DNA of 64,000 nt from Fulvivirga ligni (lineage in GTDB: Bacteria; Bacteroidota; Bacteroidia; Cytophagales; Cyclobacteriaceae). The position numbers and the translations under genes were made by a program. Shown here piece by piece: positions 1-64,000 of this stretch. How positions within the stretch are numbered: position 1 is the first letter of the stretch; the number at the start of each line of letters is the position of its first letter. The notes below the pieces were generated by a model. That model worked only from the letters and a program-made list of their open reading frames with translations. It was not told the DNA's origin and did no database searches. The stretch is from assembly GCF_021389935.1 (NCBI RefSeq), contig NZ_CP089979.1, forward strand, positions 2,275,001 through 2,339,000. Direction: 5' to 3'.

Positions 1-48
1 TTCATCGAAGATTACTGGACTAGAAATTATGCCAGGTTTGTAAACTAA
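1..48 (+). CDS. Possible 3' end of an unidentified gene (partial)
   Basis: Frame 1 is open from the window edge to a TAA at 46-48 and reads FIEDYWTRNYARFVN, a protein-like composition with aromatic and charged residues. Only 15 residues are visible, so no family can be named. The neighbouring frames have stops and the DNA after position 48 looks non-coding. It could equally be chance. Confidence 0.3.
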   Translation, partial: FIEDYWTRNYARFVN

Positions 49-370
49 TGCTATATCTACCCAAGTTATCCGGTGTTTTTACTCACAGCTTTAGAATTAA
101 AGTGAGGCAATTCACAAAGTCCATCCTGAGGCACTCGAAGGATAGACTTTCTGCTGACTACAAGGAGCGTTACCTCACCCAAACACCAAAGTCGGATTTG
201 TAGCACTCGTTTGTCGGAATTTTTATAGAGGGCTCCAGGTGTTTCAAAAAGCAGGATTTTGCTTGCCGTGAGGGCGGCAATTTGTCTTAAGATGCCGGAT
301 TTTTGCTAATTCAATAGCGATATTGATATGTAACTTTACAGCTCGTTAATAAGCTTAATTTCAGTACTTT
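49..370. other. Intergenic region with one dispersed repeat arm
   Basis: No gene is seen. Positions 119-147 hold one copy of the repeat arm that recurs at 1645, 1872 and 2097, with one extra C near its start. The rest is low in coding signal, and no clear promoter stands out before the gene at 371. Confidence 0.5.
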
Positions 371-1489
371 ATGATATCATCTCCCGTTGCACCGTCCCCA
401 TCTGATGCAGTTACCACTTTCCTTAATGCCAAGAAATTCGCCTTCCTCATTCATCTGCGTCATACTTATAGTGATGACATGGGATTATACTGGAAGCCAC
501 TGCGTAAAATCCCTAACAAGGTGTATAGAAAGATATTCACCAAACTACAGGCGCCCTCGGTAAAATGGAGCGACATCTATTTAAATGGCTCAGCAGGAGA
601 GAAGTGGCATATAGGTAGGAATGAAATAATTTTATTGAATGGTAAAGATATTCTTGATCAGGGCCCCAAGAATATGAGTAAAAATATAGAAAGGGTTATT
701 GATAAGATGACGCAAAAGGGCTACACAAATATAGGGCTTGGCGCACTCACCTCACCTATGACACTAGGAGGGGCACTCTTAAAGCATAGGCAGGATGTGA
801 GCATTACCAATGGCAATGCCTTCACAGCCACAGGTCTTTTCAGGGCCATTGTCAAGCTTCTGGAAGCGAGTCCTAATTTGATGGACCATCAAACTATTGT
901 AGGGGCAACCGGTAGTGTAGGTTCTTGTTTGGCTGGTCTATTGGTAAAGAAGAATTATTGCGACAAGCTGTTGTTAGTAGCTCGAAATCTTTCAAAACTA
1001 GAGAAGCTAAAAAATGATTTAAAAAGCATTAATCCAAATGTACAAATCGAAGTTTCTAACCAAATAAGTGAAATCAGGAAGTCTAATCTTATTACTTTAC
1101 TCACTGCCAGCGCCGATAATATTATTGGGCCAGAAATATTAAAGTCTAATGCCGTTATTCTGGATGGAACACAACCTCGCAATACTTCACCAGAGCTACT
1201 GGTTCAAAGGCCAGACGTCACGGTGATTGACGGAGGCATTATATCTATTCCGGGCATCACCATGAGTAATGGTGGTATCGGTTTGCCTTTAAATCACTAT
1301 TATGCATGCTTCTCAGAGACCTTATTATGGGCGTTAGATGGACAATCTGAGCACTTCTCCATTGGAAACCCCACACTGGAACAAGCAGAATACATGGATA
1401 CACTAGCCAGAAAATATAAGATGTTTGGATTTGAACTGGCTGATTTTACCTCTTTTGGTAAGCCATTGACTAATTCTTTTATCTCTTGA
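371..1489 (+). CDS. Acyl-ACP-reductase-like NAD(P)-dependent dehydrogenase (COG5322-type)
   Basis: This 372-residue protein resembles cyanobacterial long-chain acyl-[acyl-carrier-protein] reductase (AAR), which reduces fatty acyl-ACP to aldehyde. Visible correspondences, recalled rather than aligned, are an N-terminal segment ending GLGALTSP (AAR has ALGGFTS), the TNGNAFTA segment (AAR TTGNTHTA), a Rossmann loop VGATGSVGS, an IDGG segment and YYACFSETLL (AAR FACFAESMLL). The last contains Cys313, aligned with the cysteine that carries the acyl group in AAR. No aldehyde deformylating oxygenase gene lies in the window, so an alkane pathway is not supported here; aldehyde, alcohol or wax-ester metabolism is possible. 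The N-terminus is about 25 residues longer than AAR. The gene stands alone, followed by the repeat array. Assignment to the superfamily is fairly secure; the substrate is inferred. Confidence 0.7.
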   Translation: MISSPVAPSPSDAVTTFLNAKKFAFLIHLRHTYSDDMGLYWKPLRKIPNKVYRKIFTKLQAPSVKWSDIYLNGSAGEKWHIGRNEIILLNGKDILDQGPKNMSKNIERVIDKMTQKGYTNIGLGALTSPMTLGGALLKHRQDVSITNGNAFTATGLFRAIVKLLEASPNLMDHQTIVGATGSVGSCLAGLLVKKNYCDKLLLVARNLSKLEKLKNDLKSINPNVQIEVSNQISEIRKSNLITLLTASADNIIGPEILKSNAVILDGTQPRNTSPELLVQRPDVTVIDGGIISIPGITMSNGGIGLPLNHYYACFSETLLWALDGQSEHFSIGNPTLEQAEYMDTLARKYKMFGFELADFTSFGKPLTNSFIS

Positions 1490-2290
1490 TGTAGCTCTTT
1501 GTTTGGAAGTTTTATTTGTAGCCTAACTTGTTTAGGCACCTGACCGTCTACTCTTCGAGAACCTCAGAGTGACTCTGTTCGTGGTTTAATTTATTGATAT
1601 CGAGAAATGGTTTATTAACCCAATTACTCCCTGAATTTATCAAAGTCATCCTGAGGCACTCGAAGGATAGGCTTTCTGCTTGCGATGAAGACTTTTACAG
1701 CACATCGTAGATTAAGAACACTTGACTCTCTTGAAGTTTTATATGTAGCTCACCGTGTTTAGATACCTGATCGTCTACTCTTCGAGGACCTCAGAGTGAC
1801 TCTGTTCGTGGTTTAATTTATTGATATCGGGTAAGAATTTTTAAAACCAATTGCACCCTGAAATTATCAAAGTCATCCTGAGGCATTCGAAGGATAGACT
1901 TTCTGCCTACGTGGAAGGCCTTGTAGCACATCTTAGATTAAGAACGTTGACTTTATTTACAGTTTCATTCGTAGCTCATTTTGTTTAGTTACTTGACCGT
2001 CTACTCTTCGAGGACCTCAGAGTGACTCCGTTCGTGGTTCAATTTATTGATATCGAATAGGGTTTATTAATTCAATTGCACCCTAAAATTATCAAAGTCA
2101 TCCTGAGGCACTCGAAGGATAGACTTTCTGCTTGCGTGGAAGACCCTTGCGGCACATCTTAGATTGAGCATGCCTAACTCTATCTACAGTTTTATTCTTA
2201 GCTCAACTTGTAGCAACACTTCACCGTCTACTCTTCGAGAACCTCAGAGTGACTCTGTTCGTGAATTAAGTTATTACCCCTCTAAAACCC
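1490..2290. repeat. Tandem array of about 227-bp repeats with inverted arms
   Basis: About 3.3 copies of one unit lie head to tail. A 28-nt arm beginning GTCTACTCTTCGAG occurs at 1546, 1773, 1999 and 2226 (spacing 227, 226, 227). A second 28-nt arm beginning GTCATCCTGAGGCA occurs at 1645, 1872 and 2097. The second arm is the imperfect reverse complement of the first (22 of 28 positions), so every unit can fold into a stem with a loop of roughly 70 bp. Flanking sequence, including TTTATTGATATCG and ACATCTTAGATT-like segments, also repeats. Single arms recur at 119-147 and 52711-52738. The array fills the space between two plus-strand genes and contains no credible ORF. Confidence 0.9.
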
Positions 2291-2328
2291 ATCCCCAACA
2301 TTCCAACCATTCATCTGTTCTATTTCTG

Positions 2329-3357
2329 ATGTTATTAGAATTCACAGAAATAGGAATATATTGTCCGCAGGCAGATATCTACATAGATCCCTGGAAGCCG
2401 GTAGATAGGGCGCTGATTACCCATGGGCACTCTGATCATAGCCGCTGGGGGCATAAATATTATTTGTGTACTGAGGCTGCCATGCCAGTGATTAAATATA
2501 GGCTGGGGCAGGATATCAATGTGGAAACTGTAAAGTTTGGTGAGGTAAGAACCATCAATGGCGTAAAGTTTTCGTTTCATCCGGCCGGTCATATTATTGG
2601 TTCTGCGCAGATCCGAGTAGAGTACAAAGGCGAGGTTTGGGTAGCTTCTGGAGATTATAAGGTGGTGGAAGATGGCTTCACGGAGCCCTTTGAACCGGTG
2701 AAGTGTAATACCTTTATCACGGAGTCTACTTTTGGGTTGCCGATTTATAAGTGGAAGTCACAGGAGGAAGAGTTTAAAGAGATCAACAATTGGTGGCGTG
2801 CCAATCAGGAAAATGGCAAAGTTACGGTGCTCACAGGCTATGCTTTAGGCAAAGCGCAGCGCATTATTCAAAACCTGGATGATTCCATCGGTACTATTTA
2901 TACCCACGGAGCAGTGGAAAATGTTAATGAAGTAATTCGTAATCAGGGCATTAACCTAAAGCCTACAGTAAGAGTAACACCAGAAATCCCGAAAGAGAAA
3001 TTTAAAGGAAATATAGTAGTGGCCACACCCTCAGCGGTAGGTTCACCATGGATGAAGAAATTTATGCCCTACAGCGTAGGTGTAGCCTCCGGCTGGATGA
3101 GCCTACGTGGAGCCCGCAGAAGACGTGCGGTAGATCGCGGCTTTGTGCTTTCAGACCATGCCGATTGGGATGAACTCAACACCGCCATAAAAGCCACGGA
3201 AGCTGAAAGAGTTTTTGTTACCCATGGTTACACCAGTATTTTCAGTCAGTGGCTCAATGAGCAAGGCATAGAATCTGGTCGTGTAGAAACTCAATATGAA
3301 GGTGAACTCAGCGAAATAGGAGAATCAACTGTGAAAGAAGAGGAGGAGGAAAGCTGA
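2329..3357 (+). CDS. Ligase-associated DNA exonuclease (metallo-beta-lactamase fold)
   Basis: A 342-residue MBL-fold/beta-CASP-like nuclease of the type encoded beside bacterial ATP-dependent DNA ligases, thought to trim DNA ends in repair. The family opening LLEFTEIGIYCPQADIYIDP is followed by the metal-binding HGHSDH motif (His32, His34, Asp36, His37). PAGHIIGSAQ, SGDYK and a C-terminal SDHADWDEL with a later THGY complete the metal and active-site signature. The reading frame is open back to 2164, but those 55 extra codons run through the repeat array, so the ATG at 2329, where homology begins, is preferred. Its TGA overlaps the ligase ATG by one base (TGATG), indicating translational coupling. 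Confidence 0.9.
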   Translation: MLLEFTEIGIYCPQADIYIDPWKPVDRALITHGHSDHSRWGHKYYLCTEAAMPVIKYRLGQDINVETVKFGEVRTINGVKFSFHPAGHIIGSAQIRVEYKGEVWVASGDYKVVEDGFTEPFEPVKCNTFITESTFGLPIYKWKSQEEEFKEINNWWRANQENGKVTVLTGYALGKAQRIIQNLDDSIGTIYTHGAVENVNEVIRNQGINLKPTVRVTPEIPKEKFKGNIVVATPSAVGSPWMKKFMPYSVGVASGWMSLRGARRRRAVDRGFVLSDHADWDELNTAIKATEAERVFVTHGYTSIFSQWLNEQGIESGRVETQYEGELSEIGESTVKEEEEES

Positions 3358-4946
3358 TGAAGCATTTTACTGAACTATTCACCCGCCTGGATCAGACCAC
3401 AAAAACACTGGTAAAGGTAGATGCCCTCACCGAGTATTTCGAAAAGGCTCCTGACAAAGATAAGCTTTGGACCATAGCACTCCTTTCTCATCGTAGACCT
3501 AAGCGAACGGTTAATCGAAATTACATCAAACAGTGGGCAGCAGAGTTCAGCGGCCTGCCTTTCTGGCTTTTTGAGGAGAGCTACCACGTGGCAGGAGATT
3601 TGGCTGAGACCATCGCCCTCATATTACCTAACCCGGATACCAGAACTGACTTCACGCTCACTTACTGGATAGAGTTTATACAGTCACTGGGAGGACTGGA
3701 GGAAGAAGAGAAAAAGGCTAAATTAAAAGACGCCTGGCTTTCGCTGGATGCCATTGAGCGCTTTGTGTTCAATAAGCTGATCACTGGTGGTTTTAGAATG
3801 GGTGTTTCCCAAAAGCTGATGACAAGGGCTTTGTCAAAATACACCGGCATAGATGAAAGCAGCCTGGCACATCGCCTTATGGGTAATTGGACTCCAGAGA
3901 CAACTACTTTTCATGACCTGGTGCTGTCTGAAGATCCCAATGAGGATAATTCAAAGCCATATCCTTTTTATCTGGCCTATGCTTTAGAAGATGAGGTGGA
4001 CTCACTGGGCAGCCCTGATGAATGGATTGCTGAAAGAAAGTGGGATGGCATCCGCGGACAGATCATAGTGCGAGATGATGAGCTCTATGTTTGGTCCCGA
4101 GGTGAAGAGCTGGTAACAGATAAGTATCCTGAATATGAGGTGCTAATAGATAAACTACCCAACGGCACTGTGTTAGATGGTGAAATTCTGCCTTATAAAG
4201 ACGGGCAGCCACTTTCATTCAATTTATTACAAACCAGAATAGGTCGTAAAAATCTGACTAAGAGTGTATTGCAAAAGTCTCCTGTAGTTTTTAGGGTGTA
4301 TGATGTTTTGGAATGGCAAGGAGAAGACATTCGTCAAAAGCCTATGCAAGAAAGGAGGGAGCTCCTGGAAGAAATTGTGAGCCAGGTGAATGATCCTGTT
4401 ATGCCAATTTCTGAGCTGGTAGCATTTGAAAGTTGGGAACAGCTGGCAGAGGAGAGAGACAAGAGCCGGGAATATGTCAGTGAAGGAATCATGCTCAAGC
4501 GCAAGGATTCAATTTACCGTGATGGTAGAAAAAAAGGCGATTGGTGGAAATGGAAGGTCGATCCTTTAACCATAGATGCCGTTATGATCTACGCTATGCG
4601 AGGCAGCGGCCGAAGAGCTAATTTATACACCGATTATACTTTCGCTGTCTGGGATGGAGAGATGCTGGTGCCCTTTACAAAGGCTTATTCTGGCCTCACT
4701 GATAAAGAAATTGGCCAGGTAGACCGGTTTGTGAAGAAAAATACCATTGATAGGTTTGGGCCGGTAAGAAGTGTAAATCCTGAATTGGTCTTTGAAATTG
4801 CCTTTGAAGGCATCAATAAATCTACTCGCCACAAATCAGGTGTGGCCCTTAGGTTTCCCCGAATAAAAAGATGGCGACATGATAAAAAGAAAGAAGAAGC
4901 CAATACTTTAGAGGAGCTGCATCAGCTTTTGGAAGCATATGGTTAA
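3357..4946 (+). CDS. ATP-dependent DNA ligase
   Basis: A 529-residue ligase that seals nicks through an enzyme-AMP intermediate. An N-terminal alpha-helical DNA-binding domain (about 1-200) precedes the nucleotidyltransferase domain with motif I ERKWDGIRGQ, where Lys228 is the adenylated residue. It continues with LDGEIL (motif III), EGIMLKR (motif IV) and GDWWKWKVD (motif V), then an OB-fold domain with RFPRIKRWRHDK near the C-terminus. It is coupled to the exonuclease and shares the operon with the Lhr-type helicase, which defines the ligase-associated repair cluster. This is not the NAD-dependent replicative LigA. Confidence 0.92.
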   Translation: MKHFTELFTRLDQTTKTLVKVDALTEYFEKAPDKDKLWTIALLSHRRPKRTVNRNYIKQWAAEFSGLPFWLFEESYHVAGDLAETIALILPNPDTRTDFTLTYWIEFIQSLGGLEEEEKKAKLKDAWLSLDAIERFVFNKLITGGFRMGVSQKLMTRALSKYTGIDESSLAHRLMGNWTPETTTFHDLVLSEDPNEDNSKPYPFYLAYALEDEVDSLGSPDEWIAERKWDGIRGQIIVRDDELYVWSRGEELVTDKYPEYEVLIDKLPNGTVLDGEILPYKDGQPLSFNLLQTRIGRKNLTKSVLQKSPVVFRVYDVLEWQGEDIRQKPMQERRELLEEIVSQVNDPVMPISELVAFESWEQLAEERDKSREYVSEGIMLKRKDSIYRDGRKKGDWWKWKVDPLTIDAVMIYAMRGSGRRANLYTDYTFAVWDGEMLVPFTKAYSGLTDKEIGQVDRFVKKNTIDRFGPVRSVNPELVFEIAFEGINKSTRHKSGVALRFPRIKRWRHDKKKEEANTLEELHQLLEAYG

Positions 4947-4966
4947 TTTTAAAAGTAAAAATTGCA

Positions 4967-5962
4967 ATGGAATATAACAGACTTGGAAAATCAGGTTTAC
5001 AAATAAGCAGATTGTCATTTGGTTCATGGCTTACCTTTGGCAAACAGATTGGTGACAATACTGCAGAAGATCTAATGAGAATAGCCTATGATGGTGGTAT
5101 TAACTTTTTTGATAATGCGGAAGCTTATGCTGGCGGCAAATCTGAAGAGGTAATGGGCGAGGTGCTTAGTAAAATGGGTTGGAGAAGAGATTGTTACATT
5201 GTTTCGAGTAAAGTTTTTTTTGGTGCTGATGAAGGTACGGGAAACTTAAAACCTACCCAAAGAGGTCTGAGTAGAAAGCATGTTACCGAAGCTTGCCATC
5301 AGGCACTGAAAAGATTAAAGGTAGATTATTTAGACTTATATTTTTGTCACCGGCCTGATAAGGAAACTCCTATAGAAGAAACGGTCTGGGCGATGCATAA
5401 TCTGATTCAGCAAGGTAAAGTGCTCTATTGGGGTACTTCTGAATGGAGCGCGCAAGAGATCATGGAGGCTCATATGGTAGCCAGACAATACAATCTCATA
5501 GGCCCTACCATGGAGCAGCCTCAATATAACATGATGGTGCGAGATAAAGTGGAGGTAGAGTATTCGCAGATATATAAAACTGTAGGGTTGGGTACTACAG
5601 TGTGGTCACCACTGGCTTCAGGCTTGCTAACAGGAAAGTACAACAATGAATCTCCGGAAGATACTCGCTTTAAGTTTGAAAGCTTAGGATGGTTAAAGGA
5701 TATAACTCTTGCAGAAGAAAAACTTGAGAAAGTAAGAAAACTAACCGCTTTTGCTGCTGAATTGGACACCTCAATGCCCTTATTAGCTTTGGCGTGGTGT
5801 TTAAAAAACGATAATGTGAGCACTGTGATTCTGGGTGCTTCAAAAACCAGCCAATTGGAAGAAAACCTGAAAGCTATTGATGTAAAAGATAAGCTCACCC
5901 CAGATGTAATGGAGCATATTGAGCAAATTCTAGATAATAAGCCTCAGCAACCAGCATTCTAA
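4967..5962 (+). CDS. Aldo/keto reductase (potassium-channel beta-subunit-like)
   Basis: A 331-residue NADPH-dependent TIM-barrel oxidoreductase. The AKR catalytic tetrad is visible as Asp49, Tyr54, Lys82 and His128. The C-terminal half has WSPLASGLLTGKY and VILGASKTSQLEENL, the NADP-binding segment of the KvAP-beta/YghZ-like group. It lies 20 bp after the ligase stop and 3 bp before the helicase start, so it is almost certainly co-transcribed with them, although AKRs are not recognised repair enzymes. Its substrate cannot be read from sequence. Confidence 0.88.
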   Translation: MEYNRLGKSGLQISRLSFGSWLTFGKQIGDNTAEDLMRIAYDGGINFFDNAEAYAGGKSEEVMGEVLSKMGWRRDCYIVSSKVFFGADEGTGNLKPTQRGLSRKHVTEACHQALKRLKVDYLDLYFCHRPDKETPIEETVWAMHNLIQQGKVLYWGTSEWSAQEIMEAHMVARQYNLIGPTMEQPQYNMMVRDKVEVEYSQIYKTVGLGTTVWSPLASGLLTGKYNNESPEDTRFKFESLGWLKDITLAEEKLEKVRKLTAFAAELDTSMPLLALAWCLKNDNVSTVILGASKTSQLEENLKAIDVKDKLTPDVMEHIEQILDNKPQQPAF

Positions 5963-5965
5963 CGT

Positions 5966-8422
5966 ATGGGGCAGGAGCTTATTCAAATAGGTGAGAGCTG
6001 GTTTAATAACCAAAACTGGAAGCCTTTTCAATTTCAATTGGAGAGCTGGCAGGCTTATTTGGATGGTTATAATGGGCTGGTAAACGCGCCTACGGGTAGT
6101 GGTAAAACTTATTCTTTGGTGATGCCTATTCTGTTAGAATACATTAGGGAAAACGGAGGGGCTACTTCATCTATTGGGAAAAATGGCCTTCGCGCCATTT
6201 GGATTACACCTATTAAAGCACTGGCCAAAGAGATCAGTAATTCAGCCCAGCGAGCGGTAAACGGGCTTGGTCTTGATTGGCAGGTGGCGCTCAGAACAGG
6301 AGATACATCACCAGCCGACCGGCAAAAGATGAAGAAAAATCCACCTGAGTTTCTGATCACCACGCCTGAGAGTTTGCAGCTTATGTTAGCTCAAAAACAA
6401 TATCCTAAGTTCTTTAAAAACCTCAGAGCCGTAGTGTGTGACGAATGGCATGAGCTGCTAGGCTCTAAACGTGGAGTGCAAATGGAGTTGGGCTTGTCCC
6501 GATTAAAAAATATTTGTACGGATCTGAAGGTATGGGGAATATCAGCAACCATAGGTAATATGGATGAGGCTGTTCAGGCGTTGCTGGGATCTACTTTAGA
6601 GCAAGGTAAAAGCAAAATTATTCGCTCAGATATAAAAAAGGCGATTGAGGTAGAATCTGTGCTACCAGACACTCTGGAGAAATTACCCTGGGCCGGACAT
6701 TTGGGGGTTAATCTCATAGATAAGGTCATTCCTATCATAAAGAACAGTAATAGTACTTTAATTTTTACCAACACACGGTCTTTCGCAGAGATTTGGTATC
6801 AAAAGCTTTTAGAAAGAGCACCTGAGTTGGCCGGAATAATGGCGATGCATCATGGCTCAATCAGTAGAGAGCTGAGAGATTGGGTGGAAAATGCACTGCA
6901 TCAAGAGCAGCTCAAAGCCGTGGTATGCACCTCAAGCTTGGATCTGGGGGTAGATTTCCGACCGGTAGAAACGATTATTCAGATAGGGAGCCCCAAGGGC
7001 GTAGCCCGGTTTATGCAGCGAGCAGGTAGAAGTGGTCATCAGCCAGGCGCGTTGAGTAAAATCTTCTTTGTACCTACTCACTCTCTTGAATTGGTGGAGG
7101 CAGCTGCGTTGCGGGAGGCTATTAAGGTGGGCCTTGTCGAGGATCGTATTCCTTATATCCGTTCTTTTGACGTACTCATCCAGTATCTGGTAACACTAGC
7201 CGTATCTGATGGCTTTAACGAAAAGGAAATCTTTGAAGAGGTAAAAGGCACTTTCAGTTTCAACAGCATCAATCGTGAAGAATGGGTGTGGTTGCTTAGC
7301 TTCATCACTACTGGCGGAAACGCTCTTACCGCATATGATGAATACAGGAAAGTTGAGGTTGAGGATGGTCTTTACAAGGTGAATAACAGAAGGATAGCTA
7401 TGCGACATCGCTTGTCCATCGGTACTATTGTGAGTGACTCTTCCTTAAAAGTGAAGTATGTTACCGGTAAGTATATCGGTACTATTGAAGAGTGGTTCAT
7501 TGCGCGCTTATCCCCGGGTGATGTTTTCTGGTTCGCCGGAAGAAATTTGGAGTTTGTGCGTATTAAAGAAATGGCTGTTCAGGTGCGTAATACCAACAAG
7601 AAAGCAAAGGCCGTTCCTTCCTGGATGGGCGGCAGAATGCCGCTTTCCAGTCAAATGTCAGTGATGCTGCGCAAAAAGTTGCATGAGGTCACCTTACCGG
7701 GAAAGAAAGAAGATGTAGAACTCAACTTTCTTCAGCCCTTGATGGATTTGCAACGAAAAAGGTCTCATTTGCCCTCTAAAGATGAGTTTTTGATTGAATA
7801 TTTTAAAACCAGAGAGGGGTATCACGTACTGATGTATCCTTTCGAAGGTCGTTTTGTTCATGAAGGTATGGGAGCGCTGTTGGCCAAAAGAATTAGTGAG
7901 ATTACTCCTATCACGCTGAGTATTGCCATGAATGATTATGGCTTTGAACTACTTTCTGATAAAGAAATTCCTATTTATGAAGCCCTGGAAATAGATATCC
8001 TTTCCTCTGATAACCTCTATCAAGATATTCAGGGAAGTATGAATAGTGTAGAGATGGCCAGAAGGCGATTTAGAGATATTGCTGCCATATCAGGCCTGGT
8101 GTTTAAGGGGTATCCTGGTCAGCAGATTAAAGACAGACATTTGCAGTCGTCCTCACAGTTATTTTTTGATGTTTTTCATGACTATGAAGCTGATAACTTA
8201 CTGCTGCTTCAGGCCTATGAGGAGGTGATGGATTTTCAATTAGAAGAAGCACGTATGCGAAAGGCTCTGGATAGAATCCATCATCAAAAAATCATTGTTA
8301 AAGAGCCTGAAAAGCCCACACCATTTGCTTTTCCTATTATGGTAGATAGAATGAGAGAAAAACTGTCATCTGAAAAGCTCGAAGACAGAATAAAAAGAAT
8401 GACCCTCCAGTTTGATGATTAG
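5966..8422 (+). CDS. Ligase-associated DEXH-box DNA helicase (Lhr-core type)
   Basis: An 818-residue superfamily 2 helicase. Walker A is APTGSGKT (Lys47) and Walker B/DEXH is Asp159-Glu-Trp-His162. SATIGN (motif III), STLIFTNTRSFAE (motif IV), TSSLDLGVDF (motif V) and QRAGRSGH (motif VI) follow. About 450 residues after the helicase core correspond to the winged-helix and Lhr-specific domains. Lhr-core enzymes are 3'-5' translocases, and this subgroup is encoded with the exonuclease, ATP-dependent ligase and PdeM phosphoesterase in a proposed DNA damage cluster. Here the first three are in one operon, with an aldo/keto reductase between ligase and helicase. Confidence 0.92.
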   Translation: MGQELIQIGESWFNNQNWKPFQFQLESWQAYLDGYNGLVNAPTGSGKTYSLVMPILLEYIRENGGATSSIGKNGLRAIWITPIKALAKEISNSAQRAVNGLGLDWQVALRTGDTSPADRQKMKKNPPEFLITTPESLQLMLAQKQYPKFFKNLRAVVCDEWHELLGSKRGVQMELGLSRLKNICTDLKVWGISATIGNMDEAVQALLGSTLEQGKSKIIRSDIKKAIEVESVLPDTLEKLPWAGHLGVNLIDKVIPIIKNSNSTLIFTNTRSFAEIWYQKLLERAPELAGIMAMHHGSISRELRDWVENALHQEQLKAVVCTSSLDLGVDFRPVETIIQIGSPKGVARFMQRAGRSGHQPGALSKIFFVPTHSLELVEAAALREAIKVGLVEDRIPYIRSFDVLIQYLVTLAVSDGFNEKEIFEEVKGTFSFNSINREEWVWLLSFITTGGNALTAYDEYRKVEVEDGLYKVNNRRIAMRHRLSIGTIVSDSSLKVKYVTGKYIGTIEEWFIARLSPGDVFWFAGRNLEFVRIKEMAVQVRNTNKKAKAVPSWMGGRMPLSSQMSVMLRKKLHEVTLPGKKEDVELNFLQPLMDLQRKRSHLPSKDEFLIEYFKTREGYHVLMYPFEGRFVHEGMGALLAKRISEITPITLSIAMNDYGFELLSDKEIPIYEALEIDILSSDNLYQDIQGSMNSVEMARRRFRDIAAISGLVFKGYPGQQIKDRHLQSSSQLFFDVFHDYEADNLLLLQAYEEVMDFQLEEARMRKALDRIHHQKIIVKEPEKPTPFAFPIMVDRMREKLSSEKLEDRIKRMTLQFDD

Positions 8423-8524
8423 ATAATATTATTAACTCAAGTTAAGATAAACGACACATATTGTCGGTGAATGACGTATACTTTTTTAGGTGGTGATTGT
8501 TAAGTAGTTGTAAATAAGAAAGCT

Positions 8525-8821
8525 ATGTCGAAATTCGCAGATTTAATAAATAGTAATAAGCCGGTGTTAGTAGATTTTTTTGCTAGTTGGTGTGGCCCGT
8601 GTAAGGCTATGGATCCGGTTTTAAGTGAGTTGAAATCAGAAATGGGAGAAAAAGCTCGCATAATAAAGGTAGATGTAGATGCTAACAAGCATGCAGCATT
8701 TACATATGGAATAAGTGGTGTGCCTACTTTTGTTCTTTTTAAGAACGGAAAGGTTATCTGGAAACAAAGTGGCGCTACACCGAAGCATCAGCTAAGCAAT
8801 ATTATTAATCAATTTGTTTAA
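8525..8821 (+). CDS. trxA: Thioredoxin
   Basis: A 98-residue cytosolic thioredoxin with no signal peptide. The active site is WCGPCK (Cys23 and Cys26), and the cis-proline loop GVPTFVLF is present. It reduces protein disulfides using thioredoxin reductase. It lies 102 bp after the helicase, so it may have its own promoter. Its 3' end overlaps the convergent gene ending at 8805 by 17 bp. A symbol beyond generic trxA is not justified because genomes of this group often have several thioredoxins. Confidence 0.93.
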   Translation: MSKFADLINSNKPVLVDFFASWCGPCKAMDPVLSELKSEMGEKARIIKVDVDANKHAAFTYGISGVPTFVLFKNGKVIWKQSGATPKHQLSNIINQFV

Positions 8822-9803
8822 GTGATGCCAATCTATTCAGCTCTTCCAAAGAGTGAATGTAATTGGTGGTGATGATATTATCAGAACTTGATCTAAAGAA
8901 ATTAAGGATGTGGAAATCTTCAGAGGCTTCATCCAGAGCCTGATCAAAGGGGATTTCCACACCTTCGTATTGATCATAATTATAGGGGACTCGCTGTTTT
9001 AGAAGTAAGTTTTTTATGGCAATGGCATGCCCCTTTCTGTTAAGTGTGTTTGAAACTCCACTAATCACTTCCGGGTTGGTTTCAAAACCCAGATTGAATA
9101 TATAATTCTCTTTTTCATTCCAGTCCAGATTCTCACATTCTATATATAAGGCTCCATCTCTGATTACCATATAAGTGCTCTTGTATCTGTGGCCCAGAGT
9201 TTTGGTTTCTACCATCACTATCTCTTCCGAATGCTCTTTAATAATAAAAGGTGTTTTTATGAGCACCGGGCTTCTGTCAGATTTTTGATAATAACGGAAA
9301 TAGTGCCCTACAAAATGTTTTCGCAACAGGTAAAGCGTGCCGTTGTTGTTCTTTTCATTATGCCAGGTAGGTTTTCCATTCGAACTGGTTTTCCAACTAT
9401 CCCAATCATTGCTGTGAATGCCTAAAAAAGAAAGCAGCACATTGAGCTTTTTATCCTTGGCATTACTGTAATTCCAATAGCATTGCAGTGTTTTACCACT
9501 GATCCAGTTATAAGGTCTTTGTTGATTCATGGATTTCAAGAGATCAACAAAATCATCCATAGAGCTGAGCTTATATCTGAATTTAATGTTGTCAAATTCA
9601 TTCTCCCCAAATAGCAAGAAATCTTTCACCAAATAGGTGTTTCTGATCACCTGCTGAGTTACCTCCTGATTGATCCTTCGGGCTATTCTCTCAAATACTG
9701 TTCGGGTGCAATTTTTCCAGTCCAACCCTTTGGCGGGAACTCCTGTAACCTGCAAGAGTGATGGAGAATTTTCAATCTCCGATTTTATTCTGGACGGGAT
9801 CAT
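8805..9803 (-). CDS. Conserved-looking hypothetical protein, possibly regulatory
   Basis: A 332-residue soluble protein with no signal peptide or membrane segment, and no family I can name. Residues about 100-140 (KTLQCYWNYSNA followed by LLSFLGIHSNDWDSW) vaguely resemble the helix-turn-helix-like segment found in some Bacteroidetes proteins, where TL.R.WGY precedes L..FLGY.dW. This is only a hint of a DNA-binding or regulatory role. The remaining two thirds are rich in beta-strand-like and aromatic stretches. It is transcribed away from the SusC operon (222-bp divergent gap) and overlaps the thioredoxin 3' end by 17 bp. Confidence 0.65.
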   Translation of the reverse strand: MIPSRIKSEIENSPSLLQVTGVPAKGLDWKNCTRTVFERIARRINQEVTQQVIRNTYLVKDFLLFGENEFDNIKFRYKLSSMDDFVDLLKSMNQQRPYNWISGKTLQCYWNYSNAKDKKLNVLLSFLGIHSNDWDSWKTSSNGKPTWHNEKNNNGTLYLLRKHFVGHYFRYYQKSDRSPVLIKTPFIIKEHSEEIVMVETKTLGHRYKSTYMVIRDGALYIECENLDWNEKENYIFNLGFETNPEVISGVSNTLNRKGHAIAIKNLLLKQRVPYNYDQYEGVEIPFDQALDEASEDFHILNFFRSSSDNIITTNYIHSLEELNRLASLKQID

Positions 9804-10025
9804 TATTATCTGAAAATGAATTATTTATTAAGAAACATAACCGTATTTCTAATCATTTCAAAGTCATATTATTACTTATAACAATCTTATGACGCATATC
9901 TGACTTAATTTAAATCATAAATCATTGATTATCAATTAATTGAATGAATATTTAAAAATAATCTGACGGTTTTTAATTTATATCTGCCCTGTATAACTAG
10001 TAGGCAACTAACTAATAACCAGCCT

Positions 10026-13000
10026 ATGAAGAAGTTCTTTACTTATTTATTATTCTTGCTATTTGTGCTCTCGGTGCACCTGGGTTTAGCCCAGTCGCAA
10101 ACCATAAATGGTCAGGTTTCTACCGAAGATGGAGAGGCTTTGCCTGGTGTTTCAGTGCTAATAAAGGGGAGTAGCACCGGTACCGTTACAGATGTAGATG
10201 GCAAGTATACATTGCAGGTAAGCGATGAAGCGGCCACACTAATTTTCTCATTTATCGGCTACGAAACTGCCGAAGTGTCTATCCAGGGTCGCTCAAAAAT
10301 TGATTTCACCATGACCCCAGATATCACTGAATTGAATGAGGTGGTAGTAACGGCTTTGGGGATTTCCCGGGAAAAGCGTGCCTTAGGATATGCTGTTGAG
10401 CAGGTAAACCAAACCGCTATTGAAAATAGTGGGCAGACTAATATTGTTAACACTCTTCAGGGACGAGTGGCAGGTGTTACAATTCGTAACTCCAGTGGCG
10501 CACCTGGTTCAGGTGCTGACATTATTATACGTGGTATGACCTCCCTGGATCCTAATAGGACTAATAGACCTCTATATGTGATAGACGGAATAGAAATGAG
10601 TGATGACGTTGATGCGCTGCCTATTTTGCCGAGTGCCGGTTCAAATGCTACAACTTCTGAATCTCAAGCCAGCGTTGGGAATAGAGCTATTGATATTAAT
10701 CCTCGAGATATTGAATCATTGACCATATTGAAGGGAGCCCAGGCTACTGCTTTATACGGTATAAGAGCAGCCAATGGAGCCGTAATTATCACTACGAAGA
10801 AGGGTAAGAAAGGTGCTCCTCAAATCAATCTGTATTATGGGGCAGGATGGTCTGAAGTAAATAAGGCGCCAACTGTTCAGAGAAACTTTATTGATGGAAT
10901 TTACTCAACCACAGCTAAAAGAAATGGCTATTTATGGGATACCTGGGGTGCACCTGTGAATCCTGAGCTTCCGGATCCTACCCATGACATTTATGATGAT
11001 TTTTTTCAGAAGGGTACCGAGTCAAGCTTTGGTGGAAGTGTGGCAGGAGCTAATGATATTTTCAATTACCGATTTTCTATTGACAAACTTTATCAAACCG
11101 GAGTTATTCCTAAAACTGACTGGGGAAAAACTAATTTCAGTTTTTCCACGGGTATAAATATTTCTAAAAGATTAGAAGCCACTGCAAGTATAAGATATGC
11201 AAATACCGGTGGTAATAAGCCTCATGTTGGTGATAAGTCAATTTTGAGTAATCTTGGATATGTTACTACAGTAGCTGATGTGAATCATTATGATGAGCCG
11301 TATGACTATAGCAATAATATCTTCGCCGGTATTATTGATCATCCTCTGTATTTGGTAAATAATAACAAATATACTGATGATGTAAATAGATATATTTCAG
11401 GAATTGGGCTAAAGTATAAATGGAATGATCAGCTATCATTTAACTATAAAGTTGGTACAGATGTATACAGCGATGAGCGTACGAGGATAGTTGACAGTGA
11501 AACTGATGAAGGCTCTCAAGTAGGTGGCTTTGTGGTAGAGCAGCGTAATAAAAGTGCCTCATTTACATCTAATCTATTTGCCCAGTTTAAATATGATCTA
11601 CCGTATGATATGAGCTTGTCAGGTGTTTTGGGTCAATATTTATTTATTAGTGATAAGAACTATCTTACTACTCGTGGTGAGGATCTTGTTCTGGATAATT
11701 TTTATAATCTAGATAATGCTATAAATATTTATCAGGCAAATGATAAGACCAGATACAGAAATGCTGCCGTATATGGAGAGTTAACCTTTGGTTTTAAAAA
11801 CTATTTATTTCTTTCACTTACAGGTCGAAACGACTGGTCATCCACTCTTCCTAAGCAGAACAATTCTTATTTCTTTCCTGCAGCCAGCTTAAGTTGGGTA
11901 GTTTCGGATATGTTTGAAATCCCTGAGTATATTTCTTTTGTAAAATTGAGAGGTTCTTATGCCATTGTGGGTAAAGATGCTTCACCTTATCAAACCGGAG
12001 TATACTTTCAAAAGGCTACCAATTTTCCATTTGGAGATGCCTTGGGCTTTCGTCAGTCTACTTTAATAGGTGATGAGGAGCTGAAACCGGAGTTTACTAA
12101 AACTACTGAGTTTGGTGCCGATCTAAGGTTTGTTCAGAACCGTCTTGGCATCCAATTTACATATTATAAGAGTGATCTTACTGATATGATTTTGTCAGTG
12201 CCTATCAGCAACACTACCGGTGCCGCCAGATTTGTTACTAATGCCGGCTCTATGACTAGTGAAGGAATAGAGTTGAGTTTAAACGCATCGCCAGTCAAAA
12301 TGAATGATTTTTCATGGGATGTAAACCTTAATTGGTCCACCCAGGAGGGAAAAGTAAATGAAATAGCAGATGGCATTGAGGAAATTGAATTATTTTCTTC
12401 TTTCGGTATCACTAATAAGTATGTGAGAGGTGGAAAAATCGGTGATTTATACGGTTATGTGTATCGTAGAGCCCCTGATGGTCAATTAATTGTAAATGAC
12501 AGTGGCCTTCCTGAGGTCGATTGGGATAGTTTACAGTTAGCAGGTAATGCAATTCCTGACTGGTCTGCTGGCCTTACCAATACTTTTCGCTACAAAGGCT
12601 TTGAGCTATCTGTATTGCTCGAGTGGAAGAAGGGTGGAGATGTGCTTGATATGGGTAGAAGGAATAGTATGAGAAATGGTCAGTTGAAGGAAACAGAGCG
12701 ACGATTTGAAGAGGTAGTTTTTACAGGAGTGAATGAAGTTACTGATGAAGAAGGTGAGGTAATCGATTATGTGCCAAATACTACACCTGTAGAAATAACG
12801 CCGTCGTTTTATCGCTCCACTACCAACTATAATTATGCGGCAGAGGTCCTTCTTGAGGATGCTTCCTGGTTTAGGGTAAGGAATATCAGTTTGTCTTATA
12901 ATTTCCCTAATCAATTGCTTGGAAAGATTGGATTGAACTCGGCCAAGCTCTCGCTAACTGCTTACAATGTATTCTTAAGTACACCGGTGAAAGGCTATGA

Positions 13001-13106
13001 TCCTGAGACCAATTATTTCGGTAGTGGAAGCAATATCTATGGATACACTGGTTTAAAGACTCCTGCTACCAGAAGTTTTTCAGTTCATTTAAATCTTGGA
13101 ATTTAA
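10026..13106 (+). CDS. SusC/RagA-family TonB-linked outer-membrane transporter
   Basis: A 1026-residue outer-membrane channel that imports a ligand captured by its SusD partner, powered by TonB. Signal peptide about 1-22 (ends GLAQS); carboxypeptidase-regulatory-like beta-sandwich about 25-100 (TINGQVSTEDGEALPGVSV); plug domain from about 110 (EVVVTALGISREKR, then NGAVIITTKKGKKG). The rest is a 22-strand-type barrel ending in an aromatic-rich strand with terminal NLGI. It is the first gene of a six-gene operon running to 18231. The downstream enzymes act on D-amino-acid-containing peptides, so the cargo is inferred to be murein peptides rather than glycan. No sigma/anti-sigma or hybrid two-component regulator is adjacent. 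Confidence 0.93.
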   Translation: MKKFFTYLLFLLFVLSVHLGLAQSQTINGQVSTEDGEALPGVSVLIKGSSTGTVTDVDGKYTLQVSDEAATLIFSFIGYETAEVSIQGRSKIDFTMTPDITELNEVVVTALGISREKRALGYAVEQVNQTAIENSGQTNIVNTLQGRVAGVTIRNSSGAPGSGADIIIRGMTSLDPNRTNRPLYVIDGIEMSDDVDALPILPSAGSNATTSESQASVGNRAIDINPRDIESLTILKGAQATALYGIRAANGAVIITTKKGKKGAPQINLYYGAGWSEVNKAPTVQRNFIDGIYSTTAKRNGYLWDTWGAPVNPELPDPTHDIYDDFFQKGTESSFGGSVAGANDIFNYRFSIDKLYQTGVIPKTDWGKTNFSFSTGINISKRLEATASIRYANTGGNKPHVGDKSILSNLGYVTTVADVNHYDEPYDYSNNIFAGIIDHPLYLVNNNKYTDDVNRYISGIGLKYKWNDQLSFNYKVGTDVYSDERTRIVDSETDEGSQVGGFVVEQRNKSASFTSNLFAQFKYDLPYDMSLSGVLGQYLFISDKNYLTTRGEDLVLDNFYNLDNAINIYQANDKTRYRNAAVYGELTFGFKNYLFLSLTGRNDWSSTLPKQNNSYFFPAASLSWVVSDMFEIPEYISFVKLRGSYAIVGKDASPYQTGVYFQKATNFPFGDALGFRQSTLIGDEELKPEFTKTTEFGADLRFVQNRLGIQFTYYKSDLTDMILSVPISNTTGAARFVTNAGSMTSEGIELSLNASPVKMNDFSWDVNLNWSTQEGKVNEIADGIEEIELFSSFGITNKYVRGGKIGDLYGYVYRRAPDGQLIVNDSGLPEVDWDSLQLAGNAIPDWSAGLTNTFRYKGFELSVLLEWKKGGDVLDMGRRNSMRNGQLKETERRFEEVVFTGVNEVTDEEGEVIDYVPNTTPVEITPSFYRSTTNYNYAAEVLLEDASWFRVRNISLSYNFPNQLLGKIGLNSAKLSLTAYNVFLSTPVKGYDPETNYFGSGSNIYGYTGLKTPATRSFSVHLNLGI

Positions 13107-13116
13107 AAACCAGACT

Positions 13117-14529
13117 ATGAAACTTATCAATAAAAATATCTTTTTATTACTAATAATGGCGCTTTTTACATTTTCATGTAATGACTTTCTTGATGTAAAT
13201 AGTGACCCAAATAAAGTAGATGCGGAGCAGGTAAACTTAAGTTCTTTGCTCCCTACAGCTCTGGAGGCCACTTCGGAAACACATTATTCCACAATATATA
13301 CGGCATCTAGAGTGACGCATCAGGTAGACCATGTAGCTGGATATTACACGGAGTTCACCATGGATGCGGACTGGTCTAGAATTTATCTGGAGAGTTTAAA
13401 TACACTGAAAGTAATTGCGGATAAGGCTGAGGAGGAGGAGTCGCCTCATTATTTGGGCATCGCAAGGGCTCTTCAAGCATTGAATCTAGGAATTCTTACA
13501 GATTCATGGGAAGATGCACCCTATTCAATGGCACTCACGGGTTCTAAAAACATTACTCCTGAGTATGACTCTCAAGAAAGCCTTTATGGAATGATTTTCA
13601 TCTATTTGGATGAGGCAGAAGCTGGTTTGATGGCTGAAGAATCGTTCAATGAGCCAGGTCAGGATGATATGGTTTATGGTGGTGATTTATCAAAATGGTT
13701 AAAGTTAGTCCATTCATTGAGAGCAAGATACATGCTGCATCTTCATCAGAAGGGTGTATTTACTGCGGCACAGATCTTAGCTGAGATTGATGAAGGTTTT
13801 GAATCTAATGCCGATAATTTCCAACTCTTTTATAATGATGTCAATCTAAACCCAGTTCATAGTAAAGTTGCTCTAGCGAATGAAACCGGAAACCTGACCA
13901 TCACTCATGGTAAATACCTGGTCGATTTAATGAACGGGCGATTGTATACTGTTTTTGATCCGAGATTACCCATCATAGCAGATACTACAGGGAGCGAAAA
14001 GCCTACTTATGAAGGATTGGCCTCTTATGATTCTAATTCACCTGTTCATAGTACGGAAATAACCAGATCTACCTGGTATGCCACTGCGGATGCGCCCATA
14101 ATTATGATGAATTACTCTGAATTAAAATTCATAGAAGCAGAAATGGCTCTGTCTACGGATATAGCCAGGGCGAACGAAGCTTATTTGGATGGCATCAGCG
14201 CTCACATGGATATGCTTGGGGTAAGTGAAAGTGATGAAAATGATTATCTCACTGATCCTAATGTAGACATGGGAGGCTCTCCTGATCTAGAGCATATTAT
14301 GAAGGAAAAATATTTAGCCTTGTTTTTGAATTTTGAGACATGGAATGATATGAGAAGGTATGGATTTAGCACTGATGTTTACAAGGGGTTTGAAGAGCCT
14401 GAGTACGATGGCCGTGATGAGCCAGCAACACGTGCTTTATACCCTATTTCCGAACTCAATAGAAATGGAGCCAACTTGTTTGCTCACATCAAAGATTTCA
14501 CAGATACCATGTGGAAAGATCAAAATTAA
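13117..14529 (+). CDS. SusD/RagB-family nutrient-binding outer-membrane lipoprotein
   Basis: A 470-residue surface lipoprotein forming the lid on the SusC channel. The start at 13117 is chosen because it gives a clean lipoprotein signal peptide with lipidated Cys21 (LFTFSC then NDFLD). The frame remains open seven codons further upstream but overlaps the SusC 3' end. Sequence features DFLDVNSDPN at the N-terminus and the C-terminal KYLALFLNFETWNDMRRYGF are typical of the SusD_2 (PF12771-like) group, whose ligands are often not polysaccharides. The gap to the SusC stop is 10 bp. Confidence 0.92.
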   Translation: MKLINKNIFLLLIMALFTFSCNDFLDVNSDPNKVDAEQVNLSSLLPTALEATSETHYSTIYTASRVTHQVDHVAGYYTEFTMDADWSRIYLESLNTLKVIADKAEEEESPHYLGIARALQALNLGILTDSWEDAPYSMALTGSKNITPEYDSQESLYGMIFIYLDEAEAGLMAEESFNEPGQDDMVYGGDLSKWLKLVHSLRARYMLHLHQKGVFTAAQILAEIDEGFESNADNFQLFYNDVNLNPVHSKVALANETGNLTITHGKYLVDLMNGRLYTVFDPRLPIIADTTGSEKPTYEGLASYDSNSPVHSTEITRSTWYATADAPIIMMNYSELKFIEAEMALSTDIARANEAYLDGISAHMDMLGVSESDENDYLTDPNVDMGGSPDLEHIMKEKYLALFLNFETWNDMRRYGFSTDVYKGFEEPEYDGRDEPATRALYPISELNRNGANLFAHIKDFTDTMWKDQN

Positions 14530-14548
14530 GCAACCTAACAAATTAGCA

Positions 14549-14971
14549 ATGAAGACTTTATATATAATATTCTCAGTATTAGTGTTGTCATCTTTAACCT
14601 CATGTTATGAGGAAGAGTACTTCTTAGATGATAATTCTACCTCAGAAAATAAGCATTTCCCAGTAGTGCAGTCGGTTGTGGTGGAAGGAGAGGTAGATGA
14701 AGATAGTAGCATAAATTTACTTACACATTATTGGTCTCAAGATCCTATAGATCATTATGAGCTGTACTCTACTGTTGAAGGTGGAGAAGAATCATTGGTG
14801 CTGGAAATGCCTTATCAGTATAATTTTGATGAAGAGGCGGGAAGCGAACTTGTTTCGTTGCCTTATACCATTCCCTCATCAACTTCTGGCAAAACAATTG
14901 ATTTTAGAGTGTTGATAGTGAACCAAAATGGTCTGTCAAAAGACCGAACCACCTCCATCACCGTAAACTAA
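14549..14971 (+). CDS. Small surface lipoprotein (SusE/F-like position)
   Basis: A 140-residue lipoprotein: signal peptide with lipidated Cys19 (LSSLTSC) followed by YEEEY, an acidic stretch resembling the Bacteroidetes lipoprotein export signal for surface display. The body (about 40-140) is beta-rich and may be a single Ig-like domain. The ATG at 14549 is preferred over the open upstream frame, which overlaps susD. It lies 19 bp after susD and 7 bp before the LD-carboxypeptidase. No family is recognised; by position it could be an accessory ligand-binding protein of the SusCD complex. Confidence 0.75.
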   Translation: MKTLYIIFSVLVLSSLTSCYEEEYFLDDNSTSENKHFPVVQSVVVEGEVDEDSSINLLTHYWSQDPIDHYELYSTVEGGEESLVLEMPYQYNFDEEAGSELVSLPYTIPSSTSGKTIDFRVLIVNQNGLSKDRTTSITVN

Positions 14972-14978
14972 ACCAGCC

Positions 14979-16025
14979 TTGACATCCAGGAGAAACTTTA
15001 TTGGTGGGGCCGCAATTTTATCGCTGGCCCCTGCTTTCAATTTAACTGCGAAGGAGAGATTTTTCATTCGATCAGAGAAGATAATCAAGCCTCCGAAGCT
15101 CAAGCAAGGTGATGTGGTAGGTCTCATAAGCCCTTCAGGGGTGATTCATGAGACAGAACCTTACGAAATAGCCATTGAAACCTTGCAAAGCCTTGGTTTT
15201 AAGGTGAAGCCAAGTGAGCATTTGTATGATAGGTATGGATATTTAGCCGGCACCGATCAGGATAGGGCTGATGAAATTAATAGCATGTTCAGGGATAAAG
15301 AGATCAAAGCTATTTTCTGTATTCGCGGTGGTGCTGGAGCAGCCAGAATATTGGATCTTCTTGATTATGAATTAATTAGGAAGAATCCCAAAGTCATGAT
15401 TGGTTATAGTGACATCACAGCATTATTGCTGGCCATTTATGTTAAAACGGGTCTGGTTTCATTTCATGGGCCTGTGGCCACTTCAGATTGGAATGATTTT
15501 ACACTGGATTCATTTAAACGGATTCTGTTTCAGGGAGAAGCTATCACTTTTACTAATCCTACAAAAAGAGCTGATGAGTTGGTACAAACTGAAGACCGGA
15601 TTAGAACTATACATCCCGGAAAGGCTTCAGGCGTATTGGTAGGGGGTAATCTGTCCGTATTGTCGGCATTAGTAGGCTCTGCTTACTTACCTGATTGGAA
15701 AGGCAAAATTCTCTTTCTGGAAGATGTAGGTGAGGAAATGCATCGGATAGATAGAATGATGTCTCAGCTTAAGCTGGCTGGTATTTTAGATGTTCTCTCT
15801 GGCTTTGTGTTTGGTAAATGCTCTCGATGCACACCGGTGGAGGGATATGGATCACTCACTTTTGAAGAGGTAATCGATCATTACATTAAACCCTTGGGAA
15901 TTCCAGCCTATAGCGGTGCTATGATCGGTCATATAAGTAAAAAATTCACTATTCCGGTAGGCTGCATGGTAGAGGTAGATGCCAGTAATGGCACTATTGA
16001 GATGAAAGAATCGGCCGTAATTTAA
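14979..16025 (+). CDS. LD-carboxypeptidase (peptidase family S66), Tat-exported
   Basis: A 348-residue serine peptidase that removes the terminal D-Ala from murein tetrapeptides (L,D bond). The S66 triad is visible: Ser144 in MIGYSDIT, Glu248 in FLEDVGE and His318 in AMIGHISKK. The start is a TTG at 14979, giving TSRRNFIGGAAILSLAPA, a twin-arginine signal matching S-R-R-x-F. The enzyme is therefore probably periplasmic, unlike cytoplasmic E. coli LdcA. It lies between the small surface lipoprotein and the DUF1611 gene (gaps 7 and 20 bp). Periplasmic placement fits trimming of peptides imported by SusCD. Confidence 0.9.
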   Translation: MTSRRNFIGGAAILSLAPAFNLTAKERFFIRSEKIIKPPKLKQGDVVGLISPSGVIHETEPYEIAIETLQSLGFKVKPSEHLYDRYGYLAGTDQDRADEINSMFRDKEIKAIFCIRGGAGAARILDLLDYELIRKNPKVMIGYSDITALLLAIYVKTGLVSFHGPVATSDWNDFTLDSFKRILFQGEAITFTNPTKRADELVQTEDRIRTIHPGKASGVLVGGNLSVLSALVGSAYLPDWKGKILFLEDVGEEMHRIDRMMSQLKLAGILDVLSGFVFGKCSRCTPVEGYGSLTFEEVIDHYIKPLGIPAYSGAMIGHISKKFTIPVGCMVEVDASNGTIEMKESAVI

Positions 16026-16045
16026 TTTGTTAAAAGCCTTTAATT

Positions 16046-17149
16046 ATGATAAACGATAATGACTTTCACCAAGCTCTGAAAGGAACAGCTTGTATTATTA
16101 CTGGTGGATTATTTGATACCATTCATGCTAAAACTACTCACGGATTACTGAGAGAATCTAATCGATTCAAGATTAAATGTATAGTGGATGATAAATTTGC
16201 AGGGCATTCGGTTGAGGATGTGGTGCTGGGGCTGGTATCTTCCGTGCCCATTTACAGCTCCATAGCCTCTATGTGCGAGGCTGGCATTAAGCCTGATTAT
16301 GCCATTATTGGTATGGCCACCAAAGGGGGAGTGCTGCCACAAAGTTTATATCCGGTCATTCTCGAGGCCTTAAGTTCTGGGATCAATATTGTTAATGGGC
16401 TTCACCAGCCACTGTCTGAAGTGGAGGAATTGAAAAGTGCTGCTGAAGAACATCAAGTTCATATTTACGATATCCGTAAACCGAAGAAATTTGATCAACT
16501 GCACTTCTGGAGTGGGAAAATTATGGAGGTTAAGGCTTTGAAATTGGCTATCCTGGGTACTGACTGCTCTGTGGGAAAGAGAACTACCGCCAAGTTGCTG
16601 ACCAATGCCCTCAACCAGGCAGGTATTAAAACTCAGATGATTTATACCGGGCAAACCGGATGGCTGCAAGGCACGAGGTACGGTCTTATATTTGATGCCA
16701 CACCCAATGACTTTATCCCTGGGGAGATAGAGCACGCCATTTATCAATGTTGGACAGAAGAAAAACCTCAGGTGATCATTGTGGAGGGCCAGGCTTCCCT
16801 GTTGAATCCGGGTGGCCCTTGTGGTTCGGAATTTATAATTTCAGCTAAATTAGATGGAGTCATTCTTCAGCATCATCCAATAAGAGAAAAATATCATAAC
16901 TTGGAAAAGTTACAGGATAGAATCAAAGATCCATCAACAGATATTGAAATCATCAGGCTGATGGGGAGTGAGGTCTGGGCTTTGACTTTAAATATTGCGG
17001 ATATGAGCCAGACTGAGATTGCACATCATACGGATCAGCTTACCGAGCGATGTTCTATTCCCGTGGTGAGTCCGTTAACTCAGGGGATTCAACCTTTAGT
17101 GCATCTGATAAATTCTAAATTAAGCCTGGAAAAGGCAGAGATTTCTTAA
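16046..17149 (+). CDS. DUF1611-family P-loop protein (DgcN-like)
   Basis: A 367-residue cytoplasmic protein with a Rossmann-like N-terminal domain (about 10-150, ACIITGGLF) and a P-loop domain starting at about 165. Its Walker-A-like sequence GTDCSVGKRTT has Gly171 and Lys178, and IIVEGQASLLNPGG follows. Members of this family called DgcN have been described in marine bacteria as acting with an enolase-superfamily racemase, DgcA, in D-glutamate catabolism, reportedly by N-acetylation; I cite this from memory. The immediate downstream gene is an enolase-superfamily epimerase (14-bp gap), repeating that pairing. Whether this protein acts on free D-Glu or on a murein dipeptide is open. Confidence 0.82.
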   Translation: MINDNDFHQALKGTACIITGGLFDTIHAKTTHGLLRESNRFKIKCIVDDKFAGHSVEDVVLGLVSSVPIYSSIASMCEAGIKPDYAIIGMATKGGVLPQSLYPVILEALSSGINIVNGLHQPLSEVEELKSAAEEHQVHIYDIRKPKKFDQLHFWSGKIMEVKALKLAILGTDCSVGKRTTAKLLTNALNQAGIKTQMIYTGQTGWLQGTRYGLIFDATPNDFIPGEIEHAIYQCWTEEKPQVIIVEGQASLLNPGGPCGSEFIISAKLDGVILQHHPIREKYHNLEKLQDRIKDPSTDIEIIRLMGSEVWALTLNIADMSQTEIAHHTDQLTERCSIPVVSPLTQGIQPLVHLINSKLSLEKAEIS

Positions 17150-17163
17150 TGGTATAAAATTAT

Positions 17164-18231
17164 ATGAAAATAAAGAGTATTGATGTTTGGCGCATGAATC
17201 TGGGAAACACCAGACCCTACACCATAGCGTTCAAAACGGTAAGTGATGTGGATAGTGTGTTTGTTAAGCTAACATTGGAAAATGGCATCTATGGAATGGG
17301 AGCGGGCAACCCAAGTCAGCAGGTGGTAGGAGAATCATTAGATGATACACTGAACACGCTCTCTGAGGAGAATCTTCGATTTTTAATTGGAAGAGATATT
17401 CGTGAGTTTAATGGTATTCTTCATGAGGTGATGACCAGATTTCCTAAGACACCGGCAGCCAGAGCGGCTCTTGACATAGCTCTTCACGATGGCTTTTGTA
17501 AATACCTGGGCGTTCCTGTGGCGGCCTTTTTAGGTCAGAAAATCAATAAAATGGAGACATCTGTAACCATTGGGATAAAGAATGTGGCCGATACACTGGA
17601 AGAGGCTCAAGAATATTATGATATGGGCTTTAGGTGTTTAAAAGTGAAGACTGGGCACGATGTAGATGAGGATATTGAAAGAATGGTCAAGCTCAGAGAG
17701 GTGTTTTCAAGTCAGATGAAAATTCGAGTGGATGCTAATCAGGGGTATGAAAAAGAAGATTTATTCAAATTTTTTAATGATACCAAAGCCTTAGATATAG
17801 AGCTGATAGAGCAACCTTTAAAATCCTCAAACATCATGGAAATGAAGGCCTTGCCCGATGAGGTGAAAGGTCTGATTGCGGCTGATGAAAGCTTAAAATC
17901 ACCTGAAAATGCGTTTGAATTGGCATCTCCTCCAGTGGCCAGTAAAATCTTTAATATCAAACTAATGAAGTCAGGAGGCATATATCCGGCCATACAGATT
18001 GCCAACATTGCAAGGGTTTCAGGAGTAGAGCTGATGTGGGGTTGTAATGACGAAAGCGCTGTAAGTATCTCGGCGGCTCTTCATGCAGCACTTTGCTTTT
18101 CTAACACTAAGTACATTGATCTTGACGGAAGCCTAGACCTTGTGCAAGATGCCGTTTCAGGAGGCTTTAAAATAGAAAATGGATGGATGTCCGTAACGGA
18201 TAAACCAGGATTGGGAGTGGAGTTAATATAA
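17164..18231 (+). CDS. L-Ala-D/L-Glu-type dipeptide epimerase (enolase superfamily)
   Basis: A 355-residue TIM-barrel enzyme that epimerises the D-Glu of murein dipeptide L-Ala-D-Glu. Expected catalytic and metal residues are present: Lys160 and Lys162 (KxK), Asp190, Glu216, Asp241 and Lys266. Asp319-Leu-Asp321 forms the DxD motif that binds the dipeptide ammonium group. These positions are within a few residues of Bacillus subtilis AEE (K160, K162, D191, E219, D244, K268, D321, D323, recalled). The DxD motif argues for a dipeptide substrate rather than N-acetyl-glutamate. It is the last gene of the operon and is followed immediately by a strong terminator. Confidence 0.9.
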   Translation: MKIKSIDVWRMNLGNTRPYTIAFKTVSDVDSVFVKLTLENGIYGMGAGNPSQQVVGESLDDTLNTLSEENLRFLIGRDIREFNGILHEVMTRFPKTPAARAALDIALHDGFCKYLGVPVAAFLGQKINKMETSVTIGIKNVADTLEEAQEYYDMGFRCLKVKTGHDVDEDIERMVKLREVFSSQMKIRVDANQGYEKEDLFKFFNDTKALDIELIEQPLKSSNIMEMKALPDEVKGLIAADESLKSPENAFELASPPVASKIFNIKLMKSGGIYPAIQIANIARVSGVELMWGCNDESAVSISAALHAALCFSNTKYIDLDGSLDLVQDAVSGGFKIENGWMSVTDKPGLGVELI

Positions 18232-18314
18232 AAAAAAGGCTGTTTCAAAAGTAAGTTCTCAGTCAGATGAGGCATTAATTCATCTGAATTCTACTTTTGA
18301 AACAGCCTTTTTTT
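18231..18314. terminator. Strong bidirectional intrinsic terminator
   Basis: A 23-nt perfect inverted repeat (18231-18253 with 18292-18314) begins with seven A and ends with T residues, so both strands give a stem followed by a U-run. A second 8-bp stem (18263-18270 with 18280-18287) sits inside the loop. It separates the convergent epimerase and DAHP synthase genes. Confidence 0.95.
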
Positions 18315-18320
18315 TAGTTT

Positions 18321-19364
18321 TTAGACTAAAGCTTTCTTCTTAGTCACTTCCCAGATCATATTGATGTTCTTGATCAGTGTAGTCAGCTCTTCAGGTTTTA
18401 ATGACTGTTTAGGATCATCACCAATACCATGTTTAGGGTCTACGTGAGTTTCAATAATCAGTCCGTCAGCACCGTAAGCCATAGCGGCCATAGAAGCAGC
18501 GGATACATATTTTGCTCTGCCTACAGAGTGAGAAGGGTCTACAATTACCGGAGCCCATGTTTTTTCCTTAATAAGCGGAGTAATGCTCTCATCAGGATTG
18601 TTTCTGTAGCCATCTACTTGAGGAATAGTACCTCTTGGGCATAACATTACGTTAGGGTTTCCTCCGGCAGCAATATATTCAGCCGCAGCTATCAGTTCGT
18701 TAATCGGACCCATAGCGCGTGATCTTTTCAATAATACTGTAGTTTGAGTTCCAGCTGTTTTTTCACCTATTTTCTTAAGAAGAGAATAGTTTAATGCATT
18801 TCTGGTACCAATCTGAAGGATATCCACTTGAGCTTCAAGAGCTACTTCAAGCTGGTGCTCATCCATTACTTCTGTATCTACAGGTAAGCCAGTTTGCTCT
18901 CTGGCTTCAATAAGTGTTTTTATAGATCTATCATCACCTTGGAAAGAGTAAGGCATAGTTCGAGGCTTCCAAACACCACCACGGATGGCTTTGGCTCCTG
19001 CCTCTTTTACAGCATGAGCTGTCTCAAGGAAGTAATTAGGATTGTTAGGGTCAATAGTACACTGACCAGCTATAATAAATGGTTCTGCACCCACTATACT
19101 GCTTCCCACACGTATTTGATGATTAGCAAGCTCAGAGTGTATGTCCATTAGTTTGTATGGAGAATCTATGGCATCAAATCGATCAATATAATCCAACCCA
19201 AGTATTCTGTTTATCATAACTTGTTCTCTCTCTTCACCTAATAAGGCATAAATAGTTCTGTGGTGGCCTTCTATAGGCTGGAGCTTGCAACTATACTCGT
19301 TGACAATCTCCTTAATTTCTTCTAACTGTTGGTCTGTTAATTTTGGTTCCTTAGGTATGATCAT
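18321..19364 (-). CDS. DAHP synthase-like enzyme (type I-beta with N-terminal regulatory domain)
   Basis: A 347-residue protein with the architecture of Thermotoga maritima 3-deoxy-7-phosphoheptulonate synthase: a ferredoxin-like N-terminal domain (1-75) and a TIM barrel. It would condense PEP and erythrose-4-phosphate as the first shikimate step. Candidate metal ligands are retained: Cys102, His279 (VDPSHS), Glu305 (IIETH) and Asp317. The usual IAGPCS is IAGQCT here, LLKRG is LLKRS, and CERG with a nearby TRNTLD segment is CPRGTIPQVDGYRN, so active-site loops are divergent. It may be a bona fide but divergent synthase or an enzyme with an altered substrate. It is divergent from pdeM across a 151-bp gap. 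Confidence 0.85.
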   Translation of the reverse strand: MIIPKEPKLTDQQLEEIKEIVNEYSCKLQPIEGHHRTIYALLGEEREQVMINRILGLDYIDRFDAIDSPYKLMDIHSELANHQIRVGSSIVGAEPFIIAGQCTIDPNNPNYFLETAHAVKEAGAKAIRGGVWKPRTMPYSFQGDDRSIKTLIEAREQTGLPVDTEVMDEHQLEVALEAQVDILQIGTRNALNYSLLKKIGEKTAGTQTTVLLKRSRAMGPINELIAAAEYIAAGGNPNVMLCPRGTIPQVDGYRNNPDESITPLIKEKTWAPVIVDPSHSVGRAKYVSAASMAAMAYGADGLIIETHVDPKHGIGDDPKQSLKPEELTTLIKNINMIWEVTKKKALV

Positions 19365-19450
19365 ATCGCCTAGATTTCAATTCAAATTCAAAATTACCGC
19401 TAATTAAGTAATTTCAAATACAATTATCATAGTTTCGATTAAAACTTGAC

Positions 19451-19458
19451 TATTTTTG
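19451..19458 (+). promoter_or_regulatory. Candidate Bacteroidetes -7 element upstream of pdeM
   Basis: TATTTTTG fits the Bacteroidetes primary-sigma -7 consensus TAnnTTTG and lies 57 bp upstream of the ATG at 19516. A good -33 TTTG is not evident at the right spacing, so support is weak. Confidence 0.3.
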
Positions 19459-19515
19459 TGATTTTAATAAAAAAAGCGGTGGAAAATTACGAAGCTGGAA
19501 AATTAGGAGTGGAAT

Positions 19516-20157
19516 ATGGTAGCTGAGATTAAAGGGGAGCAGTTTCTTCTACTCTCCGAAAAAGCTCTTTTTTGGGAGAAACATAGAATCTTATTAATCG
19601 CGGACTTACACTTGGGTAAGGCCAACCATTTTCGCCGGTCTGGTATTGCCGTTTCGCAGCAGGTGAATGACCATAATATAGAAAAGCTGATTCAGGTTTT
19701 AAATCAGTGCCAGCCAGCGCGAGTGATTTTTATGGGTGATCTGTTTCATAGTCACTATAATCAAGAATGGGAGGTGTTTGGGCAGGTGTTAAAATATTTT
19801 CCAGCCATATCGTTTGAACTCATTATTGGCAATCATGATATCATGAGTGAATACCAATATCTAAAACATCAGCTTAAGCTTCATCAGGAGCCACTTATCA
19901 TTGCTCCATTTTCTTTGTCTCACGAAACTATGGAAACGGAAAGCGAAGACCTTTATAATATAGCAGGCCATTTGCATCCGGGAGTAAGGCTCACGGGTAA
20001 GGGCAGGCAGTCAGTAAAGCTGCCATGTTTTTACTTTGGAAAGGAATTTGGATTATTACCGGCCTTTGGTGAGTTTACAGGCTTGGCTATCGTAAAACCT
20101 AAAAAGGATGATCAGGTGTATGTGGTGCTGGATAAGCAGATTCTGAAAGCCCAATAA
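19516..20157 (+). CDS. pdeM: Ligase-associated DNA damage response endonuclease PdeM (calcineurin-like phosphoesterase)
   Basis: A 213-residue binuclear metallophosphoesterase. Motifs in order: ADLHLGK, MGDLFHS, IGNHD and AGHLHPG, the last supplying metal-binding histidines. The N-terminal LSEKALFWEKHRILLIADLHLGK pattern is typical of the PdeM group, which normally sits in one cluster with the ATP-dependent ligase, exonuclease and Lhr-type helicase. Here it stands alone about 11 kb downstream of those genes, separated by the SusCD operon and DAHP synthase. Manganese-dependent nuclease or phosphodiesterase activity is known for the family. It is followed by a short hairpin. Confidence 0.88.
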   Translation: MVAEIKGEQFLLLSEKALFWEKHRILLIADLHLGKANHFRRSGIAVSQQVNDHNIEKLIQVLNQCQPARVIFMGDLFHSHYNQEWEVFGQVLKYFPAISFELIIGNHDIMSEYQYLKHQLKLHQEPLIIAPFSLSHETMETESEDLYNIAGHLHPGVRLTGKGRQSVKLPCFYFGKEFGLLPAFGEFTGLAIVKPKKDDQVYVVLDKQILKAQ

Positions 20158-20185
20158 AAAAGCCCCTCGAAAGGGGCTTCTTCAT
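20158..20185 (+). terminator. Terminator-like hairpin after pdeM
   Basis: AAGCCCCT and AGGGGCTT (ending at 20179) form an 8-bp stem around a CGAA loop, starting just after the pdeM stop. The following tract is only moderately T-rich. Confidence 0.7.
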
Positions 20186-20519
20186 TATTATATAGTACAG
20201 ATTTTTTTAGTTTTCCCCTGCATTAGCCAAAAGGCTGGTTTTCAAATTAAAAACATACCTCTCTGATCTTCAATAATGCATTCACCTCAGGAATGCCAAA
20301 TATTTTCAGCACTAGGAGAATCACCTTCAAAGTGATAAGATATTAAATCTAAATAAGTAAAAACAACTATTTAAGACACTCATTTGAGGTATAATCATGC
20401 TTTTTTAAATGCCAATAAATGAGCCTAATTTAGTTGTCGAATGGTACCGAATGAAAAATGTTTATTTTTTTTCATTGGTCTTGTAACATTCATGAAACAC
20501 TGTCGTCTTGCCTGTGAAT
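20186..20519. other. Intergenic region upstream of the sigma factor
   Basis: A 334-bp AT-rich region without a credible gene. It contains the candidate ECF promoter described separately at its right end. Confidence 0.5.
20481..20507 (+). promoter_or_regulatory. Candidate autoregulatory ECF promoter
   Basis: TTGTAAC (20481-20487) and CGTC (20504-20507) are separated by 16 bp, the form expected of ECF-type -35 and -10 elements. Transcription would then start near 20514, just before the ATG at 20520, implying a nearly leaderless message. This is inference from spacing and motif likeness. Confidence 0.45.
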
Positions 20520-21038
20520 ATGAGTTTGGAAGCATTTAAAATCAGGGTATTACCCGTAAAGAATAAGCTTTATCGTTTTGCGCTCAGTTTCCTGAAAAAT
20601 GAAGAAGAAGCTCAGGATGTAGTGCAGGAGGTGCTTATTAAGGTATGGGATAAGCGGGAAGAAATGAACCAGCTGGAAAATATGGAGGCCTGGTGCATGA
20701 GGATTACCAGAAACCTGTCTTTAGATAAGCTCAAATCAAAACATAAAAAATATACTGACCCTATAAGTGAGGGTTTTGATATCAGTGGTGGTGATGTAGG
20801 TACACCTTACAGAACTACCGAAATGAGTGACACAATGAATAGTATAGGCCTTTTCATAAAAGCATTGCCAGAAAAGCAGAGGCAGGTGATTCAACTCAGA
20901 GATGTTGAAGGTTACAGCTATCAGGAGATTTCCGACATTATGGAAATAGATATGAATCAGGTGAAGGTAAATCTGTTTAGAGCAAGAAAGGCTATTAAGG
21001 AAAATCTATTAAATATCAATGCATATGGACTTGGATAG
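20520..21038 (+). CDS. ECF-family RNA polymerase sigma factor
   Basis: A 172-residue sigma-70 family protein with region 2 (NEEEAQDVVQEVLIKVW, then ITRNLSLDKLKSK) and region 4 (ALPEKQRQVIQLRDVEGYSYQEISDIM followed by VKVNLFRARKAIKENL). Alternative in-frame starts TTG 20508 and GTG 20514 exist. ATG 20520 (MSLEAFKIRVLPVKNKLYRFAL) is preferred because related Bacteroidetes sigma factors begin there and the proposed promoter would place the start site near 20514. Its 3' end overlaps the next gene by 14-20 bp, a usual sign of a sigma/anti-sigma pair. Confidence 0.93.
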   Translation: MSLEAFKIRVLPVKNKLYRFALSFLKNEEEAQDVVQEVLIKVWDKREEMNQLENMEAWCMRITRNLSLDKLKSKHKKYTDPISEGFDISGGDVGTPYRTTEMSDTMNSIGLFIKALPEKQRQVIQLRDVEGYSYQEISDIMEIDMNQVKVNLFRARKAIKENLLNINAYGLG

Positions 21039-21540
21039 AATAGAGCAACTGTTAGAGAAATATTGGGAATGCGAAACTTCTGGGGAGGAAGAGCAGGAGC
21101 TAAAAGAGTTCTTCAATAATAATGAGGTTCCAGAGCATTTAAAGTCTGTTGCGCCATTGTTTACCTATTTTTCAAAGGAAGAGGCTGTTGGAGATTTAGG
21201 TGATGATTTTGATAATAATATTATAGAAAGGCTTCAAACAGAGAAGGCTCCTAAAAAAGGAAAAGTTGTAAGCCTGATATTTAATGCGATGAAAGTAGCT
21301 GCTGTGGGTGTTATTTTAATCACGGCCGGCTATTTTATGAAGCAGGAATATATAGATAAAAAGGATTCTATAGACCCTTATATGACGGGCACTTTTGAAG
21401 ATCCTGAAAAGGCTTTTGAAGAGACGAAAAAAGCACTAATGCTATTATCTAAAAATATGAATGTAGGTAAAAAGCAGGTGCAAAAAGTAGGCGTATTTCA
21501 TGAGGCGCAAGAAAAAATTAAAGAAACAGAGACATTATAA
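21019..21540 (+). CDS. Putative membrane anti-sigma factor
   Basis: A 173-residue protein: a cytoplasmic N-terminal region (about 1-88) with IEQLLEKYWECETSGEEEQELKEF-like sequence typical of Bacteroidetes anti-sigma proteins, one membrane segment near 93-108 (VAAVGVILITAGYFM) and a short C-terminal domain. Lack of a recognised zinc-binding motif leaves the class uncertain. Starts at 21019 and 21025 both overlap the sigma gene. Position and topology indicate it holds the sigma factor at the membrane until a signal arrives. Confidence 0.75.
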   Translation: MHMDLDRIEQLLEKYWECETSGEEEQELKEFFNNNEVPEHLKSVAPLFTYFSKEEAVGDLGDDFDNNIIERLQTEKAPKKGKVVSLIFNAMKVAAVGVILITAGYFMKQEYIDKKDSIDPYMTGTFEDPEKAFEETKKALMLLSKNMNVGKKQVQKVGVFHEAQEKIKETETL

Positions 21541-21545
21541 ATAAA

Positions 21546-22079
21546 ATGGTGATGAAGAGATCAGTTATAATATTGGTATTAGGAATGTTAATGGCTACTG
21601 GCGTTCAGGCGCAGGATGCTATCAGCAAGTTTTTTAGCAAGTACGAAGCAGACGATAGTTTTACACATGTATCGATTAATAAGCGGATGATTGAGTTATT
21701 CACTAATCTGGAAATCGAAACCAAAGAGGATGAGGAGATTATGAATGCCATTTCTAAACTTCAAGGTCTTAAGATTTTGGCAAAAGAAGATACCCCAAAT
21801 GCTAAAAAGCTTTATGATGAGGCATTTAAGCTGATTTCTTCTGGAGGATATGATGAGCTTATGTCAGTAAGAGATGGAGATACAAACATGAAATTTATGA
21901 TTAAAGAAAGCGGCAGTAAAATTAGTGAGCTTCTTATGGTTATTGGAGGTGAAAAGGAATTCTTCATACTGAGCCTATATGGAACTATTGATTTGAAACA
22001 AATTGCTAAAATGTCTAAGGCAATGGAAATAGACGGTCTTAAGGGACTTGAGAAACTTGGAGATCAAAAATCTAATTAG
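21546..22079 (+). CDS. DUF4252 protein, first of three paralogues
   Basis: A 177-residue exported protein with signal peptide about 1-22 (ends GVQAQ). The pattern SKFFSKYEADDSFTHVSINKRM, YDELMSVRDGDTNMKFMIKE and ELLMVIGGEKEFFILSLYGTIDLKQIAKM is that of DUF4252. It lies 5 bp after the putative anti-sigma gene; starts at 21546 and 21552 are both possible. Function is unknown; association with an ECF sigma unit suggests an envelope-stress or sensing role (inference). Confidence 0.85.
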   Translation: MVMKRSVIILVLGMLMATGVQAQDAISKFFSKYEADDSFTHVSINKRMIELFTNLEIETKEDEEIMNAISKLQGLKILAKEDTPNAKKLYDEAFKLISSGGYDELMSVRDGDTNMKFMIKESGSKISELLMVIGGEKEFFILSLYGTIDLKQIAKMSKAMEIDGLKGLEKLGDQKSN

Positions 22080-22137
22080 CCCTACTTCCAGGTCAAAATA
22101 AAAACAACAACACATTAACAACTCAAAATAAATAATT

Positions 22138-22644
22138 ATGAAACAATTAGCAGTAACAGCGGTAGCTTTGATTTTTAGTGTAAGTTTTACGATTGCTCAA
22201 AGCAAAACGGTACAAAAATTCCATGATAAGTATAAGGATAATGAAGATGCAAAAGTAGTGTCTTTAAATCATGGATTATTTGAATTATTGGCCTCGGTAG
22301 CCTCTTTTGATGAAGATGATGAAGATGCAAAAGTGATTGCTAGAATAGCTGACAATATCACATCTATGGATCTTTTAGCTATTCCTTTGTACAAATCCGG
22401 ATTCAACAATAATGACATTGTGGATATGAGATCTGCATTGAAGAAGGAAAATTATGAAGAAATGATGACAGTAAGAGATGGTAGCGATCATGTATATTTT
22501 CTTACGCAAGGCAACCAAAATGAGGTAAAAAACATGTTAGTGCTTATCAGTGGAGATGATGAGTTCATGGTGATGAACATAAATGGAACCCTTAACATGA
22601 AAGATCTTGCTTACCTTGCAAAAAACAGAGAAAAGTGGGATTAA
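22138..22644 (+). CDS. DUF4252 protein, second of three paralogues
   Basis: A 168-residue exported protein (signal peptide about 1-20, ends FTIAQ). It shares with its neighbours the order KFHDKYKDNEDAKVVSLNHGLFELL, YEEMMTVRDG, and MLVLISGDDEFMVMNINGTLNMKDLA. It contains an acidic insert EDDEDAK. The 58-bp gap to the first paralogue has no terminator, so co-transcription is likely. Divergence between the three copies is high, so the duplications are old. Confidence 0.85.
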   Translation: MKQLAVTAVALIFSVSFTIAQSKTVQKFHDKYKDNEDAKVVSLNHGLFELLASVASFDEDDEDAKVIARIADNITSMDLLAIPLYKSGFNNNDIVDMRSALKKENYEEMMTVRDGSDHVYFLTQGNQNEVKNMLVLISGDDEFMVMNINGTLNMKDLAYLAKNREKWD

Positions 22645-22715
22645 AGTAAAATACTTAGTTAATTAAAGAAATGCCTGGCATGTATTATGTCAGGCATAAC
22701 CTATTTATAAATATT

Positions 22716-23186
22716 ATGCAGAAGATTATTTTCTTATTGGCTTTTGTAATGCTTCCAATGCTTTCTGAGGCGCAAAGTGAAACCACTCAACAATTCTCCA
22801 AAGAACATGAGGAAGCCCAGGTTTTCTTCTTTTATAAGAATACACTCAAGATGCTAAATCAAAACGACAGTGAAGAATTTGCTGAGCTGATAAAGGATAT
22901 TGATAAAATGAAATTCATTATAGCAGATAAGGCCAAGAGTAATGTGGGCGATAATGATTACAATGAGTTGGTAAAAGGATATAAAAGTGAGCACTTTGAA
23001 GAGCTCATGACCATGCGCCACCAGGGAATGAAGGTAAATGTATACATACAAGAAGATGATGGTGTAACTACAGGTCTGGTATTTCTGATGACTGATAATG
23101 AAAAACTTTCTATACTTGACGTAAAGGGCTCAGTACCTTTAAATAAGCTAGCCAGTATCATCTCCAAAGTGCAAGAGTTCAAGTAG
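22716..23186 (+). CDS. DUF4252 protein, third of three paralogues
   Basis: A 156-residue exported protein. ATG 22716 is chosen over the open frame from 22671 because it gives a proper signal peptide (KIIFLLAFVMLPMLSEAQS). Family pattern: EEAQVFFFYKNTLKMLN, HFEELMTMRHQGMKVNVYIQE, GLVFLMTDNEKLSILDVKGSVPLNKLASI. It ends the sigma, anti-sigma and DUF4252 cluster; the next gene is 107 bp downstream and functionally unrelated. Confidence 0.82.
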   Translation: MQKIIFLLAFVMLPMLSEAQSETTQQFSKEHEEAQVFFFYKNTLKMLNQNDSEEFAELIKDIDKMKFIIADKAKSNVGDNDYNELVKGYKSEHFEELMTMRHQGMKVNVYIQEDDGVTTGLVFLMTDNEKLSILDVKGSVPLNKLASIISKVQEFK

Positions 23187-23293
23187 CATTTTGGCCTTAT
23201 ACCTTCTCAATATACCGTAGATGAGTTAAAGCTAATAAATTCAAGCGCCATCAGGTATATTTCATAAACATGTAAAATCTTAATCAAAACCTT

Positions 23294-24192
23294 TTGGAAA
23301 CTGTACTTCAAATAAAGAACCTCACCAAAAGATATGGGCGCCTCACAGCAGTAAATAAACTGAATCTGGAGATTCAGAAAGGCTGTGTTTTTGGTATTCT
23401 GGGGCCTAACGGTAGTGGTAAAACTACAACTCTTGGTATTTTACTCGATGTAATTAATAAGACCGATGGGGATTTCTCTTGGTTTGGTCAGCCGGCTACT
23501 AAGGAAATGCGTAAGCGAGTGGGAGCTATTTTAGAGACTCCTATTTTTTACCCTTATCTCTCGGCAGTCAAAAACCTTGAAATTGTAGCGGCTATAAAAG
23601 GAGCTCCTGTAGCGAATATAGAGCCTGTGCTTAAAAAGGTAGAGCTTTATGAAAGACGTTTTGATAAGTTTAGGACCTACTCGTTAGGTATGAAGCAGCG
23701 CTTGTCAATAGCTTCAGCATTACTTTGCGACCCAGAAGTTATGATTCTTGATGAGCCTACCAATGGCCTGGATCCGCAAGGAATAGCAGAAATAAGAAGA
23801 TTAATTAAAGAAATAGCCGCTGATGGCAAAACCATAATCCTGGCGAGCCATCTCCTTGATGAGGTGCAAAAAGTATGTACCCATTTTTGCATACTGAAAA
23901 AGGAAATCTGATTCATGTTGGTGGGGTAGAAGATGTTACCAAAGGGGCTGAATTGGTAGAGGTAAGATCTGAAAGCGCTGATCTCAAACAGGTTATGGCC
24001 AAATTTGAAGGGCTTGCTAAGCTGGTAGAGGAGGAAAACCAGGTGGTAGTAACCTTAAAAGATGGCGCAAGTGCCGGTCAGTTAAATAAATTTTTATTTG
24101 AAAACGGTATTGTGGCTACGCACCTTGTCACACAGCGAAAAAGCTTGGAAAAGCAATTTTTAGAATTATTAGCCGAATCAGATCATGCTTAA
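23294..24192 (+). pseudogene. ABC transporter ATP-binding protein with a -1 frameshift
   Basis: Together the two frames encode about 299 residues, a normal length for a DrrA-like ATPase with a C-terminal domain. The 5' frame (TTG 23294 to TGA 23911) has Walker A GPNGSGKT (37-44), signature YSLGMKQRLSIA and Walker [13 protein letters not shown]-like sequence (MILDEPTNGLDP). The 3' part (frame of 23875-24192) resumes with GNLIHVGGVEDV to the end. The switch is at the five-A run 23897-23901 followed by GGAAA: one more A would restore CILKKGNLI. Possible causes are a real mutation, a sequence error in the homopolymer, or ribosomal -1 slippage. The permease gene overlaps its end by 8 bp. Confidence 0.8.
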
Positions 24193-24985
24193 ATTATTAA
24201 AAATAGATTTAAAGAAATTGGCCAATTACAGAGCTTTTTGGGTGCTGAATATTTTGTATGGCTTTCTTATCCTGAGTATACCGATATCGGTTATTGAATT
24301 TCTGAAATGGTTAAAGGCCTCCGGGGTTGATTTTGATAGGTTCGATCCTATGAAGATTCCCGTACTTCACTTTCCTGATGTATGGCAGAATATCACCTGG
24401 GTATATTCTTTCCTGAAAATTTTCCTTGCCATTGTAGTGGTGATTTCAGTATCTAATGAATTCAGTTATAAAACGGTTCGTCAAAATATTATTGATGGCA
24501 TGAGCAGAGCCGATTTTCTTATTTCTAAACTGTCTACGGTATTACTTTTAAGTGTAGGGTCTACAGTGCTAGTGTTTCTTACTGGCCTTGTTTCTGGCCT
24601 TATCTACACTTCAGATTTGGCAGATGCGTCTATCCTAGAAGGATCAGAATTTGTATTAGCCTATTTTCTGGATCTGTTCACTTATCTGGTATTCGCATTT
24701 TTTCTCACAGTCTTATTTAAAAGGTCAGCGCTCACTGTATTCATGCTTTTGCTCTATAGCCCTTTTGAATATATTGTAGCAGCCTTTTTCCCTAATAACC
24801 TTGAGTTCATAACAGAATATTTTCCGCTACACGCCATCAATAATCTGATAGAGATACCTTTTCCAAGGTATATTTTCCGAGAAATACAGGATTATGTGAG
24901 TTTCTCTGCCGTGGCAGTGGTATTATTTTATCTATGCTTGTTTATATATGTTATTTATTATAAGCTCAAGTCAAGCGATTTGTAA
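24185..24985 (+). CDS. ABC transporter permease (ABC-2 type)
   Basis: A 266-residue integral membrane protein with about six transmembrane segments (near 17-36, 75-93, 113-137, 154-176, 180-200 and 237-260). It pairs with the upstream ATPase as a heteromeric exporter; substrate unknown. The ATG at 24185 overlaps the ATPase stop, so translation is coupled and this gene is intact. The N-terminal LLKIDLKKLANYRAFWVL is typical of Bacteroidetes permeases of this kind. Confidence 0.85.
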   Translation: MLKLLKIDLKKLANYRAFWVLNILYGFLILSIPISVIEFLKWLKASGVDFDRFDPMKIPVLHFPDVWQNITWVYSFLKIFLAIVVVISVSNEFSYKTVRQNIIDGMSRADFLISKLSTVLLLSVGSTVLVFLTGLVSGLIYTSDLADASILEGSEFVLAYFLDLFTYLVFAFFLTVLFKRSALTVFMLLLYSPFEYIVAAFFPNNLEFITEYFPLHAINNLIEIPFPRYIFREIQDYVSFSAVAVVLFYLCLFIYVIYYKLKSSDL

Positions 24986-25039
24986 AATTCAATAAGTAAT
25001 ATCACGACATTTATTTTCTGGTATAATAACCAATGTATA

Positions 25040-25082
25040 TATTAGTGTATTAATTAATGTTGAAAATATTAATATACTAATA
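25040..25082. repeat. AT-rich inverted repeat upstream of the histidine kinase
   Basis: Arms 25040-25054 and 25068-25082 match at 14 of 15 positions around a 13-nt loop. It lies 19 bp before the kinase start. It could be an operator, a weak terminator for the ABC genes, or a by-product of AT richness. Confidence 0.5.
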
Positions 25083-25101
25083 ATTCATTTCAGCCTATAC
25101 T

Positions 25102-26229
25102 ATGAAAGCCCACGAATTAATTAGAGATTATAAGGATTCTATAATTGATAACTGGATGAAGGAGGTTAAAACAGAACTTCCTGGTTCTAAAGAGCATGAT
25201 AATGTGGCTTTAACGAACGATATCCCTACGTTAATTGACAATTTGGCGGATGCTCTTGAAAATAAAAACATAGAGTTTACGCATGAAAGTATTGAGCATG
25301 GCCGCTTAAGAGCTTTGTTCAAGAACTACTCATTACTTCATGTAATTAGAGAATATCGAATTCTTAAGCGAACGATATTTCGGATATTAGATTTGCAGAG
25401 TCAGGTATCGGTAAAGGATCGAAATCTGATTATGGAGTCTATAGATTTGGTGATAGAGCAAGCTGGTGAAATATTCTTTCAGATTAGAAATCAGATTGAA
25501 TCTGATGCCCGAACGGTGGCTGAAGATAACTACCAAAGGCTTCAGGGTGATGATAACTTGAGGAACGAGTTTATAGAAGGCCTTTCTCATGATATGAAAA
25601 ACCCTATTACAAACATTAAGTTGGCAGTGGATATACTGAAAAGCAAGGTGTATGATGAGGAGCTGATCCCGGTGTTGAACCTGCTGGAAAAGAATACCGA
25701 TAAGACGGAAGTGTTAATTAATAGCCTCAAAAATATAAACTTCGTTAGCACTTCTGAGGGGTTTCCTATCCAGATTTCGCCAACTAACCTCACTTCGCAC
25801 TTGTCTGATTTTATTCAGTCGAATACTATTCAATCTAAGTACACCTTATTGTCTGATCTTCCTGAAGTACAGATCAGTGGATTTTGGGATGTAGATGCTA
25901 TACTAAGAGCTATCGGAAACCTATTGCAAAATGCCATTAGGTATGGAAACACTCAAATGCCAATTACCATTGGAGCCAATGAGGTGAATAATACAGTACT
26001 GATTTTTGTTCATAATCATGGGGAAGCTATACCATTTGAAGAACAGGCAAAAATCTTTTCTCGCCTCTATCAGGTAAATAATTCCACAGGAGTAGGGCAG
26101 GGATTAGGTCTTTTCACGGTAAAAAATATAGTTGAAGCCCATGGCGGAAAAGTAGAATTAACTTCCTATGAGGGGCATGGGACCACTTTTAGAATGGTAT
26201 TGCCAAAGGATTCCAGACATATCGGATAG
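25102..26229 (+). CDS. Soluble sensor histidine kinase with RsbRD-like N-terminal domain
   Basis: A 375-residue cytoplasmic kinase. The all-helical N-terminal region (about 1-140; IIDNWMKEV, LFKNYSLLHVIREYRILKR) resembles the RsbRD/globin-like sensory domain of stressosome proteins. The dimerisation domain has the H-box EGLSHDMKNPITN with His163. The HATPase domain has N-box LLQNAIRYG, G1-like GQGLGLF and GHGTTFRM. No transmembrane segment is seen, so the signal is intracellular. No response regulator is adjacent. Confidence 0.88.
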   Translation: MKAHELIRDYKDSIIDNWMKEVKTELPGSKEHDNVALTNDIPTLIDNLADALENKNIEFTHESIEHGRLRALFKNYSLLHVIREYRILKRTIFRILDLQSQVSVKDRNLIMESIDLVIEQAGEIFFQIRNQIESDARTVAEDNYQRLQGDDNLRNEFIEGLSHDMKNPITNIKLAVDILKSKVYDEELIPVLNLLEKNTDKTEVLINSLKNINFVSTSEGFPIQISPTNLTSHLSDFIQSNTIQSKYTLLSDLPEVQISGFWDVDAILRAIGNLLQNAIRYGNTQMPITIGANEVNNTVLIFVHNHGEAIPFEEQAKIFSRLYQVNNSTGVGQGLGLFTVKNIVEAHGGKVELTSYEGHGTTFRMVLPKDSRHIG

Positions 26230-26269
26230 AGGTAATGGCTTCCAGCATCATATTTGCCTTTCATAGCAT

Positions 26270-26731
26270 ATGATATCATTAGAAGCCAGAACTATAGGAC
26301 TAGGGGCCATTAGCGGATTGAGATCCATGATGGGCCCTGCTTTACTTTGCTATTATTTAAACAGAGAACCCGAACCGAGTTGGAAAAGGAGGTTAATTAA
26401 GCTTCCTAAATTACAGACAGTCACAGCTGTTTTGGCTGGAGGCGAGTTAGTCGGTGATAAATTGCCTAATGCGCCAGATCGGATTAGTCCAATAGCCTTA
26501 GCAGGAAGAGCTATTTCCGGGGCTTTAATAGGAGCCATTCTCTATAAAGAGGCTCGAAGAAGCACCAGAACAGGTGCTATTATGGGTGCTGTTTCAGCAG
26601 TCGTTTCGGCTGGTGTTGGGTTTTACCTGAGAAAGAAGGTTGGTCAAACTACAGATGTTCAAGATCCGATTATCGGCGGTGCTGAAGATCTACTTGCTTT
26701 AGGTGCTGGCTCACTGCTGGTAACTCATTGA
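26270..26731 (+). CDS. DUF4126-family membrane protein
   Basis: A 153-residue protein with the family start GLGAISGLRSMMGPALL and several small-residue-rich membrane helices (about 5-25, 78-95, 98-120, 135-152). GELVGDKLPNAPDRISPIALAGRAISGA is the conserved central motif. Function unknown. It follows the kinase by 40 bp and may be co-transcribed. Its stop is 3 bp from the stop of the convergent DUF1684 gene. Confidence 0.8.
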   Translation: MISLEARTIGLGAISGLRSMMGPALLCYYLNREPEPSWKRRLIKLPKLQTVTAVLAGGELVGDKLPNAPDRISPIALAGRAISGALIGAILYKEARRSTRTGAIMGAVSAVVSAGVGFYLRKKVGQTTDVQDPIIGGAEDLLALGAGSLLVTH

Positions 26732-26734
26732 TAT

Positions 26735-27352
26735 TTAATGGTGCGTTAGCTCATAAGCTTTTACACCTGCTCTCATATAGGCCAAAATCCGGTTTTGTCT
26801 CGGTACTAAAGGACAGGAATATTTATCGCTATAGGCACAGTATGGGTTATAGGCCTTGTTAAAATCAATAACAATTTGATCGTTTTCGGGTATTCTTAGC
26901 CCAATATATCTACCGCCACCATATGTTTCCTCGCCATTAGTTTTATCTGTAAAGGGTAGGAATAAGTAGTCTTTGTACTCCTCTGTTTTACGAAGGTCAT
27001 GGCTTTGGTAAATTTCTAACACCACCTCTATACTATCAAGAGTAAAGTGCGCTTCACCATACTTCTCATAAATGGGAGAGCGATCGCCTGAAGTGGCCAT
27101 TTTGAAAGGTTTTTGATTGGGAGTACGGATGAACTTTGCTGTGATATGATAATTAGTATCGATAGGAAAGAAATCGAGTCCTTTAAACTTTTTTCTATCT
27201 TCTTTCGAGAGGGGAGATTCCTTTTTACTAGCAAATTCATGATTGATTTCTTTTTGAAACTCCTTAACATCTTTAACTACTTCAGAGGTTTGACTCATTG
27301 AAAGGTGAGTAGCACCCAGTATTAATATTAAAGAAAAAACGATTTTCTGCAT
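26735..27352 (-). CDS. DUF1684-family exported protein
   Basis: A 205-residue protein with signal peptide about 1-20 (ends LSMSQ). The family signature is clear: LFLPFTDKTNGEETYGGGRYIGL and IDFNKAYNPYCAYSDKYSCPLVPRQNRI. The pair of cysteines and the PYCAY/CPLVP segment are conserved in DUF1684. No biochemical role is established. It is convergent with the DUF4126 gene and divergent from the esterase gene. Confidence 0.87.
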   Translation of the reverse strand: MQKIVFSLILILGATHLSMSQTSEVVKDVKEFQKEINHEFASKKESPLSKEDRKKFKGLDFFPIDTNYHITAKFIRTPNQKPFKMATSGDRSPIYEKYGEAHFTLDSIEVVLEIYQSHDLRKTEEYKDYLFLPFTDKTNGEETYGGGRYIGLRIPENDQIVIDFNKAYNPYCAYSDKYSCPLVPRQNRILAYMRAGVKAYELTHH

Positions 27353-27408
27353 AGTCTAAAAAAGTGATGGCTAATACTTAACTTAAAGAATCCTATTCCT
27401 GCAAATCT

Positions 27409-28278
27409 ATGAAAACTATTCACTTTCTATATTTCGTGCTCATGTTTACCACTTCTTGTGTTCAGACCAATCCAGAAGTTATTCCTTTATATCCCAATGG
27501 TGTACCAGGAGCATTGGGGCAGGAAGAAAAAGATATGCCTAAGCTTTACTATTACGGCTCTGAATCCGCAAAGCCAGGTCCGGCGGTAGTTATTTGTCCG
27601 GGAGGTGGTTATGAACACTTAGCTATGGAAAAGGAAGGATTCAAAATGGCCAAATGGTTTAATACTTTTGGAATGTCCGCCATTGTTCTTCAGTATAGGC
27701 TGGGTGGTGATGGTTACAAGCACCCCATTCCTCTTGAAGATGTTAAAATGGCCATGCGTACGGTGAGGTCAAAAGCTAAGGAGTGGAATCTCGATGAAAA
27801 TAAAATAGGAGTTATTGGCTTTTCTGCTGGCGGGCACTTGGCATCTACTTTAGCAACTCATTGGGATGACGGAGTAAAAGGGAGTGATGATTTACTTGCT
27901 ATCAGTAGTAAACCTAACTTTGCTATATTAGGCTATCCGGTAATTACACTAAAAGATGATTTTACCCATAAAGGATCAAGAAGAGCACTGCTTGGTGATC
28001 AGCCTGATTCCACACTAGTGTCTTCATTATCAAATGAAACACAGGTGACAAATCAAACACCTCCAACTTTTCTATTTCATACCTATGAAGATGGATCTGT
28101 TCCGGTACAAAATAGTTTGCAGTTTTATGCTGCGATGGTTAAAGCGGGTGTCCCTGGCGAGCTCCATGTATATCAAAAAGGAGGACATGGACTAGGCTTT
28201 GGGCCAGGTGAGTCATCTTATCACACCTGGCGTGTTACCTGTGAGCAGTGGCTCAGAAATATTCAGATTATTGAGTAA
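27409..28278 (+). CDS. Alpha/beta-hydrolase lipoprotein (carbohydrate-esterase/BD-FAE-like)
   Basis: A 289-residue lipoprotein (lipidated Cys17, FTTSC). Sequence features are the oxyanion region VVICPGGGYEHLA, nucleophile elbow GFSAGG, acid in HTYEDGSVPV and catalytic His in KGGHGLGF. This order matches the dienelactone hydrolase/acetyl-xylan-esterase-like group found in Bacteroidetes polysaccharide loci. No polysaccharide locus surrounds it here, so the substrate is unknown. The 3' end overlaps the convergent gene by 11 bp. Confidence 0.85.
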   Translation: MKTIHFLYFVLMFTTSCVQTNPEVIPLYPNGVPGALGQEEKDMPKLYYYGSESAKPGPAVVICPGGGYEHLAMEKEGFKMAKWFNTFGMSAIVLQYRLGGDGYKHPIPLEDVKMAMRTVRSKAKEWNLDENKIGVIGFSAGGHLASTLATHWDDGVKGSDDLLAISSKPNFAILGYPVITLKDDFTHKGSRRALLGDQPDSTLVSSLSNETQVTNQTPPTFLFHTYEDGSVPVQNSLQFYAAMVKAGVPGELHVYQKGGHGLGFGPGESSYHTWRVTCEQWLRNIQIIE

Positions 28279-28972
28279 ATAAAATACCGATTGATATTTC
28301 CAGGCCAGTGTAATCTACTTTTGCATCAGCCCAATCTACCTGTCTGGTTTCCAATGACCCAGAGGCACTACCTCCGGTGTAGCTTCCTTCTAGTGGTAGA
28401 TCAGCATCACCTATGAAATAATTGGCCTCTAAAGATAATCCCCAGGCTCTGGTCACATACACTACATATTCTGCACCGAAATAATAGCCAAGCCCTAAGC
28501 CATGCTTATAGTCAAAACTGGAATTTGCCACATCCCAATTCTCAAACTTTCTGATGGCTCTATCCATATTGCCATAGTTCAGTTTGTTGTCAAAGCCATA
28601 AAAGGCAAAGCCACCACCCTTGATTCTGAATTCTTGCGTTTTACCAATAAACTGCATCACTAATTCCAATGGCACCATGATGGTGAAATTTGGACCTAAC
28701 AATGATTTGTCACTTTCAAAATCATCAATATCCTTGATGTTCAAACCACTCATTCTATATAATGAAAATCCCGTTTGTAACGCAAAGTAATCGTTTAGAT
28801 CTACACCTACACCTCTTATTGAAAAAGGACTTATAGGAGTAGAGAAATCCCCGTTTTTTGGTAAAAAATAAGAAAACGAAAGGCCAACCTCCTGCGCTTG
28901 AGACTTTGGAATGGTAAAAATGAAAGCTAAACCAACTACTAGCGCACACCGCTTAAATGTTTTCAGGCTCAT
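28268..28972 (-). CDS. Outer-membrane beta-barrel protein, unknown function
   Basis: A 234-residue exported protein (signal peptide about 1-26, ends KSQAQ). Alternating strands with aromatic girdles (GLSFSYFLP, FALQTGFSLYRM, GLGYYFGAEYVVY, LEISIGILFTQ) and a terminal aromatic-rich strand suggest an 8- to 10-stranded barrel of the OmpW/porin-like type. No family is recognised. It is convergent with and overlaps the esterase gene by 11 bp. Confidence 0.72.
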   Translation of the reverse strand: MSLKTFKRCALVVGLAFIFTIPKSQAQEVGLSFSYFLPKNGDFSTPISPFSIRGVGVDLNDYFALQTGFSLYRMSGLNIKDIDDFESDKSLLGPNFTIMVPLELVMQFIGKTQEFRIKGGGFAFYGFDNKLNYGNMDRAIRKFENWDVANSSFDYKHGLGLGYYFGAEYVVYVTRAWGLSLEANYFIGDADLPLEGSYTGGSASGSLETRQVDWADAKVDYTGLEISIGILFTQ

Positions 28973-29099
28973 TACTATAATTGAATTTGTTAAATTGATA
29001 GATCAATCAATCTTTGCAATTGATTTCACAAAAGAAGGGAAAAGCGGACTACCATCCGAGTATTCACTATCAATTGTGATAAGGTCAGTAATATAATCA

Positions 29100-30836
29100 A
29101 TGAATATGTTTTTAAAATATTTAAGTCAAATAAGTTTAATAGGCCTCATCCTGTTCTGCGCCGCGTGCGGTGGCAAAGAGACTAAAAATGCTGCTGACCT
29201 TATCCTTCAAGGTGGCAATATCTACACCGTGCAGGGAGAGTCATCTAAAGTGGAGGCTGTTGCCGTAAAAGATGGGAAAATCTTGGCATTAGGTTCTAAT
29301 GAGAGTATTCAGGCTTTCCTTGGTGACAGTACTAAGGTAGTGGAGCTACAAGGTTTAACCGTTACCCCTGGCTTGATAGAGGGGCATGGCCATTTTATGG
29401 GGCTGGGATACAATGAGTTAAATCTAAATCTCATGGAAGTGACCAGTTATGAGGAGTTAGTGGAAAAAGTAAAGGAAGCCGTAGATAAGGCCGAGCCCGG
29501 TCAGTGGATTGTAGGTAGAGGGTGGCATCAGAGTAAATGGACTCCTGCACCAGATCCTATGATAAAGGGATTTCAAACTCACGAGAAATTAAGTGAGGTT
29601 TCACCTAATAACCCTGTATATCTGGCTCATGCGAGTGGTCATGCTGGTTTTGCCAATGCGAAGGCCATGCAGATGGCGGGTATAATGCCTTTATCTACCG
29701 AGAGTTTAGCCCAGCAGCAAGTGGAAGGCGGTGAAATCATACGGGATGAAATGGGTAACCCTACGGGTATCTTTAATGAAAGAGCCATGGAGGTTATCAC
29801 CAAACATATTCCTGAGTCTACTCCGGAAAGAGATTTGCAGGCACTAAAATTGGCCATTAAGGCATGTCATGAAAATGGTATCACCAGCTTTCATGATGCC
29901 GGGATAGATGGAAAAACTATAGACCTGTATAAAAAAGCTAAAACCAATGGAGACCTTGGCCTGCGCATGTATTCTATGGTTACAGGTGAAGATACTACGC
30001 TGGTAGAGCAGTGGTATAAAACAGGGCCAGAAATTGATACTACAGATAACTTACTTACCATCAGATCAATAAAGCTTCACTGTGACGGCGCATTAGGTTC
30101 ACGTGGCGCGTGGTTGCTGGAGGAATATTCTGACAGAGATGATCATTTTGGAATGGCTACAGTACCTATGGAATATGTTGAATATATCTCGGATAAAGCC
30201 CTAAAAAACGGCTTTCAGGTATGCTCACATGCTATTGGCGATAGAACTAATCATGAAATCTTAAATATTTATGAAGCAGCATTCAAGGCTAACCCTGAGG
30301 CTGCTAAAGATAGTCGCTTTAGAATAGAACATGCACAGCATTTGGCTCCATCTGATATTCCAAGGTTTGCTGAGCTTGGTGTTATCCCATCAATGGAGGC
30401 GATACATATGTCCTCAGATAGACCTTGGGCCATAGATAGACTAGGAGAAAAACGCATAAAAGAAGGTGCATATATGTGGCAAGCTTTACTAAAGTCTGGA
30501 GCCAGAATTGTAAATGGAACGGACGTGCCAGTGGAGCCCATTGACCCTATTGCTTGTTTTTATGCCAGTGTAAGTAGAAAGACATTGAAGGGTGAACCTT
30601 CCGGAGGCTATGAGCCTGAACAGAAAATGACCAGAGAGCAAGCCTTGAAGTCTTATACGCTGGATGCAGCTTATGGAGCTTTTGAAGAAAACATCAAAGG
30701 ATCTATTGAAGTAGGTAAGTTGGCCGACTTTACCGTCTTTTCACAGGATATACTTACCGTTCCTGAAGATCAGATACTGGCCACCAAGATAAAAATGACT
30801 ATTTTAGGCGGCCAAATTGTTTATTCGGCTGATTAA
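29100..30836 (+). CDS. Amidohydrolase-family lipoprotein (YtcJ-like)
   Basis: A 578-residue metal-dependent hydrolase of the amidohydrolase-3 group. It is a lipoprotein with Cys23 (LFCAAC then GGKE). The composite beta-sandwich DLILQGGNIYTVQGE precedes the barrel with EGHGHFMGLG (metal HxH), FHDAG, SIKLHCDGALGSRGAWL, CSHAIGDRTNHE, IEHAQHL and GTDVPVEPIDP. The C-terminal LADFTVFSQDIL closes the sandwich. Homologues hydrolyse diverse amides. Translation may start at 29100 or 29106. The next gene is 29 bp away. Confidence 0.88.
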   Translation: MNMFLKYLSQISLIGLILFCAACGGKETKNAADLILQGGNIYTVQGESSKVEAVAVKDGKILALGSNESIQAFLGDSTKVVELQGLTVTPGLIEGHGHFMGLGYNELNLNLMEVTSYEELVEKVKEAVDKAEPGQWIVGRGWHQSKWTPAPDPMIKGFQTHEKLSEVSPNNPVYLAHASGHAGFANAKAMQMAGIMPLSTESLAQQQVEGGEIIRDEMGNPTGIFNERAMEVITKHIPESTPERDLQALKLAIKACHENGITSFHDAGIDGKTIDLYKKAKTNGDLGLRMYSMVTGEDTTLVEQWYKTGPEIDTTDNLLTIRSIKLHCDGALGSRGAWLLEEYSDRDDHFGMATVPMEYVEYISDKALKNGFQVCSHAIGDRTNHEILNIYEAAFKANPEAAKDSRFRIEHAQHLAPSDIPRFAELGVIPSMEAIHMSSDRPWAIDRLGEKRIKEGAYMWQALLKSGARIVNGTDVPVEPIDPIACFYASVSRKTLKGEPSGGYEPEQKMTREQALKSYTLDAAYGAFEENIKGSIEVGKLADFTVFSQDILTVPEDQILATKIKMTILGGQIVYSAD

Positions 30837-30865
30837 TCAACTTAGTAAATTTTAATTTTTTATAT

Positions 30866-31480
30866 ATGAGAATTCTTACAAAACAGTTATTACCCGTTGT
30901 CATCTTTTTTGCTTTAATAGCTTCTGCTTGCGGTCCTAAAGGCGGTCAGGAAGAAGGAACTGAGGCAGACTCAACTGCAGCAGATACTACTACTGTAGTT
31001 GAAAAGAAGGAGGAGCCAATAAAGAGCCCAAGAAAACAAGCTGAAGGCGAGATTGGTGACGTGAGCATTGTTGTAGATTATGGATCGCCAGCAGTAAAAG
31101 AAAGAGTAATCTGGGGTGGCCTGGAGTCTTATGATTCAATATGGAGAGCAGGAGCTAATGAAACTACTTCTTTTGAATTCAGTAAAGATGTTACTATTAA
31201 TGATACTGAAGTGAAAGCCGGAAAATACGGTTTCTATCTTATCCCTAAAGAATCAGCTGATTGGGTGGCTATCATTAACACTGATTGGAATAGAGAAGAG
31301 CACGGAGCTTTTGGTGCTTATAACTACAAAGAAGAACATGATGTAGTAAGAGTAGAGGTTGCTCCTGAGTGGAAAGAGGATGTTACTGAAAGACTTACTT
31401 ACTCTGTTATTGAAGAAGGAATAGTTTTAGAGTGGGAAAAAATGAAACTTACTATCCCTGTAAGTGCAGTTGCAGAATAA
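30866..31480 (+). CDS. DUF2911-family lipoprotein
   Basis: A 204-residue lipoprotein (Cys22, LIASAC), followed by a low-complexity acidic/Thr linker. The DUF2911 core shows VVDYGSPAVKERVIWGGL, WRAGANETTSFEFSKDV, GKYGFYLIP and AIINTDWNREEHGAFGAYNYKEEHDVVRV. Function unknown. It lies between the amidohydrolase and the D-TA-like gene with gaps of 29 and 3 bp, suggesting an operon. Confidence 0.85.
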   Translation: MRILTKQLLPVVIFFALIASACGPKGGQEEGTEADSTAADTTTVVEKKEEPIKSPRKQAEGEIGDVSIVVDYGSPAVKERVIWGGLESYDSIWRAGANETTSFEFSKDVTINDTEVKAGKYGFYLIPKESADWVAIINTDWNREEHGAFGAYNYKEEHDVVRVEVAPEWKEDVTERLTYSVIEEGIVLEWEKMKLTIPVSAVAE

Positions 31481-31483
31481 CAA

Positions 31484-32566
31484 ATGAATATGAAAATCAC
31501 TGAACCCACCTTAATATTAGATGAGCTCAAGTGTAAGCAAAATATTCAAAGAATGAAGTCAAAAGCCGATGCCTGTCATCTGGCTTTTTGGCCTCATTTT
31601 AAAACACACCAATCAAAGATAGTAGGGCAGTGGTTTAGAGATGTCGGCGTTCAGCACATAACCGTTTCCTCTTTAGGTATGGCCGAATACTTTGCTGCTG
31701 ATGGTTGGAAAGAGATAACAGTAGCTTTTCCAGTTAATATCTTGCAAGAAGAAAAAATCAAATCTTTAGCTCAGCGCATTGAACTCACCCTTCTTGTTGA
31801 TCATTTAGAAATAGTAGAAAAACTCAACGCTTTAGGTGTTTCTATTAACCTCATGGTCGAGATTGATATAGGTAACGGGCGCACAGGTATTTTACATTCT
31901 GAAGTAGATGCCATCCATACCCTAAAAGCAGCGATTAACAAATCTGATAATCTCACCTTTTCAGGTCTTTATACTCACGCTGGTCACTCTTATAGTTGTA
32001 AAGGCACTGATGAAATAGAGGCATTACATACCATCATTCATGAAAGACTGCAGGAGCTTAAGCACTCCTTCTCTGAAGATGTTTTTATATGCATGGGTGA
32101 CACTCCCACATGCAGCATTGGTAAGTCTTTTCCAGGCTGCGATGCTATAAGTGCGGGTAATTTAGTGTTTTATGATGCCATGCAAGCTCAGATAGGATCG
32201 TGCGATTTTAGTGATATTGCTGTGGCTGTTGCTTGCCCTGTTGTTTCAAAAAATGAAGCCAGAAAGGAAATATGCATTTATGGTGGTGCTGTTCATTTCT
32301 CAAAGGACTTCTTAGAAATAAATAACCAAAGAGTGTTTGGATTCCTTGCATCGTCTCATGCTGCTCATACTTGGGAAAAGATGATTGATGGATGTTATTT
32401 AAAATCCATTTCTCAAGAGCATGGAATTCTCGCAGTGACGGAAGAGATGTATGAATCTATAACTATGGGGGATGTAGTAATGATTTTGCCTATTCATTCG
32501 TGCCTTACCGCACAGGCTTTAGGTGGATATGTTACTACAAGCGGTCAGAAGATTGACCATTATTAA
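31484..32566 (+). CDS. D-threonine-aldolase-like PLP enzyme (DSD1/alanine racemase N-terminal fold)
   Basis: A 360-residue enzyme with an alanine-racemase-type barrel, the PLP lysine being Lys40 in PHFKTHQS, and a C-terminal D-serine-dehydratase-like domain with IHSCLTA, where His and Cys bind the divalent metal. Such enzymes cleave D-threonine or other beta-hydroxy-D-amino acids, or dehydrate D-serine. It follows the DUF2911 gene by 3 bp. A role in D-amino acid catabolism would fit the D-amino-acid enzymes at 15-18 kb, but no direct link is shown. A start at the third codon (Met3) is also possible. Confidence 0.87.
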   Translation: MNMKITEPTLILDELKCKQNIQRMKSKADACHLAFWPHFKTHQSKIVGQWFRDVGVQHITVSSLGMAEYFAADGWKEITVAFPVNILQEEKIKSLAQRIELTLLVDHLEIVEKLNALGVSINLMVEIDIGNGRTGILHSEVDAIHTLKAAINKSDNLTFSGLYTHAGHSYSCKGTDEIEALHTIIHERLQELKHSFSEDVFICMGDTPTCSIGKSFPGCDAISAGNLVFYDAMQAQIGSCDFSDIAVAVACPVVSKNEARKEICIYGGAVHFSKDFLEINNQRVFGFLASSHAAHTWEKMIDGCYLKSISQEHGILAVTEEMYESITMGDVVMILPIHSCLTAQALGGYVTTSGQKIDHY

Positions 32567-32574
32567 GTAAAGAA

Positions 32575-32631
32575 AATGGGTGTTTTAATTGCAGACTCAC
32601 ATAGCAAAAGTCTGATGCTAAAACACCCATT
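32575..32631. terminator. Bidirectional terminator
   Basis: Arms 32575-32587 and 32619-32631 pair over 13 bp, with an inner CAGACT/AGTCTG stem. A-rich and T-rich flanks on the two sides allow use by both convergent genes. Confidence 0.85.
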
Positions 32632-32636
32632 TATTA

Positions 32637-33068
32637 TTATTTTAAGTACTTCTGGGCTTTCGCTTTAAGCATCTCTCTGTCGGCAGTAATTGAAGGATCA
32701 CTGAAAATTCTAGAAGATAATTCAGCAATAACACCCTTCTTGTATCCTAGTCTCTCTGCAATATCCTGGCAGAAAACTATTTCACTTTTAAACACTTGTC
32801 CATCAATTTTCATTAATTGAACAATGTGATATAAATGTTCAAACTTTTGATCAGGAGTAAGCATGCTCAAGTTACCGATGGGTCTCTCAGGGTTTTTAAG
32901 CATTTCTTCAATCTCCTCTTTAGTCACTCCATTGGATTGACCAATCATCTGAATAAGTTTTGCTTCTTTATCCGCAACCTGATTGTCACTGGCAGCCAGC
33001 TGAATTAGCACATTTAATTGTTCCTTAACCATGTCTGTAAAGTTAATTGTGTTGATTTCTGTTTCCAT
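32637..33068 (-). CDS. TerB-like protein
   Basis: A 143-residue all-helical cytoplasmic protein. The arrangement of acidic helix pairs (LIQLAASDNQVADKEAKLI and IVQLMKIDGQVFKSEIVFCQDIAERLG) is that of the TerB/tellurite-resistance fold, with paired metal-binding acidic positions. Most TerB-like proteins in this phylum are of unknown function and no ter operon surrounds it. It stands alone. Confidence 0.8.
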   Translation of the reverse strand: METEINTINFTDMVKEQLNVLIQLAASDNQVADKEAKLIQMIGQSNGVTKEEIEEMLKNPERPIGNLSMLTPDQKFEHLYHIVQLMKIDGQVFKSEIVFCQDIAERLGYKKGVIAELSSRIFSDPSITADREMLKAKAQKYLK

Positions 33069-33194
33069 TATTCCTAATAAAGTTATTAAATAATGCTTTA
33101 CAAGGGTTATTAAACATTAGATTATTATGGATCATAGCACTTAGGCCAATGTTTATTCTTGTAAAAGCTATAATGATTACTTTTATATATAGTG

Positions 33195-33226
33195 TTTAGG
33201 GCCAGAAGGTAATCGGTTTAGTTTTG
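33195..33226 (+). promoter_or_regulatory. Candidate Bacteroidetes promoter
   Basis: TTTA (33195-33198) and TAGTTTTG (33219-33226) are 20 bp apart, matching the -33/-7 arrangement (consensus TTTG and TAnnTTTG). It lies about 135 bp upstream of the DUF2807 gene, leaving a long leader. Confidence 0.35.
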
Positions 33227-33361
33227 GGAATTATGTCTTTCCTTTATATTAGTGTCCTCTTTTTGGCTGAAAATTTGATTCTGCTTAGAGAACTAGAAAG
33301 AAATGATGCAACTATTGATTAAGTAGATGGTCTTTAAGATGAATTACAAATAGTACTTAAG

Positions 33362-34048
33362 ATGAAGAAAGAAATTATTTTAATGATAATCCTTTTTGCC
33401 TTCATGGGTTATGTGGGCAGAGCTCAGGAGAGTGAAACAAGAGATGTAGGTACATTTAGCGGGGTGAAATCTGGGCAGGCTATAGATGTATATCTTACTA
33501 AGGGGGCAAAAGAATCTGTTAAAGTTGAAGTAAGAGGTATAGATTTAGATGATGTAGAAACAAAAGTGTCCGGTGGAGAGCTTAAGATAGAATTGGGCAG
33601 CGGTCATTTTAGAAATCATAGTGTAAAGGTGTACGTAACCTATGTAAACTTACAATCCATATCAGCCAGTTCTGCCGCTAGTATTTATGGTGAGGGTACC
33701 ATAGAGAGTCAGTACTTGGATATCCGAGTGGCCAGTGCCGCGGATATAGATGTTACTGTAGAAGCTGGTAGCTTGGATCTTTCAGTTTCAAGTTCGGCAG
33801 ATATAAATATTAAAGGGCAGGCAAACAGGATGGAAGTCTCCGTAAGTAGTGCAGGCAGTGTTAATGCCTACGATTTACAAGCTAAAATAGCTACTATTAA
33901 GGTAAGTAGCGCCGGTAGTGCCAAGGTATATGTTACCGATGAAATTGACGCTAGGGCCTCGAGCGGTGGAAGTGTGAGATATCGTGGCAATCCTTCTAAG
34001 TCGTCCACGAACTCCAGCAGTGGAGGATCGGTGAATAAATCAAATTAA
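33362..34048 (+). CDS. DUF2807 (head GIN domain) exported protein
   Basis: A 228-residue protein with signal peptide about 1-22 (ends GRAQE). The GIN-domain beta-helix is recognisable from FSGVKSGQAIDVYLTKG and the repeating SSAA/SSADI/SSAGS motifs, each one rung of a small right-handed helix. The C-terminus is a Ser/Asn-rich tail. The family is common in Bacteroidetes and is sometimes called a putative auto-transporter adhesin; its role is unproven. It is followed by a terminator. Confidence 0.88.
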   Translation: MKKEIILMIILFAFMGYVGRAQESETRDVGTFSGVKSGQAIDVYLTKGAKESVKVEVRGIDLDDVETKVSGGELKIELGSGHFRNHSVKVYVTYVNLQSISASSAASIYGEGTIESQYLDIRVASAADIDVTVEAGSLDLSVSSSADINIKGQANRMEVSVSSAGSVNAYDLQAKIATIKVSSAGSAKVYVTDEIDARASSGGSVRYRGNPSKSSTNSSSGGSVNKSN

Positions 34049-34055
34049 AAAATGG

Positions 34056-34083
34056 GCCTGTTTAGTTTTTAAACAGGCTTTTT
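34056..34083. terminator. Intrinsic terminator
   Basis: GCCTGTTT (34056-34063) and AAACAGGC (34071-34078) form an 8-bp stem followed by TTTTT. On the other strand the stem is followed by CCATTTTTT, so it could also serve the small minus-strand ORF at 34082-34237. Confidence 0.85.
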
Positions 34084-34237
34084 AGATTCTAAACGGCCTT
34101 TTAACTCTTTCCTCTTGAAGGTTCAATTCTAAATTTGTAAGAGCATCATCAAAGTGTTTCATATAAGACCTGTCCACAGATTTTTGCATGGCTCTTCTTA
34201 TGTTCCAACTAGTTTTTTTTAGCGAAAAATTGATCAT
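34082..34237 (-). CDS. Possible small basic protein (51 residues)
   Basis: The reverse strand has an open frame from ATG at 34237 to TAA at 34082. It starts MINFSLKKTSWNIRRAM and ends EERVKRPFRI. It is amphipathic and rich in Lys/Arg in the first half and acidic in the second, with no signal peptide. It ends next to a terminator that works in this direction. It is too short for a confident call, but composition and terminator placement are better than chance. If it is not a gene, the region 34084-34473 holds nothing I recognise. Confidence 0.4.
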   Translation of the reverse strand: MINFSLKKTSWNIRRAMQKSVDRSYMKHFDDALTNLELNLQEERVKRPFRI

Positions 34238-34473
34238 AAGCGTGATTTTTTCAAGTTATACGGTAAAAATTCACTTGGGTTTCCCTTGGTGTTCAAATAT
34301 AAGACAACCAAAACGCGCGTGAAGTTGCTATACAAACGAGAAAAAATGCAAATTTAGTTTGTTAATTACGTTTATTGGGAGATATCGCGGTTAATTAGCA
34401 TATATTTTATGCAAATGAATATCTTTTTAAGTGCTAATACGTCTGCATAATTCAATATTTAACTTCTTTTAAC

Positions 34474-35184
34474 ATGCGCAAAAGGCTTTGGATTCTCTTT
34501 TTCTTGTTCGCCATTCCTGCTATATTACTTTGTTTATTCTATGTAGGTATTTTAAGATTCAACTATCCATCTGGTGAAGATTTTCCTATTAGGGGTATAG
34601 ATATTTCTCATCATCAGGGAAATATTAAATGGAGTAAGTTGCCTGGAAAAGAAGTGCGTTTTCTGTTTGTGAAAGCTACGGAAGGAGGGGATTTCATAGA
34701 TCATAAATATGTAGCCAATCTAGATAGTGCTTTGAAATATACCATTCCAATAGGTGCGTATCATTTTTTCACTTTCTGTAGGTCAGGTGAGGACCAGGCT
34801 GAGCATTTCATCAAAACAGTAGATAAAAGCAAAATCAATCTCCCGCCAGTGATTGATGTAGAATATGGAGGGAATTGTAAAGTGAAGGATAAAGCTAAGG
34901 TTAGCAAAGAGCTACACATTATGAATAAGATGATATATGATCACTATGGTACTTATCCCATCTTATATGCAACAACGGAATTTTATAATGATTATCTCAT
35001 TGAAGACTTTCATGAGAACGCTATTTGGATCAGAAATATCTATCACCAACCTGAACTAAAGGGCAACAGACAATGGTTGTTTTGGCAATATGCTAATAGA
35101 GGTCATCTGAAAGGAATAAGAGACTATGTTGATCTGAATGTTTTTAAAGGTTCCGAGGAGGAATTTAATAGCTTATTGTTTTAG
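34474..35184 (+). CDS. GH25 muramidase (lysozyme)
   Basis: A 236-residue glycoside hydrolase family 25 enzyme cutting MurNAc-GlcNAc bonds in peptidoglycan. An N-terminal membrane anchor or uncleaved signal (residues 4-27) is followed by GIDISHHQG with Asp43 and DVEYGG with Asp128 and Glu130, the catalytic pair region. FVKATEGG, PIGAYHFF and WLFWQYANRG complete the GH25 barrel pattern. It is probably periplasmic and membrane-tethered. Its 3' end overlaps the convergent protease gene by 12 bp. Confidence 0.92.
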   Translation: MRKRLWILFFLFAIPAILLCLFYVGILRFNYPSGEDFPIRGIDISHHQGNIKWSKLPGKEVRFLFVKATEGGDFIDHKYVANLDSALKYTIPIGAYHFFTFCRSGEDQAEHFIKTVDKSKINLPPVIDVEYGGNCKVKDKAKVSKELHIMNKMIYDHYGTYPILYATTEFYNDYLIEDFHENAIWIRNIYHQPELKGNRQWLFWQYANRGHLKGIRDYVDLNVFKGSEEEFNSLLF

Positions 35185-38100
35185 CAGTTTAAATACCTGT
35201 GAATTCACACCACTTGTTACTTTAAGCCAATATATTCCACTGCTTAGATTTTTAATAGATAGTATTTGATCATCTACTGATTTTCTTAACAAGATTTGAC
35301 CAGCTGCACTGTAGATTTCTACATCTACTTTATTATTGAATTGAATATAATCTGTGGCAGGATTTGGGAAGAATTTCAATTCATCTTCTAAGTGATCTAT
35401 TCCGCTTACTATTTGTGATCTAGCGCTCAGCTCACTAGTAAACAGACTGGAGCATCCGGCTTCGTTTATCGCAACCAGAGTCAAATGATACTGATCATTT
35501 TCTTCGAGTTCCAGTATCGGAGTTTTCTCATAACTAACGGTATCAGCGTCTAGCATCCATATAAATTGACTGGCTTCAATGCTGCTGTTCTCAATGATAG
35601 GAGAGAGGCTATTTTCAGTAATGGTAAAAAGTGCTTGTGTTTTGTATGTTTCTATATTGATTTCAGCTATTTCACTTTCAATTAACCGGTTCATCGATGT
35701 GAAATAGAAAACAGAGTCACTATTGATGTTGCTTACGTTCCAGTTGCTGCCTTTGTGAAGAAGTGTCTCTGCATTGGCGTCCTGATAGAAGTAATAAATT
35801 TCATTGTTTTCAGGTGTAATGCTAACGGTTTCACTGGTACATGTCTTAATAGTAAGGTCATTAGGCCTTACCTCTTGAAATGGAGATATGAATTGCTCAT
35901 ATCTATCAAAACATCCATTCTCATCTTCAGCCACTAGAACTATTCCAAAATTTGATTGGTTAGTAAAGTCGTAGGTTATGTCTTCGTTGGAGCCTTGAAA
36001 TACACCATTGACATACCATGAACAATTGGAATTGTTTTCGCTACTATTTTTGAGATTCAAGAGTTGCTTTTGATTTAGGTCTAAGGTGTCAAGCCCATAG
36101 GAGAAATCAGCTTTTACCTTACTTACTTCAATTACTACTTTCTTAGGGTTGCTTTCATAAGCACTGTCAATACTCGTAATGTAAAGCGTTGTATCCTGAG
36201 CTAAGGAAGGTATAAAAAGCGAGTTGCCTGAATATACCTTTTCATTGAGATTAGCATCACTATAAAAGTTTAATAATGAGGCATTTGAAGCCTTGAGTTC
36301 CACATCTGCCTGGCTGCAAAGTTTTTGATTGTCTATATCCGGTAAATTGCTTCTATAATATACTGTAATGTCCTTTGAGGTCGTTTCTACACAATTTAGA
36401 TCATTTGTGGCAGTGAGTGTGACGTGATAAGTGCCTGGTTCTGTATAATGCACCAAGGGATCTTTGTTGTTAGAATAAATGCCATTGCCCAAATCCCATT
36501 CCCACTTCACAGCGTCTTTACTAAGGTCGGAAATAGTAGCTCTGGTGTTTCCGGTTTCGTCTAAAAGCAATGGATTAGGGTTAATTGAAAAATCCGCTTT
36601 TAATAATTTGGGGGCTGCTATAACCCTTACAACATCGTCATTGTAGGCTTTATCTTTGTTTACTGCATAATATGTCTGGGGCTCGTTGATAATCCCTGTG
36701 TTAATGAATGAGCCTGTGGTTAATGAGTCTTGCAGTAATGAATCTGAATAGAATGTGAATATATCTCCAATAGGAGGGTCTAATACCATGCTGCTGCCCT
36801 GGCAAGTGAGCCCGGTGTATAATACTGGAGGATTATACTTGTAATGGTTATAATTTGCCTTTGCTTTATTGATATTCTGTACAATGTTCTCAAAGGATGA
36901 GGCTACAGAGATGGCTAAAACAATTTTGGCGGATTCGTTCACCTTCAGGTTAAATGATGCCCCATTGATTTGAGATACATCATTACCTGTGTTGGCAGCG
37001 CCAGCTTCTGTGAGGTAAATGCCATTAGTAAGGAAATTTAATTTATTTTCGTCAGTGATCAGCGAAAGAATGTCACCACTGTTGCCGTTAAAGTTCCGGT
37101 TATCCAGAGCGGAATAAACAGGGTTATTTCCATCAAGTAATGCTACCGCAGCAACAAGGGTGTCACTCAGATTATCCACGGTATAGCCCATGTTGAGTTC
37201 ATCATTCCAATAAGCAGCGTTGAAGTTTTTATTATTTAGATTCCAGTCTGTAAAGAGCCCTGCGCTTACATTGGTCAGGTCTTCAGTGCCTGTATTGGTT
37301 ATTCTGTACTCTAGAATGAGATAACTTTCGTTTTTGTTGGAGAGCGTTTTTTGCTCTACTCTTAAGGTTGCACTTTGGTTAGAAAAGGTATTTCTCACAT
37401 CGATTTCTGCTTCAGAATTGCGATATAATTTGAGATAATCAACAGTATTGAAATCGTCATCTCTTTGATGTGTATTCAGATTGATTGGAAAGTTATCGTG
37501 AACGAGGCCATTGGCAGCAATTGCAAAGCCTATATTGTCCAGCACTTTATTGTTTTTGTAAAGCAAGCCTATGCCACGATTATAACCATCTAATTTATAG
37601 CCCAGTTTGCCATTGCTCACCACTGTTAATGCTAAGGAATCATTACGGACTGTAAGGTAATCAGGAGAGCTCTTCAATGTGAAAATCTGAAAATCCTGAT
37701 AAGCACCGCCTACAAAATCTACTCTAAACGAGATGTCGGTGTCGGGAGGTAATTCTTCACTAATTAGTATTTGGAAAGGGGTAGAAGCATTGTTAATTGA
37801 CTTTAATGTGCCTAATTCTCCAATGTTAAAAGTATTGTTGAGCACAGTAACATAAGGAGAAGTACTGCTAATAGTAGCCTCAGTACTAGCTGCAGATTTA
37901 ATCAAATAATTAGTGAAATCCATTGAGATGGATAATGAATCACCATGGTATAAAAACTGACCTGATCCGTTATTGTAATCAATATCAGAGATACGAATTG
38001 ATGGAGACGTGTTATCGGTTAATGCTCTGAACATATTTAGCCTTCCCTTGCCTAGCATGCCCTGGTAAGCAGGATTTTTTGAATATATATCGTCTGTTGT

Positions 38101-39357
38101 TACTCTTACCTTTTCCATAATTTGATGCGCATTCAATTCTGGATATCTGGCTCTGAGTAAAGCCACGGTTCCAGCCACGGCTGGCGATGAAAATGAGGTA
38201 CCCTGAGTATAATCATATTGGCCATTATTGAATGTTGTAAATATGGCCACTCCGGGTGCTACCAAATCTATTTTATCACTGTAGGTGCCAAATGATGCCT
38301 TTTTATCATTATTATCTGTAGCCCCTACTGATAGAACATTTTCAAAAGAGGCAGGATAAAAATCCAGGTCACCGTGTGTGTTGCCTGCGGCTGCAATAAT
38401 GGCGACATCTTTTTCAAGCACAGCGTAGTTGATAATGTCTTGTCCATAAGCACTATAAGCGCCAGCACCACCCCATGAAAGGTTAATTACCTGGCAGCCC
38501 AAATCCGCAGCAAGCGCGATAGCTTCATATCCGTTATTAAAAGCACTGGTGCCACTCTTGAATATCTTTATGGGTAAAAATTTACTCTTAAAGCCAGTGC
38601 CTGCTATACCAGTACCATTATTGGTAGAAGCTGCAGCCGTACCAGAAACTTTAGTGCCATGCTGATCTGTATCTGCTTCCGGGCGGTTATCATTATTGGC
38701 AATATCCCATCCTTGAAAGTTATCTACCAGGCCGTCATTATCATCGTCAATCCCGTTGACGGGGTCATTGTAATTATATTTTAAATTATTCTTTAAATCA
38801 GGATGATCTAAGTCAACACCGGTGTCTAATATGCCTATTACTATTGTGGTGTCACCTGTTTCGATGTTCCATGCTTCGTAAGCTTTTATTACGCTGAGGT
38901 AGCTTTGTTTGCCATCATCGGTGTTGGCTTCCGGGTCTGAGGGAACATTAAGCGGTCTGAGATTGAAATATGGCTCAGCATAAACTACCTGGTCTGATTG
39001 AAGAAGCTCATTAATCGCTTCTATAACGTCTTTATTTTCAGATACTTCTACCTTAAAAATATTAGATAAGCGGTGTGAGGAAGAGGTTCTGGCGGAAGTG
39101 CTGGTATTGATGGTTGGAATGGCAGGCTGTACTTGTTTTATGGAGCCGTTTAACCTTCTGTAGATGATTTCTGGTGAAGCAGAGGCGGATACACGTCCTG
39201 TAGTACTTGAGGTGGTTTTTACTTTTACAATGATAGTAGAAGCTGCATAATCCTCACTTGATATACCTTGTGGGAGTTGGTATATTCTGGTTTGCCCTAA
39301 GGCAATGCCAGTCATTAACAAAAAGCCAAATATTAAAACAGATCTTATCACACGCAC
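35173..39357 (-). CDS. Large secreted subtilisin (S8) with T9SS sorting domain
   Basis: A 1394-residue secreted serine protease. Signal peptide about 1-21; N-terminal propeptide-like region to about 150. The S8 catalytic triad is Asp178 (GILDTGVD), His233 (DQHGTKVSGT) and Ser388 (GTSFSSPAVAG). A long region of Ig-like and PKD-like domains follows, including DLGNGIYSNNKDPLVHYTEPG. It ends in a type IX secretion domain with FFPNPATDYIQF and a terminal GIYWLKVTSG segment. An extracellular digestive or surface role is inferred. It is divergent from the PaaN-like gene. Confidence 0.94.
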   Translation of the reverse strand: MRVIRSVLIFGFLLMTGIALGQTRIYQLPQGISSEDYAASTIIVKVKTTSSTTGRVSASASPEIIYRRLNGSIKQVQPAIPTINTSTSARTSSSHRLSNIFKVEVSENKDVIEAINELLQSDQVVYAEPYFNLRPLNVPSDPEANTDDGKQSYLSVIKAYEAWNIETGDTTIVIGILDTGVDLDHPDLKNNLKYNYNDPVNGIDDDNDGLVDNFQGWDIANNDNRPEADTDQHGTKVSGTAAASTNNGTGIAGTGFKSKFLPIKIFKSGTSAFNNGYEAIALAADLGCQVINLSWGGAGAYSAYGQDIINYAVLEKDVAIIAAAGNTHGDLDFYPASFENVLSVGATDNNDKKASFGTYSDKIDLVAPGVAIFTTFNNGQYDYTQGTSFSSPAVAGTVALLRARYPELNAHQIMEKVRVTTDDIYSKNPAYQGMLGKGRLNMFRALTDNTSPSIRISDIDYNNGSGQFLYHGDSLSISMDFTNYLIKSAASTEATISSTSPYVTVLNNTFNIGELGTLKSINNASTPFQILISEELPPDTDISFRVDFVGGAYQDFQIFTLKSSPDYLTVRNDSLALTVVSNGKLGYKLDGYNRGIGLLYKNNKVLDNIGFAIAANGLVHDNFPINLNTHQRDDDFNTVDYLKLYRNSEAEIDVRNTFSNQSATLRVEQKTLSNKNESYLILEYRITNTGTEDLTNVSAGLFTDWNLNNKNFNAAYWNDELNMGYTVDNLSDTLVAAVALLDGNNPVYSALDNRNFNGNSGDILSLITDENKLNFLTNGIYLTEAGAANTGNDVSQINGASFNLKVNESAKIVLAISVASSFENIVQNINKAKANYNHYKYNPPVLYTGLTCQGSSMVLDPPIGDIFTFYSDSLLQDSLTTGSFINTGIINEPQTYYAVNKDKAYNDDVVRVIAAPKLLKADFSINPNPLLLDETGNTRATISDLSKDAVKWEWDLGNGIYSNNKDPLVHYTEPGTYHVTLTATNDLNCVETTSKDITVYYRSNLPDIDNQKLCSQADVELKASNASLLNFYSDANLNEKVYSGNSLFIPSLAQDTTLYITSIDSAYESNPKKVVIEVSKVKADFSYGLDTLDLNQKQLLNLKNSSENNSNCSWYVNGVFQGSNEDITYDFTNQSNFGIVLVAEDENGCFDRYEQFISPFQEVRPNDLTIKTCTSETVSITPENNEIYYFYQDANAETLLHKGSNWNVSNINSDSVFYFTSMNRLIESEIAEINIETYKTQALFTITENSLSPIIENSSIEASQFIWMLDADTVSYEKTPILELEENDQYHLTLVAINEAGCSSLFTSELSARSQIVSGIDHLEDELKFFPNPATDYIQFNNKVDVEIYSAAGQILLRKSVDDQILSIKNLSSGIYWLKVTSGVNSQVFKLLKQ

Positions 39358-39488
39358 TTCATTTCCTTCATTAATATACTTTTTGTAGGATAGGTAAACT
39401 GTTAAGTTTTGAGGTTAATCTATTTGTAACGATTGCAGAAAATAGGTCCATATATCTTAACTTAGCTTGTGAGAGAAACGAACATAAT

Positions 39489-41153
39489 ATGAACTTATAC
39501 GAGAAACATAAAGAACTTATTAATAAGGCCATCACAGCCTTACATAATAGAACTTTTTTTGCCGCTTATCCTGAGCACCCATCTCCTAAAATATACGGAG
39601 AAACTGCCGATGCGGATGGCAGGGAAAAGTTTCAGGCTAGCATGGGTAATAAATTTGAAGAACTATCTCAAACTGGAACATCTGGCTGGATGGGAACAGA
39701 GGAATCTCCGTATTTGCAAAAAGATTTGGGGATCACTTATCCATCTGCAGATGTAGATACTCTGATAGATAATGCCGAAAAGGCTTTTCACGTATGGAGA
39801 AAGGTGTCAGCGGAAGATAGAGCTGGCATCTTAGTAGAGTCTTTGGAGCGAGTGAAAAATAGATTTTTTGAAATAGCGTATGCCACTATGCATACTACAG
39901 GCCAAGGATATATGATGGCTTTTCAAGCCTCAGGCCCACATGCGGCAGATCGAGCTTTAGAGGCTGTTGCAGCAGGTTTTGAGGAGCTTAAACGATTCCC
40001 AAGTGCAGCTTTCTGGGATAAGCCGATGGGTAAATTCAACATTCAGCTAGATAAAGAATGGAGAGCTGTTCCAAAAGGTATAGCCATGGTGATCGGTTGT
40101 TCTACTTTTCCCACCTGGAACTCGGTGCCAGGCGTTTATGCGAGCTTAATAACGGGTAATTCTGTGATTGTGAAACCGCACCCAGGAGCAGTGCTGCCCA
40201 TGGCAATTGTAGTGGCTGAAATTCAGAATGTATTAAAGGAAAATGGTTTTGATCCTAACATTTGCCAGTTAGCAGTGGATACAGTAGATAAACCATTGGC
40301 TAAGGAACTTGCTGAGCATAAAAAGATGAAGATCATTGACTTTACAGGTAATTCTGAGTTTGGTAGCTATTTAGAAGGTCTTCCAGGTAAGCAGGTGTTT
40401 ACAGAAAAGACGGGTGTAAACTCGGTGATTCTTGATTCTGTGGAGAATGTTGATAAGGTGGCAGGCAACCTTGCTTTTGCTCTTTCATTATATTCCGGTC
40501 AGATGTGTACCGCCCCTCAAAATTTTTATATACCAGAAGGTGGTATTGATACCCCGGAAGGTAAAGTTAGTTTCGAAGAGTTTGCTCAAAAGTTCATTGA
40601 GAACATCAACGGATTGGCGGATAATCCTAAAGCCGGGCCATTCGTATTAGGAGCTGTGCAAAATAAAAATACATGCGCCAGAGTAGCGGATGCAAGTAAA
40701 CTGGGGAAGGTGTTGCTGGAATCGCGAGCTATTGAAAACCCTATGTTCAAGGATGCCAGAATAGCTACGCCAGTAGTATTAGAGGTAAGCGCAAGTGAAA
40801 AAGACAAATTTGCTACTGAGCTTTTTGGGCCAATAGCTTTACTTATAAAGACCAAGGATGTAGATGAATCAATCGCTTTGGCAAAGGAAATGGCGGAGCA
40901 ACATGGTGCAATTTCTTGTGGTGCCTACACCACCAACTCAGAGGTGAAGGAAAAAATTGCTGATGAAATGTCTTTAGCAGCTACACCAGTATCATTTAAC
41001 CTTACAGGAGGTATCTACATGAATCAAAATGCGGGTTTTAGCGATTTCCATGTAACAGGTGGTAATCCGGCAGGAAATGCTTCTTTTACTAACCCTGAGT
41101 ACGTCATTAAAAGATTTACCTGGGTAGGACACAGAGAACCAGCTAAGGCGTAA
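39489..41153 (+). CDS. paaN: PaaN-type aldehyde dehydrogenase (phenylacetate-degradation family)
   Basis: A 554-residue NAD(P)-dependent aldehyde dehydrogenase. Catalytic Cys340 lies in SGQMCTAPQ and the general base Glu306 in FTEKTG. The N-terminal segment before the ALDH core and the C-terminal GNPAGNASFTNPEYVIKRF are typical of the PaaN group. In phenylacetate degradation the related PaaZ aldehyde-dehydrogenase domain oxidises the ring-opened semialdehyde. A MaoC hydratase follows at 41340, equivalent to the other half of PaaZ. No ring oxygenase genes (paaABCDE) are in the window. Confidence 0.82.
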   Translation: MNLYEKHKELINKAITALHNRTFFAAYPEHPSPKIYGETADADGREKFQASMGNKFEELSQTGTSGWMGTEESPYLQKDLGITYPSADVDTLIDNAEKAFHVWRKVSAEDRAGILVESLERVKNRFFEIAYATMHTTGQGYMMAFQASGPHAADRALEAVAAGFEELKRFPSAAFWDKPMGKFNIQLDKEWRAVPKGIAMVIGCSTFPTWNSVPGVYASLITGNSVIVKPHPGAVLPMAIVVAEIQNVLKENGFDPNICQLAVDTVDKPLAKELAEHKKMKIIDFTGNSEFGSYLEGLPGKQVFTEKTGVNSVILDSVENVDKVAGNLAFALSLYSGQMCTAPQNFYIPEGGIDTPEGKVSFEEFAQKFIENINGLADNPKAGPFVLGAVQNKNTCARVADASKLGKVLLESRAIENPMFKDARIATPVVLEVSASEKDKFATELFGPIALLIKTKDVDESIALAKEMAEQHGAISCGAYTTNSEVKEKIADEMSLAATPVSFNLTGGIYMNQNAGFSDFHVTGGNPAGNASFTNPEYVIKRFTWVGHREPAKA

Positions 41154-41162
41154 CTCTATAAT

Positions 41163-41235
41163 GGTGTGTGAAAAGGAGGTTATCAGTTATCTGATAGATC
41201 AATGAGAACTCTCAGTTCTAGCTTTTTCACACACC
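41163..41235. terminator. Terminator-like hairpin between paaN and MaoC genes
   Basis: GGTGTGTGAAAA (41163-41174) and TTTTCACACACC (41224-41235) form a perfect 12-bp stem with smaller hairpins in the loop. The A-run in the left arm and TTATTTATT afterward allow terminator function, but a folded mRNA processing element is possible. Confidence 0.7.
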
Positions 41236-41339
41236 TTATTTATTGGTGTCAGCTAATGGCCTGGGCGAGGAGGTGGAATTTTTAAAACTTTTGTGTAATA
41301 TTGGCCTCTTTTAAACGATCTGGCTAAAAAATATAAGTT

Positions 41340-41804
41340 ATGGAAAAGGTAATCATTAATAATCACGCTGAATTCGAAGAGTTTATTGGAAAAGAAATTG
41401 GTGTATCTGATTATCTGAAAATAACACAAGAGCAAATTAACCAATTTGCAGAAGCTACTCTTGATCCGCAGTGGATTCACATAGACCCAGAAAGAGCAGC
41501 AAAGGAAAGCCCGTTTAAATCTACAATTGCTCACGGTTATCTTACGGTGTCTGTAGCTCCCTACCTATGGAAGCAAATTGCAGAATTTAAGAATGTGAAG
41601 ATGATGATCAACTATGGTATTGAAAAGTTGAGATTCAATCAGCCCGTTTTGGTGAATAGTGAAGTGAGATTAGTAGCCAAATTAGAGTCTTTAGCTAATT
41701 TAAGAGGTGTTTCTAAAGCACAGTTACATGTAACTTTGGAGATCAAAGACAACCCTAAGCCTGCCTTCACTGGGGTTTTAGTTTTCTTATATCATTTTGC
41801 TTAA
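41340..41804 (+). CDS. MaoC-family hydratase
   Basis: A 154-residue hotdog-fold protein. The hydratase-2 motif is visible as YLKITQEQINQFAEATLDPQWIHIDPERA, with Asp and His of the active site, then FKSTIAHGYLTVS. It hydrates enoyl-CoA esters. Next to PaaN it may carry out the oxepin-CoA hydrolase or enoyl-CoA hydratase step that in E. coli PaaZ is fused to the aldehyde dehydrogenase. The hairpin between the two genes means they need not share all transcripts. Confidence 0.87.
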   Translation: MEKVIINNHAEFEEFIGKEIGVSDYLKITQEQINQFAEATLDPQWIHIDPERAAKESPFKSTIAHGYLTVSVAPYLWKQIAEFKNVKMMINYGIEKLRFNQPVLVNSEVRLVAKLESLANLRGVSKAQLHVTLEIKDNPKPAFTGVLVFLYHFA

Positions 41805-42077
41805 TTAAGTCTTATCAATAAGAGTTATATGTACCTGTCTATAAGTCAGGTAATAATAATCTATTAGTTTTCTAATAATAGGTGAAGTAACAGCTTGCCC
41901 AATTCCTAAATTTAGTGGTGCGTTCCTATTTCGTGGAGTGACCACTTATGAGCATGTCGTTCTACTTCTTTCTCTATAATTCACATCTCATTTATGTAAC
42001 TTTTGGATTTATTTCGTCCTGTAAATTATGTAAAAAATTATATAATTTTACTTGACATCAATCTAAATCCAAAAATC
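41805..42077. other. Intergenic region with small hairpins
   Basis: A 273-bp region with no gene. ACCTG (41833) and CAGGT (41847) form a weak hairpin after MaoC. A 16-bp perfect AT palindrome (AAAATTATATAATTTT) lies about 28 bp upstream of the T9SS gene start and could be a regulator site or chance in AT-rich DNA. Confidence 0.45.
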
Positions 42078-43751
42078 ATGAAAAATTTTATTATTGCTTT
42101 AATGTGCTGTTTATCAGCTACTTCTGTCTTTGGCCAATTTCAACATTCTTATGGTACCGAAAAAAACGACATCGGAGAGTCATTAGATGCTCTCTATGAT
42201 TCTGATGCCCGATATATTGTAGCGGGACGTTCTGATGGACTGTATTTCGGAGGGGTAGATGCTTCCCTTACAAAAGTTCAGGCATCAGGCGCACAGGTTT
42301 GGAGTGCCGTGTATGGATGGGATAATACTGATCTTTTTAACTCCGTAAGGCGCGGCGCTTTCCTTCAGGATCAGGTGGCTTATGTGGCTGCTGGATATAC
42401 TAACAGTGTAGGCTTTGGAAACGCAGACGCCTGGATTCTGGGGGCGAATAGAAATGGAGCTCCTTCTTTCAGTCATCTCTACGGAGGTAAGGGTACTGAC
42501 ATTTTCCACGACATCAAAAATAGTTATAAAAAATCCTTAGGGCAGGATGGTTATGTGGCTGTAGGTCAAACCAATAGTTATACCAATTTCTTTCCTGGCA
42601 ACAGCATGTATGTGGTGAAAACCGATGTATTTGGAGTACTTACCAGAGCTACAGTAATAGGAGGTCAGGGAGGACAAACTGGTTACTGGATAGAGCAAAC
42701 CAAAGATGGCGGTTATATCATAGTAGGGTCTAGTTTTAATAACCAATGTCATTCAGGTGTATTTCTTAAGCGTCATCAAGATATATTGGTAGTTCGTTTG
42801 AGAGAGGATTTAACTATGATGTGGAGCTTCACCTATGGCTATTCAGGTCCTGCTAAACCATTAAGTACGAGAAGCATAGGACGATGTGTAAAAGAGGATG
42901 CTGAAGGAAATTTTTACATTACTGGTGAAACGAATGCTTTCGGTCTAAATAATACATATGATGCTTTCTTAATGATTCTTGATAGGTTTGGAAGTTTCAG
43001 ACTAATGAAAACCTACGGTACAGAATGTGACAATGAGTTCGGTAAATCACTATTACTTGGAAAGAATAATGCGGGTAAAGAAGTGGTTACTGTAGTAGGT
43101 TCTAATAATCCTCTTTCGCAGCCAAATTATGATGCTTTAATGTTTCAAACTGATCGTTCCTTAAATCTGGTATGGGCTAAGGAATATGGCCGTGATAGTG
43201 ACGATACTGGAGCAGAGTTAACAACTTATGCAGATAAAACTTATGCATTCACTGGCTATACCTATTCTTTAGGTGTTGGTGGTCCGGATATCTATCTCAC
43301 AGAGACTGATCTAGATGGTAAGTCTGGTACTAGTTGTGAGAGAAGGGTGGAGTTAAAGGAGATATATCATCAGCCATGTCAGGTGAGAAATGTGGAGCAG
43401 GTTTTTGTGGATGACTGGCAAAGAGTTCAAGGACCGTACGAGAGATTCTTATATGCTGAGGATAGATGTACTACAACTCTAAAGGCTGGTGAAGCAGAGG
43501 ATGATGGAACTTCTAAGTTATTTCCTAATCCTACAAATGATGTACTTACATTAGAAGTGCCTAAAGGTTATGATGCTGCCTCAATGAAGGTAATTAAGCT
43601 TGAGACTGGTAAAGAGATCATGATTGATTATGAATCAACAGATGAGGATCACGTTAAGCTGGAGACCACCACATTGGAGAAAGGAGTTTACATATTAGAA
43701 ATGACTACCGAGGATGGAAAGGTTTTTAGACAAAGATTTATCAAAGAGTAA
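42078..43751 (+). CDS. Secreted T9SS-sorted protein with propeller-like repeats
   Basis: A 557-residue exported protein. ATG 42078 is chosen over the open frame from 42003 because it gives a clear signal peptide (FIIALMCCLSATSVFGQ). The body has repeats of about 60 residues with YG, AGRSDG, VGQTNS, TGETNAFG and TGYTYSLG motifs, suggestive of a beta-propeller (SBBP-like). It ends with LFPNPTNDVLTLEVP and a GVYILEMTTEDG segment, the type A T9SS sorting domain. Function unknown; probably surface-attached or released. Confidence 0.86.
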   Translation: MKNFIIALMCCLSATSVFGQFQHSYGTEKNDIGESLDALYDSDARYIVAGRSDGLYFGGVDASLTKVQASGAQVWSAVYGWDNTDLFNSVRRGAFLQDQVAYVAAGYTNSVGFGNADAWILGANRNGAPSFSHLYGGKGTDIFHDIKNSYKKSLGQDGYVAVGQTNSYTNFFPGNSMYVVKTDVFGVLTRATVIGGQGGQTGYWIEQTKDGGYIIVGSSFNNQCHSGVFLKRHQDILVVRLREDLTMMWSFTYGYSGPAKPLSTRSIGRCVKEDAEGNFYITGETNAFGLNNTYDAFLMILDRFGSFRLMKTYGTECDNEFGKSLLLGKNNAGKEVVTVVGSNNPLSQPNYDALMFQTDRSLNLVWAKEYGRDSDDTGAELTTYADKTYAFTGYTYSLGVGGPDIYLTETDLDGKSGTSCERRVELKEIYHQPCQVRNVEQVFVDDWQRVQGPYERFLYAEDRCTTTLKAGEAEDDGTSKLFPNPTNDVLTLEVPKGYDAASMKVIKLETGKEIMIDYESTDEDHVKLETTTLEKGVYILEMTTEDGKVFRQRFIKE

Positions 43752-43779
43752 GGGTTAATTAGTTTTGCATTGTTAGATG

Positions 43780-43803
43780 AGGTCAGCTTGCAAGGGCTGA
43801 CCT
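43780..43803 (+). terminator. Hairpin after the T9SS gene
   Basis: AGGTCAGC (43780-43787) and GCTGACCT (43796-43803) form an 8-bp stem followed by TACTTTGT. It is probably an upstream element of the stronger terminator that follows. Confidence 0.6.
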
Positions 43804-43820
43804 TACTTTGTAAAATAAAA

Positions 43821-43857
43821 AGAGGGTTAATGATCCATGATCATTAACCCTCTTTTT
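43821..43857. terminator. Bidirectional intrinsic terminator
   Basis: AGAGGGTTAATGAT (43821-43834) and its complement (43840-43853) form a 14-bp stem around CCATG, flanked by A-rich and T-rich runs. It serves the convergent T9SS and FKBP genes. Confidence 0.92.
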
Positions 43858-43874
43858 ATTTTAATAGAAACAGA

Positions 43875-44735
43875 TTATTGAATAGCAATCAAATCTATTT
43901 CAAATACTAATGGGGTGTATGGGCCAATGCTATTGTTACCATCACGACCATAGGCAAAGTTATATGGTAAGAACATAGTTATAGAACCACCTTCACTTAC
44001 ATATGGCATTAAAACTTTCCAACCTCTGATTAGGTTGCTCAATGCGAAAGTAGCACTTGGACTACTGTCAAATTCAGTACCGTCAAGTAACGTACCTTTA
44101 TACTTTACAGTCACAGTACTCGATCCTGTAGGATAATCTCCTGTTCCTTCTTTAGTAATGATGTATCTTAAGCCTTGGGTGGAATCAATTTCAGCAGTAA
44201 GACCTTTATCCTCGATGTATTTGTCTATTCTACGTTGATCATAATCAAATGGAGAAATTGCCTCCATAAGTTTTACATCCAGTCTCATAGGAGTATTTCC
44301 TGGTAGTTTACCATCAAATCCACCATTAGCGCCATATCCATAAAGCGATGGAATAAACATAGTAACATCACTACCTACCTTAAACTGTGGTTGTAATACA
44401 TAATAACCGGCAGTCCAGGCATCTATGTGAATGTAAGTGCTGTCGTCAACTATAAATGAGCTCCCATCTAAAGTGGTTCCTTTAATATTTACGAGTGCCA
44501 CATCATCATTTTCAGGATATTCTCCAGTGCCTTCAACGTTTACTACGTATCTCAATTGAGCATTTGAGGTGTCAATTTTTGCGTTCAAGCTATTAGCCGC
44601 AATGTACTCATCAATCTGCGTTTGCTCTTTGTTATATTGGTCTGAGCTGCTTATCGAATCATCATCAATACATGATGAAAGCATTAGGGTACATGCTGCC
44701 AGGCCTAATAATATCTTTTTAGAATTAGTTATCAT
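43875..44735 (-). CDS. Lipoprotein with two FKBP-type prolyl isomerase domains
   Basis: A 286-residue surface or periplasmic lipoprotein. Lipidated Cys22 (LMLSSC) is followed by IDDDS, an acidic export-type signal. Two FKBP domains follow: the first about 60-165 (VEGTGEYPENDDVALVNIKGT, ending near MRLDVKLMEA) and the second about 185-286 (KEGTGDYPTGSSTVTVKYKGT, GWKVLMPYVSEGGSITMFLP). The second is closer to active enzymes; the first lacks several aromatic pocket residues and may be structural. It assists folding of envelope proteins. Confidence 0.9.
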   Translation of the reverse strand: MITNSKKILLGLAACTLMLSSCIDDDSISSSDQYNKEQTQIDEYIAANSLNAKIDTSNAQLRYVVNVEGTGEYPENDDVALVNIKGTTLDGSSFIVDDSTYIHIDAWTAGYYVLQPQFKVGSDVTMFIPSLYGYGANGGFDGKLPGNTPMRLDVKLMEAISPFDYDQRRIDKYIEDKGLTAEIDSTQGLRYIITKEGTGDYPTGSSTVTVKYKGTLLDGTEFDSSPSATFALSNLIRGWKVLMPYVSEGGSITMFLPYNFAYGRDGNNSIGPYTPLVFEIDLIAIQ

Positions 44736-44835
44736 TTTGAATTTATGGGGTTTAACGATTAGTCAATAATTAAAGTATCTAAGGGAATAATTTTGCTGCA
44801 AAAATAGCCCATTTTTTTACATTACGAGGCTTATT

Positions 44836-45393
44836 TTAGTTCCATTGCCATCCAATGATGTACCATTCGTCTGTAACATCCCGGAATGTATGAATAGTTT
44901 TGAAACCGATTTTCTCATGAGCTCGCATGGAACGAGGGTTGCTAGAAGAAACTTCGGTTAAAATAATATCATAGGCCCCAGAATACACTTCTTTGTGTTT
45001 GGTGTACATGGCTGAGACTAATCCCATGCCTCTAAAATCTTGAGCCACACAGATTTGTCCCATCACATAGTATTTGTACTGAGAGAGTTTAATGCCGTCT
45101 AAATCAATGGTGTCAAACGTGTCAAACATAGGAGTAAGCACTGGGATGAGCTTGCTAAATTCGGGAACCATTACCAAAGCGTAGGCCACCACTTTGCCAT
45201 CATATACAGCAATAATCTGTTTCGCCTTGGAGTTCATTTGTTTTAAATCCTCCAGGCTATGTTTTACTGTAACAAAGCCCTCTTTGTTTTTAATATCAGC
45301 AGAGATATTCTGCACATGATTATCTTGCTGAAGCTGAAGTATGCCTTCTAGGTCATTCTCAGATTCAGCTAATCTTACAACAGGTGTATTCAA
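44836..45393 (-). CDS. GNAT-family N-acetyltransferase
   Basis: A 185-residue cytoplasmic acetyltransferase. The acetyl-CoA loop region is ICVAQDFRGMGLVSAMYTKHKE, an RGxG-like A motif, and the later HEKIGFKTIHTF is the B motif. Substrate not predictable. It is separated from the DUF5694 gene by 64 bp. Confidence 0.88.
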   Translation of the reverse strand: MNTPVVRLAESENDLEGILQLQQDNHVQNISADIKNKEGFVTVKHSLEDLKQMNSKAKQIIAVYDGKVVAYALVMVPEFSKLIPVLTPMFDTFDTIDLDGIKLSQYKYYVMGQICVAQDFRGMGLVSAMYTKHKEVYSGAYDIILTEVSSSNPRSMRAHEKIGFKTIHTFRDVTDEWYIIGWQWN

Positions 45394-45457
45394 GGATCAT
45401 TAGTTTAGATTATGAAGTTAAACGATCCAAAATACATCAGGTTACTCCGCCTATAAT

Positions 45458-46324
45458 TTATTTTAAATACTTCAGCGGAGATACAATTTCATAATTCGGA
45501 TTTTCCTCAAATAAATCCTGAAGTACGCCAATGTGGGCCTGCCCGAACATGATGAGTAACCGTTTCTTACCTGTCTTGAGCTGTGTATTTAGAATGTTAG
45601 AATAGATCTTCAGGTTCCTATTGTAAAATAGTGTGATATATTCAGCTCCGATGTACTTGTTATCTATTTCGCCTATATCTATGGTGTTAAGACCATCACT
45701 AAACTCACCGTTCACAACATATGCTGGTAAGTTGAAAACGAGGTGATGCGTCATGTCAATCAGCTCAGGTTCATTCATGTATCTGATATAGTCGTAAATA
45801 GACATGCTGTCGTTCTGTACGCTTTGCTTTAATGGCCTGGCGGTGGCCTGCAGTTTCTTCAAACCATTCATAAATAACTCAAAGTTATCACCGCTTTTAA
45901 GGAGCGATTGTGAGGTGGAATTTTCATTATCAACCGCGTAGATGTGTTCCAAACCTAACATCTTTCCAAGGCGATAGCCAACTTGATAGCTTTCGCGGGC
46001 GCCGCTTTTATAATCTTTAAATTTTACATTTCCCTTTAAATATGCACTATAAAGGCTGTCCTCAAAACTCTGAAGTTTAGGGTCATCTTCTACACCAATA
46101 AAGTCAGGCTTATATTCGGCCAGGGCATTGGTCAGCTTGATAAGCTCCGCTTGCTTTTTGTCACTAAAGATATTGGATGTGGGGGATCCATTATACATTT
46201 GATTCAGGTGATCGAAACCAACGAACATGATCTGTATTTTTTCCTTCTCCTGAGCATGTAGTTTGCTACAAATGATAAAAAGAAGAAATAGGGTTATAGT
46301 TTTTGTTGGAATAGTTATTTTCAT
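45458..46324 (-). CDS. DUF5694-family exported protein (TraB/TIKI-like)
   Basis: A 288-residue protein with signal peptide about 1-24 (ends KLHAQ). Features FVGFDHLNQMYNG, FIGVEDDPK and the C-terminal LLIMFGQAHIGVLQ place it in DUF5694, related to the TIKI/TraB superfamily whose conserved Glu and His may bind metal. Protease activity of homologues elsewhere makes a hydrolase possible. It is 20 bp downstream of a lipoprotein gene and probably co-transcribed. Confidence 0.82.
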   Translation of the reverse strand: MKITIPTKTITLFLLFIICSKLHAQEKEKIQIMFVGFDHLNQMYNGSPTSNIFSDKKQAELIKLTNALAEYKPDFIGVEDDPKLQSFEDSLYSAYLKGNVKFKDYKSGARESYQVGYRLGKMLGLEHIYAVDNENSTSQSLLKSGDNFELFMNGLKKLQATARPLKQSVQNDSMSIYDYIRYMNEPELIDMTHHLVFNLPAYVVNGEFSDGLNTIDIGEIDNKYIGAEYITLFYNRNLKIYSNILNTQLKTGKKRLLIMFGQAHIGVLQDLFEENPNYEIVSPLKYLK

Positions 46325-46344
46325 TTAACAATAATACTCTTTTA

Positions 46345-46944
46345 TTATTCAGCTTTCAAACTTTCATATATAGGAACCAATCCTGCTGGAATATTTACGT
46401 CATCGTAGTAAATACATACACCTGCACAGTTTTCTTCCTGATCAAATTCAAAGGCTATTCCACTGCTAGCACCATAGAGGTTGTAGTCAGCACTCTTTTC
46501 CTGAAAGGTGCCAATCGGCTTGAGCTTAAACTCTGTTTCAATTTCTTGTTTGGTGGATCCTGTACCTAAATGTTTTTGAGTCAAATATTTGGGAGAAGTA
46601 GTTCTCATAATCTTGATTCTATCTATGTCTTCCACTCCCATTTGCCGAGTAGTATAAGCGCTTAAAATGTCTGTAGAGTCAATATTCCATGTTCTAACTG
46701 ATTTGCCCATGCCGGCATTGCTGTCATCTGGTTGGCCAAGTTTGTTCTGTATTTGCTCAATGCTGCCATTAAGTTGATAGTGTGCCAAAGATTTGCCGGG
46801 AATAATTAAATGAGAATTATCTATTGTATCAACTTCTGTCTCTTGTTTTTTAGCTGTAATAACCTGGTCTTTTTCTTTATTGGAATTGCCTTCACATGCC
46901 ATTAAGCCTAGGATAGAAAGCACTATAATTGTCTTTTTCATCAT
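46345..46944 (-). CDS. Hypothetical lipoprotein
   Basis: A 199-residue protein with lipidated Cys17 (LGLMAC) and a charged linker. The body has LIIPGKSLAHYQLNGSIEQIQNKLGQPDDS and later GTGSTKQEIETEFKL, a pattern of small repeated alpha/beta units where a gatekeeper sequence 'IPGKS' precedes a helix, somewhat like SmpA/OmlA-type lipoproteins. I do not recognise a named family. It likely shares an operon with the DUF5694 gene. Confidence 0.7.
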   Translation of the reverse strand: MMKKTIIVLSILGLMACEGNSNKEKDQVITAKKQETEVDTIDNSHLIIPGKSLAHYQLNGSIEQIQNKLGQPDDSNAGMGKSVRTWNIDSTDILSAYTTRQMGVEDIDRIKIMRTTSPKYLTQKHLGTGSTKQEIETEFKLKPIGTFQEKSADYNLYGASSGIAFEFDQEENCAGVCIYYDDVNIPAGLVPIYESLKAE

Positions 46945-47058
46945 CTTCTTTATTCAATAAGAAGGGCAGGAATAAATTGTTCATAGATATAAGGTGAAAG
47001 TGAAGTTGTTTATCCGCTCAAATATTTTTTTCTTTAGTGTCCCAAAAATGAATGGATC

Positions 47059-48108
47059 GTGAGTAGACTTAAGAAAGCCTTTATAAAATCAGAGTCAGGT
47101 ATTGATATTTTAAAGTTCAAAATCAAAGAAAAGCTGAACCTGGCTAGCCCGGTTTTTATTTATCCCTATCGGGGTTTTGGCACGCCTGAGCTGGTGCACC
47201 TGCACGGAAGAATTCTTGAAAAAGAGGCCATTATTCATGAGCCGTCAGATAGGCCAGATACTACCTGGACTAACTTGAAAAAGGTTTGGAAGCGATACGA
47301 AAGTGATGAAGTGCCTGGTGTAGAGGTGAAAGGTGTGCTTTATGGCGAGGAGGCCACGGCCGTAAGTGATGATGAAGGGTATTTCACTTTAAGGTTTGAG
47401 AAGCTAGACCCTGCCAAGCTCATCAATGGATGGCATACAGTAGATTTAGAAATTACTGATATGCCCTTTGATCTTGATTTCATAAAAACGGCAAGCGCAG
47501 AAGTGATCATTTCTGATGAACAAAAGACTTTTGGAATCATATCAGACATAGATGATACCATTATTCAAAGCGATATACTGAAGCCTTTGAAGATGATATC
47601 AAATGTGCTATTTAAGGATGCTAAAAAGAGGGTGCCTTTTGAGGGAGTGCAGGAATTGTACGTACGACTTTCTAAGAATTACCTCAATCCGCTGCTGTTT
47701 GTTACTGGCAGCTCGTATAATCTGTTTGATATGCTTACTGAATTTTGTGAGCACCATGGAATACCCAAAGCTCCGTTTATTATGAGGGATTTGGGTTTTG
47801 GGCCAGACCAGTGGCTCAAGCAGGATTCGCAAGAATATAAAAAGCAAAGTATTGAGCTGATTTTGAATATTTTCCCACACCTCAATTTTATTTTAATAGG
47901 TGATAGTGGTGAAAAAGATCCTGAGATTTATTTGGACATTCATCAATGCTATCCGGGTAGAGTAATGGCCATTTACATCCGTCATGTACATTCTGACTTA
48001 CGAAGAAATGAGATAGATGAGCGGGTGAAAGATTTAGATATCCCCTTCTTGCTTATGCAGGATTCACAGGAGGCCATTGATCATGCTGCTGAGAGAGGCT
48101 GGATTTAA
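47059..48108 (+). CDS. App1-family phosphatidate phosphatase-like protein (DUF2183)
   Basis: A 349-residue protein with a HAD-like catalytic motif Asp163-Ile-Asp165-Asp-Thr167 (ISDIDDTIIQSD). FVTGSSYNLFDML and ILIGDSGEKDPEIY follow, the signature of App1/DUF2183. An N-terminal domain of about 150 residues includes GTPELVHLHGRILE. Yeast App1 is a Mg2+-dependent phosphatidate phosphatase; bacterial function is untested. The start is GTG at 47059 because the upstream ATG at 47048 runs into a stop. It overlaps the convergent gene by 4 bp. Confidence 0.87.
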   Translation: MSRLKKAFIKSESGIDILKFKIKEKLNLASPVFIYPYRGFGTPELVHLHGRILEKEAIIHEPSDRPDTTWTNLKKVWKRYESDEVPGVEVKGVLYGEEATAVSDDEGYFTLRFEKLDPAKLINGWHTVDLEITDMPFDLDFIKTASAEVIISDEQKTFGIISDIDDTIIQSDILKPLKMISNVLFKDAKKRVPFEGVQELYVRLSKNYLNPLLFVTGSSYNLFDMLTEFCEHHGIPKAPFIMRDLGFGPDQWLKQDSQEYKKQSIELILNIFPHLNFILIGDSGEKDPEIYLDIHQCYPGRVMAIYIRHVHSDLRRNEIDERVKDLDIPFLLMQDSQEAIDHAAERGWI

Positions 48109-48584
48109 AAGTAATCTGCACTAAGCTTGAATCGCTTTCCTATCTTGTACTTCCTTTTTTTAAGATATTTTATGGCGAAGGCAGTTGAAATAAGTACTCC
48201 GGAAGCTATTAATACACCAGGATTCCAGGTGCCTTTCTGATCATTGATTACCGTTTCGTTGAACCGATCTAAGAAGGGGAGAAGCACCCCTGCAGTTAAT
48301 AACTTATAGTGAAAATTCTTATTGAAGGATTCTTGGGAGTAAATCACTTCGATCTCACTCACATCAACCTTTGCTTGCTCAACAACTATCTCATTTGACT
48401 CTGCCTTTACAGCGTTTAATTTGCCAGTATAAATATCTTTATCGCCTTTCAGTTTAAATGCAATGACATCATCTATAAAAAACTCTTCTTTCACCTTATT
48501 CGACTGCTTTCTTACGGTAAGGTGAGATTGGCTGAAGGCTGAAAACTGAATAAGTAATAGTAAGGTTAGGGCAAGAGGTTTCAA
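48105..48584 (-). CDS. Hypothetical exported protein
   Basis: A 159-residue protein with signal peptide about 1-18 (ends AFSQS). VKEEFFIDDVIAFKLKGDKDIYTGKLNAVKAESNEIVVE reads as a beta-rich domain that may be SH3-like, followed by one or two hydrophobic segments (LLTAGVLLPFL, GVLIASGVLISTAFAI). It is convergent with the App1-like gene. No named family recognised. Confidence 0.7.
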   Translation of the reverse strand: MKPLALTLLLLIQFSAFSQSHLTVRKQSNKVKEEFFIDDVIAFKLKGDKDIYTGKLNAVKAESNEIVVEQAKVDVSEIEVIYSQESFNKNFHYKLLTAGVLLPFLDRFNETVINDQKGTWNPGVLIASGVLISTAFAIKYLKKRKYKIGKRFKLSADYF

Positions 48585-48649
48585 TTTTATTATAAGTAGG
48601 TAGTTTAGACCTCAACGTAATGCATTTAATTATATTATTTATGTATTTG

Positions 48650-49156
48650 TTAATATTGAATTTCCCACTTTTGAAAATTCTCGCTTAGTAGTGTGGAGAA
48701 CTTACGTTTTGATTCGTGTAGTTTTTGAAAAAAGAGAGCATAAGGGATGAGAAGCATGAATAACCATATATACGAAGATGCCGAAGAATTGCCGTTGACA
48801 AGCATAAAATACACAGAAATTATAATGACCGTTATTAAAAACACTCTAAGTATCAAGAGCATAAAAGCTAATGCCATAGGAAATGTATATTCAATTTTTG
48901 CTACAGTAGATTCCTGGTTTTCTTCTATCCTAATCTTGAATTTGATATTGTCTCTACGTTTAATGAAAAATGAATTATTGACCCGTTTTAATATTATTTC
49001 ATTGTCTGTTGTAGAGCCTTCATAATAATTATCATATGCGATTGTCTTAATTCTTTCGATAAGAGAATGCTTGGTCATAAAGAATTTAATTTCCTGATTA
49101 ATCTTGAGGGTGATAAAAGATTTTAAAAATTGTCTTAGTTCTGTCAATGATTCCAC
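48650..49156 (-). CDS. Hypothetical membrane protein
   Basis: A 168-residue protein with a soluble N-terminal half and two transmembrane helices (about 92-118 and 128-145) at the C-terminal side. A later start at Met27 (TKHSLIERIKTIAY) is possible. It overlaps the next upstream gene by 13 bp, so the two are probably co-translated. No family recognised. Confidence 0.6.
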   Translation of the reverse strand: MESLTELRQFLKSFITLKINQEIKFFMTKHSLIERIKTIAYDNYYEGSTTDNEIILKRVNNSFFIKRRDNIKFKIRIEENQESTVAKIEYTFPMALAFMLLILRVFLITVIIISVYFMLVNGNSSASSYIWLFMLLIPYALFFQKLHESKRKFSTLLSENFQKWEIQY

Positions 49157-49326
49157 GATTTAATAAAAAATGAGGCAATAATAATTAAAATGATTGGAAG
49201 AAGAGTTGTGATAATTATGCCTGTGATCCAATTCTTATCCATATAATGAGTGACTTTTCTATTGTTAGAAATAAGAAGAGCATTACAGATTGCGCCTAGA
49301 TTTAACAACCATTTAGGTTTTCTCAT
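49144..49326 (-). CDS. Small membrane protein (60 residues)
   Basis: A short ORF with a hydrophobic C-terminal segment (ITGIIITTLLPIILIIIASFF) and basic N-terminus. It overlaps the following gene by 13 bp on the same strand, which favours a real two-gene unit. No homologue recognised. Confidence 0.45.
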   Translation of the reverse strand: MRKPKWLLNLGAICNALLISNNRKVTHYMDKNWITGIIITTLLPIILIIIASFFIKSWNH

Positions 49327-49394
49327 TTGGATTATTTGTAAACTGAGAGCTAAAGTTATTGTTAATTAAGTGATTGTCAAAAGCTGATATAACT

Positions 49395-49874
49395 ATGGAA
49401 TCCGATAAGCCAATAATAACCCAACTCATAAAACTCCTAACAGAAGGAAACGCCCACGCTACTTTCGAGCAAGCCGTAGCTGATTTGCCAGAAGAATACA
49501 GAGGTAAAAGACCAGATGGACTGCCTTATAGTGTATGGGAGTTGGTGGAGCATATTCGCATAGCCCAGTACGATATACTGGATTTTTCAATCAATCCTAA
49601 TTATAAAGAAATGGTCTGGCCTGATGATTACTGGCCTGAAAATCAGGCTCTAATAGATGACGCAGCCTGGCACTCATCCATCAAACAGATTCAAGAAGAT
49701 AAAAAGAAATTCATAGCAGTAATATCCGATCCAAACGCAGATTTATATACGCCCTTCAAGCACGGCACCGGCCAAAATCTACTGCGAGAAGCCCTACTCA
49801 TCGCTGACCATAACAGCTACCATGTAGGCCAGATCGTTCTTATAAGGAGGCTCCTAGGGCAGTGGGGTGAATAG
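49395..49874 (+). CDS. DinB-family protein
   Basis: A 159-residue four-helix protein of the DinB/YfiT fold. Metal-binding histidines are visible as VEHI, and DHNSYHVGQ near the C-terminus. WELVEHIRIAQYDILDF is typical. Such proteins include metal-dependent thiol or bacillithiol transferases; the precise role is unknown. ATG 49395 is preferred over TTG 49374, which adds seven residues. Confidence 0.85.
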   Translation: MESDKPIITQLIKLLTEGNAHATFEQAVADLPEEYRGKRPDGLPYSVWELVEHIRIAQYDILDFSINPNYKEMVWPDDYWPENQALIDDAAWHSSIKQIQEDKKKFIAVISDPNADLYTPFKHGTGQNLLREALLIADHNSYHVGQIVLIRRLLGQWGE

Positions 49875-50097
49875 TATATAGATTTTAGTATTGAGTATTT
49901 AGTATATAGACTTTTAGTGTTGAGTAATTAGTATCTAGATTTTATTAGGGAGTATTGGCAAAGAGTAAAATATTCTAATAATAACCGATAACCCAATAAC
50001 TAATAACTTAATAACCCAGTAACCAATAACTTATTAACCCAATAACCAATAACTCAATAACCCAGTAACCAATAACCAATAACTGAACAACCACCCC
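49875..50097. repeat. Composite short-period repeat block A
   Basis: The left part (about 49877-49960) is an array of 7-nt units like AGTATTG/AGTATTT/AGTATAT. The right part (about 49975-50095) is an array of AATAACC/CCAATAA units. The reverse complement of the right part (GTTATTG-type units) resembles the left part, so the block is a rough long inverted repeat. It fills the whole space to the SDR stop codon. Confidence 0.85.
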
Positions 50098-50886
50098 CTA
50101 CCTAACTCTAACCCCCCTAACCATCCTAGCAAAATACCCCGGCAGAAACCTCTTCAAATAAACCCCAAACCTCTCCTTTCCACCAATATAAACCTCGAGT
50201 TTTTCCTTTTCAATGGCCTTTGTTATTTGTCTGGCACATTCTTCAGGGGACATGCCATTGGCTTGAGCTTCATCCATCTGGTTGAGTTTGTCACCTTTTT
50301 CCGTCAAGGCATTTATGGAGACATTGGTATGAATGAAACCTGGGCAAATTATGCTGACTTTGATATTGTCATTAAAGACCTCTGCCCTTAAAGAATCGAA
50401 AAAGCCATGAAGAGCGTGCTTGGCCGCAGAATACCCAGATCGGTAGGGAGTGCCGAATTTCCCGACCAGGCTAGTAATGACAACGAAATGACCGTTTTTA
50501 CGCTCTGCAAAATGAGGGAGCAGATATTTGGTGATGGCAATTGTACCAAAATAATTCACCTCCATCAGCTTTCGATAAACCGATAGATCAGTGTCTTTAG
50601 TTAGTGAACGTTGACTGATACCGCCATTATTGATGAGTATATCTATATGCCCGAAAAGCTGAATGGCCTGCTGTGTGGCTGTCTGCAGGCTATTCGCTTG
50701 AGCGAGATCCAGAGGCAGGATTTTAATGTTTTCAGGTGAACCTTCGCACTGACTTTTCACCCTCTCCAGTTCGTCAACTCTCCGTGATGATAAAATCAAT
50801 TGAGCCCCTTGCGCAGATAAATGATAAGCAAGCGCCTCGCCAATACCCGAAGAAGCCCCCGTAAGCCAGATAGTTTTGTTAGTCAT
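50098..50886 (-). CDS. Short-chain dehydrogenase/reductase
   Basis: A 262-residue classical SDR. NAD(P)-binding TGASSGIG near residue 10; NNGG at the beta-4 position. The catalytic Ser is in VVITSLVGK and Tyr-x-x-x-Lys in GYSAAKHALHG. ICPGFIHTNVS follows. The C-terminal GGKERFGVYLKRFLPGYFARMVR suggests peripheral membrane association as in DHRS7-like enzymes. Substrate unknown. It is bounded by repeat blocks A and B. Confidence 0.92.
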   Translation of the reverse strand: MTNKTIWLTGASSGIGEALAYHLSAQGAQLILSSRRVDELERVKSQCEGSPENIKILPLDLAQANSLQTATQQAIQLFGHIDILINNGGISQRSLTKDTDLSVYRKLMEVNYFGTIAITKYLLPHFAERKNGHFVVITSLVGKFGTPYRSGYSAAKHALHGFFDSLRAEVFNDNIKVSIICPGFIHTNVSINALTEKGDKLNQMDEAQANGMSPEECARQITKAIEKEKLEVYIGGKERFGVYLKRFLPGYFARMVRGVRVR

Positions 50887-51019
50887 TGGTCAATAGTAAA
50901 TAGTAATTAGTACTGAGATTTTAGTATTGAGATTTGAGATAAGTTAAAAACTCAACAACAAATAACCAATAACTCAATAGCCTAATAACTCAATAACCAA
51001 TAACTCATTAACCAATAAC
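50887..51019. repeat. Composite short-period repeat block B
   Basis: Same organisation as block A but shorter: AGTAAATAGTAATTAGTACTGAG-like units at the left (about 50890-50945) and AACCAATAACTC units at the right. The right part continues into the last codons of the DHFR gene, giving its final Val-Ile-Gly and stop. Confidence 0.82.
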
Positions 51020-51514
51020 ACTCACATAAGTCACAAAATCAAAAGCAAACTCATGCCTTTCATCTTTGCTGTGCGGTATTCTTTCTGCCTCTTTCCATTC
51101 TGATTTGTCGAACTCGGGGAAGAAAGCATCGCCATCGAAAGTGGCGTGTATTTCGGTGAGATACATGGTGTCTGCGTATTTAAGGCCTAATTCATAGATT
51201 TGTCCACCGCCGATGATAAATACCTCTGGCTCACCATTTTTCCTGGCTATTTCCAGCGCATCTTCCAGAGAATGAACTACCTCAACACCATCTGCCGACC
51301 AGTCATCTTTTCTGGTCATCACTATGTTAGTTCTGTTAGGCAGAGGACGATATTTTTCAGGAATAGAATCGTAGTTTTTTCGGCCCATGATTACATGATG
51401 TCCTGATGTTTTTGTCATGAAAAACTTCATATCATCCGGTAGGTTCCAAACCAGATCATTGTCCTTACCTATTACATAATTTTCGGCAATAGCCGCTATC
51501 ATCGATATTTTCAT
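51008..51514 (-). CDS. folA: Dihydrofolate reductase
   Basis: A 168-residue enzyme reducing dihydrofolate with NADPH. Features IAAIAENYVIGKDNDLVWNLPDDMKFF, GHHVIMGRKNYDSIP, NIVMTRKDDW, VFIIGGGQIYEL and the active-site Asp in LPDDM identify it. Its last residues (SVIG, stop) are read from repeat block B. The tail is the length expected within one to three residues. Confidence 0.95.
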   Translation of the reverse strand: MKISMIAAIAENYVIGKDNDLVWNLPDDMKFFMTKTSGHHVIMGRKNYDSIPEKYRPLPNRTNIVMTRKDDWSADGVEVVHSLEDALEIARKNGEPEVFIIGGGQIYELGLKYADTMYLTEIHATFDGDAFFPEFDKSEWKEAERIPHSKDERHEFAFDFVTYVSVIG

Positions 51515-51739
51515 CTCTTAGTAAATAGTGGTTAGTAGTAAGTGTTGAGTATATAGACTTGAGTATTGAGAAATTGATTCAGTTACATAAATAATGAAAT
51601 GTAAAGATAATATGTTTACCCCACAGCCAAAATAACCAATAACCCAATAACCAATAACCAATAACCAATAAATAACCCAATAACCAATAACCCAATAACC
51701 AATAACCCAATAACCAATAACTAATAACTTAATCACCAA
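51515..51739. repeat. Composite short-period repeat block C
   Basis: The left part (51515-51575) holds AGTAAATAGTGGTTAGTAGT-like units and the right part (about 51630-51735) is a nearly pure array of AATAACC and AATAACCC units. A middle piece (51576-51630) is not repetitive. It separates DHFR from Fmt. Translated backward, the right part yields VIGYW repeats, which is not a gene. Confidence 0.88.
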
Positions 51740-52666
51740 TCACAATTGATTCCCCCTCAAAAATTCATCAATCGTCATTCTTCTTTTTCCCTGTAACTGA
51801 AGCTCTTTCACATCAATGGCGCCATCTGCGGTGCGGAAGTGTAGGTAGTTTTTATTGTCAGTATCGTACTGTCCGGGAGCTAAGCTTTTGAGTTTTTCGT
51901 TTAACTCAAGTTTCTCAATAATGTAAAGCTTTAAGTTTTTATCCAGAATTTCTGTCCAGGCAGCAGGGTAGGGGGAAAGGCCTCTGATATGATTGTATAC
52001 CTCTTCGGTTGACTTGCTCCAGTTGATCTCGCAGGTTTCTCTAAAGATTTTCGGGGCTGATTTCAATTCCTGATTCTCATCCTGATCGATCTGAGGATAG
52101 TCTTCTTCCTGAATTGCCTGTACGGTTTTTAGCACCAACTTAGAGCCTAAGGTCATTAATCTGCCATATAGATCCCCCACAGTGTCATCTTCTTTAATGA
52201 CTTCTTTTTCCTGGAAAATGATCTTTCCGGTATCAATCTCATGCTGAAGGAAGAATGTGCTCACGCCCGTTTCCTTTTCTCCGTTCATAATGGCCCAGTT
52301 AATGGGCGCGGCACCACGGTACTGAGGTAATAATGAGGCGTGTAGATTAAAAGTGCCGATTTCAGGCATATCCCACACCATTTCAGGAAGCATTCTAAAA
52401 GCCACTACTATCTGCAGGTTGGCATCGTAGCTTTTTAGCTCTTCAATAAAAGCAGGATCTTTCAAGTTAGTAGGTTGCAACACAGGAATGTTATGCGCTA
52501 CTGCACAGTCTTTCACAGGTGAAGTAGCCACTTTCTGCCCACGACCTTTTGGCTTGTCTGGAGCCGTGATCACAGCCACTACGTTAAATTTATTCTCAAT
52601 CAGAATTTCTAATGATGGCACAGCAAATTCTGGTGTGCCCATATATATAATTCGTAAGTCTTTCAT
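51740..52666 (-). CDS. fmt: Methionyl-tRNA formyltransferase
   Basis: A 308-residue enzyme formylating initiator Met-tRNA. The N-terminal formyltransferase domain has YMGTPEFAVPSLEILIE, VKDCAV, catalytic residues in FNLHASLLPQYRGAAPINWAI (including Asn and His) and TGVSTFFLQHEIDTGKI. The C-terminal OB-like domain has LSPYPAAWTEI and GKRRMTIDEFLRG. A standard length. It is divergent from the ABC-F gene across 281 bp. Confidence 0.96.
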   Translation of the reverse strand: MKDLRIIYMGTPEFAVPSLEILIENKFNVVAVITAPDKPKGRGQKVATSPVKDCAVAHNIPVLQPTNLKDPAFIEELKSYDANLQIVVAFRMLPEMVWDMPEIGTFNLHASLLPQYRGAAPINWAIMNGEKETGVSTFFLQHEIDTGKIIFQEKEVIKEDDTVGDLYGRLMTLGSKLVLKTVQAIQEEDYPQIDQDENQELKSAPKIFRETCEINWSKSTEEVYNHIRGLSPYPAAWTEILDKNLKLYIIEKLELNEKLKSLAPGQYDTDNKNYLHFRTADGAIDVKELQLQGKRRMTIDEFLRGNQL

Positions 52667-52710
52667 CCTGTGTTAGTTATATTTATCTATTTATGGGCTT
52701 TTGGTATGAT

Positions 52711-52738
52711 GTCTAGTCTTCGAGTGCCTCAGACTGAT
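52711..52738. repeat. Single copy of the 28-nt repeat arm
   Basis: GTCTAGTCTTCGAGTGCCTC continues to 52738 and matches the arm consensus found in the array at 1546-2253. It stands alone in the gap between fmt and the ABC-F gene, showing that the element is dispersed. Confidence 0.8.
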
Positions 52739-52926
52739 ATCTATGGTAAGTTCGTTTTTCAGCCCAGCCTCATATGCGTGTCTCCACAAACATGTTACAG
52801 CTATAAACCCATTAATTTCCTGCAAAGATTTCCTCTTATCGTGGTCTTTCCAATAAAAATCCATGAATCCTTTGCTATTATTAGCACATGCTACCAATTA
52901 AATCATTTTCTTTGCACTTTATTTGA

Positions 52927-54567
<1,641 letters not shown>

Positions 54568-54589
54568 GCATTAAGTAAATAATTTGGAA

Positions 54590-54613
54590 AGGCCTCGGAA
54601 GAGGCCTTTTTTG
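54590..54613 (+). terminator. Intrinsic terminator
   Basis: AGGCCTC (54590-54596), loop GGAA and GAGGCCT (54601-54607) are followed by TTTTTT. It terminates the ABC-F gene. Confidence 0.95.
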
Positions 54614-54664
54614 TTTGGAATTGTAACAAGGAATTTAATATTTAAAATAGAAACAGTATAATAT

Positions 54665-55975
54665 TTAATAAATCCACTGCTTGAAAAACTCACTCAAATC
54701 TCTCTGCGATGATTTTTCTATTGATTGTTGAAAGAGCTCTGTGTTCACAGATTTTCCATAGTATTGCTGACTGTAACTTTTAATGGCGGCCCAAAAGGCA
54801 TCATCTCCCAATTCCTCTCTTAGTAAATGCAATACATAGGCGCCCTTAAAGTAAACCAGGTTGCGATCATCGCCCGTGGGGTGGATCCAGTCTTTGAAAA
54901 CCAGTGGCTTATCTGCTCCTTTGCTTTTTACTTTTTGGTAAACATCATAATAGGCATTAATATTTTCCAGATACTTATCTCTTCCAAACTGGCGCTCATT
55001 ATAAGCGGCTGACATAAAAGTGGCAAAGGCCTCATTGAGCCAGAAGTGGCTCCAGCTTTCACAGGTAATGGCATTTCCCCACCATTGATGCGCCAGTTCA
55101 TGGGATATCAAATTGATCTCAGTGCTGTCTTTTAATATTAAGTTGCCATAGTTTTTCTTCAGTACGGAAAAGCCTGACATCTCCTGATAATGGCTGCCCA
55201 TAAGCACCTGCGAATAGTCAGTTTGAAAGTAGGGAACTCCTGAAATTTCCTCGAAAAACTTCAGCATAGCTGGCGTGTGTTTGAAGATGCTGGCTAGTGT
55301 ATCTGAATTGTAATCAGCTGAATAATAGTTGAATATGTTTCCGTTAATACTGTCAGCGGCCTTGTTAAAAGAGCCAATGGCAAAACCATAAGTATATGCT
55401 GGAGTAGGGCTGGTCTGTTTCCAGAAGTATTTGGTTTTATTGTTCTCAGCATCTGTACTATTCATAAGCATGCCGCTGGCCACTATATCTAAGTGATTAG
55501 GAATAATTAACTCCATCTCAATGGTGGCCTTGTCATCAGGATTACTATTGCAAGGCATCCATTCTTCAGTGCTGAAAACAGTGTAGGCCTGCTCTAATTC
55601 AGATGAAAACTGTGCTCCTCTTGTTGGTGTTCCATGATAGAATATTTGTAAACTATTCCTTGAAGAACTTTTATTAAACGCTATACTGAGTTCCGCTTCA
55701 TTCTGAATGAAGCTGTTCACCGTTTCACCTTTAACACTATCAATGGTTAGTTGACCGCAGTCAAAACTAACCTGCTTTGGATCCTGAGATGAAAATTCAA
55801 TAATCACATTCCCCTGAATCGATTGATTGGTGATGTTGGGTTCCAGACTTAATTGATAATTACTAACGTCCACTTTTTCAGTCTGAGCAAAGATTTTAGA
55901 AGATGATAATAGTAAGAATAGGGTAGTGTATATAATTTGTTTGTCGATCATTATCATAAAATTGGCCATTAACAA
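54665..55975 (-). CDS. M1-family metallopeptidase, small form
   Basis: A 436-residue exported peptidase. HELAH followed after 18 residues by Glu (WLNEAF) is the HEXXH-(18)-E zinc site of family M1. The N-terminal beta-saddle is present (YQLSLEPNITNQSIQGNVIIEF). The exopeptidase loop usually reading GAMEN is replaced by SHYQEMSGF. There is no C-terminal helical domain, so this is the short form. A signal peptide begins at the internal MIDKQIIYTTLFLLL, so translation probably starts one to nine codons after 55975. Confidence 0.88.
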   Translation of the reverse strand: MLMANFMIMIDKQIIYTTLFLLLSSSKIFAQTEKVDVSNYQLSLEPNITNQSIQGNVIIEFSSQDPKQVSFDCGQLTIDSVKGETVNSFIQNEAELSIAFNKSSSRNSLQIFYHGTPTRGAQFSSELEQAYTVFSTEEWMPCNSNPDDKATIEMELIIPNHLDIVASGMLMNSTDAENNKTKYFWKQTSPTPAYTYGFAIGSFNKAADSINGNIFNYYSADYNSDTLASIFKHTPAMLKFFEEISGVPYFQTDYSQVLMGSHYQEMSGFSVLKKNYGNLILKDSTEINLISHELAHQWWGNAITCESWSHFWLNEAFATFMSAAYNERQFGRDKYLENINAYYDVYQKVKSKGADKPLVFKDWIHPTGDDRNLVYFKGAYVLHLLREELGDDAFWAAIKSYSQQYYGKSVNTELFQQSIEKSSQRDLSEFFKQWIY

Positions 55976-56033
55976 TAACGCTGTTAATGGCTAATGAAAC
56001 GGAGGGTAAGGTAACTTATTATCGGTCAGTGAT

Positions 56034-56576
56034 TCAAACACCAAATTGAGTGAGGTGATGATCCAGATGCTTGTAAAACATGTTGTTCCATTCATTTACA
56101 ATTAATGGACCAAATGAATGAGATTCCTTGTTGTCAAAATTATGAGCGCCGAGTTCCTGCGTTCTGGTTATGTAATTTATGATTCGGGTCTTTTCAGTTT
56201 CAAACTCTCTGGTATCAGTGATTTTGAGAGCTGGGGCGGTCTGAGAGTTCTTTTTATAAGGGGTTTCGTTAGTTACAATCTTCTTCACAAATGATTTCAA
56301 AATAAACCCCATAAAGAAATTAGGCTTAGGATGCTTGTCTTCATACACCATCTCGTAAACTGCATTGCAGTGGGCAAGCATTTCTGAAACACTCATTTTA
56401 CCCCACTTGGGCTGTGAGCTCGGAGTCAGCTGGTTGATCCTATGGATCACATTTTCTGAAACTTCTTTGCTGAAGATGTTAGGTAAGGCCATGGTATTTT
56501 GATTTTCGTTCAATAATTGCTCATTAAAGGAGGTTCCTGAAATTGATTGTCCCGTGCTGATCATAGATGTTTTCAT
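56034..56576 (-). CDS. DUF1569-family protein (DinB superfamily)
   Basis: A 180-residue protein. MSVSEMLAHCNAVYEMVYEDKHPKPNFFMGFILKSFVKKIV and FGPLIVNEWNNMFYKHLDHHLTQFGV are the DUF1569 signature, with His residues placed as in DinB-fold metalloproteins. The family start likely corresponds to Met29 (56492), because the first 28 residues have no homology and the family begins near ALPNIF. Function unknown. Confidence 0.82.
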   Translation of the reverse strand: MKTSMISTGQSISGTSFNEQLLNENQNTMALPNIFSKEVSENVIHRINQLTPSSQPKWGKMSVSEMLAHCNAVYEMVYEDKHPKPNFFMGFILKSFVKKIVTNETPYKKNSQTAPALKITDTREFETEKTRIINYITRTQELGAHNFDNKESHSFGPLIVNEWNNMFYKHLDHHLTQFGV

Positions 56577-56652
56577 AGTGATAATGTTTATTTTCTTCTA
56601 TGACGATCGGGTATTCAGGAATAGGACATAATCATTGAAAAACCTATTTGGA

Positions 56653-58368
56653 TCATTTTACCTCAAACCTATCACCCTCATTCTTAACCTGCATCTTTTT
56701 CTCTGTATCTATGGTTAATTCACCTCTCGCAGCTGGTGATATCCATAGCTCATGAGAGGCTTGCTCGCCAAGTCCTACATTGGCAATGGTAATATTCTTA
56801 AGAGTGGCTTTTGTAAGTGCCGAATTAATCCTGTCGTCAGTATTAGCTCTTATATTGATGGCATTGCTCAGGCTATTCGTTATTTGAATATTCTCCATCC
56901 ACAGCCCATCAATATCCTTTTTATCCAGGCATATTTCAATAGCCCCACGCCAGTCCCAGGTGTGGTCAAAGCCGCCGCTGGTGGTTATACTGCAGTTGGT
57001 GACTTTGGTGATGCCGGTGAAGTTATTATCAATATTCCTGCTACTATCTGAGGTGGGGAAGGTGGTGCTGATCAAAATGGCTGATCCGGGTGATATGTCT
57101 TTGAAAAAGCAGTTTTGTACGCTGTTACTTTGTGCGCCATAAACGGCAACTCCATTGGCCAGAAAAGGAAGCTCGCCAGTGCAGTTGGTGATCAGATTAT
57201 GCCCTGGGGCATAGTTTTGCTCCATAAAGGCGGCTGGCCAAATGGCAAAGCAATCATCACCAGTGCCTCGTGCCGAACAGTTTTTTATGGTGGAGTAGGT
57301 TATGCCCACACAGAAATTAATTCCATCGGCTATAGTATTTCTAAACCTACAGCCCTCGACTATTAAGTCGCTCGAGTTCTCAACCCAAATGCCGACTTTG
57401 GTGTGCTCTATCCATATATTAGAAATGCTTGATCCTGAGCCGAATGAGCCTACTATGCCATCATTGGGTTCATTGTCATTACGGTAGTTGAGTTTGCCGA
57501 TAATAGAAAAGTCAGACAGGTGTATGTTGCTTCCGTTTCCTTTCAGACGAACTCTTTTGGTGGCATCAGTATAGAAAGATTCACTTCCCACAAAGATGCT
57601 ATGCCAGATTCCAGCTCCTTTAATGATAATATTATCGGGAATAATGATGTCTTCTGACAGCTGGTAGGTGCCGGTAGGTATCCAAATAGGTTGCCCGGTC
57701 TCCGTCGCTATAGAAATACATTTCTTAAGTGCTGCTGAATAATCTTTTGGAATGGTCTTGCCGATTATAGCGGTATCAGTAAGGGCAATGGCCTGTTCGG
57801 GTTTGCTTAGTTCTGGGGTTATATTTTCAATGTCAACCAGGTCGATAATACAATGATCGGCAGTGCTGTTCTTATCTTTTTTCAGCTGGAATCTAATGAC
57901 ATCTCCTTTCTCAATCTCCAGGTCTTTTACTCTCACTTCATCATAAAAGTTTCGATGCGCTTCACCTTTGGGATCATTGGTGAAAGGGTACTTGCCATAC
58001 AAATGAGCATACTTAGAGGTTATACTAATCTCTTTTACCAGGTCTCCATTTTTAGAGATAATAAGCACGGCTGTAGTTCCTCCGCCCACTGTGGCATCGG
58101 GTAAGCTGTATCTGGTTATCAGGCTATTAGCCTTGAAGGGAGCTTTAAATTCCAGGTATTGTTTGCCTTTGATTTTCACGCATCGCTGGCCTGAAGATTC
58201 GGTCTCTACCTGATATGGTCCATAAGTAGGGCCTAAGATTTGGCCATTGGTAAGCATAGATTCGGCTTCTACAGTAGACCAGGATATGGATGCTCCGGTT
58301 TTGCTCTGAGCGGAAGTTAAGAATGGAGCAAGGAGAAGTAAAAAAGCAATGCCTTTACGTAAAGACAT
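56653..58368 (-). CDS. Secreted right-handed beta-helix protein, GH87-like (alpha-1,3-glucanase type)
   Basis: A 571-residue exported protein (signal peptide FLLLLAPFLTSAQ). The first 190 residues (VEAESMLTNGQILGP, HCIIDLVDIENI) look like a carbohydrate-binding beta-sandwich as in CBM6/35. The rest is a beta-helix with KNCSARGTGDDCFAIW, ADGINF and AVYGAQSNSVQNCFF. ADGIN and TGDDxxAIW are the segments I associate with GH87 alpha-1,3-glucanases and mycodextranases. ATG 58368 is preferred over 58401, which would overlap Lgt and lacks a proper signal peptide. It lies 13 bp downstream of Lgt. Confidence 0.72.
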   Translation of the reverse strand: MSLRKGIAFLLLLAPFLTSAQSKTGASISWSTVEAESMLTNGQILGPTYGPYQVETESSGQRCVKIKGKQYLEFKAPFKANSLITRYSLPDATVGGGTTAVLIISKNGDLVKEISITSKYAHLYGKYPFTNDPKGEAHRNFYDEVRVKDLEIEKGDVIRFQLKKDKNSTADHCIIDLVDIENITPELSKPEQAIALTDTAIIGKTIPKDYSAALKKCISIATETGQPIWIPTGTYQLSEDIIIPDNIIIKGAGIWHSIFVGSESFYTDATKRVRLKGNGSNIHLSDFSIIGKLNYRNDNEPNDGIVGSFGSGSSISNIWIEHTKVGIWVENSSDLIVEGCRFRNTIADGINFCVGITYSTIKNCSARGTGDDCFAIWPAAFMEQNYAPGHNLITNCTGELPFLANGVAVYGAQSNSVQNCFFKDISPGSAILISTTFPTSDSSRNIDNNFTGITKVTNCSITTSGGFDHTWDWRGAIEICLDKKDIDGLWMENIQITNSLSNAINIRANTDDRINSALTKATLKNITIANVGLGEQASHELWISPAARGELTIDTEKKMQVKNEGDRFEVK

Positions 58369-58381
58369 TGCTTGAAAATTT

Positions 58382-59209
58382 TTATTCGGTTTTGGCGGCA
58401 TTTTCTTCGGGGTCTCGTTTTCCTCTTTTAAGGTACATCATTACTATACCAAATATAATAAAAGGAATACTTAATAGTTGCCCCATGTTAAATAGCCAGC
58501 CCGCTTCAAAAGCAGATTGATCGGCTTTTACAAATTCTATCAGGAAACGTGCTATGAAAAGCAGTGTAAAGAATAGACCAAATATGAATCCGTTATGTCT
58601 ATTACTTTTCTTAAGTACTATGCTTAAAATAGCGAATATACTGAGGTAGGCTAATGCTTCATAAAGCTGCCCAGGGTGTCTGGGTACATTGTCTACTTCC
58701 TTGAAAATAAAAGCCCAAGGCACATCAGACGGACTTCCCACTATTTCTGAGTTCATTAAATTACCCAGTCTGATACAGCAACCAGCCAGTGCACCTACTA
58801 CACTTAATCTGTCTAGTAGCCAAAGTGGTTTCACCTTGTATTTTCTGCAGAATAATACAGTAGCTATGAATACACCTAAAATTCCACCATGACTGGCTAA
58901 TCCCTGGAAGCCAACGAATCTGAAGGGATCGAACTTCACTGGTAAGAATATTTCTAGTATATGCTGTGAGTAATAATCAAAGTCATAAAATAAACAGTGA
59001 GCTAGTCTGGCACCAATAACAGTAGCCAGCACCAAATACATGGTCAGCTTTTCAAGATAAGATTCATCTAGTTCTGCTTTTTTAAATTGCTTTCTTAGTA
59101 AGTAGAAGCTCAGTACAAAGCCTAATGCGAATAATAAAGAATACCATCTTAAGGCATAGAAGCCCAGGTCAATAATTTCTTTGTCAGGAGCCCAAGTAAT
59201 GTAAGCCAT
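58382..59209 (-). CDS. lgt: Prolipoprotein diacylglyceryl transferase
   Basis: A 275-residue inner-membrane enzyme that adds diacylglyceryl to the lipobox cysteine of prolipoproteins. About seven membrane spans. The signature is GCCIRLGNLMNSEIVG with the essential Arg in the R-x-GN-x-x-NSE region. RHPGQLYEALAYL is present. Placed between the NamZ-like gene and the GH87-like gene with 13-bp gaps on both sides, so probably in one operon. It is an essential gene in most Gram-negative bacteria. Confidence 0.95.
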   Translation of the reverse strand: MAYITWAPDKEIIDLGFYALRWYSLLFALGFVLSFYLLRKQFKKAELDESYLEKLTMYLVLATVIGARLAHCLFYDFDYYSQHILEIFLPVKFDPFRFVGFQGLASHGGILGVFIATVLFCRKYKVKPLWLLDRLSVVGALAGCCIRLGNLMNSEIVGSPSDVPWAFIFKEVDNVPRHPGQLYEALAYLSIFAILSIVLKKSNRHNGFIFGLFFTLLFIARFLIEFVKADQSAFEAGWLFNMGQLLSIPFIIFGIVMMYLKRGKRDPEENAAKTE

Positions 59210-59222
59210 TGAAAAAATAGGG

Positions 59223-60395
59223 TTAATTAAAGTCTGGATATAGTAAATATTTAGTTCTTATTTGTTTGAAATCTTTAAGCTCTTTCTGCCATGATTTCTT
59301 AATCTCTGCTTCAGAGAGACCGTTTTTAATCTGTTCTTGCAATATTTTATTTCCGGCAAGGGTGTTAAAATAGGGTTTAAAAAAGTCTTCACCCTTATAT
59401 TTTTGGTAAAAATCAATTAAATAATTCAGATGAAGGCCGCCTTCTATGTTTTTTTTATGTGAAAAGTTAATGCCGTAACATGTTTCCCCTTCCAGTGGTG
59501 GATATACTGACATACCTTTAATACTCACGGGTTTAAAGCTATCTTTCATGTCTGTAAACTGCGGGTGACCAATTTGTAGAAACGGTTCGTAAGTGCCTCT
59601 GCCCACACTAATAACCGTACCCTCGAACAAACAAAGGGTAGGATAAAGCTCAATGGCCAAGTCATTTGGTAAGTTGGGCGACGGCTTTACTGGTAAGGCA
59701 TACTTGTCCTCATGCTTGTAATCCTTTACTGGAATCACTTGCAGGTCGCACTTCACCTTATTATTGAGCCAGCCTTCTCCATTGATCATGAGCGCCAGTT
59801 CGCCTACGGTAAGTCCATGCAAAATAGGAATGGGATCCATAGCTACAAAGCCTTGAAGCTCAGCCGTTCTGATGGGGCCATCTATGTACATGCCATTGGG
59901 GTTGGGGCGGTCTAGCACCATAAAATTTACATTATTTTCGGCACATGCTTCCATTACCAGGTGCATGGTGCTGATGTAGGTGTAAAAACGTGTGCCTACA
60001 TCCTGTATGTCAAATATGATGAGGTCTATCCCCTGTAAATCTTCTTTAGTTGGCTTTTTATGCTTACCATAAAGCGAAATAATGGGCAGCTTGGTTTTGG
60101 TGTCAACGCCATCTTTTACCAGCTCGCCATCGGCAGCCTGACCTCTAAAGCCATGCTCAGGAGCAAATACGGCTTTTATCTTAATTCCATAATCCAGTAG
60201 TGAATCTACCAGGTGAGTACCACTAATTTCAGAGGTTTGGTTAACAACCAGGCCTATATTTTTGTCTTTTAACAATGGCAGGTAAGCAGGTAGGTTATAG
60301 GCTCCAGGAGTGATGTGCGGTGTGTCCTGAGATTGAGAAACACCACATGAACTGAAAGCTATAAAAAATGATACCAATAAAATGAGCCTGTTCAT
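59223..60395 (-). CDS. namZ: NamZ-type exo-beta-N-acetylmuramidase (DUF1343, GH171), lipoprotein
   Basis: A 390-residue lipoprotein (Cys17, FSSCG). DUF1343 hallmarks are visible: GLVVNQTSEISG, VFAPEHGFRGQAADGE, FDIQDVGTRFYTYISTM, LDRPNPNG, ISVGRGTYEPFLQIGHPQF, EGGLHLNYLI. The family acts on MurNAc-containing ends of peptidoglycan fragments and frees MurNAc. It would complement the GH25 muramidase and the LD-carboxypeptidase in peptidoglycan recycling. It is the first gene of an operon with lgt and the GH87-like gene and is divergent from the LolC-like gene (51 bp). Confidence 0.9.
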   Translation of the reverse strand: MNRLILLVSFFIAFSSCGVSQSQDTPHITPGAYNLPAYLPLLKDKNIGLVVNQTSEISGTHLVDSLLDYGIKIKAVFAPEHGFRGQAADGELVKDGVDTKTKLPIISLYGKHKKPTKEDLQGIDLIIFDIQDVGTRFYTYISTMHLVMEACAENNVNFMVLDRPNPNGMYIDGPIRTAELQGFVAMDPIPILHGLTVGELALMINGEGWLNNKVKCDLQVIPVKDYKHEDKYALPVKPSPNLPNDLAIELYPTLCLFEGTVISVGRGTYEPFLQIGHPQFTDMKDSFKPVSIKGMSVYPPLEGETCYGINFSHKKNIEGGLHLNYLIDFYQKYKGEDFFKPYFNTLAGNKILQEQIKNGLSEAEIKKSWQKELKDFKQIRTKYLLYPDFN

Positions 60396-60446
60396 AGTTA
60401 ATTATTTAATTTGCGGTAAACTGCGGGTCTAAAATTAAACATATTC

Positions 60447-61667
60447 TTGAACCTCTCTTATTTTATATCTAAAAGAATCACTGCAGGTGGAAACGACAGT
60501 TTTTCATCTACCATACACAAAATAGCCGTTGGCAGTATTGGTATTGGTTTGGCAGTAATGATCGTTTCCTTTTTGATCCTTAAAGGCTTTCAAGATACCG
60601 TTACTGAGAAAATATATAGTTTTAGTTCGCACTTTAAGGTAACGAAATACACCCTCGGAAATTCTTACGAGGAGTCTCCAATTTCTATAAATAATGAGCT
60701 CTATAATAACTATAAGAAATATGGTTTTATAGACCATGTGCAAGAATACAGCCATAAAGCAGGCCTGATAAAAACTGAAGAGGAAGTACTCGGCATCATA
60801 TTTAAAGGTGTAGGCACTAGTTTTGACCTCGATCGTTTTGCTCCTAACCTGAAGGAAGGCCGTTTTGTCAATTTTGATTCGACCGGTTATTCTAAAGAAG
60901 TGGTTATCAGTAAGATAATATCTGATAAATTACGTTTGAATGTGGGTGATGATGTGGTTATTCACTTTTTCCAAAATCCACCTAGAGTGAGAAAGCTGAA
61001 GGTAGTGGGTATTTATGAGACTAACCTTTCAGAATACTACGATGATAAATTCATCATAGGTGATATCGACCTTATCCAAAAGCTGAATAACTGGGCCGAT
61101 AGCGTTGCAGGAGGTATGGAAGTGTTCGTTACCGATGAGAGCAAGCTGGATGAGGATGAGAAACTACTAGATGATATTGTGGATTATGATTTGTTCGTTG
61201 AAAAGGTGAATGACAAGTACATTCAAGTTTTTGACTGGCTTCATCTTATCAGCCGGCAGGTAAACATATTTCTGGCTATTATCCTTTTTGTAGTTTGTGT
61301 GAATATGATTTCCATTATCCTTATTCTTATCATGGAAAGAACACAAATGATAGGTCTTCTAAAGGCTTTTGGGGCTAATAATCAGCTTGTGAGAAAGATA
61401 TTCACTTTTAATGGTATGCACTTGATAGTGAAAGGTTTAGCCTTAGGAAACTTGCTGGGGATAGGTATTGGTGTTATCCAATACTACCTGAAGGTGATTC
61501 CATTAAATCCGCATGATTACTACATGAGTTACGTGCCGATAGGCTGGAGTTGGGAAATTATCATAGCGCTAAATGTGCTAACTTTTGTGGTGGTGAGTTT
61601 AATCATCATTGTGCCTACCACAGTGATAGCCAGTATCGATCCTATTAAGAATATTAAGTACGATTAA
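60447..61667 (+). CDS. FtsX-like permease (LolC/E or MacB type)
   Basis: A 406-residue protein with four transmembrane segments (about 22-46, 277-300, 323-345, 370-398) and a large periplasmic domain between the first and second. NLSYFISKRI, KAFGANNQLVRKIF and PTTVIASIDPIKNIKYD are typical of LolC/LolE proteins of Bacteroidetes, which release lipoproteins from the inner membrane. The start is TTG 60447. No LolD ATPase lies beside it, so partnership is uncertain. A terminator-like stem follows. Confidence 0.85.
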   Translation: MNLSYFISKRITAGGNDSFSSTIHKIAVGSIGIGLAVMIVSFLILKGFQDTVTEKIYSFSSHFKVTKYTLGNSYEESPISINNELYNNYKKYGFIDHVQEYSHKAGLIKTEEEVLGIIFKGVGTSFDLDRFAPNLKEGRFVNFDSTGYSKEVVISKIISDKLRLNVGDDVVIHFFQNPPRVRKLKVVGIYETNLSEYYDDKFIIGDIDLIQKLNNWADSVAGGMEVFVTDESKLDEDEKLLDDIVDYDLFVEKVNDKYIQVFDWLHLISRQVNIFLAIILFVVCVNMISIILILIMERTQMIGLLKAFGANNQLVRKIFTFNGMHLIVKGLALGNLLGIGIGVIQYYLKVIPLNPHDYYMSYVPIGWSWEIIIALNVLTFVVVSLIIIVPTTVIASIDPIKNIKYD

Positions 61668-61673
61668 ATAAGA

Positions 61674-61712
61674 TTGTATCTAAGTGGGTAGTAGTAGAAT
61701 TCTTAGATACAA
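61674..61712. terminator. Terminator-like hairpin
   Basis: TTGTATCTAAG (61674-61684) and CTTAGATACAA (61702-61712) form an 11-bp stem. The T-run after it is weak. It lies between the FtsX-like gene and the convergent small membrane protein gene. Confidence 0.6.
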
Positions 61713-61748
61713 CCTTACTCTGTTGTTATTGGATCTAATTCTGAGTTG

Positions 61749-62126
61749 TTATTTTTTGTAAATGGCCGTTAATATAATAAGGCCTACTTTTCCTAATAAG
61801 AAAATTACAGTACCATATAAGGTAGGTAACATAGAAACCTTTAGGCCTCCTGCTAGTAAGGCGGCCGATACTGTGCCAGATTCCATGACCTGAATGGCCT
61901 CAAAAGCTCCAAATAAACCTAGGAGCTGCCCAAATATTCCAAATACCAGAATGAAAATGCTGAGCTGGTTGATAATGGCATTATTTTGCACAAAGCTCTT
62001 CTCAGGAGCTTTTTTCGAAATGAGTAAACCCCCTCTGGCTATTATTGCCAAAAGCACTAAACCGAATATGGTTAAAGGCCCCATGAACATTGTACCTCCC
62101 TGAATGATAAATTCGCTAAAACTCAT
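61749..62126 (-). CDS. MotA/TolQ/ExbB-like proton channel protein (short)
   Basis: A 125-residue protein with three membrane helices. The last two (IFGQLLGLFGAFEAIQ and ALLAGGLKVSMLPTLYGTVIFLLGKVGLI) show the Gly-rich pattern of the ExbB/TolQ/MotA channel helices. It lacks the long cytoplasmic loop of full ExbB, and no exbD/tolR partner is nearby. It may be a stand-alone variant or a new subunit type. Confidence 0.65.
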   Translation of the reverse strand: MSFSEFIIQGGTMFMGPLTIFGLVLLAIIARGGLLISKKAPEKSFVQNNAIINQLSIFILVFGIFGQLLGLFGAFEAIQVMESGTVSAALLAGGLKVSMLPTLYGTVIFLLGKVGLIILTAIYKK

Positions 62127-62340
62127 AATTATATTATTTCATTAAACATGCTTCAATGATAGTTCTCAAAATAAGGCGAAATATTCTTTTGCGGTCAATG
62201 ACAATTTTTCATACCGAATATACATGATTCTAAATAGATAGGGCGCCACGGTGCAAATGAATGTTAAAACCCGAAGTAAACAGGTAATCTGTCTATGTTT
62301 TAAGGAAAATTATGATTTTTAAGGCATCTTGCATGATTAT

Positions 62341-63432
62341 ATGACAATAGCTGAAGTGAAAAATAGAGTGATGACCATTGCTGCCCATATCATCTTTTGG
62401 GTACTCACTTTTTTATTTTACGTCTATTATTTCGGATATAACAGCTCAGACATTACCTACGTGTGGGGCTTTGTCGGTTTTTTTATGCCTGTAACTATTC
62501 TTTCTACTTATTATGTCAATTACTACCTAATACCCAGGTTTTTATTGGCAAAACGCTATTTAAAATTTGCGCTATATGCAGCATATACATTTATCATCAC
62601 CTCATTTTTTGTAACTATATCCATTTTTCTAGCTTTCATCTTCTTGGCTAATTACTATGTAGATCAAATGGCTCCCCTAACAAGGAGCTACATGTTCATT
62701 TTTATTGGAATTTTTATAGTTATCTTTCTCGCCACCGCCATTCGTCAGCTACAACATGCATATCAGGTGCAGGCAAAAAATAATGAGTTGCAAAACCTGA
62801 TGTTAGAAGCAGACTTAAAGCTTAAAACCCAGGAGTTACAATATTTAAAAAGTCAGGTACATCCGCACTTTCTGTTCAATATGCTCAATACGCTCTATGG
62901 CATGGCTTTAAAGAAGGATGATCAGTCGCCAGATACTATTCTCAGGCTGTCTAATTTACTTGATTATGTGCTTTATAGAGTAAATCAGCCCCATGTAACG
63001 CTAGGAAAGGAGTTGGAGCATTTATATGATTACATAGAACTTGAAAAGCTCAGAATTGGTAGCCTGCTGCACCTGGAAGCTGACACATCAGAGGCTGATA
63101 ATGATTTTATGATGGCTCCATTACTATTAATCCCTTTTGTTGAAAATTGCTTTAAGCACGGTGGTTATAAAGAAGGGAAACTTCATGTACGTTTGAAAGT
63201 GGAAAGTAAAGCCGATGGACTGCACTTCATGGTTAAAAATAGCGTGTCTGCTCAGGTGGAGCAAAAGGGTGGAGGTATTGGTATATTGAACATAAAAAGA
63301 AGGTTAGAGCTACTTTACGCAGATCACTACGATCTAGCCATTAAAGAGTCTGATCAATGGTTTGAGGTAAATTTGCATTTGGGTAAAATGAAGATGAAAA
63401 CTAATAAGGAGACTGAAAAGAAGGAATTATGA
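62341..63432 (+). CDS. LytS-type sensor histidine kinase
   Basis: A 363-residue membrane kinase with four transmembrane segments in the first 140 residues. A short coiled coil (LQNLMLEADLKLKTQELQYLKSQ) is followed by the His_kinase motif QVHPHFLFNMLNTL with phosphorylated His174 (counting from ATG 62341). HATPase motifs are PFVENCFKHG and GGGIGILNIKRRLELLY. ATG 62341 is preferred over TTG 62329. It overlaps the response regulator by 4 bp (ATGA), so the two are translationally coupled. Confidence 0.92.
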   Translation: MTIAEVKNRVMTIAAHIIFWVLTFLFYVYYFGYNSSDITYVWGFVGFFMPVTILSTYYVNYYLIPRFLLAKRYLKFALYAAYTFIITSFFVTISIFLAFIFLANYYVDQMAPLTRSYMFIFIGIFIVIFLATAIRQLQHAYQVQAKNNELQNLMLEADLKLKTQELQYLKSQVHPHFLFNMLNTLYGMALKKDDQSPDTILRLSNLLDYVLYRVNQPHVTLGKELEHLYDYIELEKLRIGSLLHLEADTSEADNDFMMAPLLLIPFVENCFKHGGYKEGKLHVRLKVESKADGLHFMVKNSVSAQVEQKGGGIGILNIKRRLELLYADHYDLAIKESDQWFEVNLHLGKMKMKTNKETEKKEL

Positions 63433-64000
63433 ACTGTCTGATAGTAGATGATGAGCCCATTGCAAGAGAGGTGATCAGAACGCACCTGCAGAAGTTAAAT
63501 GATGTTCATATAGTGGCAGAATGTGCTTCTGCCATGGAGGCCTTTGCTCAGCTACACCAGGCTCAGATCGATTTGATATTTCTGGATATAAATATGCCTG
63601 AAATCACGGGGCTTTCCTTTATGAAATCATTGAGTAAAGATGTAAAAGTGATCTTTACCACTGCCTACCGCGAATATGCTGTAGATGGATTTGATCTGGA
63701 AGCAGTAGATTACCTCCTTAAGCCAATCTCTTTTGAAAGGTTATTGCAAGCGGTGTCTCGGTATTATAAAGTGGATACAAAAAAGGCTGATGACTCTGCC
63801 TCTACGAAAGAAGAGCCAAAAGATCATTTCTACGTACGTGCAGATCGTAAAATGGTTCGGGTGAATTACAGCGATATTTTATACATAGAAAGCTTCAGCG
63901 ACTATGTGAAAATTCAGACGACAGATAATACTGTTGTGAGTAGAGAGAACATTAGCAACCTAGAAAGCAGCCTTCCAACAGCTCAGTTCGTGCGGATTCA
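63429..64000 (+). CDS. LytTR-family response regulator (partial, cut by window end)
   Basis: The frame starts at ATG 63429 and is open to the window edge (190 codons seen). The receiver domain has IVDDEP (Asp7, Asp8), the phosphorylation site FLDINMP (Asp53), Thr in FTTAYREYA and Lys in LLKPISFE. A LytTR DNA-binding domain starts near 135 (FYVRADRKMVRVNYSDILYIES). It pairs with the upstream LytS-type kinase. It is absent from simple ORF calls only because the stop lies outside the window. Confidence 0.92.
   Translation, partial: MNCLIVDDEPIAREVIRTHLQKLNDVHIVAECASAMEAFAQLHQAQIDLIFLDINMPEITGLSFMKSLSKDVKVIFTTAYREYAVDGFDLEAVDYLLKPISFERLLQAVSRYYKVDTKKADDSASTKEEPKDHFYVRADRKMVRVNYSDILYIESFSDYVKIQTTDNTVVSRENISNLESSLPTAQFVRI

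Follow-up and report, generated by a model that had tools for sequence, protein, structure and literature searches.

Six genes on the forward strand of the window, a stretch of 64,000 nucleotides from Fulvivirga ligni analysed here, encode in this order SusC, SusD, a small lipoprotein, an S66 peptidase, a DUF1611 protein and a dipeptide epimerase (DE) (Table 1). Judged from sequence and gene neighbourhood, we lean slightly towards the view that the locus serves the SusCD-based uptake and catabolism of cell-wall (murein) stem peptides; it would then probably represent a form of the ykf-type murein-peptide operon in which SusCD acts as the outer-membrane gate. A more elaborate picture is put forward only tentatively: a system dedicated to cell-wall peptides would combine SusCD and its own regulator, up332, with an epimerase clade of new specificity (possibly for mDap-D-Ala or X-D-Glu) and a DUF1611 protein with a new function on D-amino-acid peptides, SusCD apparently having been recruited at least twice.

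Table 1. Features of the SusCD-epimerase locus, with positions in the window.
Feature	Position	Strand	Remarks
up332, uncharacterised protein, divergent from SusC	8805-9803	-	candidate local regulator
SusC/RagA TonB-dependent outer-membrane transporter	10026-13106	+	TIGR04056 657 bits (cut-off 368); Plug and barrel domains
SusD-like surface lipoprotein (lid), SusD-like_2 type	13114-14529	+	PF12771 189.5 bits (cut-off 27); lipobox TFSC
Small acidic lipoprotein, 143 aa, probable surface accessory	14540-14971	+	lipobox LTSC, then YEEEY
Tat-exported S66 peptidase, probable LD-carboxypeptidase	14979-16025	+	TTG start; PF02016 and PF17676
DUF1611 protein, N-terminal Rossmann-like and P-loop domain	16046-17149	+	PF17396 and PF07755 (174 bits)
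Enolase-superfamily dipeptide epimerase, Methylococcus type	17164-18231	+	MR_MLE_N and MR_MLE_C
Terminator-like hairpin, 3' end of the operon	18263-18287	+	9-pair stem, T-rich tail

The genes follow one another with gaps of 7, 10, 7, 20 and 14 bp, and the terminator-like hairpin is the single one found, while shuffled sequences gave a mean of 0.0 (sd 0.2). Coordinates and domain matches bear out the earlier note, which had described six co-directional genes separated by 7-20 bp and an absence of glycoside hydrolases and polysaccharide lyases: the domain scan matched neither type in the six genes. With no CAZyme in the operon, the locus does not qualify as a polysaccharide utilisation locus. 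Among 20 other proteins of the window that were scanned, a single one is glucanase-like, and it lies about 38 kb away.

SusC and the adjoining SusD-type lipoprotein, 7 bp apart, constitute a SusCD import system. Characterised SusCD pairs mostly import glycans, and an ordinary glycan importer could by chance be sitting upstream of the enzyme genes. This idea, already disfavoured, is very improbable given the lack of a CAZyme and the recurrence of the arrangement: this SusC is linked to DE in 11 loci (in one of them, L050, it is just a fragment). In two more, L069 and L074, DE has on its 3' side a distinct SusCD pair, with a SusD of another Pfam type; these two loci have the same neighbours and may represent one event. 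The small lipoprotein has no Pfam match, and homologs occupy the corresponding position in L027 and L143; a GH85_C match in the L143 protein (E 0.042) fell under the cut-off and was taken as chance.

The ykfABCD-type operon of Bacillus resembles the locus in joining an S66 LD-carboxypeptidase and an enolase-superfamily dipeptide epimerase with peptide uptake. Peptide ABC transporter genes, LD-carboxypeptidase, DE and a C40 peptidase occur in plasmid locus L140 of Bacillus velezensis, and C40 and DE stand together in Bacteroides finegoldii. In the window S66 and DE also share one operon, with one gene between them. It differs from the Bacillus operon in that its S66 protein carries a Tat start, SusCD takes the place of the peptide ABC transporter, the C40 endopeptidase is missing, the DE belongs to another clade and DUF1611 is added. 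Neither NlpC/P60 (C40), amidase or M14 genes nor a peptide ABC or other inner-membrane transporter was found in the window operon. We know of no D-amino-acid enzymes linked to RagAB of Porphyromonas gingivalis, another SusCD-type outer-membrane pair. PMC11817032 presents RagAB as an importer of peptides, with the pair proposed to act on these and not on glycans. By comparison, the SusD of the window is of the Pfam PF12771 type and the peptide substrate of its SusCD is a predicted one.

The S66 protein had been called a Tat-exported LD-carboxypeptidase in the earlier note. It possesses a twin-arginine start (SRRNFI), which the four operon-linked relatives in the alignment share and the paralog L152 of the same genome lacks, and, in addition to its S66 domains, Ser144, Glu248 and His318, which are invariant across seven aligned S66 proteins and which we take to be the catalytic triad. 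The protein thus carries the Ser-Glu-His triad and domains of S66 LD-carboxypeptidases. It misses the cut-off of the LdcA equivalog PRK11253 (190 versus 378 bits), and among solved sequences MccF-like immunity proteins come closest (159 bits), ahead of a muramoyltetrapeptide carboxypeptidase (127 bits).

The DE shares its clade and its catalytic and DxD residues with the dipeptide epimerase of Methylococcus capsulatus (PDB 3RIT/3RO6). Identity to 3rit_A is 47%, the model superposes at 1.2 Å (TM 0.97), and in the tree the protein groups at 100/100 with this epimerase, whose structure was determined with the cationic dipeptide L-Arg-D-Lys, apart from YkfB and DgcA, which places it in the clade of the Methylococcus-type (cationic) dipeptide epimerases. 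In an alignment of 79 sequences, window included, from which matches below 250 bits (the cut-off DE of L068) were excluded, K160, K162, D190, E216, D241 and K266 are present throughout and D319-x-D321 in 78, with one gap, in agreement with the intact DxD motif reported before. The catalytic Lys pair, the Mg ligands and the DxD motif of L-Ala-D/L-Glu epimerases are all in place. Both equivalog cut-offs for L-Ala-D/L-Glu epimerases are missed (225/500 and 92/343 bits). The YkfB protein of B. velezensis likewise falls under the first of these (252/500 bits), and the tree is therefore a stronger test than the equivalog score. On the cut-offs and above all the tree, L-Ala-D/L-Glu epimerase was rejected as a family assignment; the conversion of L-Ala-D-Glu to L-Ala-L-Glu that had been claimed draws no support from family membership, although the enzyme may possess this activity. 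Substrate specificities vary among dipeptide epimerases, as stated in PMC5808125 and PMC13338154.

The predicted pocket is unlike that of both YkfB and the Methylococcus enzyme. In the window DE, S51, N295 and A299 stand where 3RIT has E51, M295 and R299, and D296 is common to both. These four positions presumably take part in substrate binding. S51 instead of E51 and N295 instead of M295 occur in 78 of the 79 sequences, and position 299, R in Methylococcus, is A or I in 65. K24 provides a basic residue at the site of R24 in YkfB, so that a Glu substrate is still conceivable. L-Ala-D-Glu appears to be the likeliest substrate; the main predicted alternative is a dipeptide that begins with a basic residue, for instance mDap-D-Ala.

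Both the clustering of DE with the Methylococcus enzyme and the retention of D296 would also suit a locus that scavenges non-murein D-residue or basic dipeptides, with DE racemising cationic dipeptides such as Arg-Lys and SusCD importing general peptides, as described for RagAB. SusC relatives without this module (seven loci, 35-39% identity) include one, in G015, where an S9 peptidase and an S13 homolog come after the SusCD pair; this arrangement speaks for the murein-peptide reading as well, and the S9 linkage fits general peptides. Peptidase seeds gave no match in the other six (L144, a 4.6-kb contig, L145, L147, L149, L150 and L151), which weighs against the murein-peptide reading. We consider this explanation unlikely, since the three pocket positions are nearly uniform across the set and unlike those of Methylococcus, and since the amidase_2, S66 and beta-lactamase2 neighbours are of cell-wall types.

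DUF1611 and DE genes are tightly linked. Among 82 DUF1611 loci, comprising the best 80 of at least 496 matches, the window and L027 and biased toward close DUF1611 relatives, a DE lies within a few genes in 79 and directly adjoins on the same strand in 72, so that the association is more than chance. The simplest account of the pair would be D-glutamate catabolism of the DgcN-DgcA type, in which DUF1611 acetylates D-Glu, the enolase-superfamily enzyme racemises N-acetyl-D-Glu and SusCD brings in D-Glu peptides. These two reactions are reportedly those of DgcN and DgcA, a description attributed to Yu et al. and echoed in the NCBIfam names. The adjacency is like that of dgcN and dgcA in Vibrio pelagius and Pantoea; in the two DgcN-DgcA stretches (L133 and L141) DUF1611 and enolase-superfamily genes adjoin, with neither SusCD nor S66 annotated alongside. 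Membership in this pathway was, however, ruled out by cut-offs and trees. DUF1611 reaches 145 of the 480 bits required for DgcN and DE 144 of the 400 bits for DgcA, a cut-off that the V. pelagius DgcA clears (416 bits), and both proteins form clades of their own. As far as score and tree tell, DUF1611 is a distant relative and no ortholog of DgcN, and the DgcN-like identity proposed earlier does not hold as a family claim. Furthermore, DE persists without DUF1611 in G006, and some other DUF1611 proteins are paired with PLP alanine-racemase-type genes, where prior N-acetylation would presumably make no sense. D-glutamate catabolism of this type is thus a rather improbable function of the locus. 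A comparable run is found on a Croceicoccus marinus plasmid (L136), with epimerase, peptide transporter, TonB-dependent receptor, DUF1611 and serine hydrolase genes; it differs in being alphaproteobacterial and having no SusD annotated, its DUF1611 protein is DgcN-like (446/480 bits) and its epimerase, cut at the edge of the stretch, groups with DgcA.

Relatives on genome contigs were searched with alignment A1 as query after a single-protein query had confirmed none. Directons were called mechanically with gaps of up to 300 bp; in L048 and L074 spurious antisense ORFs interrupt them, and the tally for L048 was made by eye. DE is present in 18 of the 20 loci viewed with flanks out of 25 in the first match list (the others were the own locus, L021, L022, L023 and L025). 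Relatives have amidase_2, M14 and beta-lactamase2 genes inserted between S66 and DUF1611, and among the 82 loci S66 occurs only where SusC is also present. The gene directly upstream of DUF1611 encodes beta-lactamase2 in 41 of the 54 loci (window excluded) where a gene on the same strand lies no more than 300 bp away, versus at most 2 of 54 for any family among genes about 7 kb away (set A6, hand-picked from 129 candidates; first 25 of 103 families, the last with two members). Across the 82 loci, beta-lactamase2 occurs in 42 directons, and the seeds detected no cell-wall peptidase in about half. In five loci a pyridine-nucleotide oxidoreductase gene precedes DUF1611, in L060 within a 2-oxoglutarate dehydrogenase set. 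Three loci have D-Ala peptidases of the S13 or M15 type close to related DUF1611 or DE genes: in L044 the gene directly 3' of DE codes for an S13 D-Ala-D-Ala carboxypeptidase, in L043 such a gene stands two genes behind DUF1611, and in L046 M15 and an alanine-racemase-type gene come after a DUF1611 paralog. The earlier idea of a SusCD system aimed at murein peptides is favoured by this synteny (amidase_2, M14, beta-lactamase2, S13 and M15 neighbours), but not its specific L-Ala-D-Glu chemistry or a fixed six-gene unit. Constant synteny, which the earlier note had named as a check, fails in two near relatives or sister species, which keep SusCD, lipoprotein and DE but lack S66 or, in G006, both S66 and DUF1611.

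The divergent gene up332 had no place in the earlier account of the locus. Full-length orthologs (50-67% identity) exist in eight of 56 genomes, own included, and in all eight up332 lies immediately beside this SusC. The protein has no Pfam or NCBIfam match, its AlphaFold model is weak (pTM 0.48), Foldseek returned nothing at E<=0.001 and a PDB profile search yielded a single match (E 0.29); a regulator with a recognisable fold was discarded on these grounds. Position and co-occurrence make up332 a candidate regulator of the operon.

The genome of the window species encodes one amidase_2, four NlpC/P60, three M14 and one PTR2-type protein; the Bla2-M14 homolog of G002 found no match there in a search without positive control. 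No match was obtained in this genome with TIGR00901, which we take to be an AmpG-related model and which matched in five of 14 control genomes, above cut-off in two. Another recovery route would therefore be useful, and the cell might recover its own turnover peptides rather than those of others, as a second S66 protein without a Tat start (L152) and the cell-wall amidase gene could also indicate. Such recycling is improbable as the role of the locus because only peptides outside the cell call for a lidded outer-membrane importer and because the SusCD locus is patchy: seven of the 15 genomes from the genus have it, which does not resemble a core recycling function.

If the locus handles murein peptides from outside, SusD and the small lipoprotein would capture peptides from lysed bacteria, or those that leak from the cell's own wall, and SusC would import them with TonB. 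In the periplasm S66 would remove the terminal D-Ala; further trimming would fall to amidase, beta-lactamase-fold and M14 peptidases in the relatives and to enzymes encoded elsewhere in the genome in the window species. The resulting small peptides could cross the inner membrane via an ordinary peptide transporter, for which the one PTR2-type protein is available. Cytoplasmic DE would act on murein dipeptides at their C-terminal D residue, turning it to the L form, and common dipeptidases would finish the degradation. DUF1611 would most likely N-acylate a D-amino acid set free in this way, like DgcN, its distant relative; this is the weakest step of the scheme. The operon would most likely be regulated by up332.

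In the literature, covered in part, we found no paper combining SusC, SusD and peptidoglycan recycling, none joining DUF1611 with an epimerase, and nothing on SusCD carrying peptidoglycan peptides across the outer membrane of Bacteroidota; SusD appears in none of the matches listed for SusD and murein peptides. PMC10845958 names the DgcN-DgcA D-glutamate pathway and describes bacterial peptidoglycan as important within the marine organic matter that is degraded slowly. The comparison of 79 sequences marks out a DE subclade whose pocket matches neither of the characterised types aligned, YkfB and Methylococcus. If our interpretation is true, SusCD systems, mostly studied for glycans, would extend to cell-wall peptides, and the locus would supply specific candidates for importer, regulator and enzymes.

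The six genes from SusC to the enolase-superfamily dipeptide epimerase (DE) lie on one strand of a 6.52-Mb genome represented by a single contig. Gene coordinates and family matches bear out the SusCD-to-DE operon with gaps of 7-20 bp proposed in the earlier note, the distances being 7, 10, 7, 20 and 14 bp in order. Similar bases precede the starts of SusC, SusD and the S66 peptidase gene (ATAACCAGCCT, AAACCAGACT and AAACCAGCC, respectively), which supports the TTG start of the last.

Features of the SusCD operon and its immediate surroundings in window coordinates
Feature	Position	Strand	Remarks
up332	8805-9803	-	divergent from SusC
SusC	10026-13106	+	
SusD	13114-14529	+	lipobox TFSC
Small lipoprotein, 143 aa	14540-14971	+	LTSC followed by acidic residues
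S66 peptidase	14979-16025	+	TTG start
DUF1611 protein	16046-17149	+	
DE, enolase-superfamily dipeptide epimerase	17164-18231	+	
Terminator-like hairpin	18263-18287		3' of DE

The expectation that all six genes form a conserved syntenic unit did not hold. Among near relatives the constant part consists of SusCD, the lipoprotein and DE, and the DUF1611 and S66 genes are accessory, because the locus of G005 (L027) lacks S66 and that of G006 (L143) lacks both, leaving up332 and SusC-SusD-lipoprotein-DE. Schemes in which DE needs the DUF1611 protein are therefore weakened. DUF1611 was matched in 22 of 58 genomes including the window's own, one match being a weak fragment, and DE is present in 18 of the 20 DUF1611 regions retrieved. 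Among 82 loci, comprising the best 80 of at least 496 DUF1611 relatives plus the window and L027 and thus biased to close relatives, 79 carry DE close to DUF1611, and in 72 the two are immediate neighbours in the same orientation; L067, L083 and L116 are without DE. This SusC precedes the module in ten of the 82 (window, L027, L047-L052, L057 and L072; a fragment in L050) and, outside this set, in G006. S66 occurs in seven loci (window, L047, L048, L049, L052, L057 and L072), all of which contain SusC, and amidase_2 in five (L048, L052, L054, L057 and L072), once without SusC (L054). The longest order found is up332 / SusC-SusD-lipoprotein-S66-amidase-betalactamase2(-M14)-DUF1611-DE. In L069 and L074 a distinct SusCD pair, with a SusD of the PF07980 and not the PF12771 type, is located 3' of DE; here SusCD apparently joined the enzyme module independently, and the two loci have common neighbours and may represent one event. 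In the locus of G009 (L148), two tandem SusCD pairs stand ahead of the same enzyme module, and M14 and beta-lactamase-type seed matches and a phosphodiester glycosidase (NAGPA) lie beyond up332.

The divergent gene up332, missed at first reading, has no family match in Pfam or NCBIfam. Matches were obtained in 11 of 56 genomes, own included, and are full-length in eight; these orthologs share 50-67% identity with the window's protein and all eight immediately adjoin this SusC locus, the SusC of G023 being a fragment. Five further matches, spread over five genomes, are weaker (21-25%) and confined to the C-terminal half. The structure model is weak (pTM 0.48) and gave no fold match at E<=0.001. 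Position and behaviour make up332 a candidate for a dedicated regulator of the SusC locus.

DE retains all catalytic residues; the L-Ala-D-Glu type does not follow from its family. Both sequence and fold place DE nearest, among solved proteins, to 3RIT, the dipeptide epimerase of Methylococcus capsulatus with L-Arg-D-Lys (339 bits in phmmer, 47% identity, TM 0.97 for a DE model with pLDDT 92.5); the B. subtilis L-Ala-D/L-Glu epimerase reaches 197 bits. In a tree of 27 enzymes, in which some deep branches are long, DE, its relatives and 3RIT form one clade (100/100), with YkfB and DgcA separate. The pocket is nearly uniform in 79 sequences including those of the window and G006 (K24, S51 and N295 in 78 each, D296 in 77), the same positions being R24, E51, M295 and D296 in 3RIT and R24, T51, M295 and I296 in YkfB; a relative outside this set, L041, has Y24 and A51. 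The DE clade thus fits neither 3RIT nor YkfB. K24 is suited to an acidic side chain at the C-terminus, for example Glu, in the same way as R24 of YkfB, and D296 could accommodate a basic residue in first place. L-Ala-D-Glu and mDap-D-Ala are both dipeptides of murein. Lukk et al. in 2012 reportedly described epimerase specificity as varying inside the family. Two further papers likewise show differing substrate specificity inside DE's family (PMC5808125, PMC13338154).

For the DUF1611 protein, the proposed likeness to DgcN, an enzyme that uses D-Glu with acetyl-CoA, survives as a weak match (145 of 480 bits). In a 26-row tree the protein falls into its own clade (100/100), which contains neither DgcN nor the haloarchaeal DE-linked proteins nor those linked to PLP alanine-racemase-type genes. 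The P-loop GTDCxxGKRT shows little or no variation in 19 sequences. A DgcN-DgcA pathway is named in PMC10845958. Tentatively, the DUF1611 protein is taken to N-acylate a D-amino acid that the peptides release. DUF1611 paralogs are paired with PLP alanine/ornithine-racemase-type genes in L046 (5719-8542, flipped), L131 and L132, with an M15 dipeptidase also alongside in L046; racemases of two unrelated folds thus recur beside DUF1611 genes.

The claim that the system captures murein peptides and converts D-Glu to L-Glu for growth is upheld in part. In its favour, of the 54 loci (of 82) in which DUF1611 is preceded on its own strand by another gene at no more than 300 bp, 41 have beta-lactamase2 and four have M14 in this place; the window, with S66 there, is not counted. 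Among 54 control genes at a distance of some 7 kb, hand-chosen from 129, beta-lactamase2 accounts for at most two, because it is missing among the 25 families listed, the last of which has two members. The consensus of the upstream genes contains STVK and SDN, motifs of active serine D-peptidases. On the other hand, the directon of about half of the 82 loci gave no cell-wall peptidase seed match (beta-lactamase2 in 42), and the solved structures nearest to S66 are MccF-like. S66 itself has a twin-arginine signal, lacking in the genome's second S66 (L152), and Ser144, Glu248 and His318 are invariant in all seven aligned S66 proteins. A pyridine-nucleotide-disulphide oxidoreductase directly 5' of DUF1611 in five loci also counts against the murein reading. 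That of L060 is part of a set of 2-oxoglutarate dehydrogenase genes (E1-E2-E3), and 3' of DE this locus has a gene for carbamoyl-phosphate synthase, an arrangement that might point to glutamate or reflect simple proximity. Runs of similar-sized genes precede DUF1611 in L060, L058, L061, L067 and L075. A weaker test, also with an unfavourable outcome, took seven loci in which a SusC of 35-39% identity occurs without the DUF1611-DE module (L144-L147 and L149-L151; L144 only 4.6 kb): peptidases, namely S9 and an S13 homolog, follow the SusCD pair in L146 of G015, and the other six gave no peptidase seed match. With peptidases in just one of seven loci, specificity for peptides is, on these data, not a property of the SusC family at large.

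On both sides the SusCD operon is flanked by parts of what looks to be a DNA-repair cluster of the ligase-associated kind (2164-8422 and 19516-20157), with genes for an ATP-dependent DNA ligase, an Lhr-type helicase and a calcineurin-like phosphoesterase and a weak match to the metallo-beta-lactamase fold. Similar-sized genes occupy the same places in L027 and L143. Three tandem DUF4252 genes (21546-23186) stand behind a sigma-factor-like gene (20508) and a small gene (21019) without Pfam match. About 13 kb downstream of the operon, a D-amino-acid gene (31484-32566) encodes a PLP enzyme with Ala_racemase_N and D-serine dehydratase domains.

As candidates for the remainder of the pathway, the genome contains matches to one amidase_2, four NlpC/P60 and three M14 proteins and one PTR2-type peptide transporter, the latter in two pieces of one reading frame. 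TIGR00901, the AmpG-type model, found no match here; the same search matched five of 14 control genomes, two over the cut-off. Since a PTR2-type transporter is present and TIGR00901 unmatched, a peptide route via a general transporter is plausible. A literature search of partial coverage found no paper describing SusCD for murein peptides. A Croceicoccus marinus plasmid (L136) encodes an epimerase, a peptide transporter, a TonB receptor, a DgcN-like protein and a serine hydrolase and is a possible proteobacterial counterpart, with a TonB receptor without SusD. The operon of F. ligni probably works in the manner of the ykf-type murein-peptide operon, the gate in the outer membrane being SusCD.
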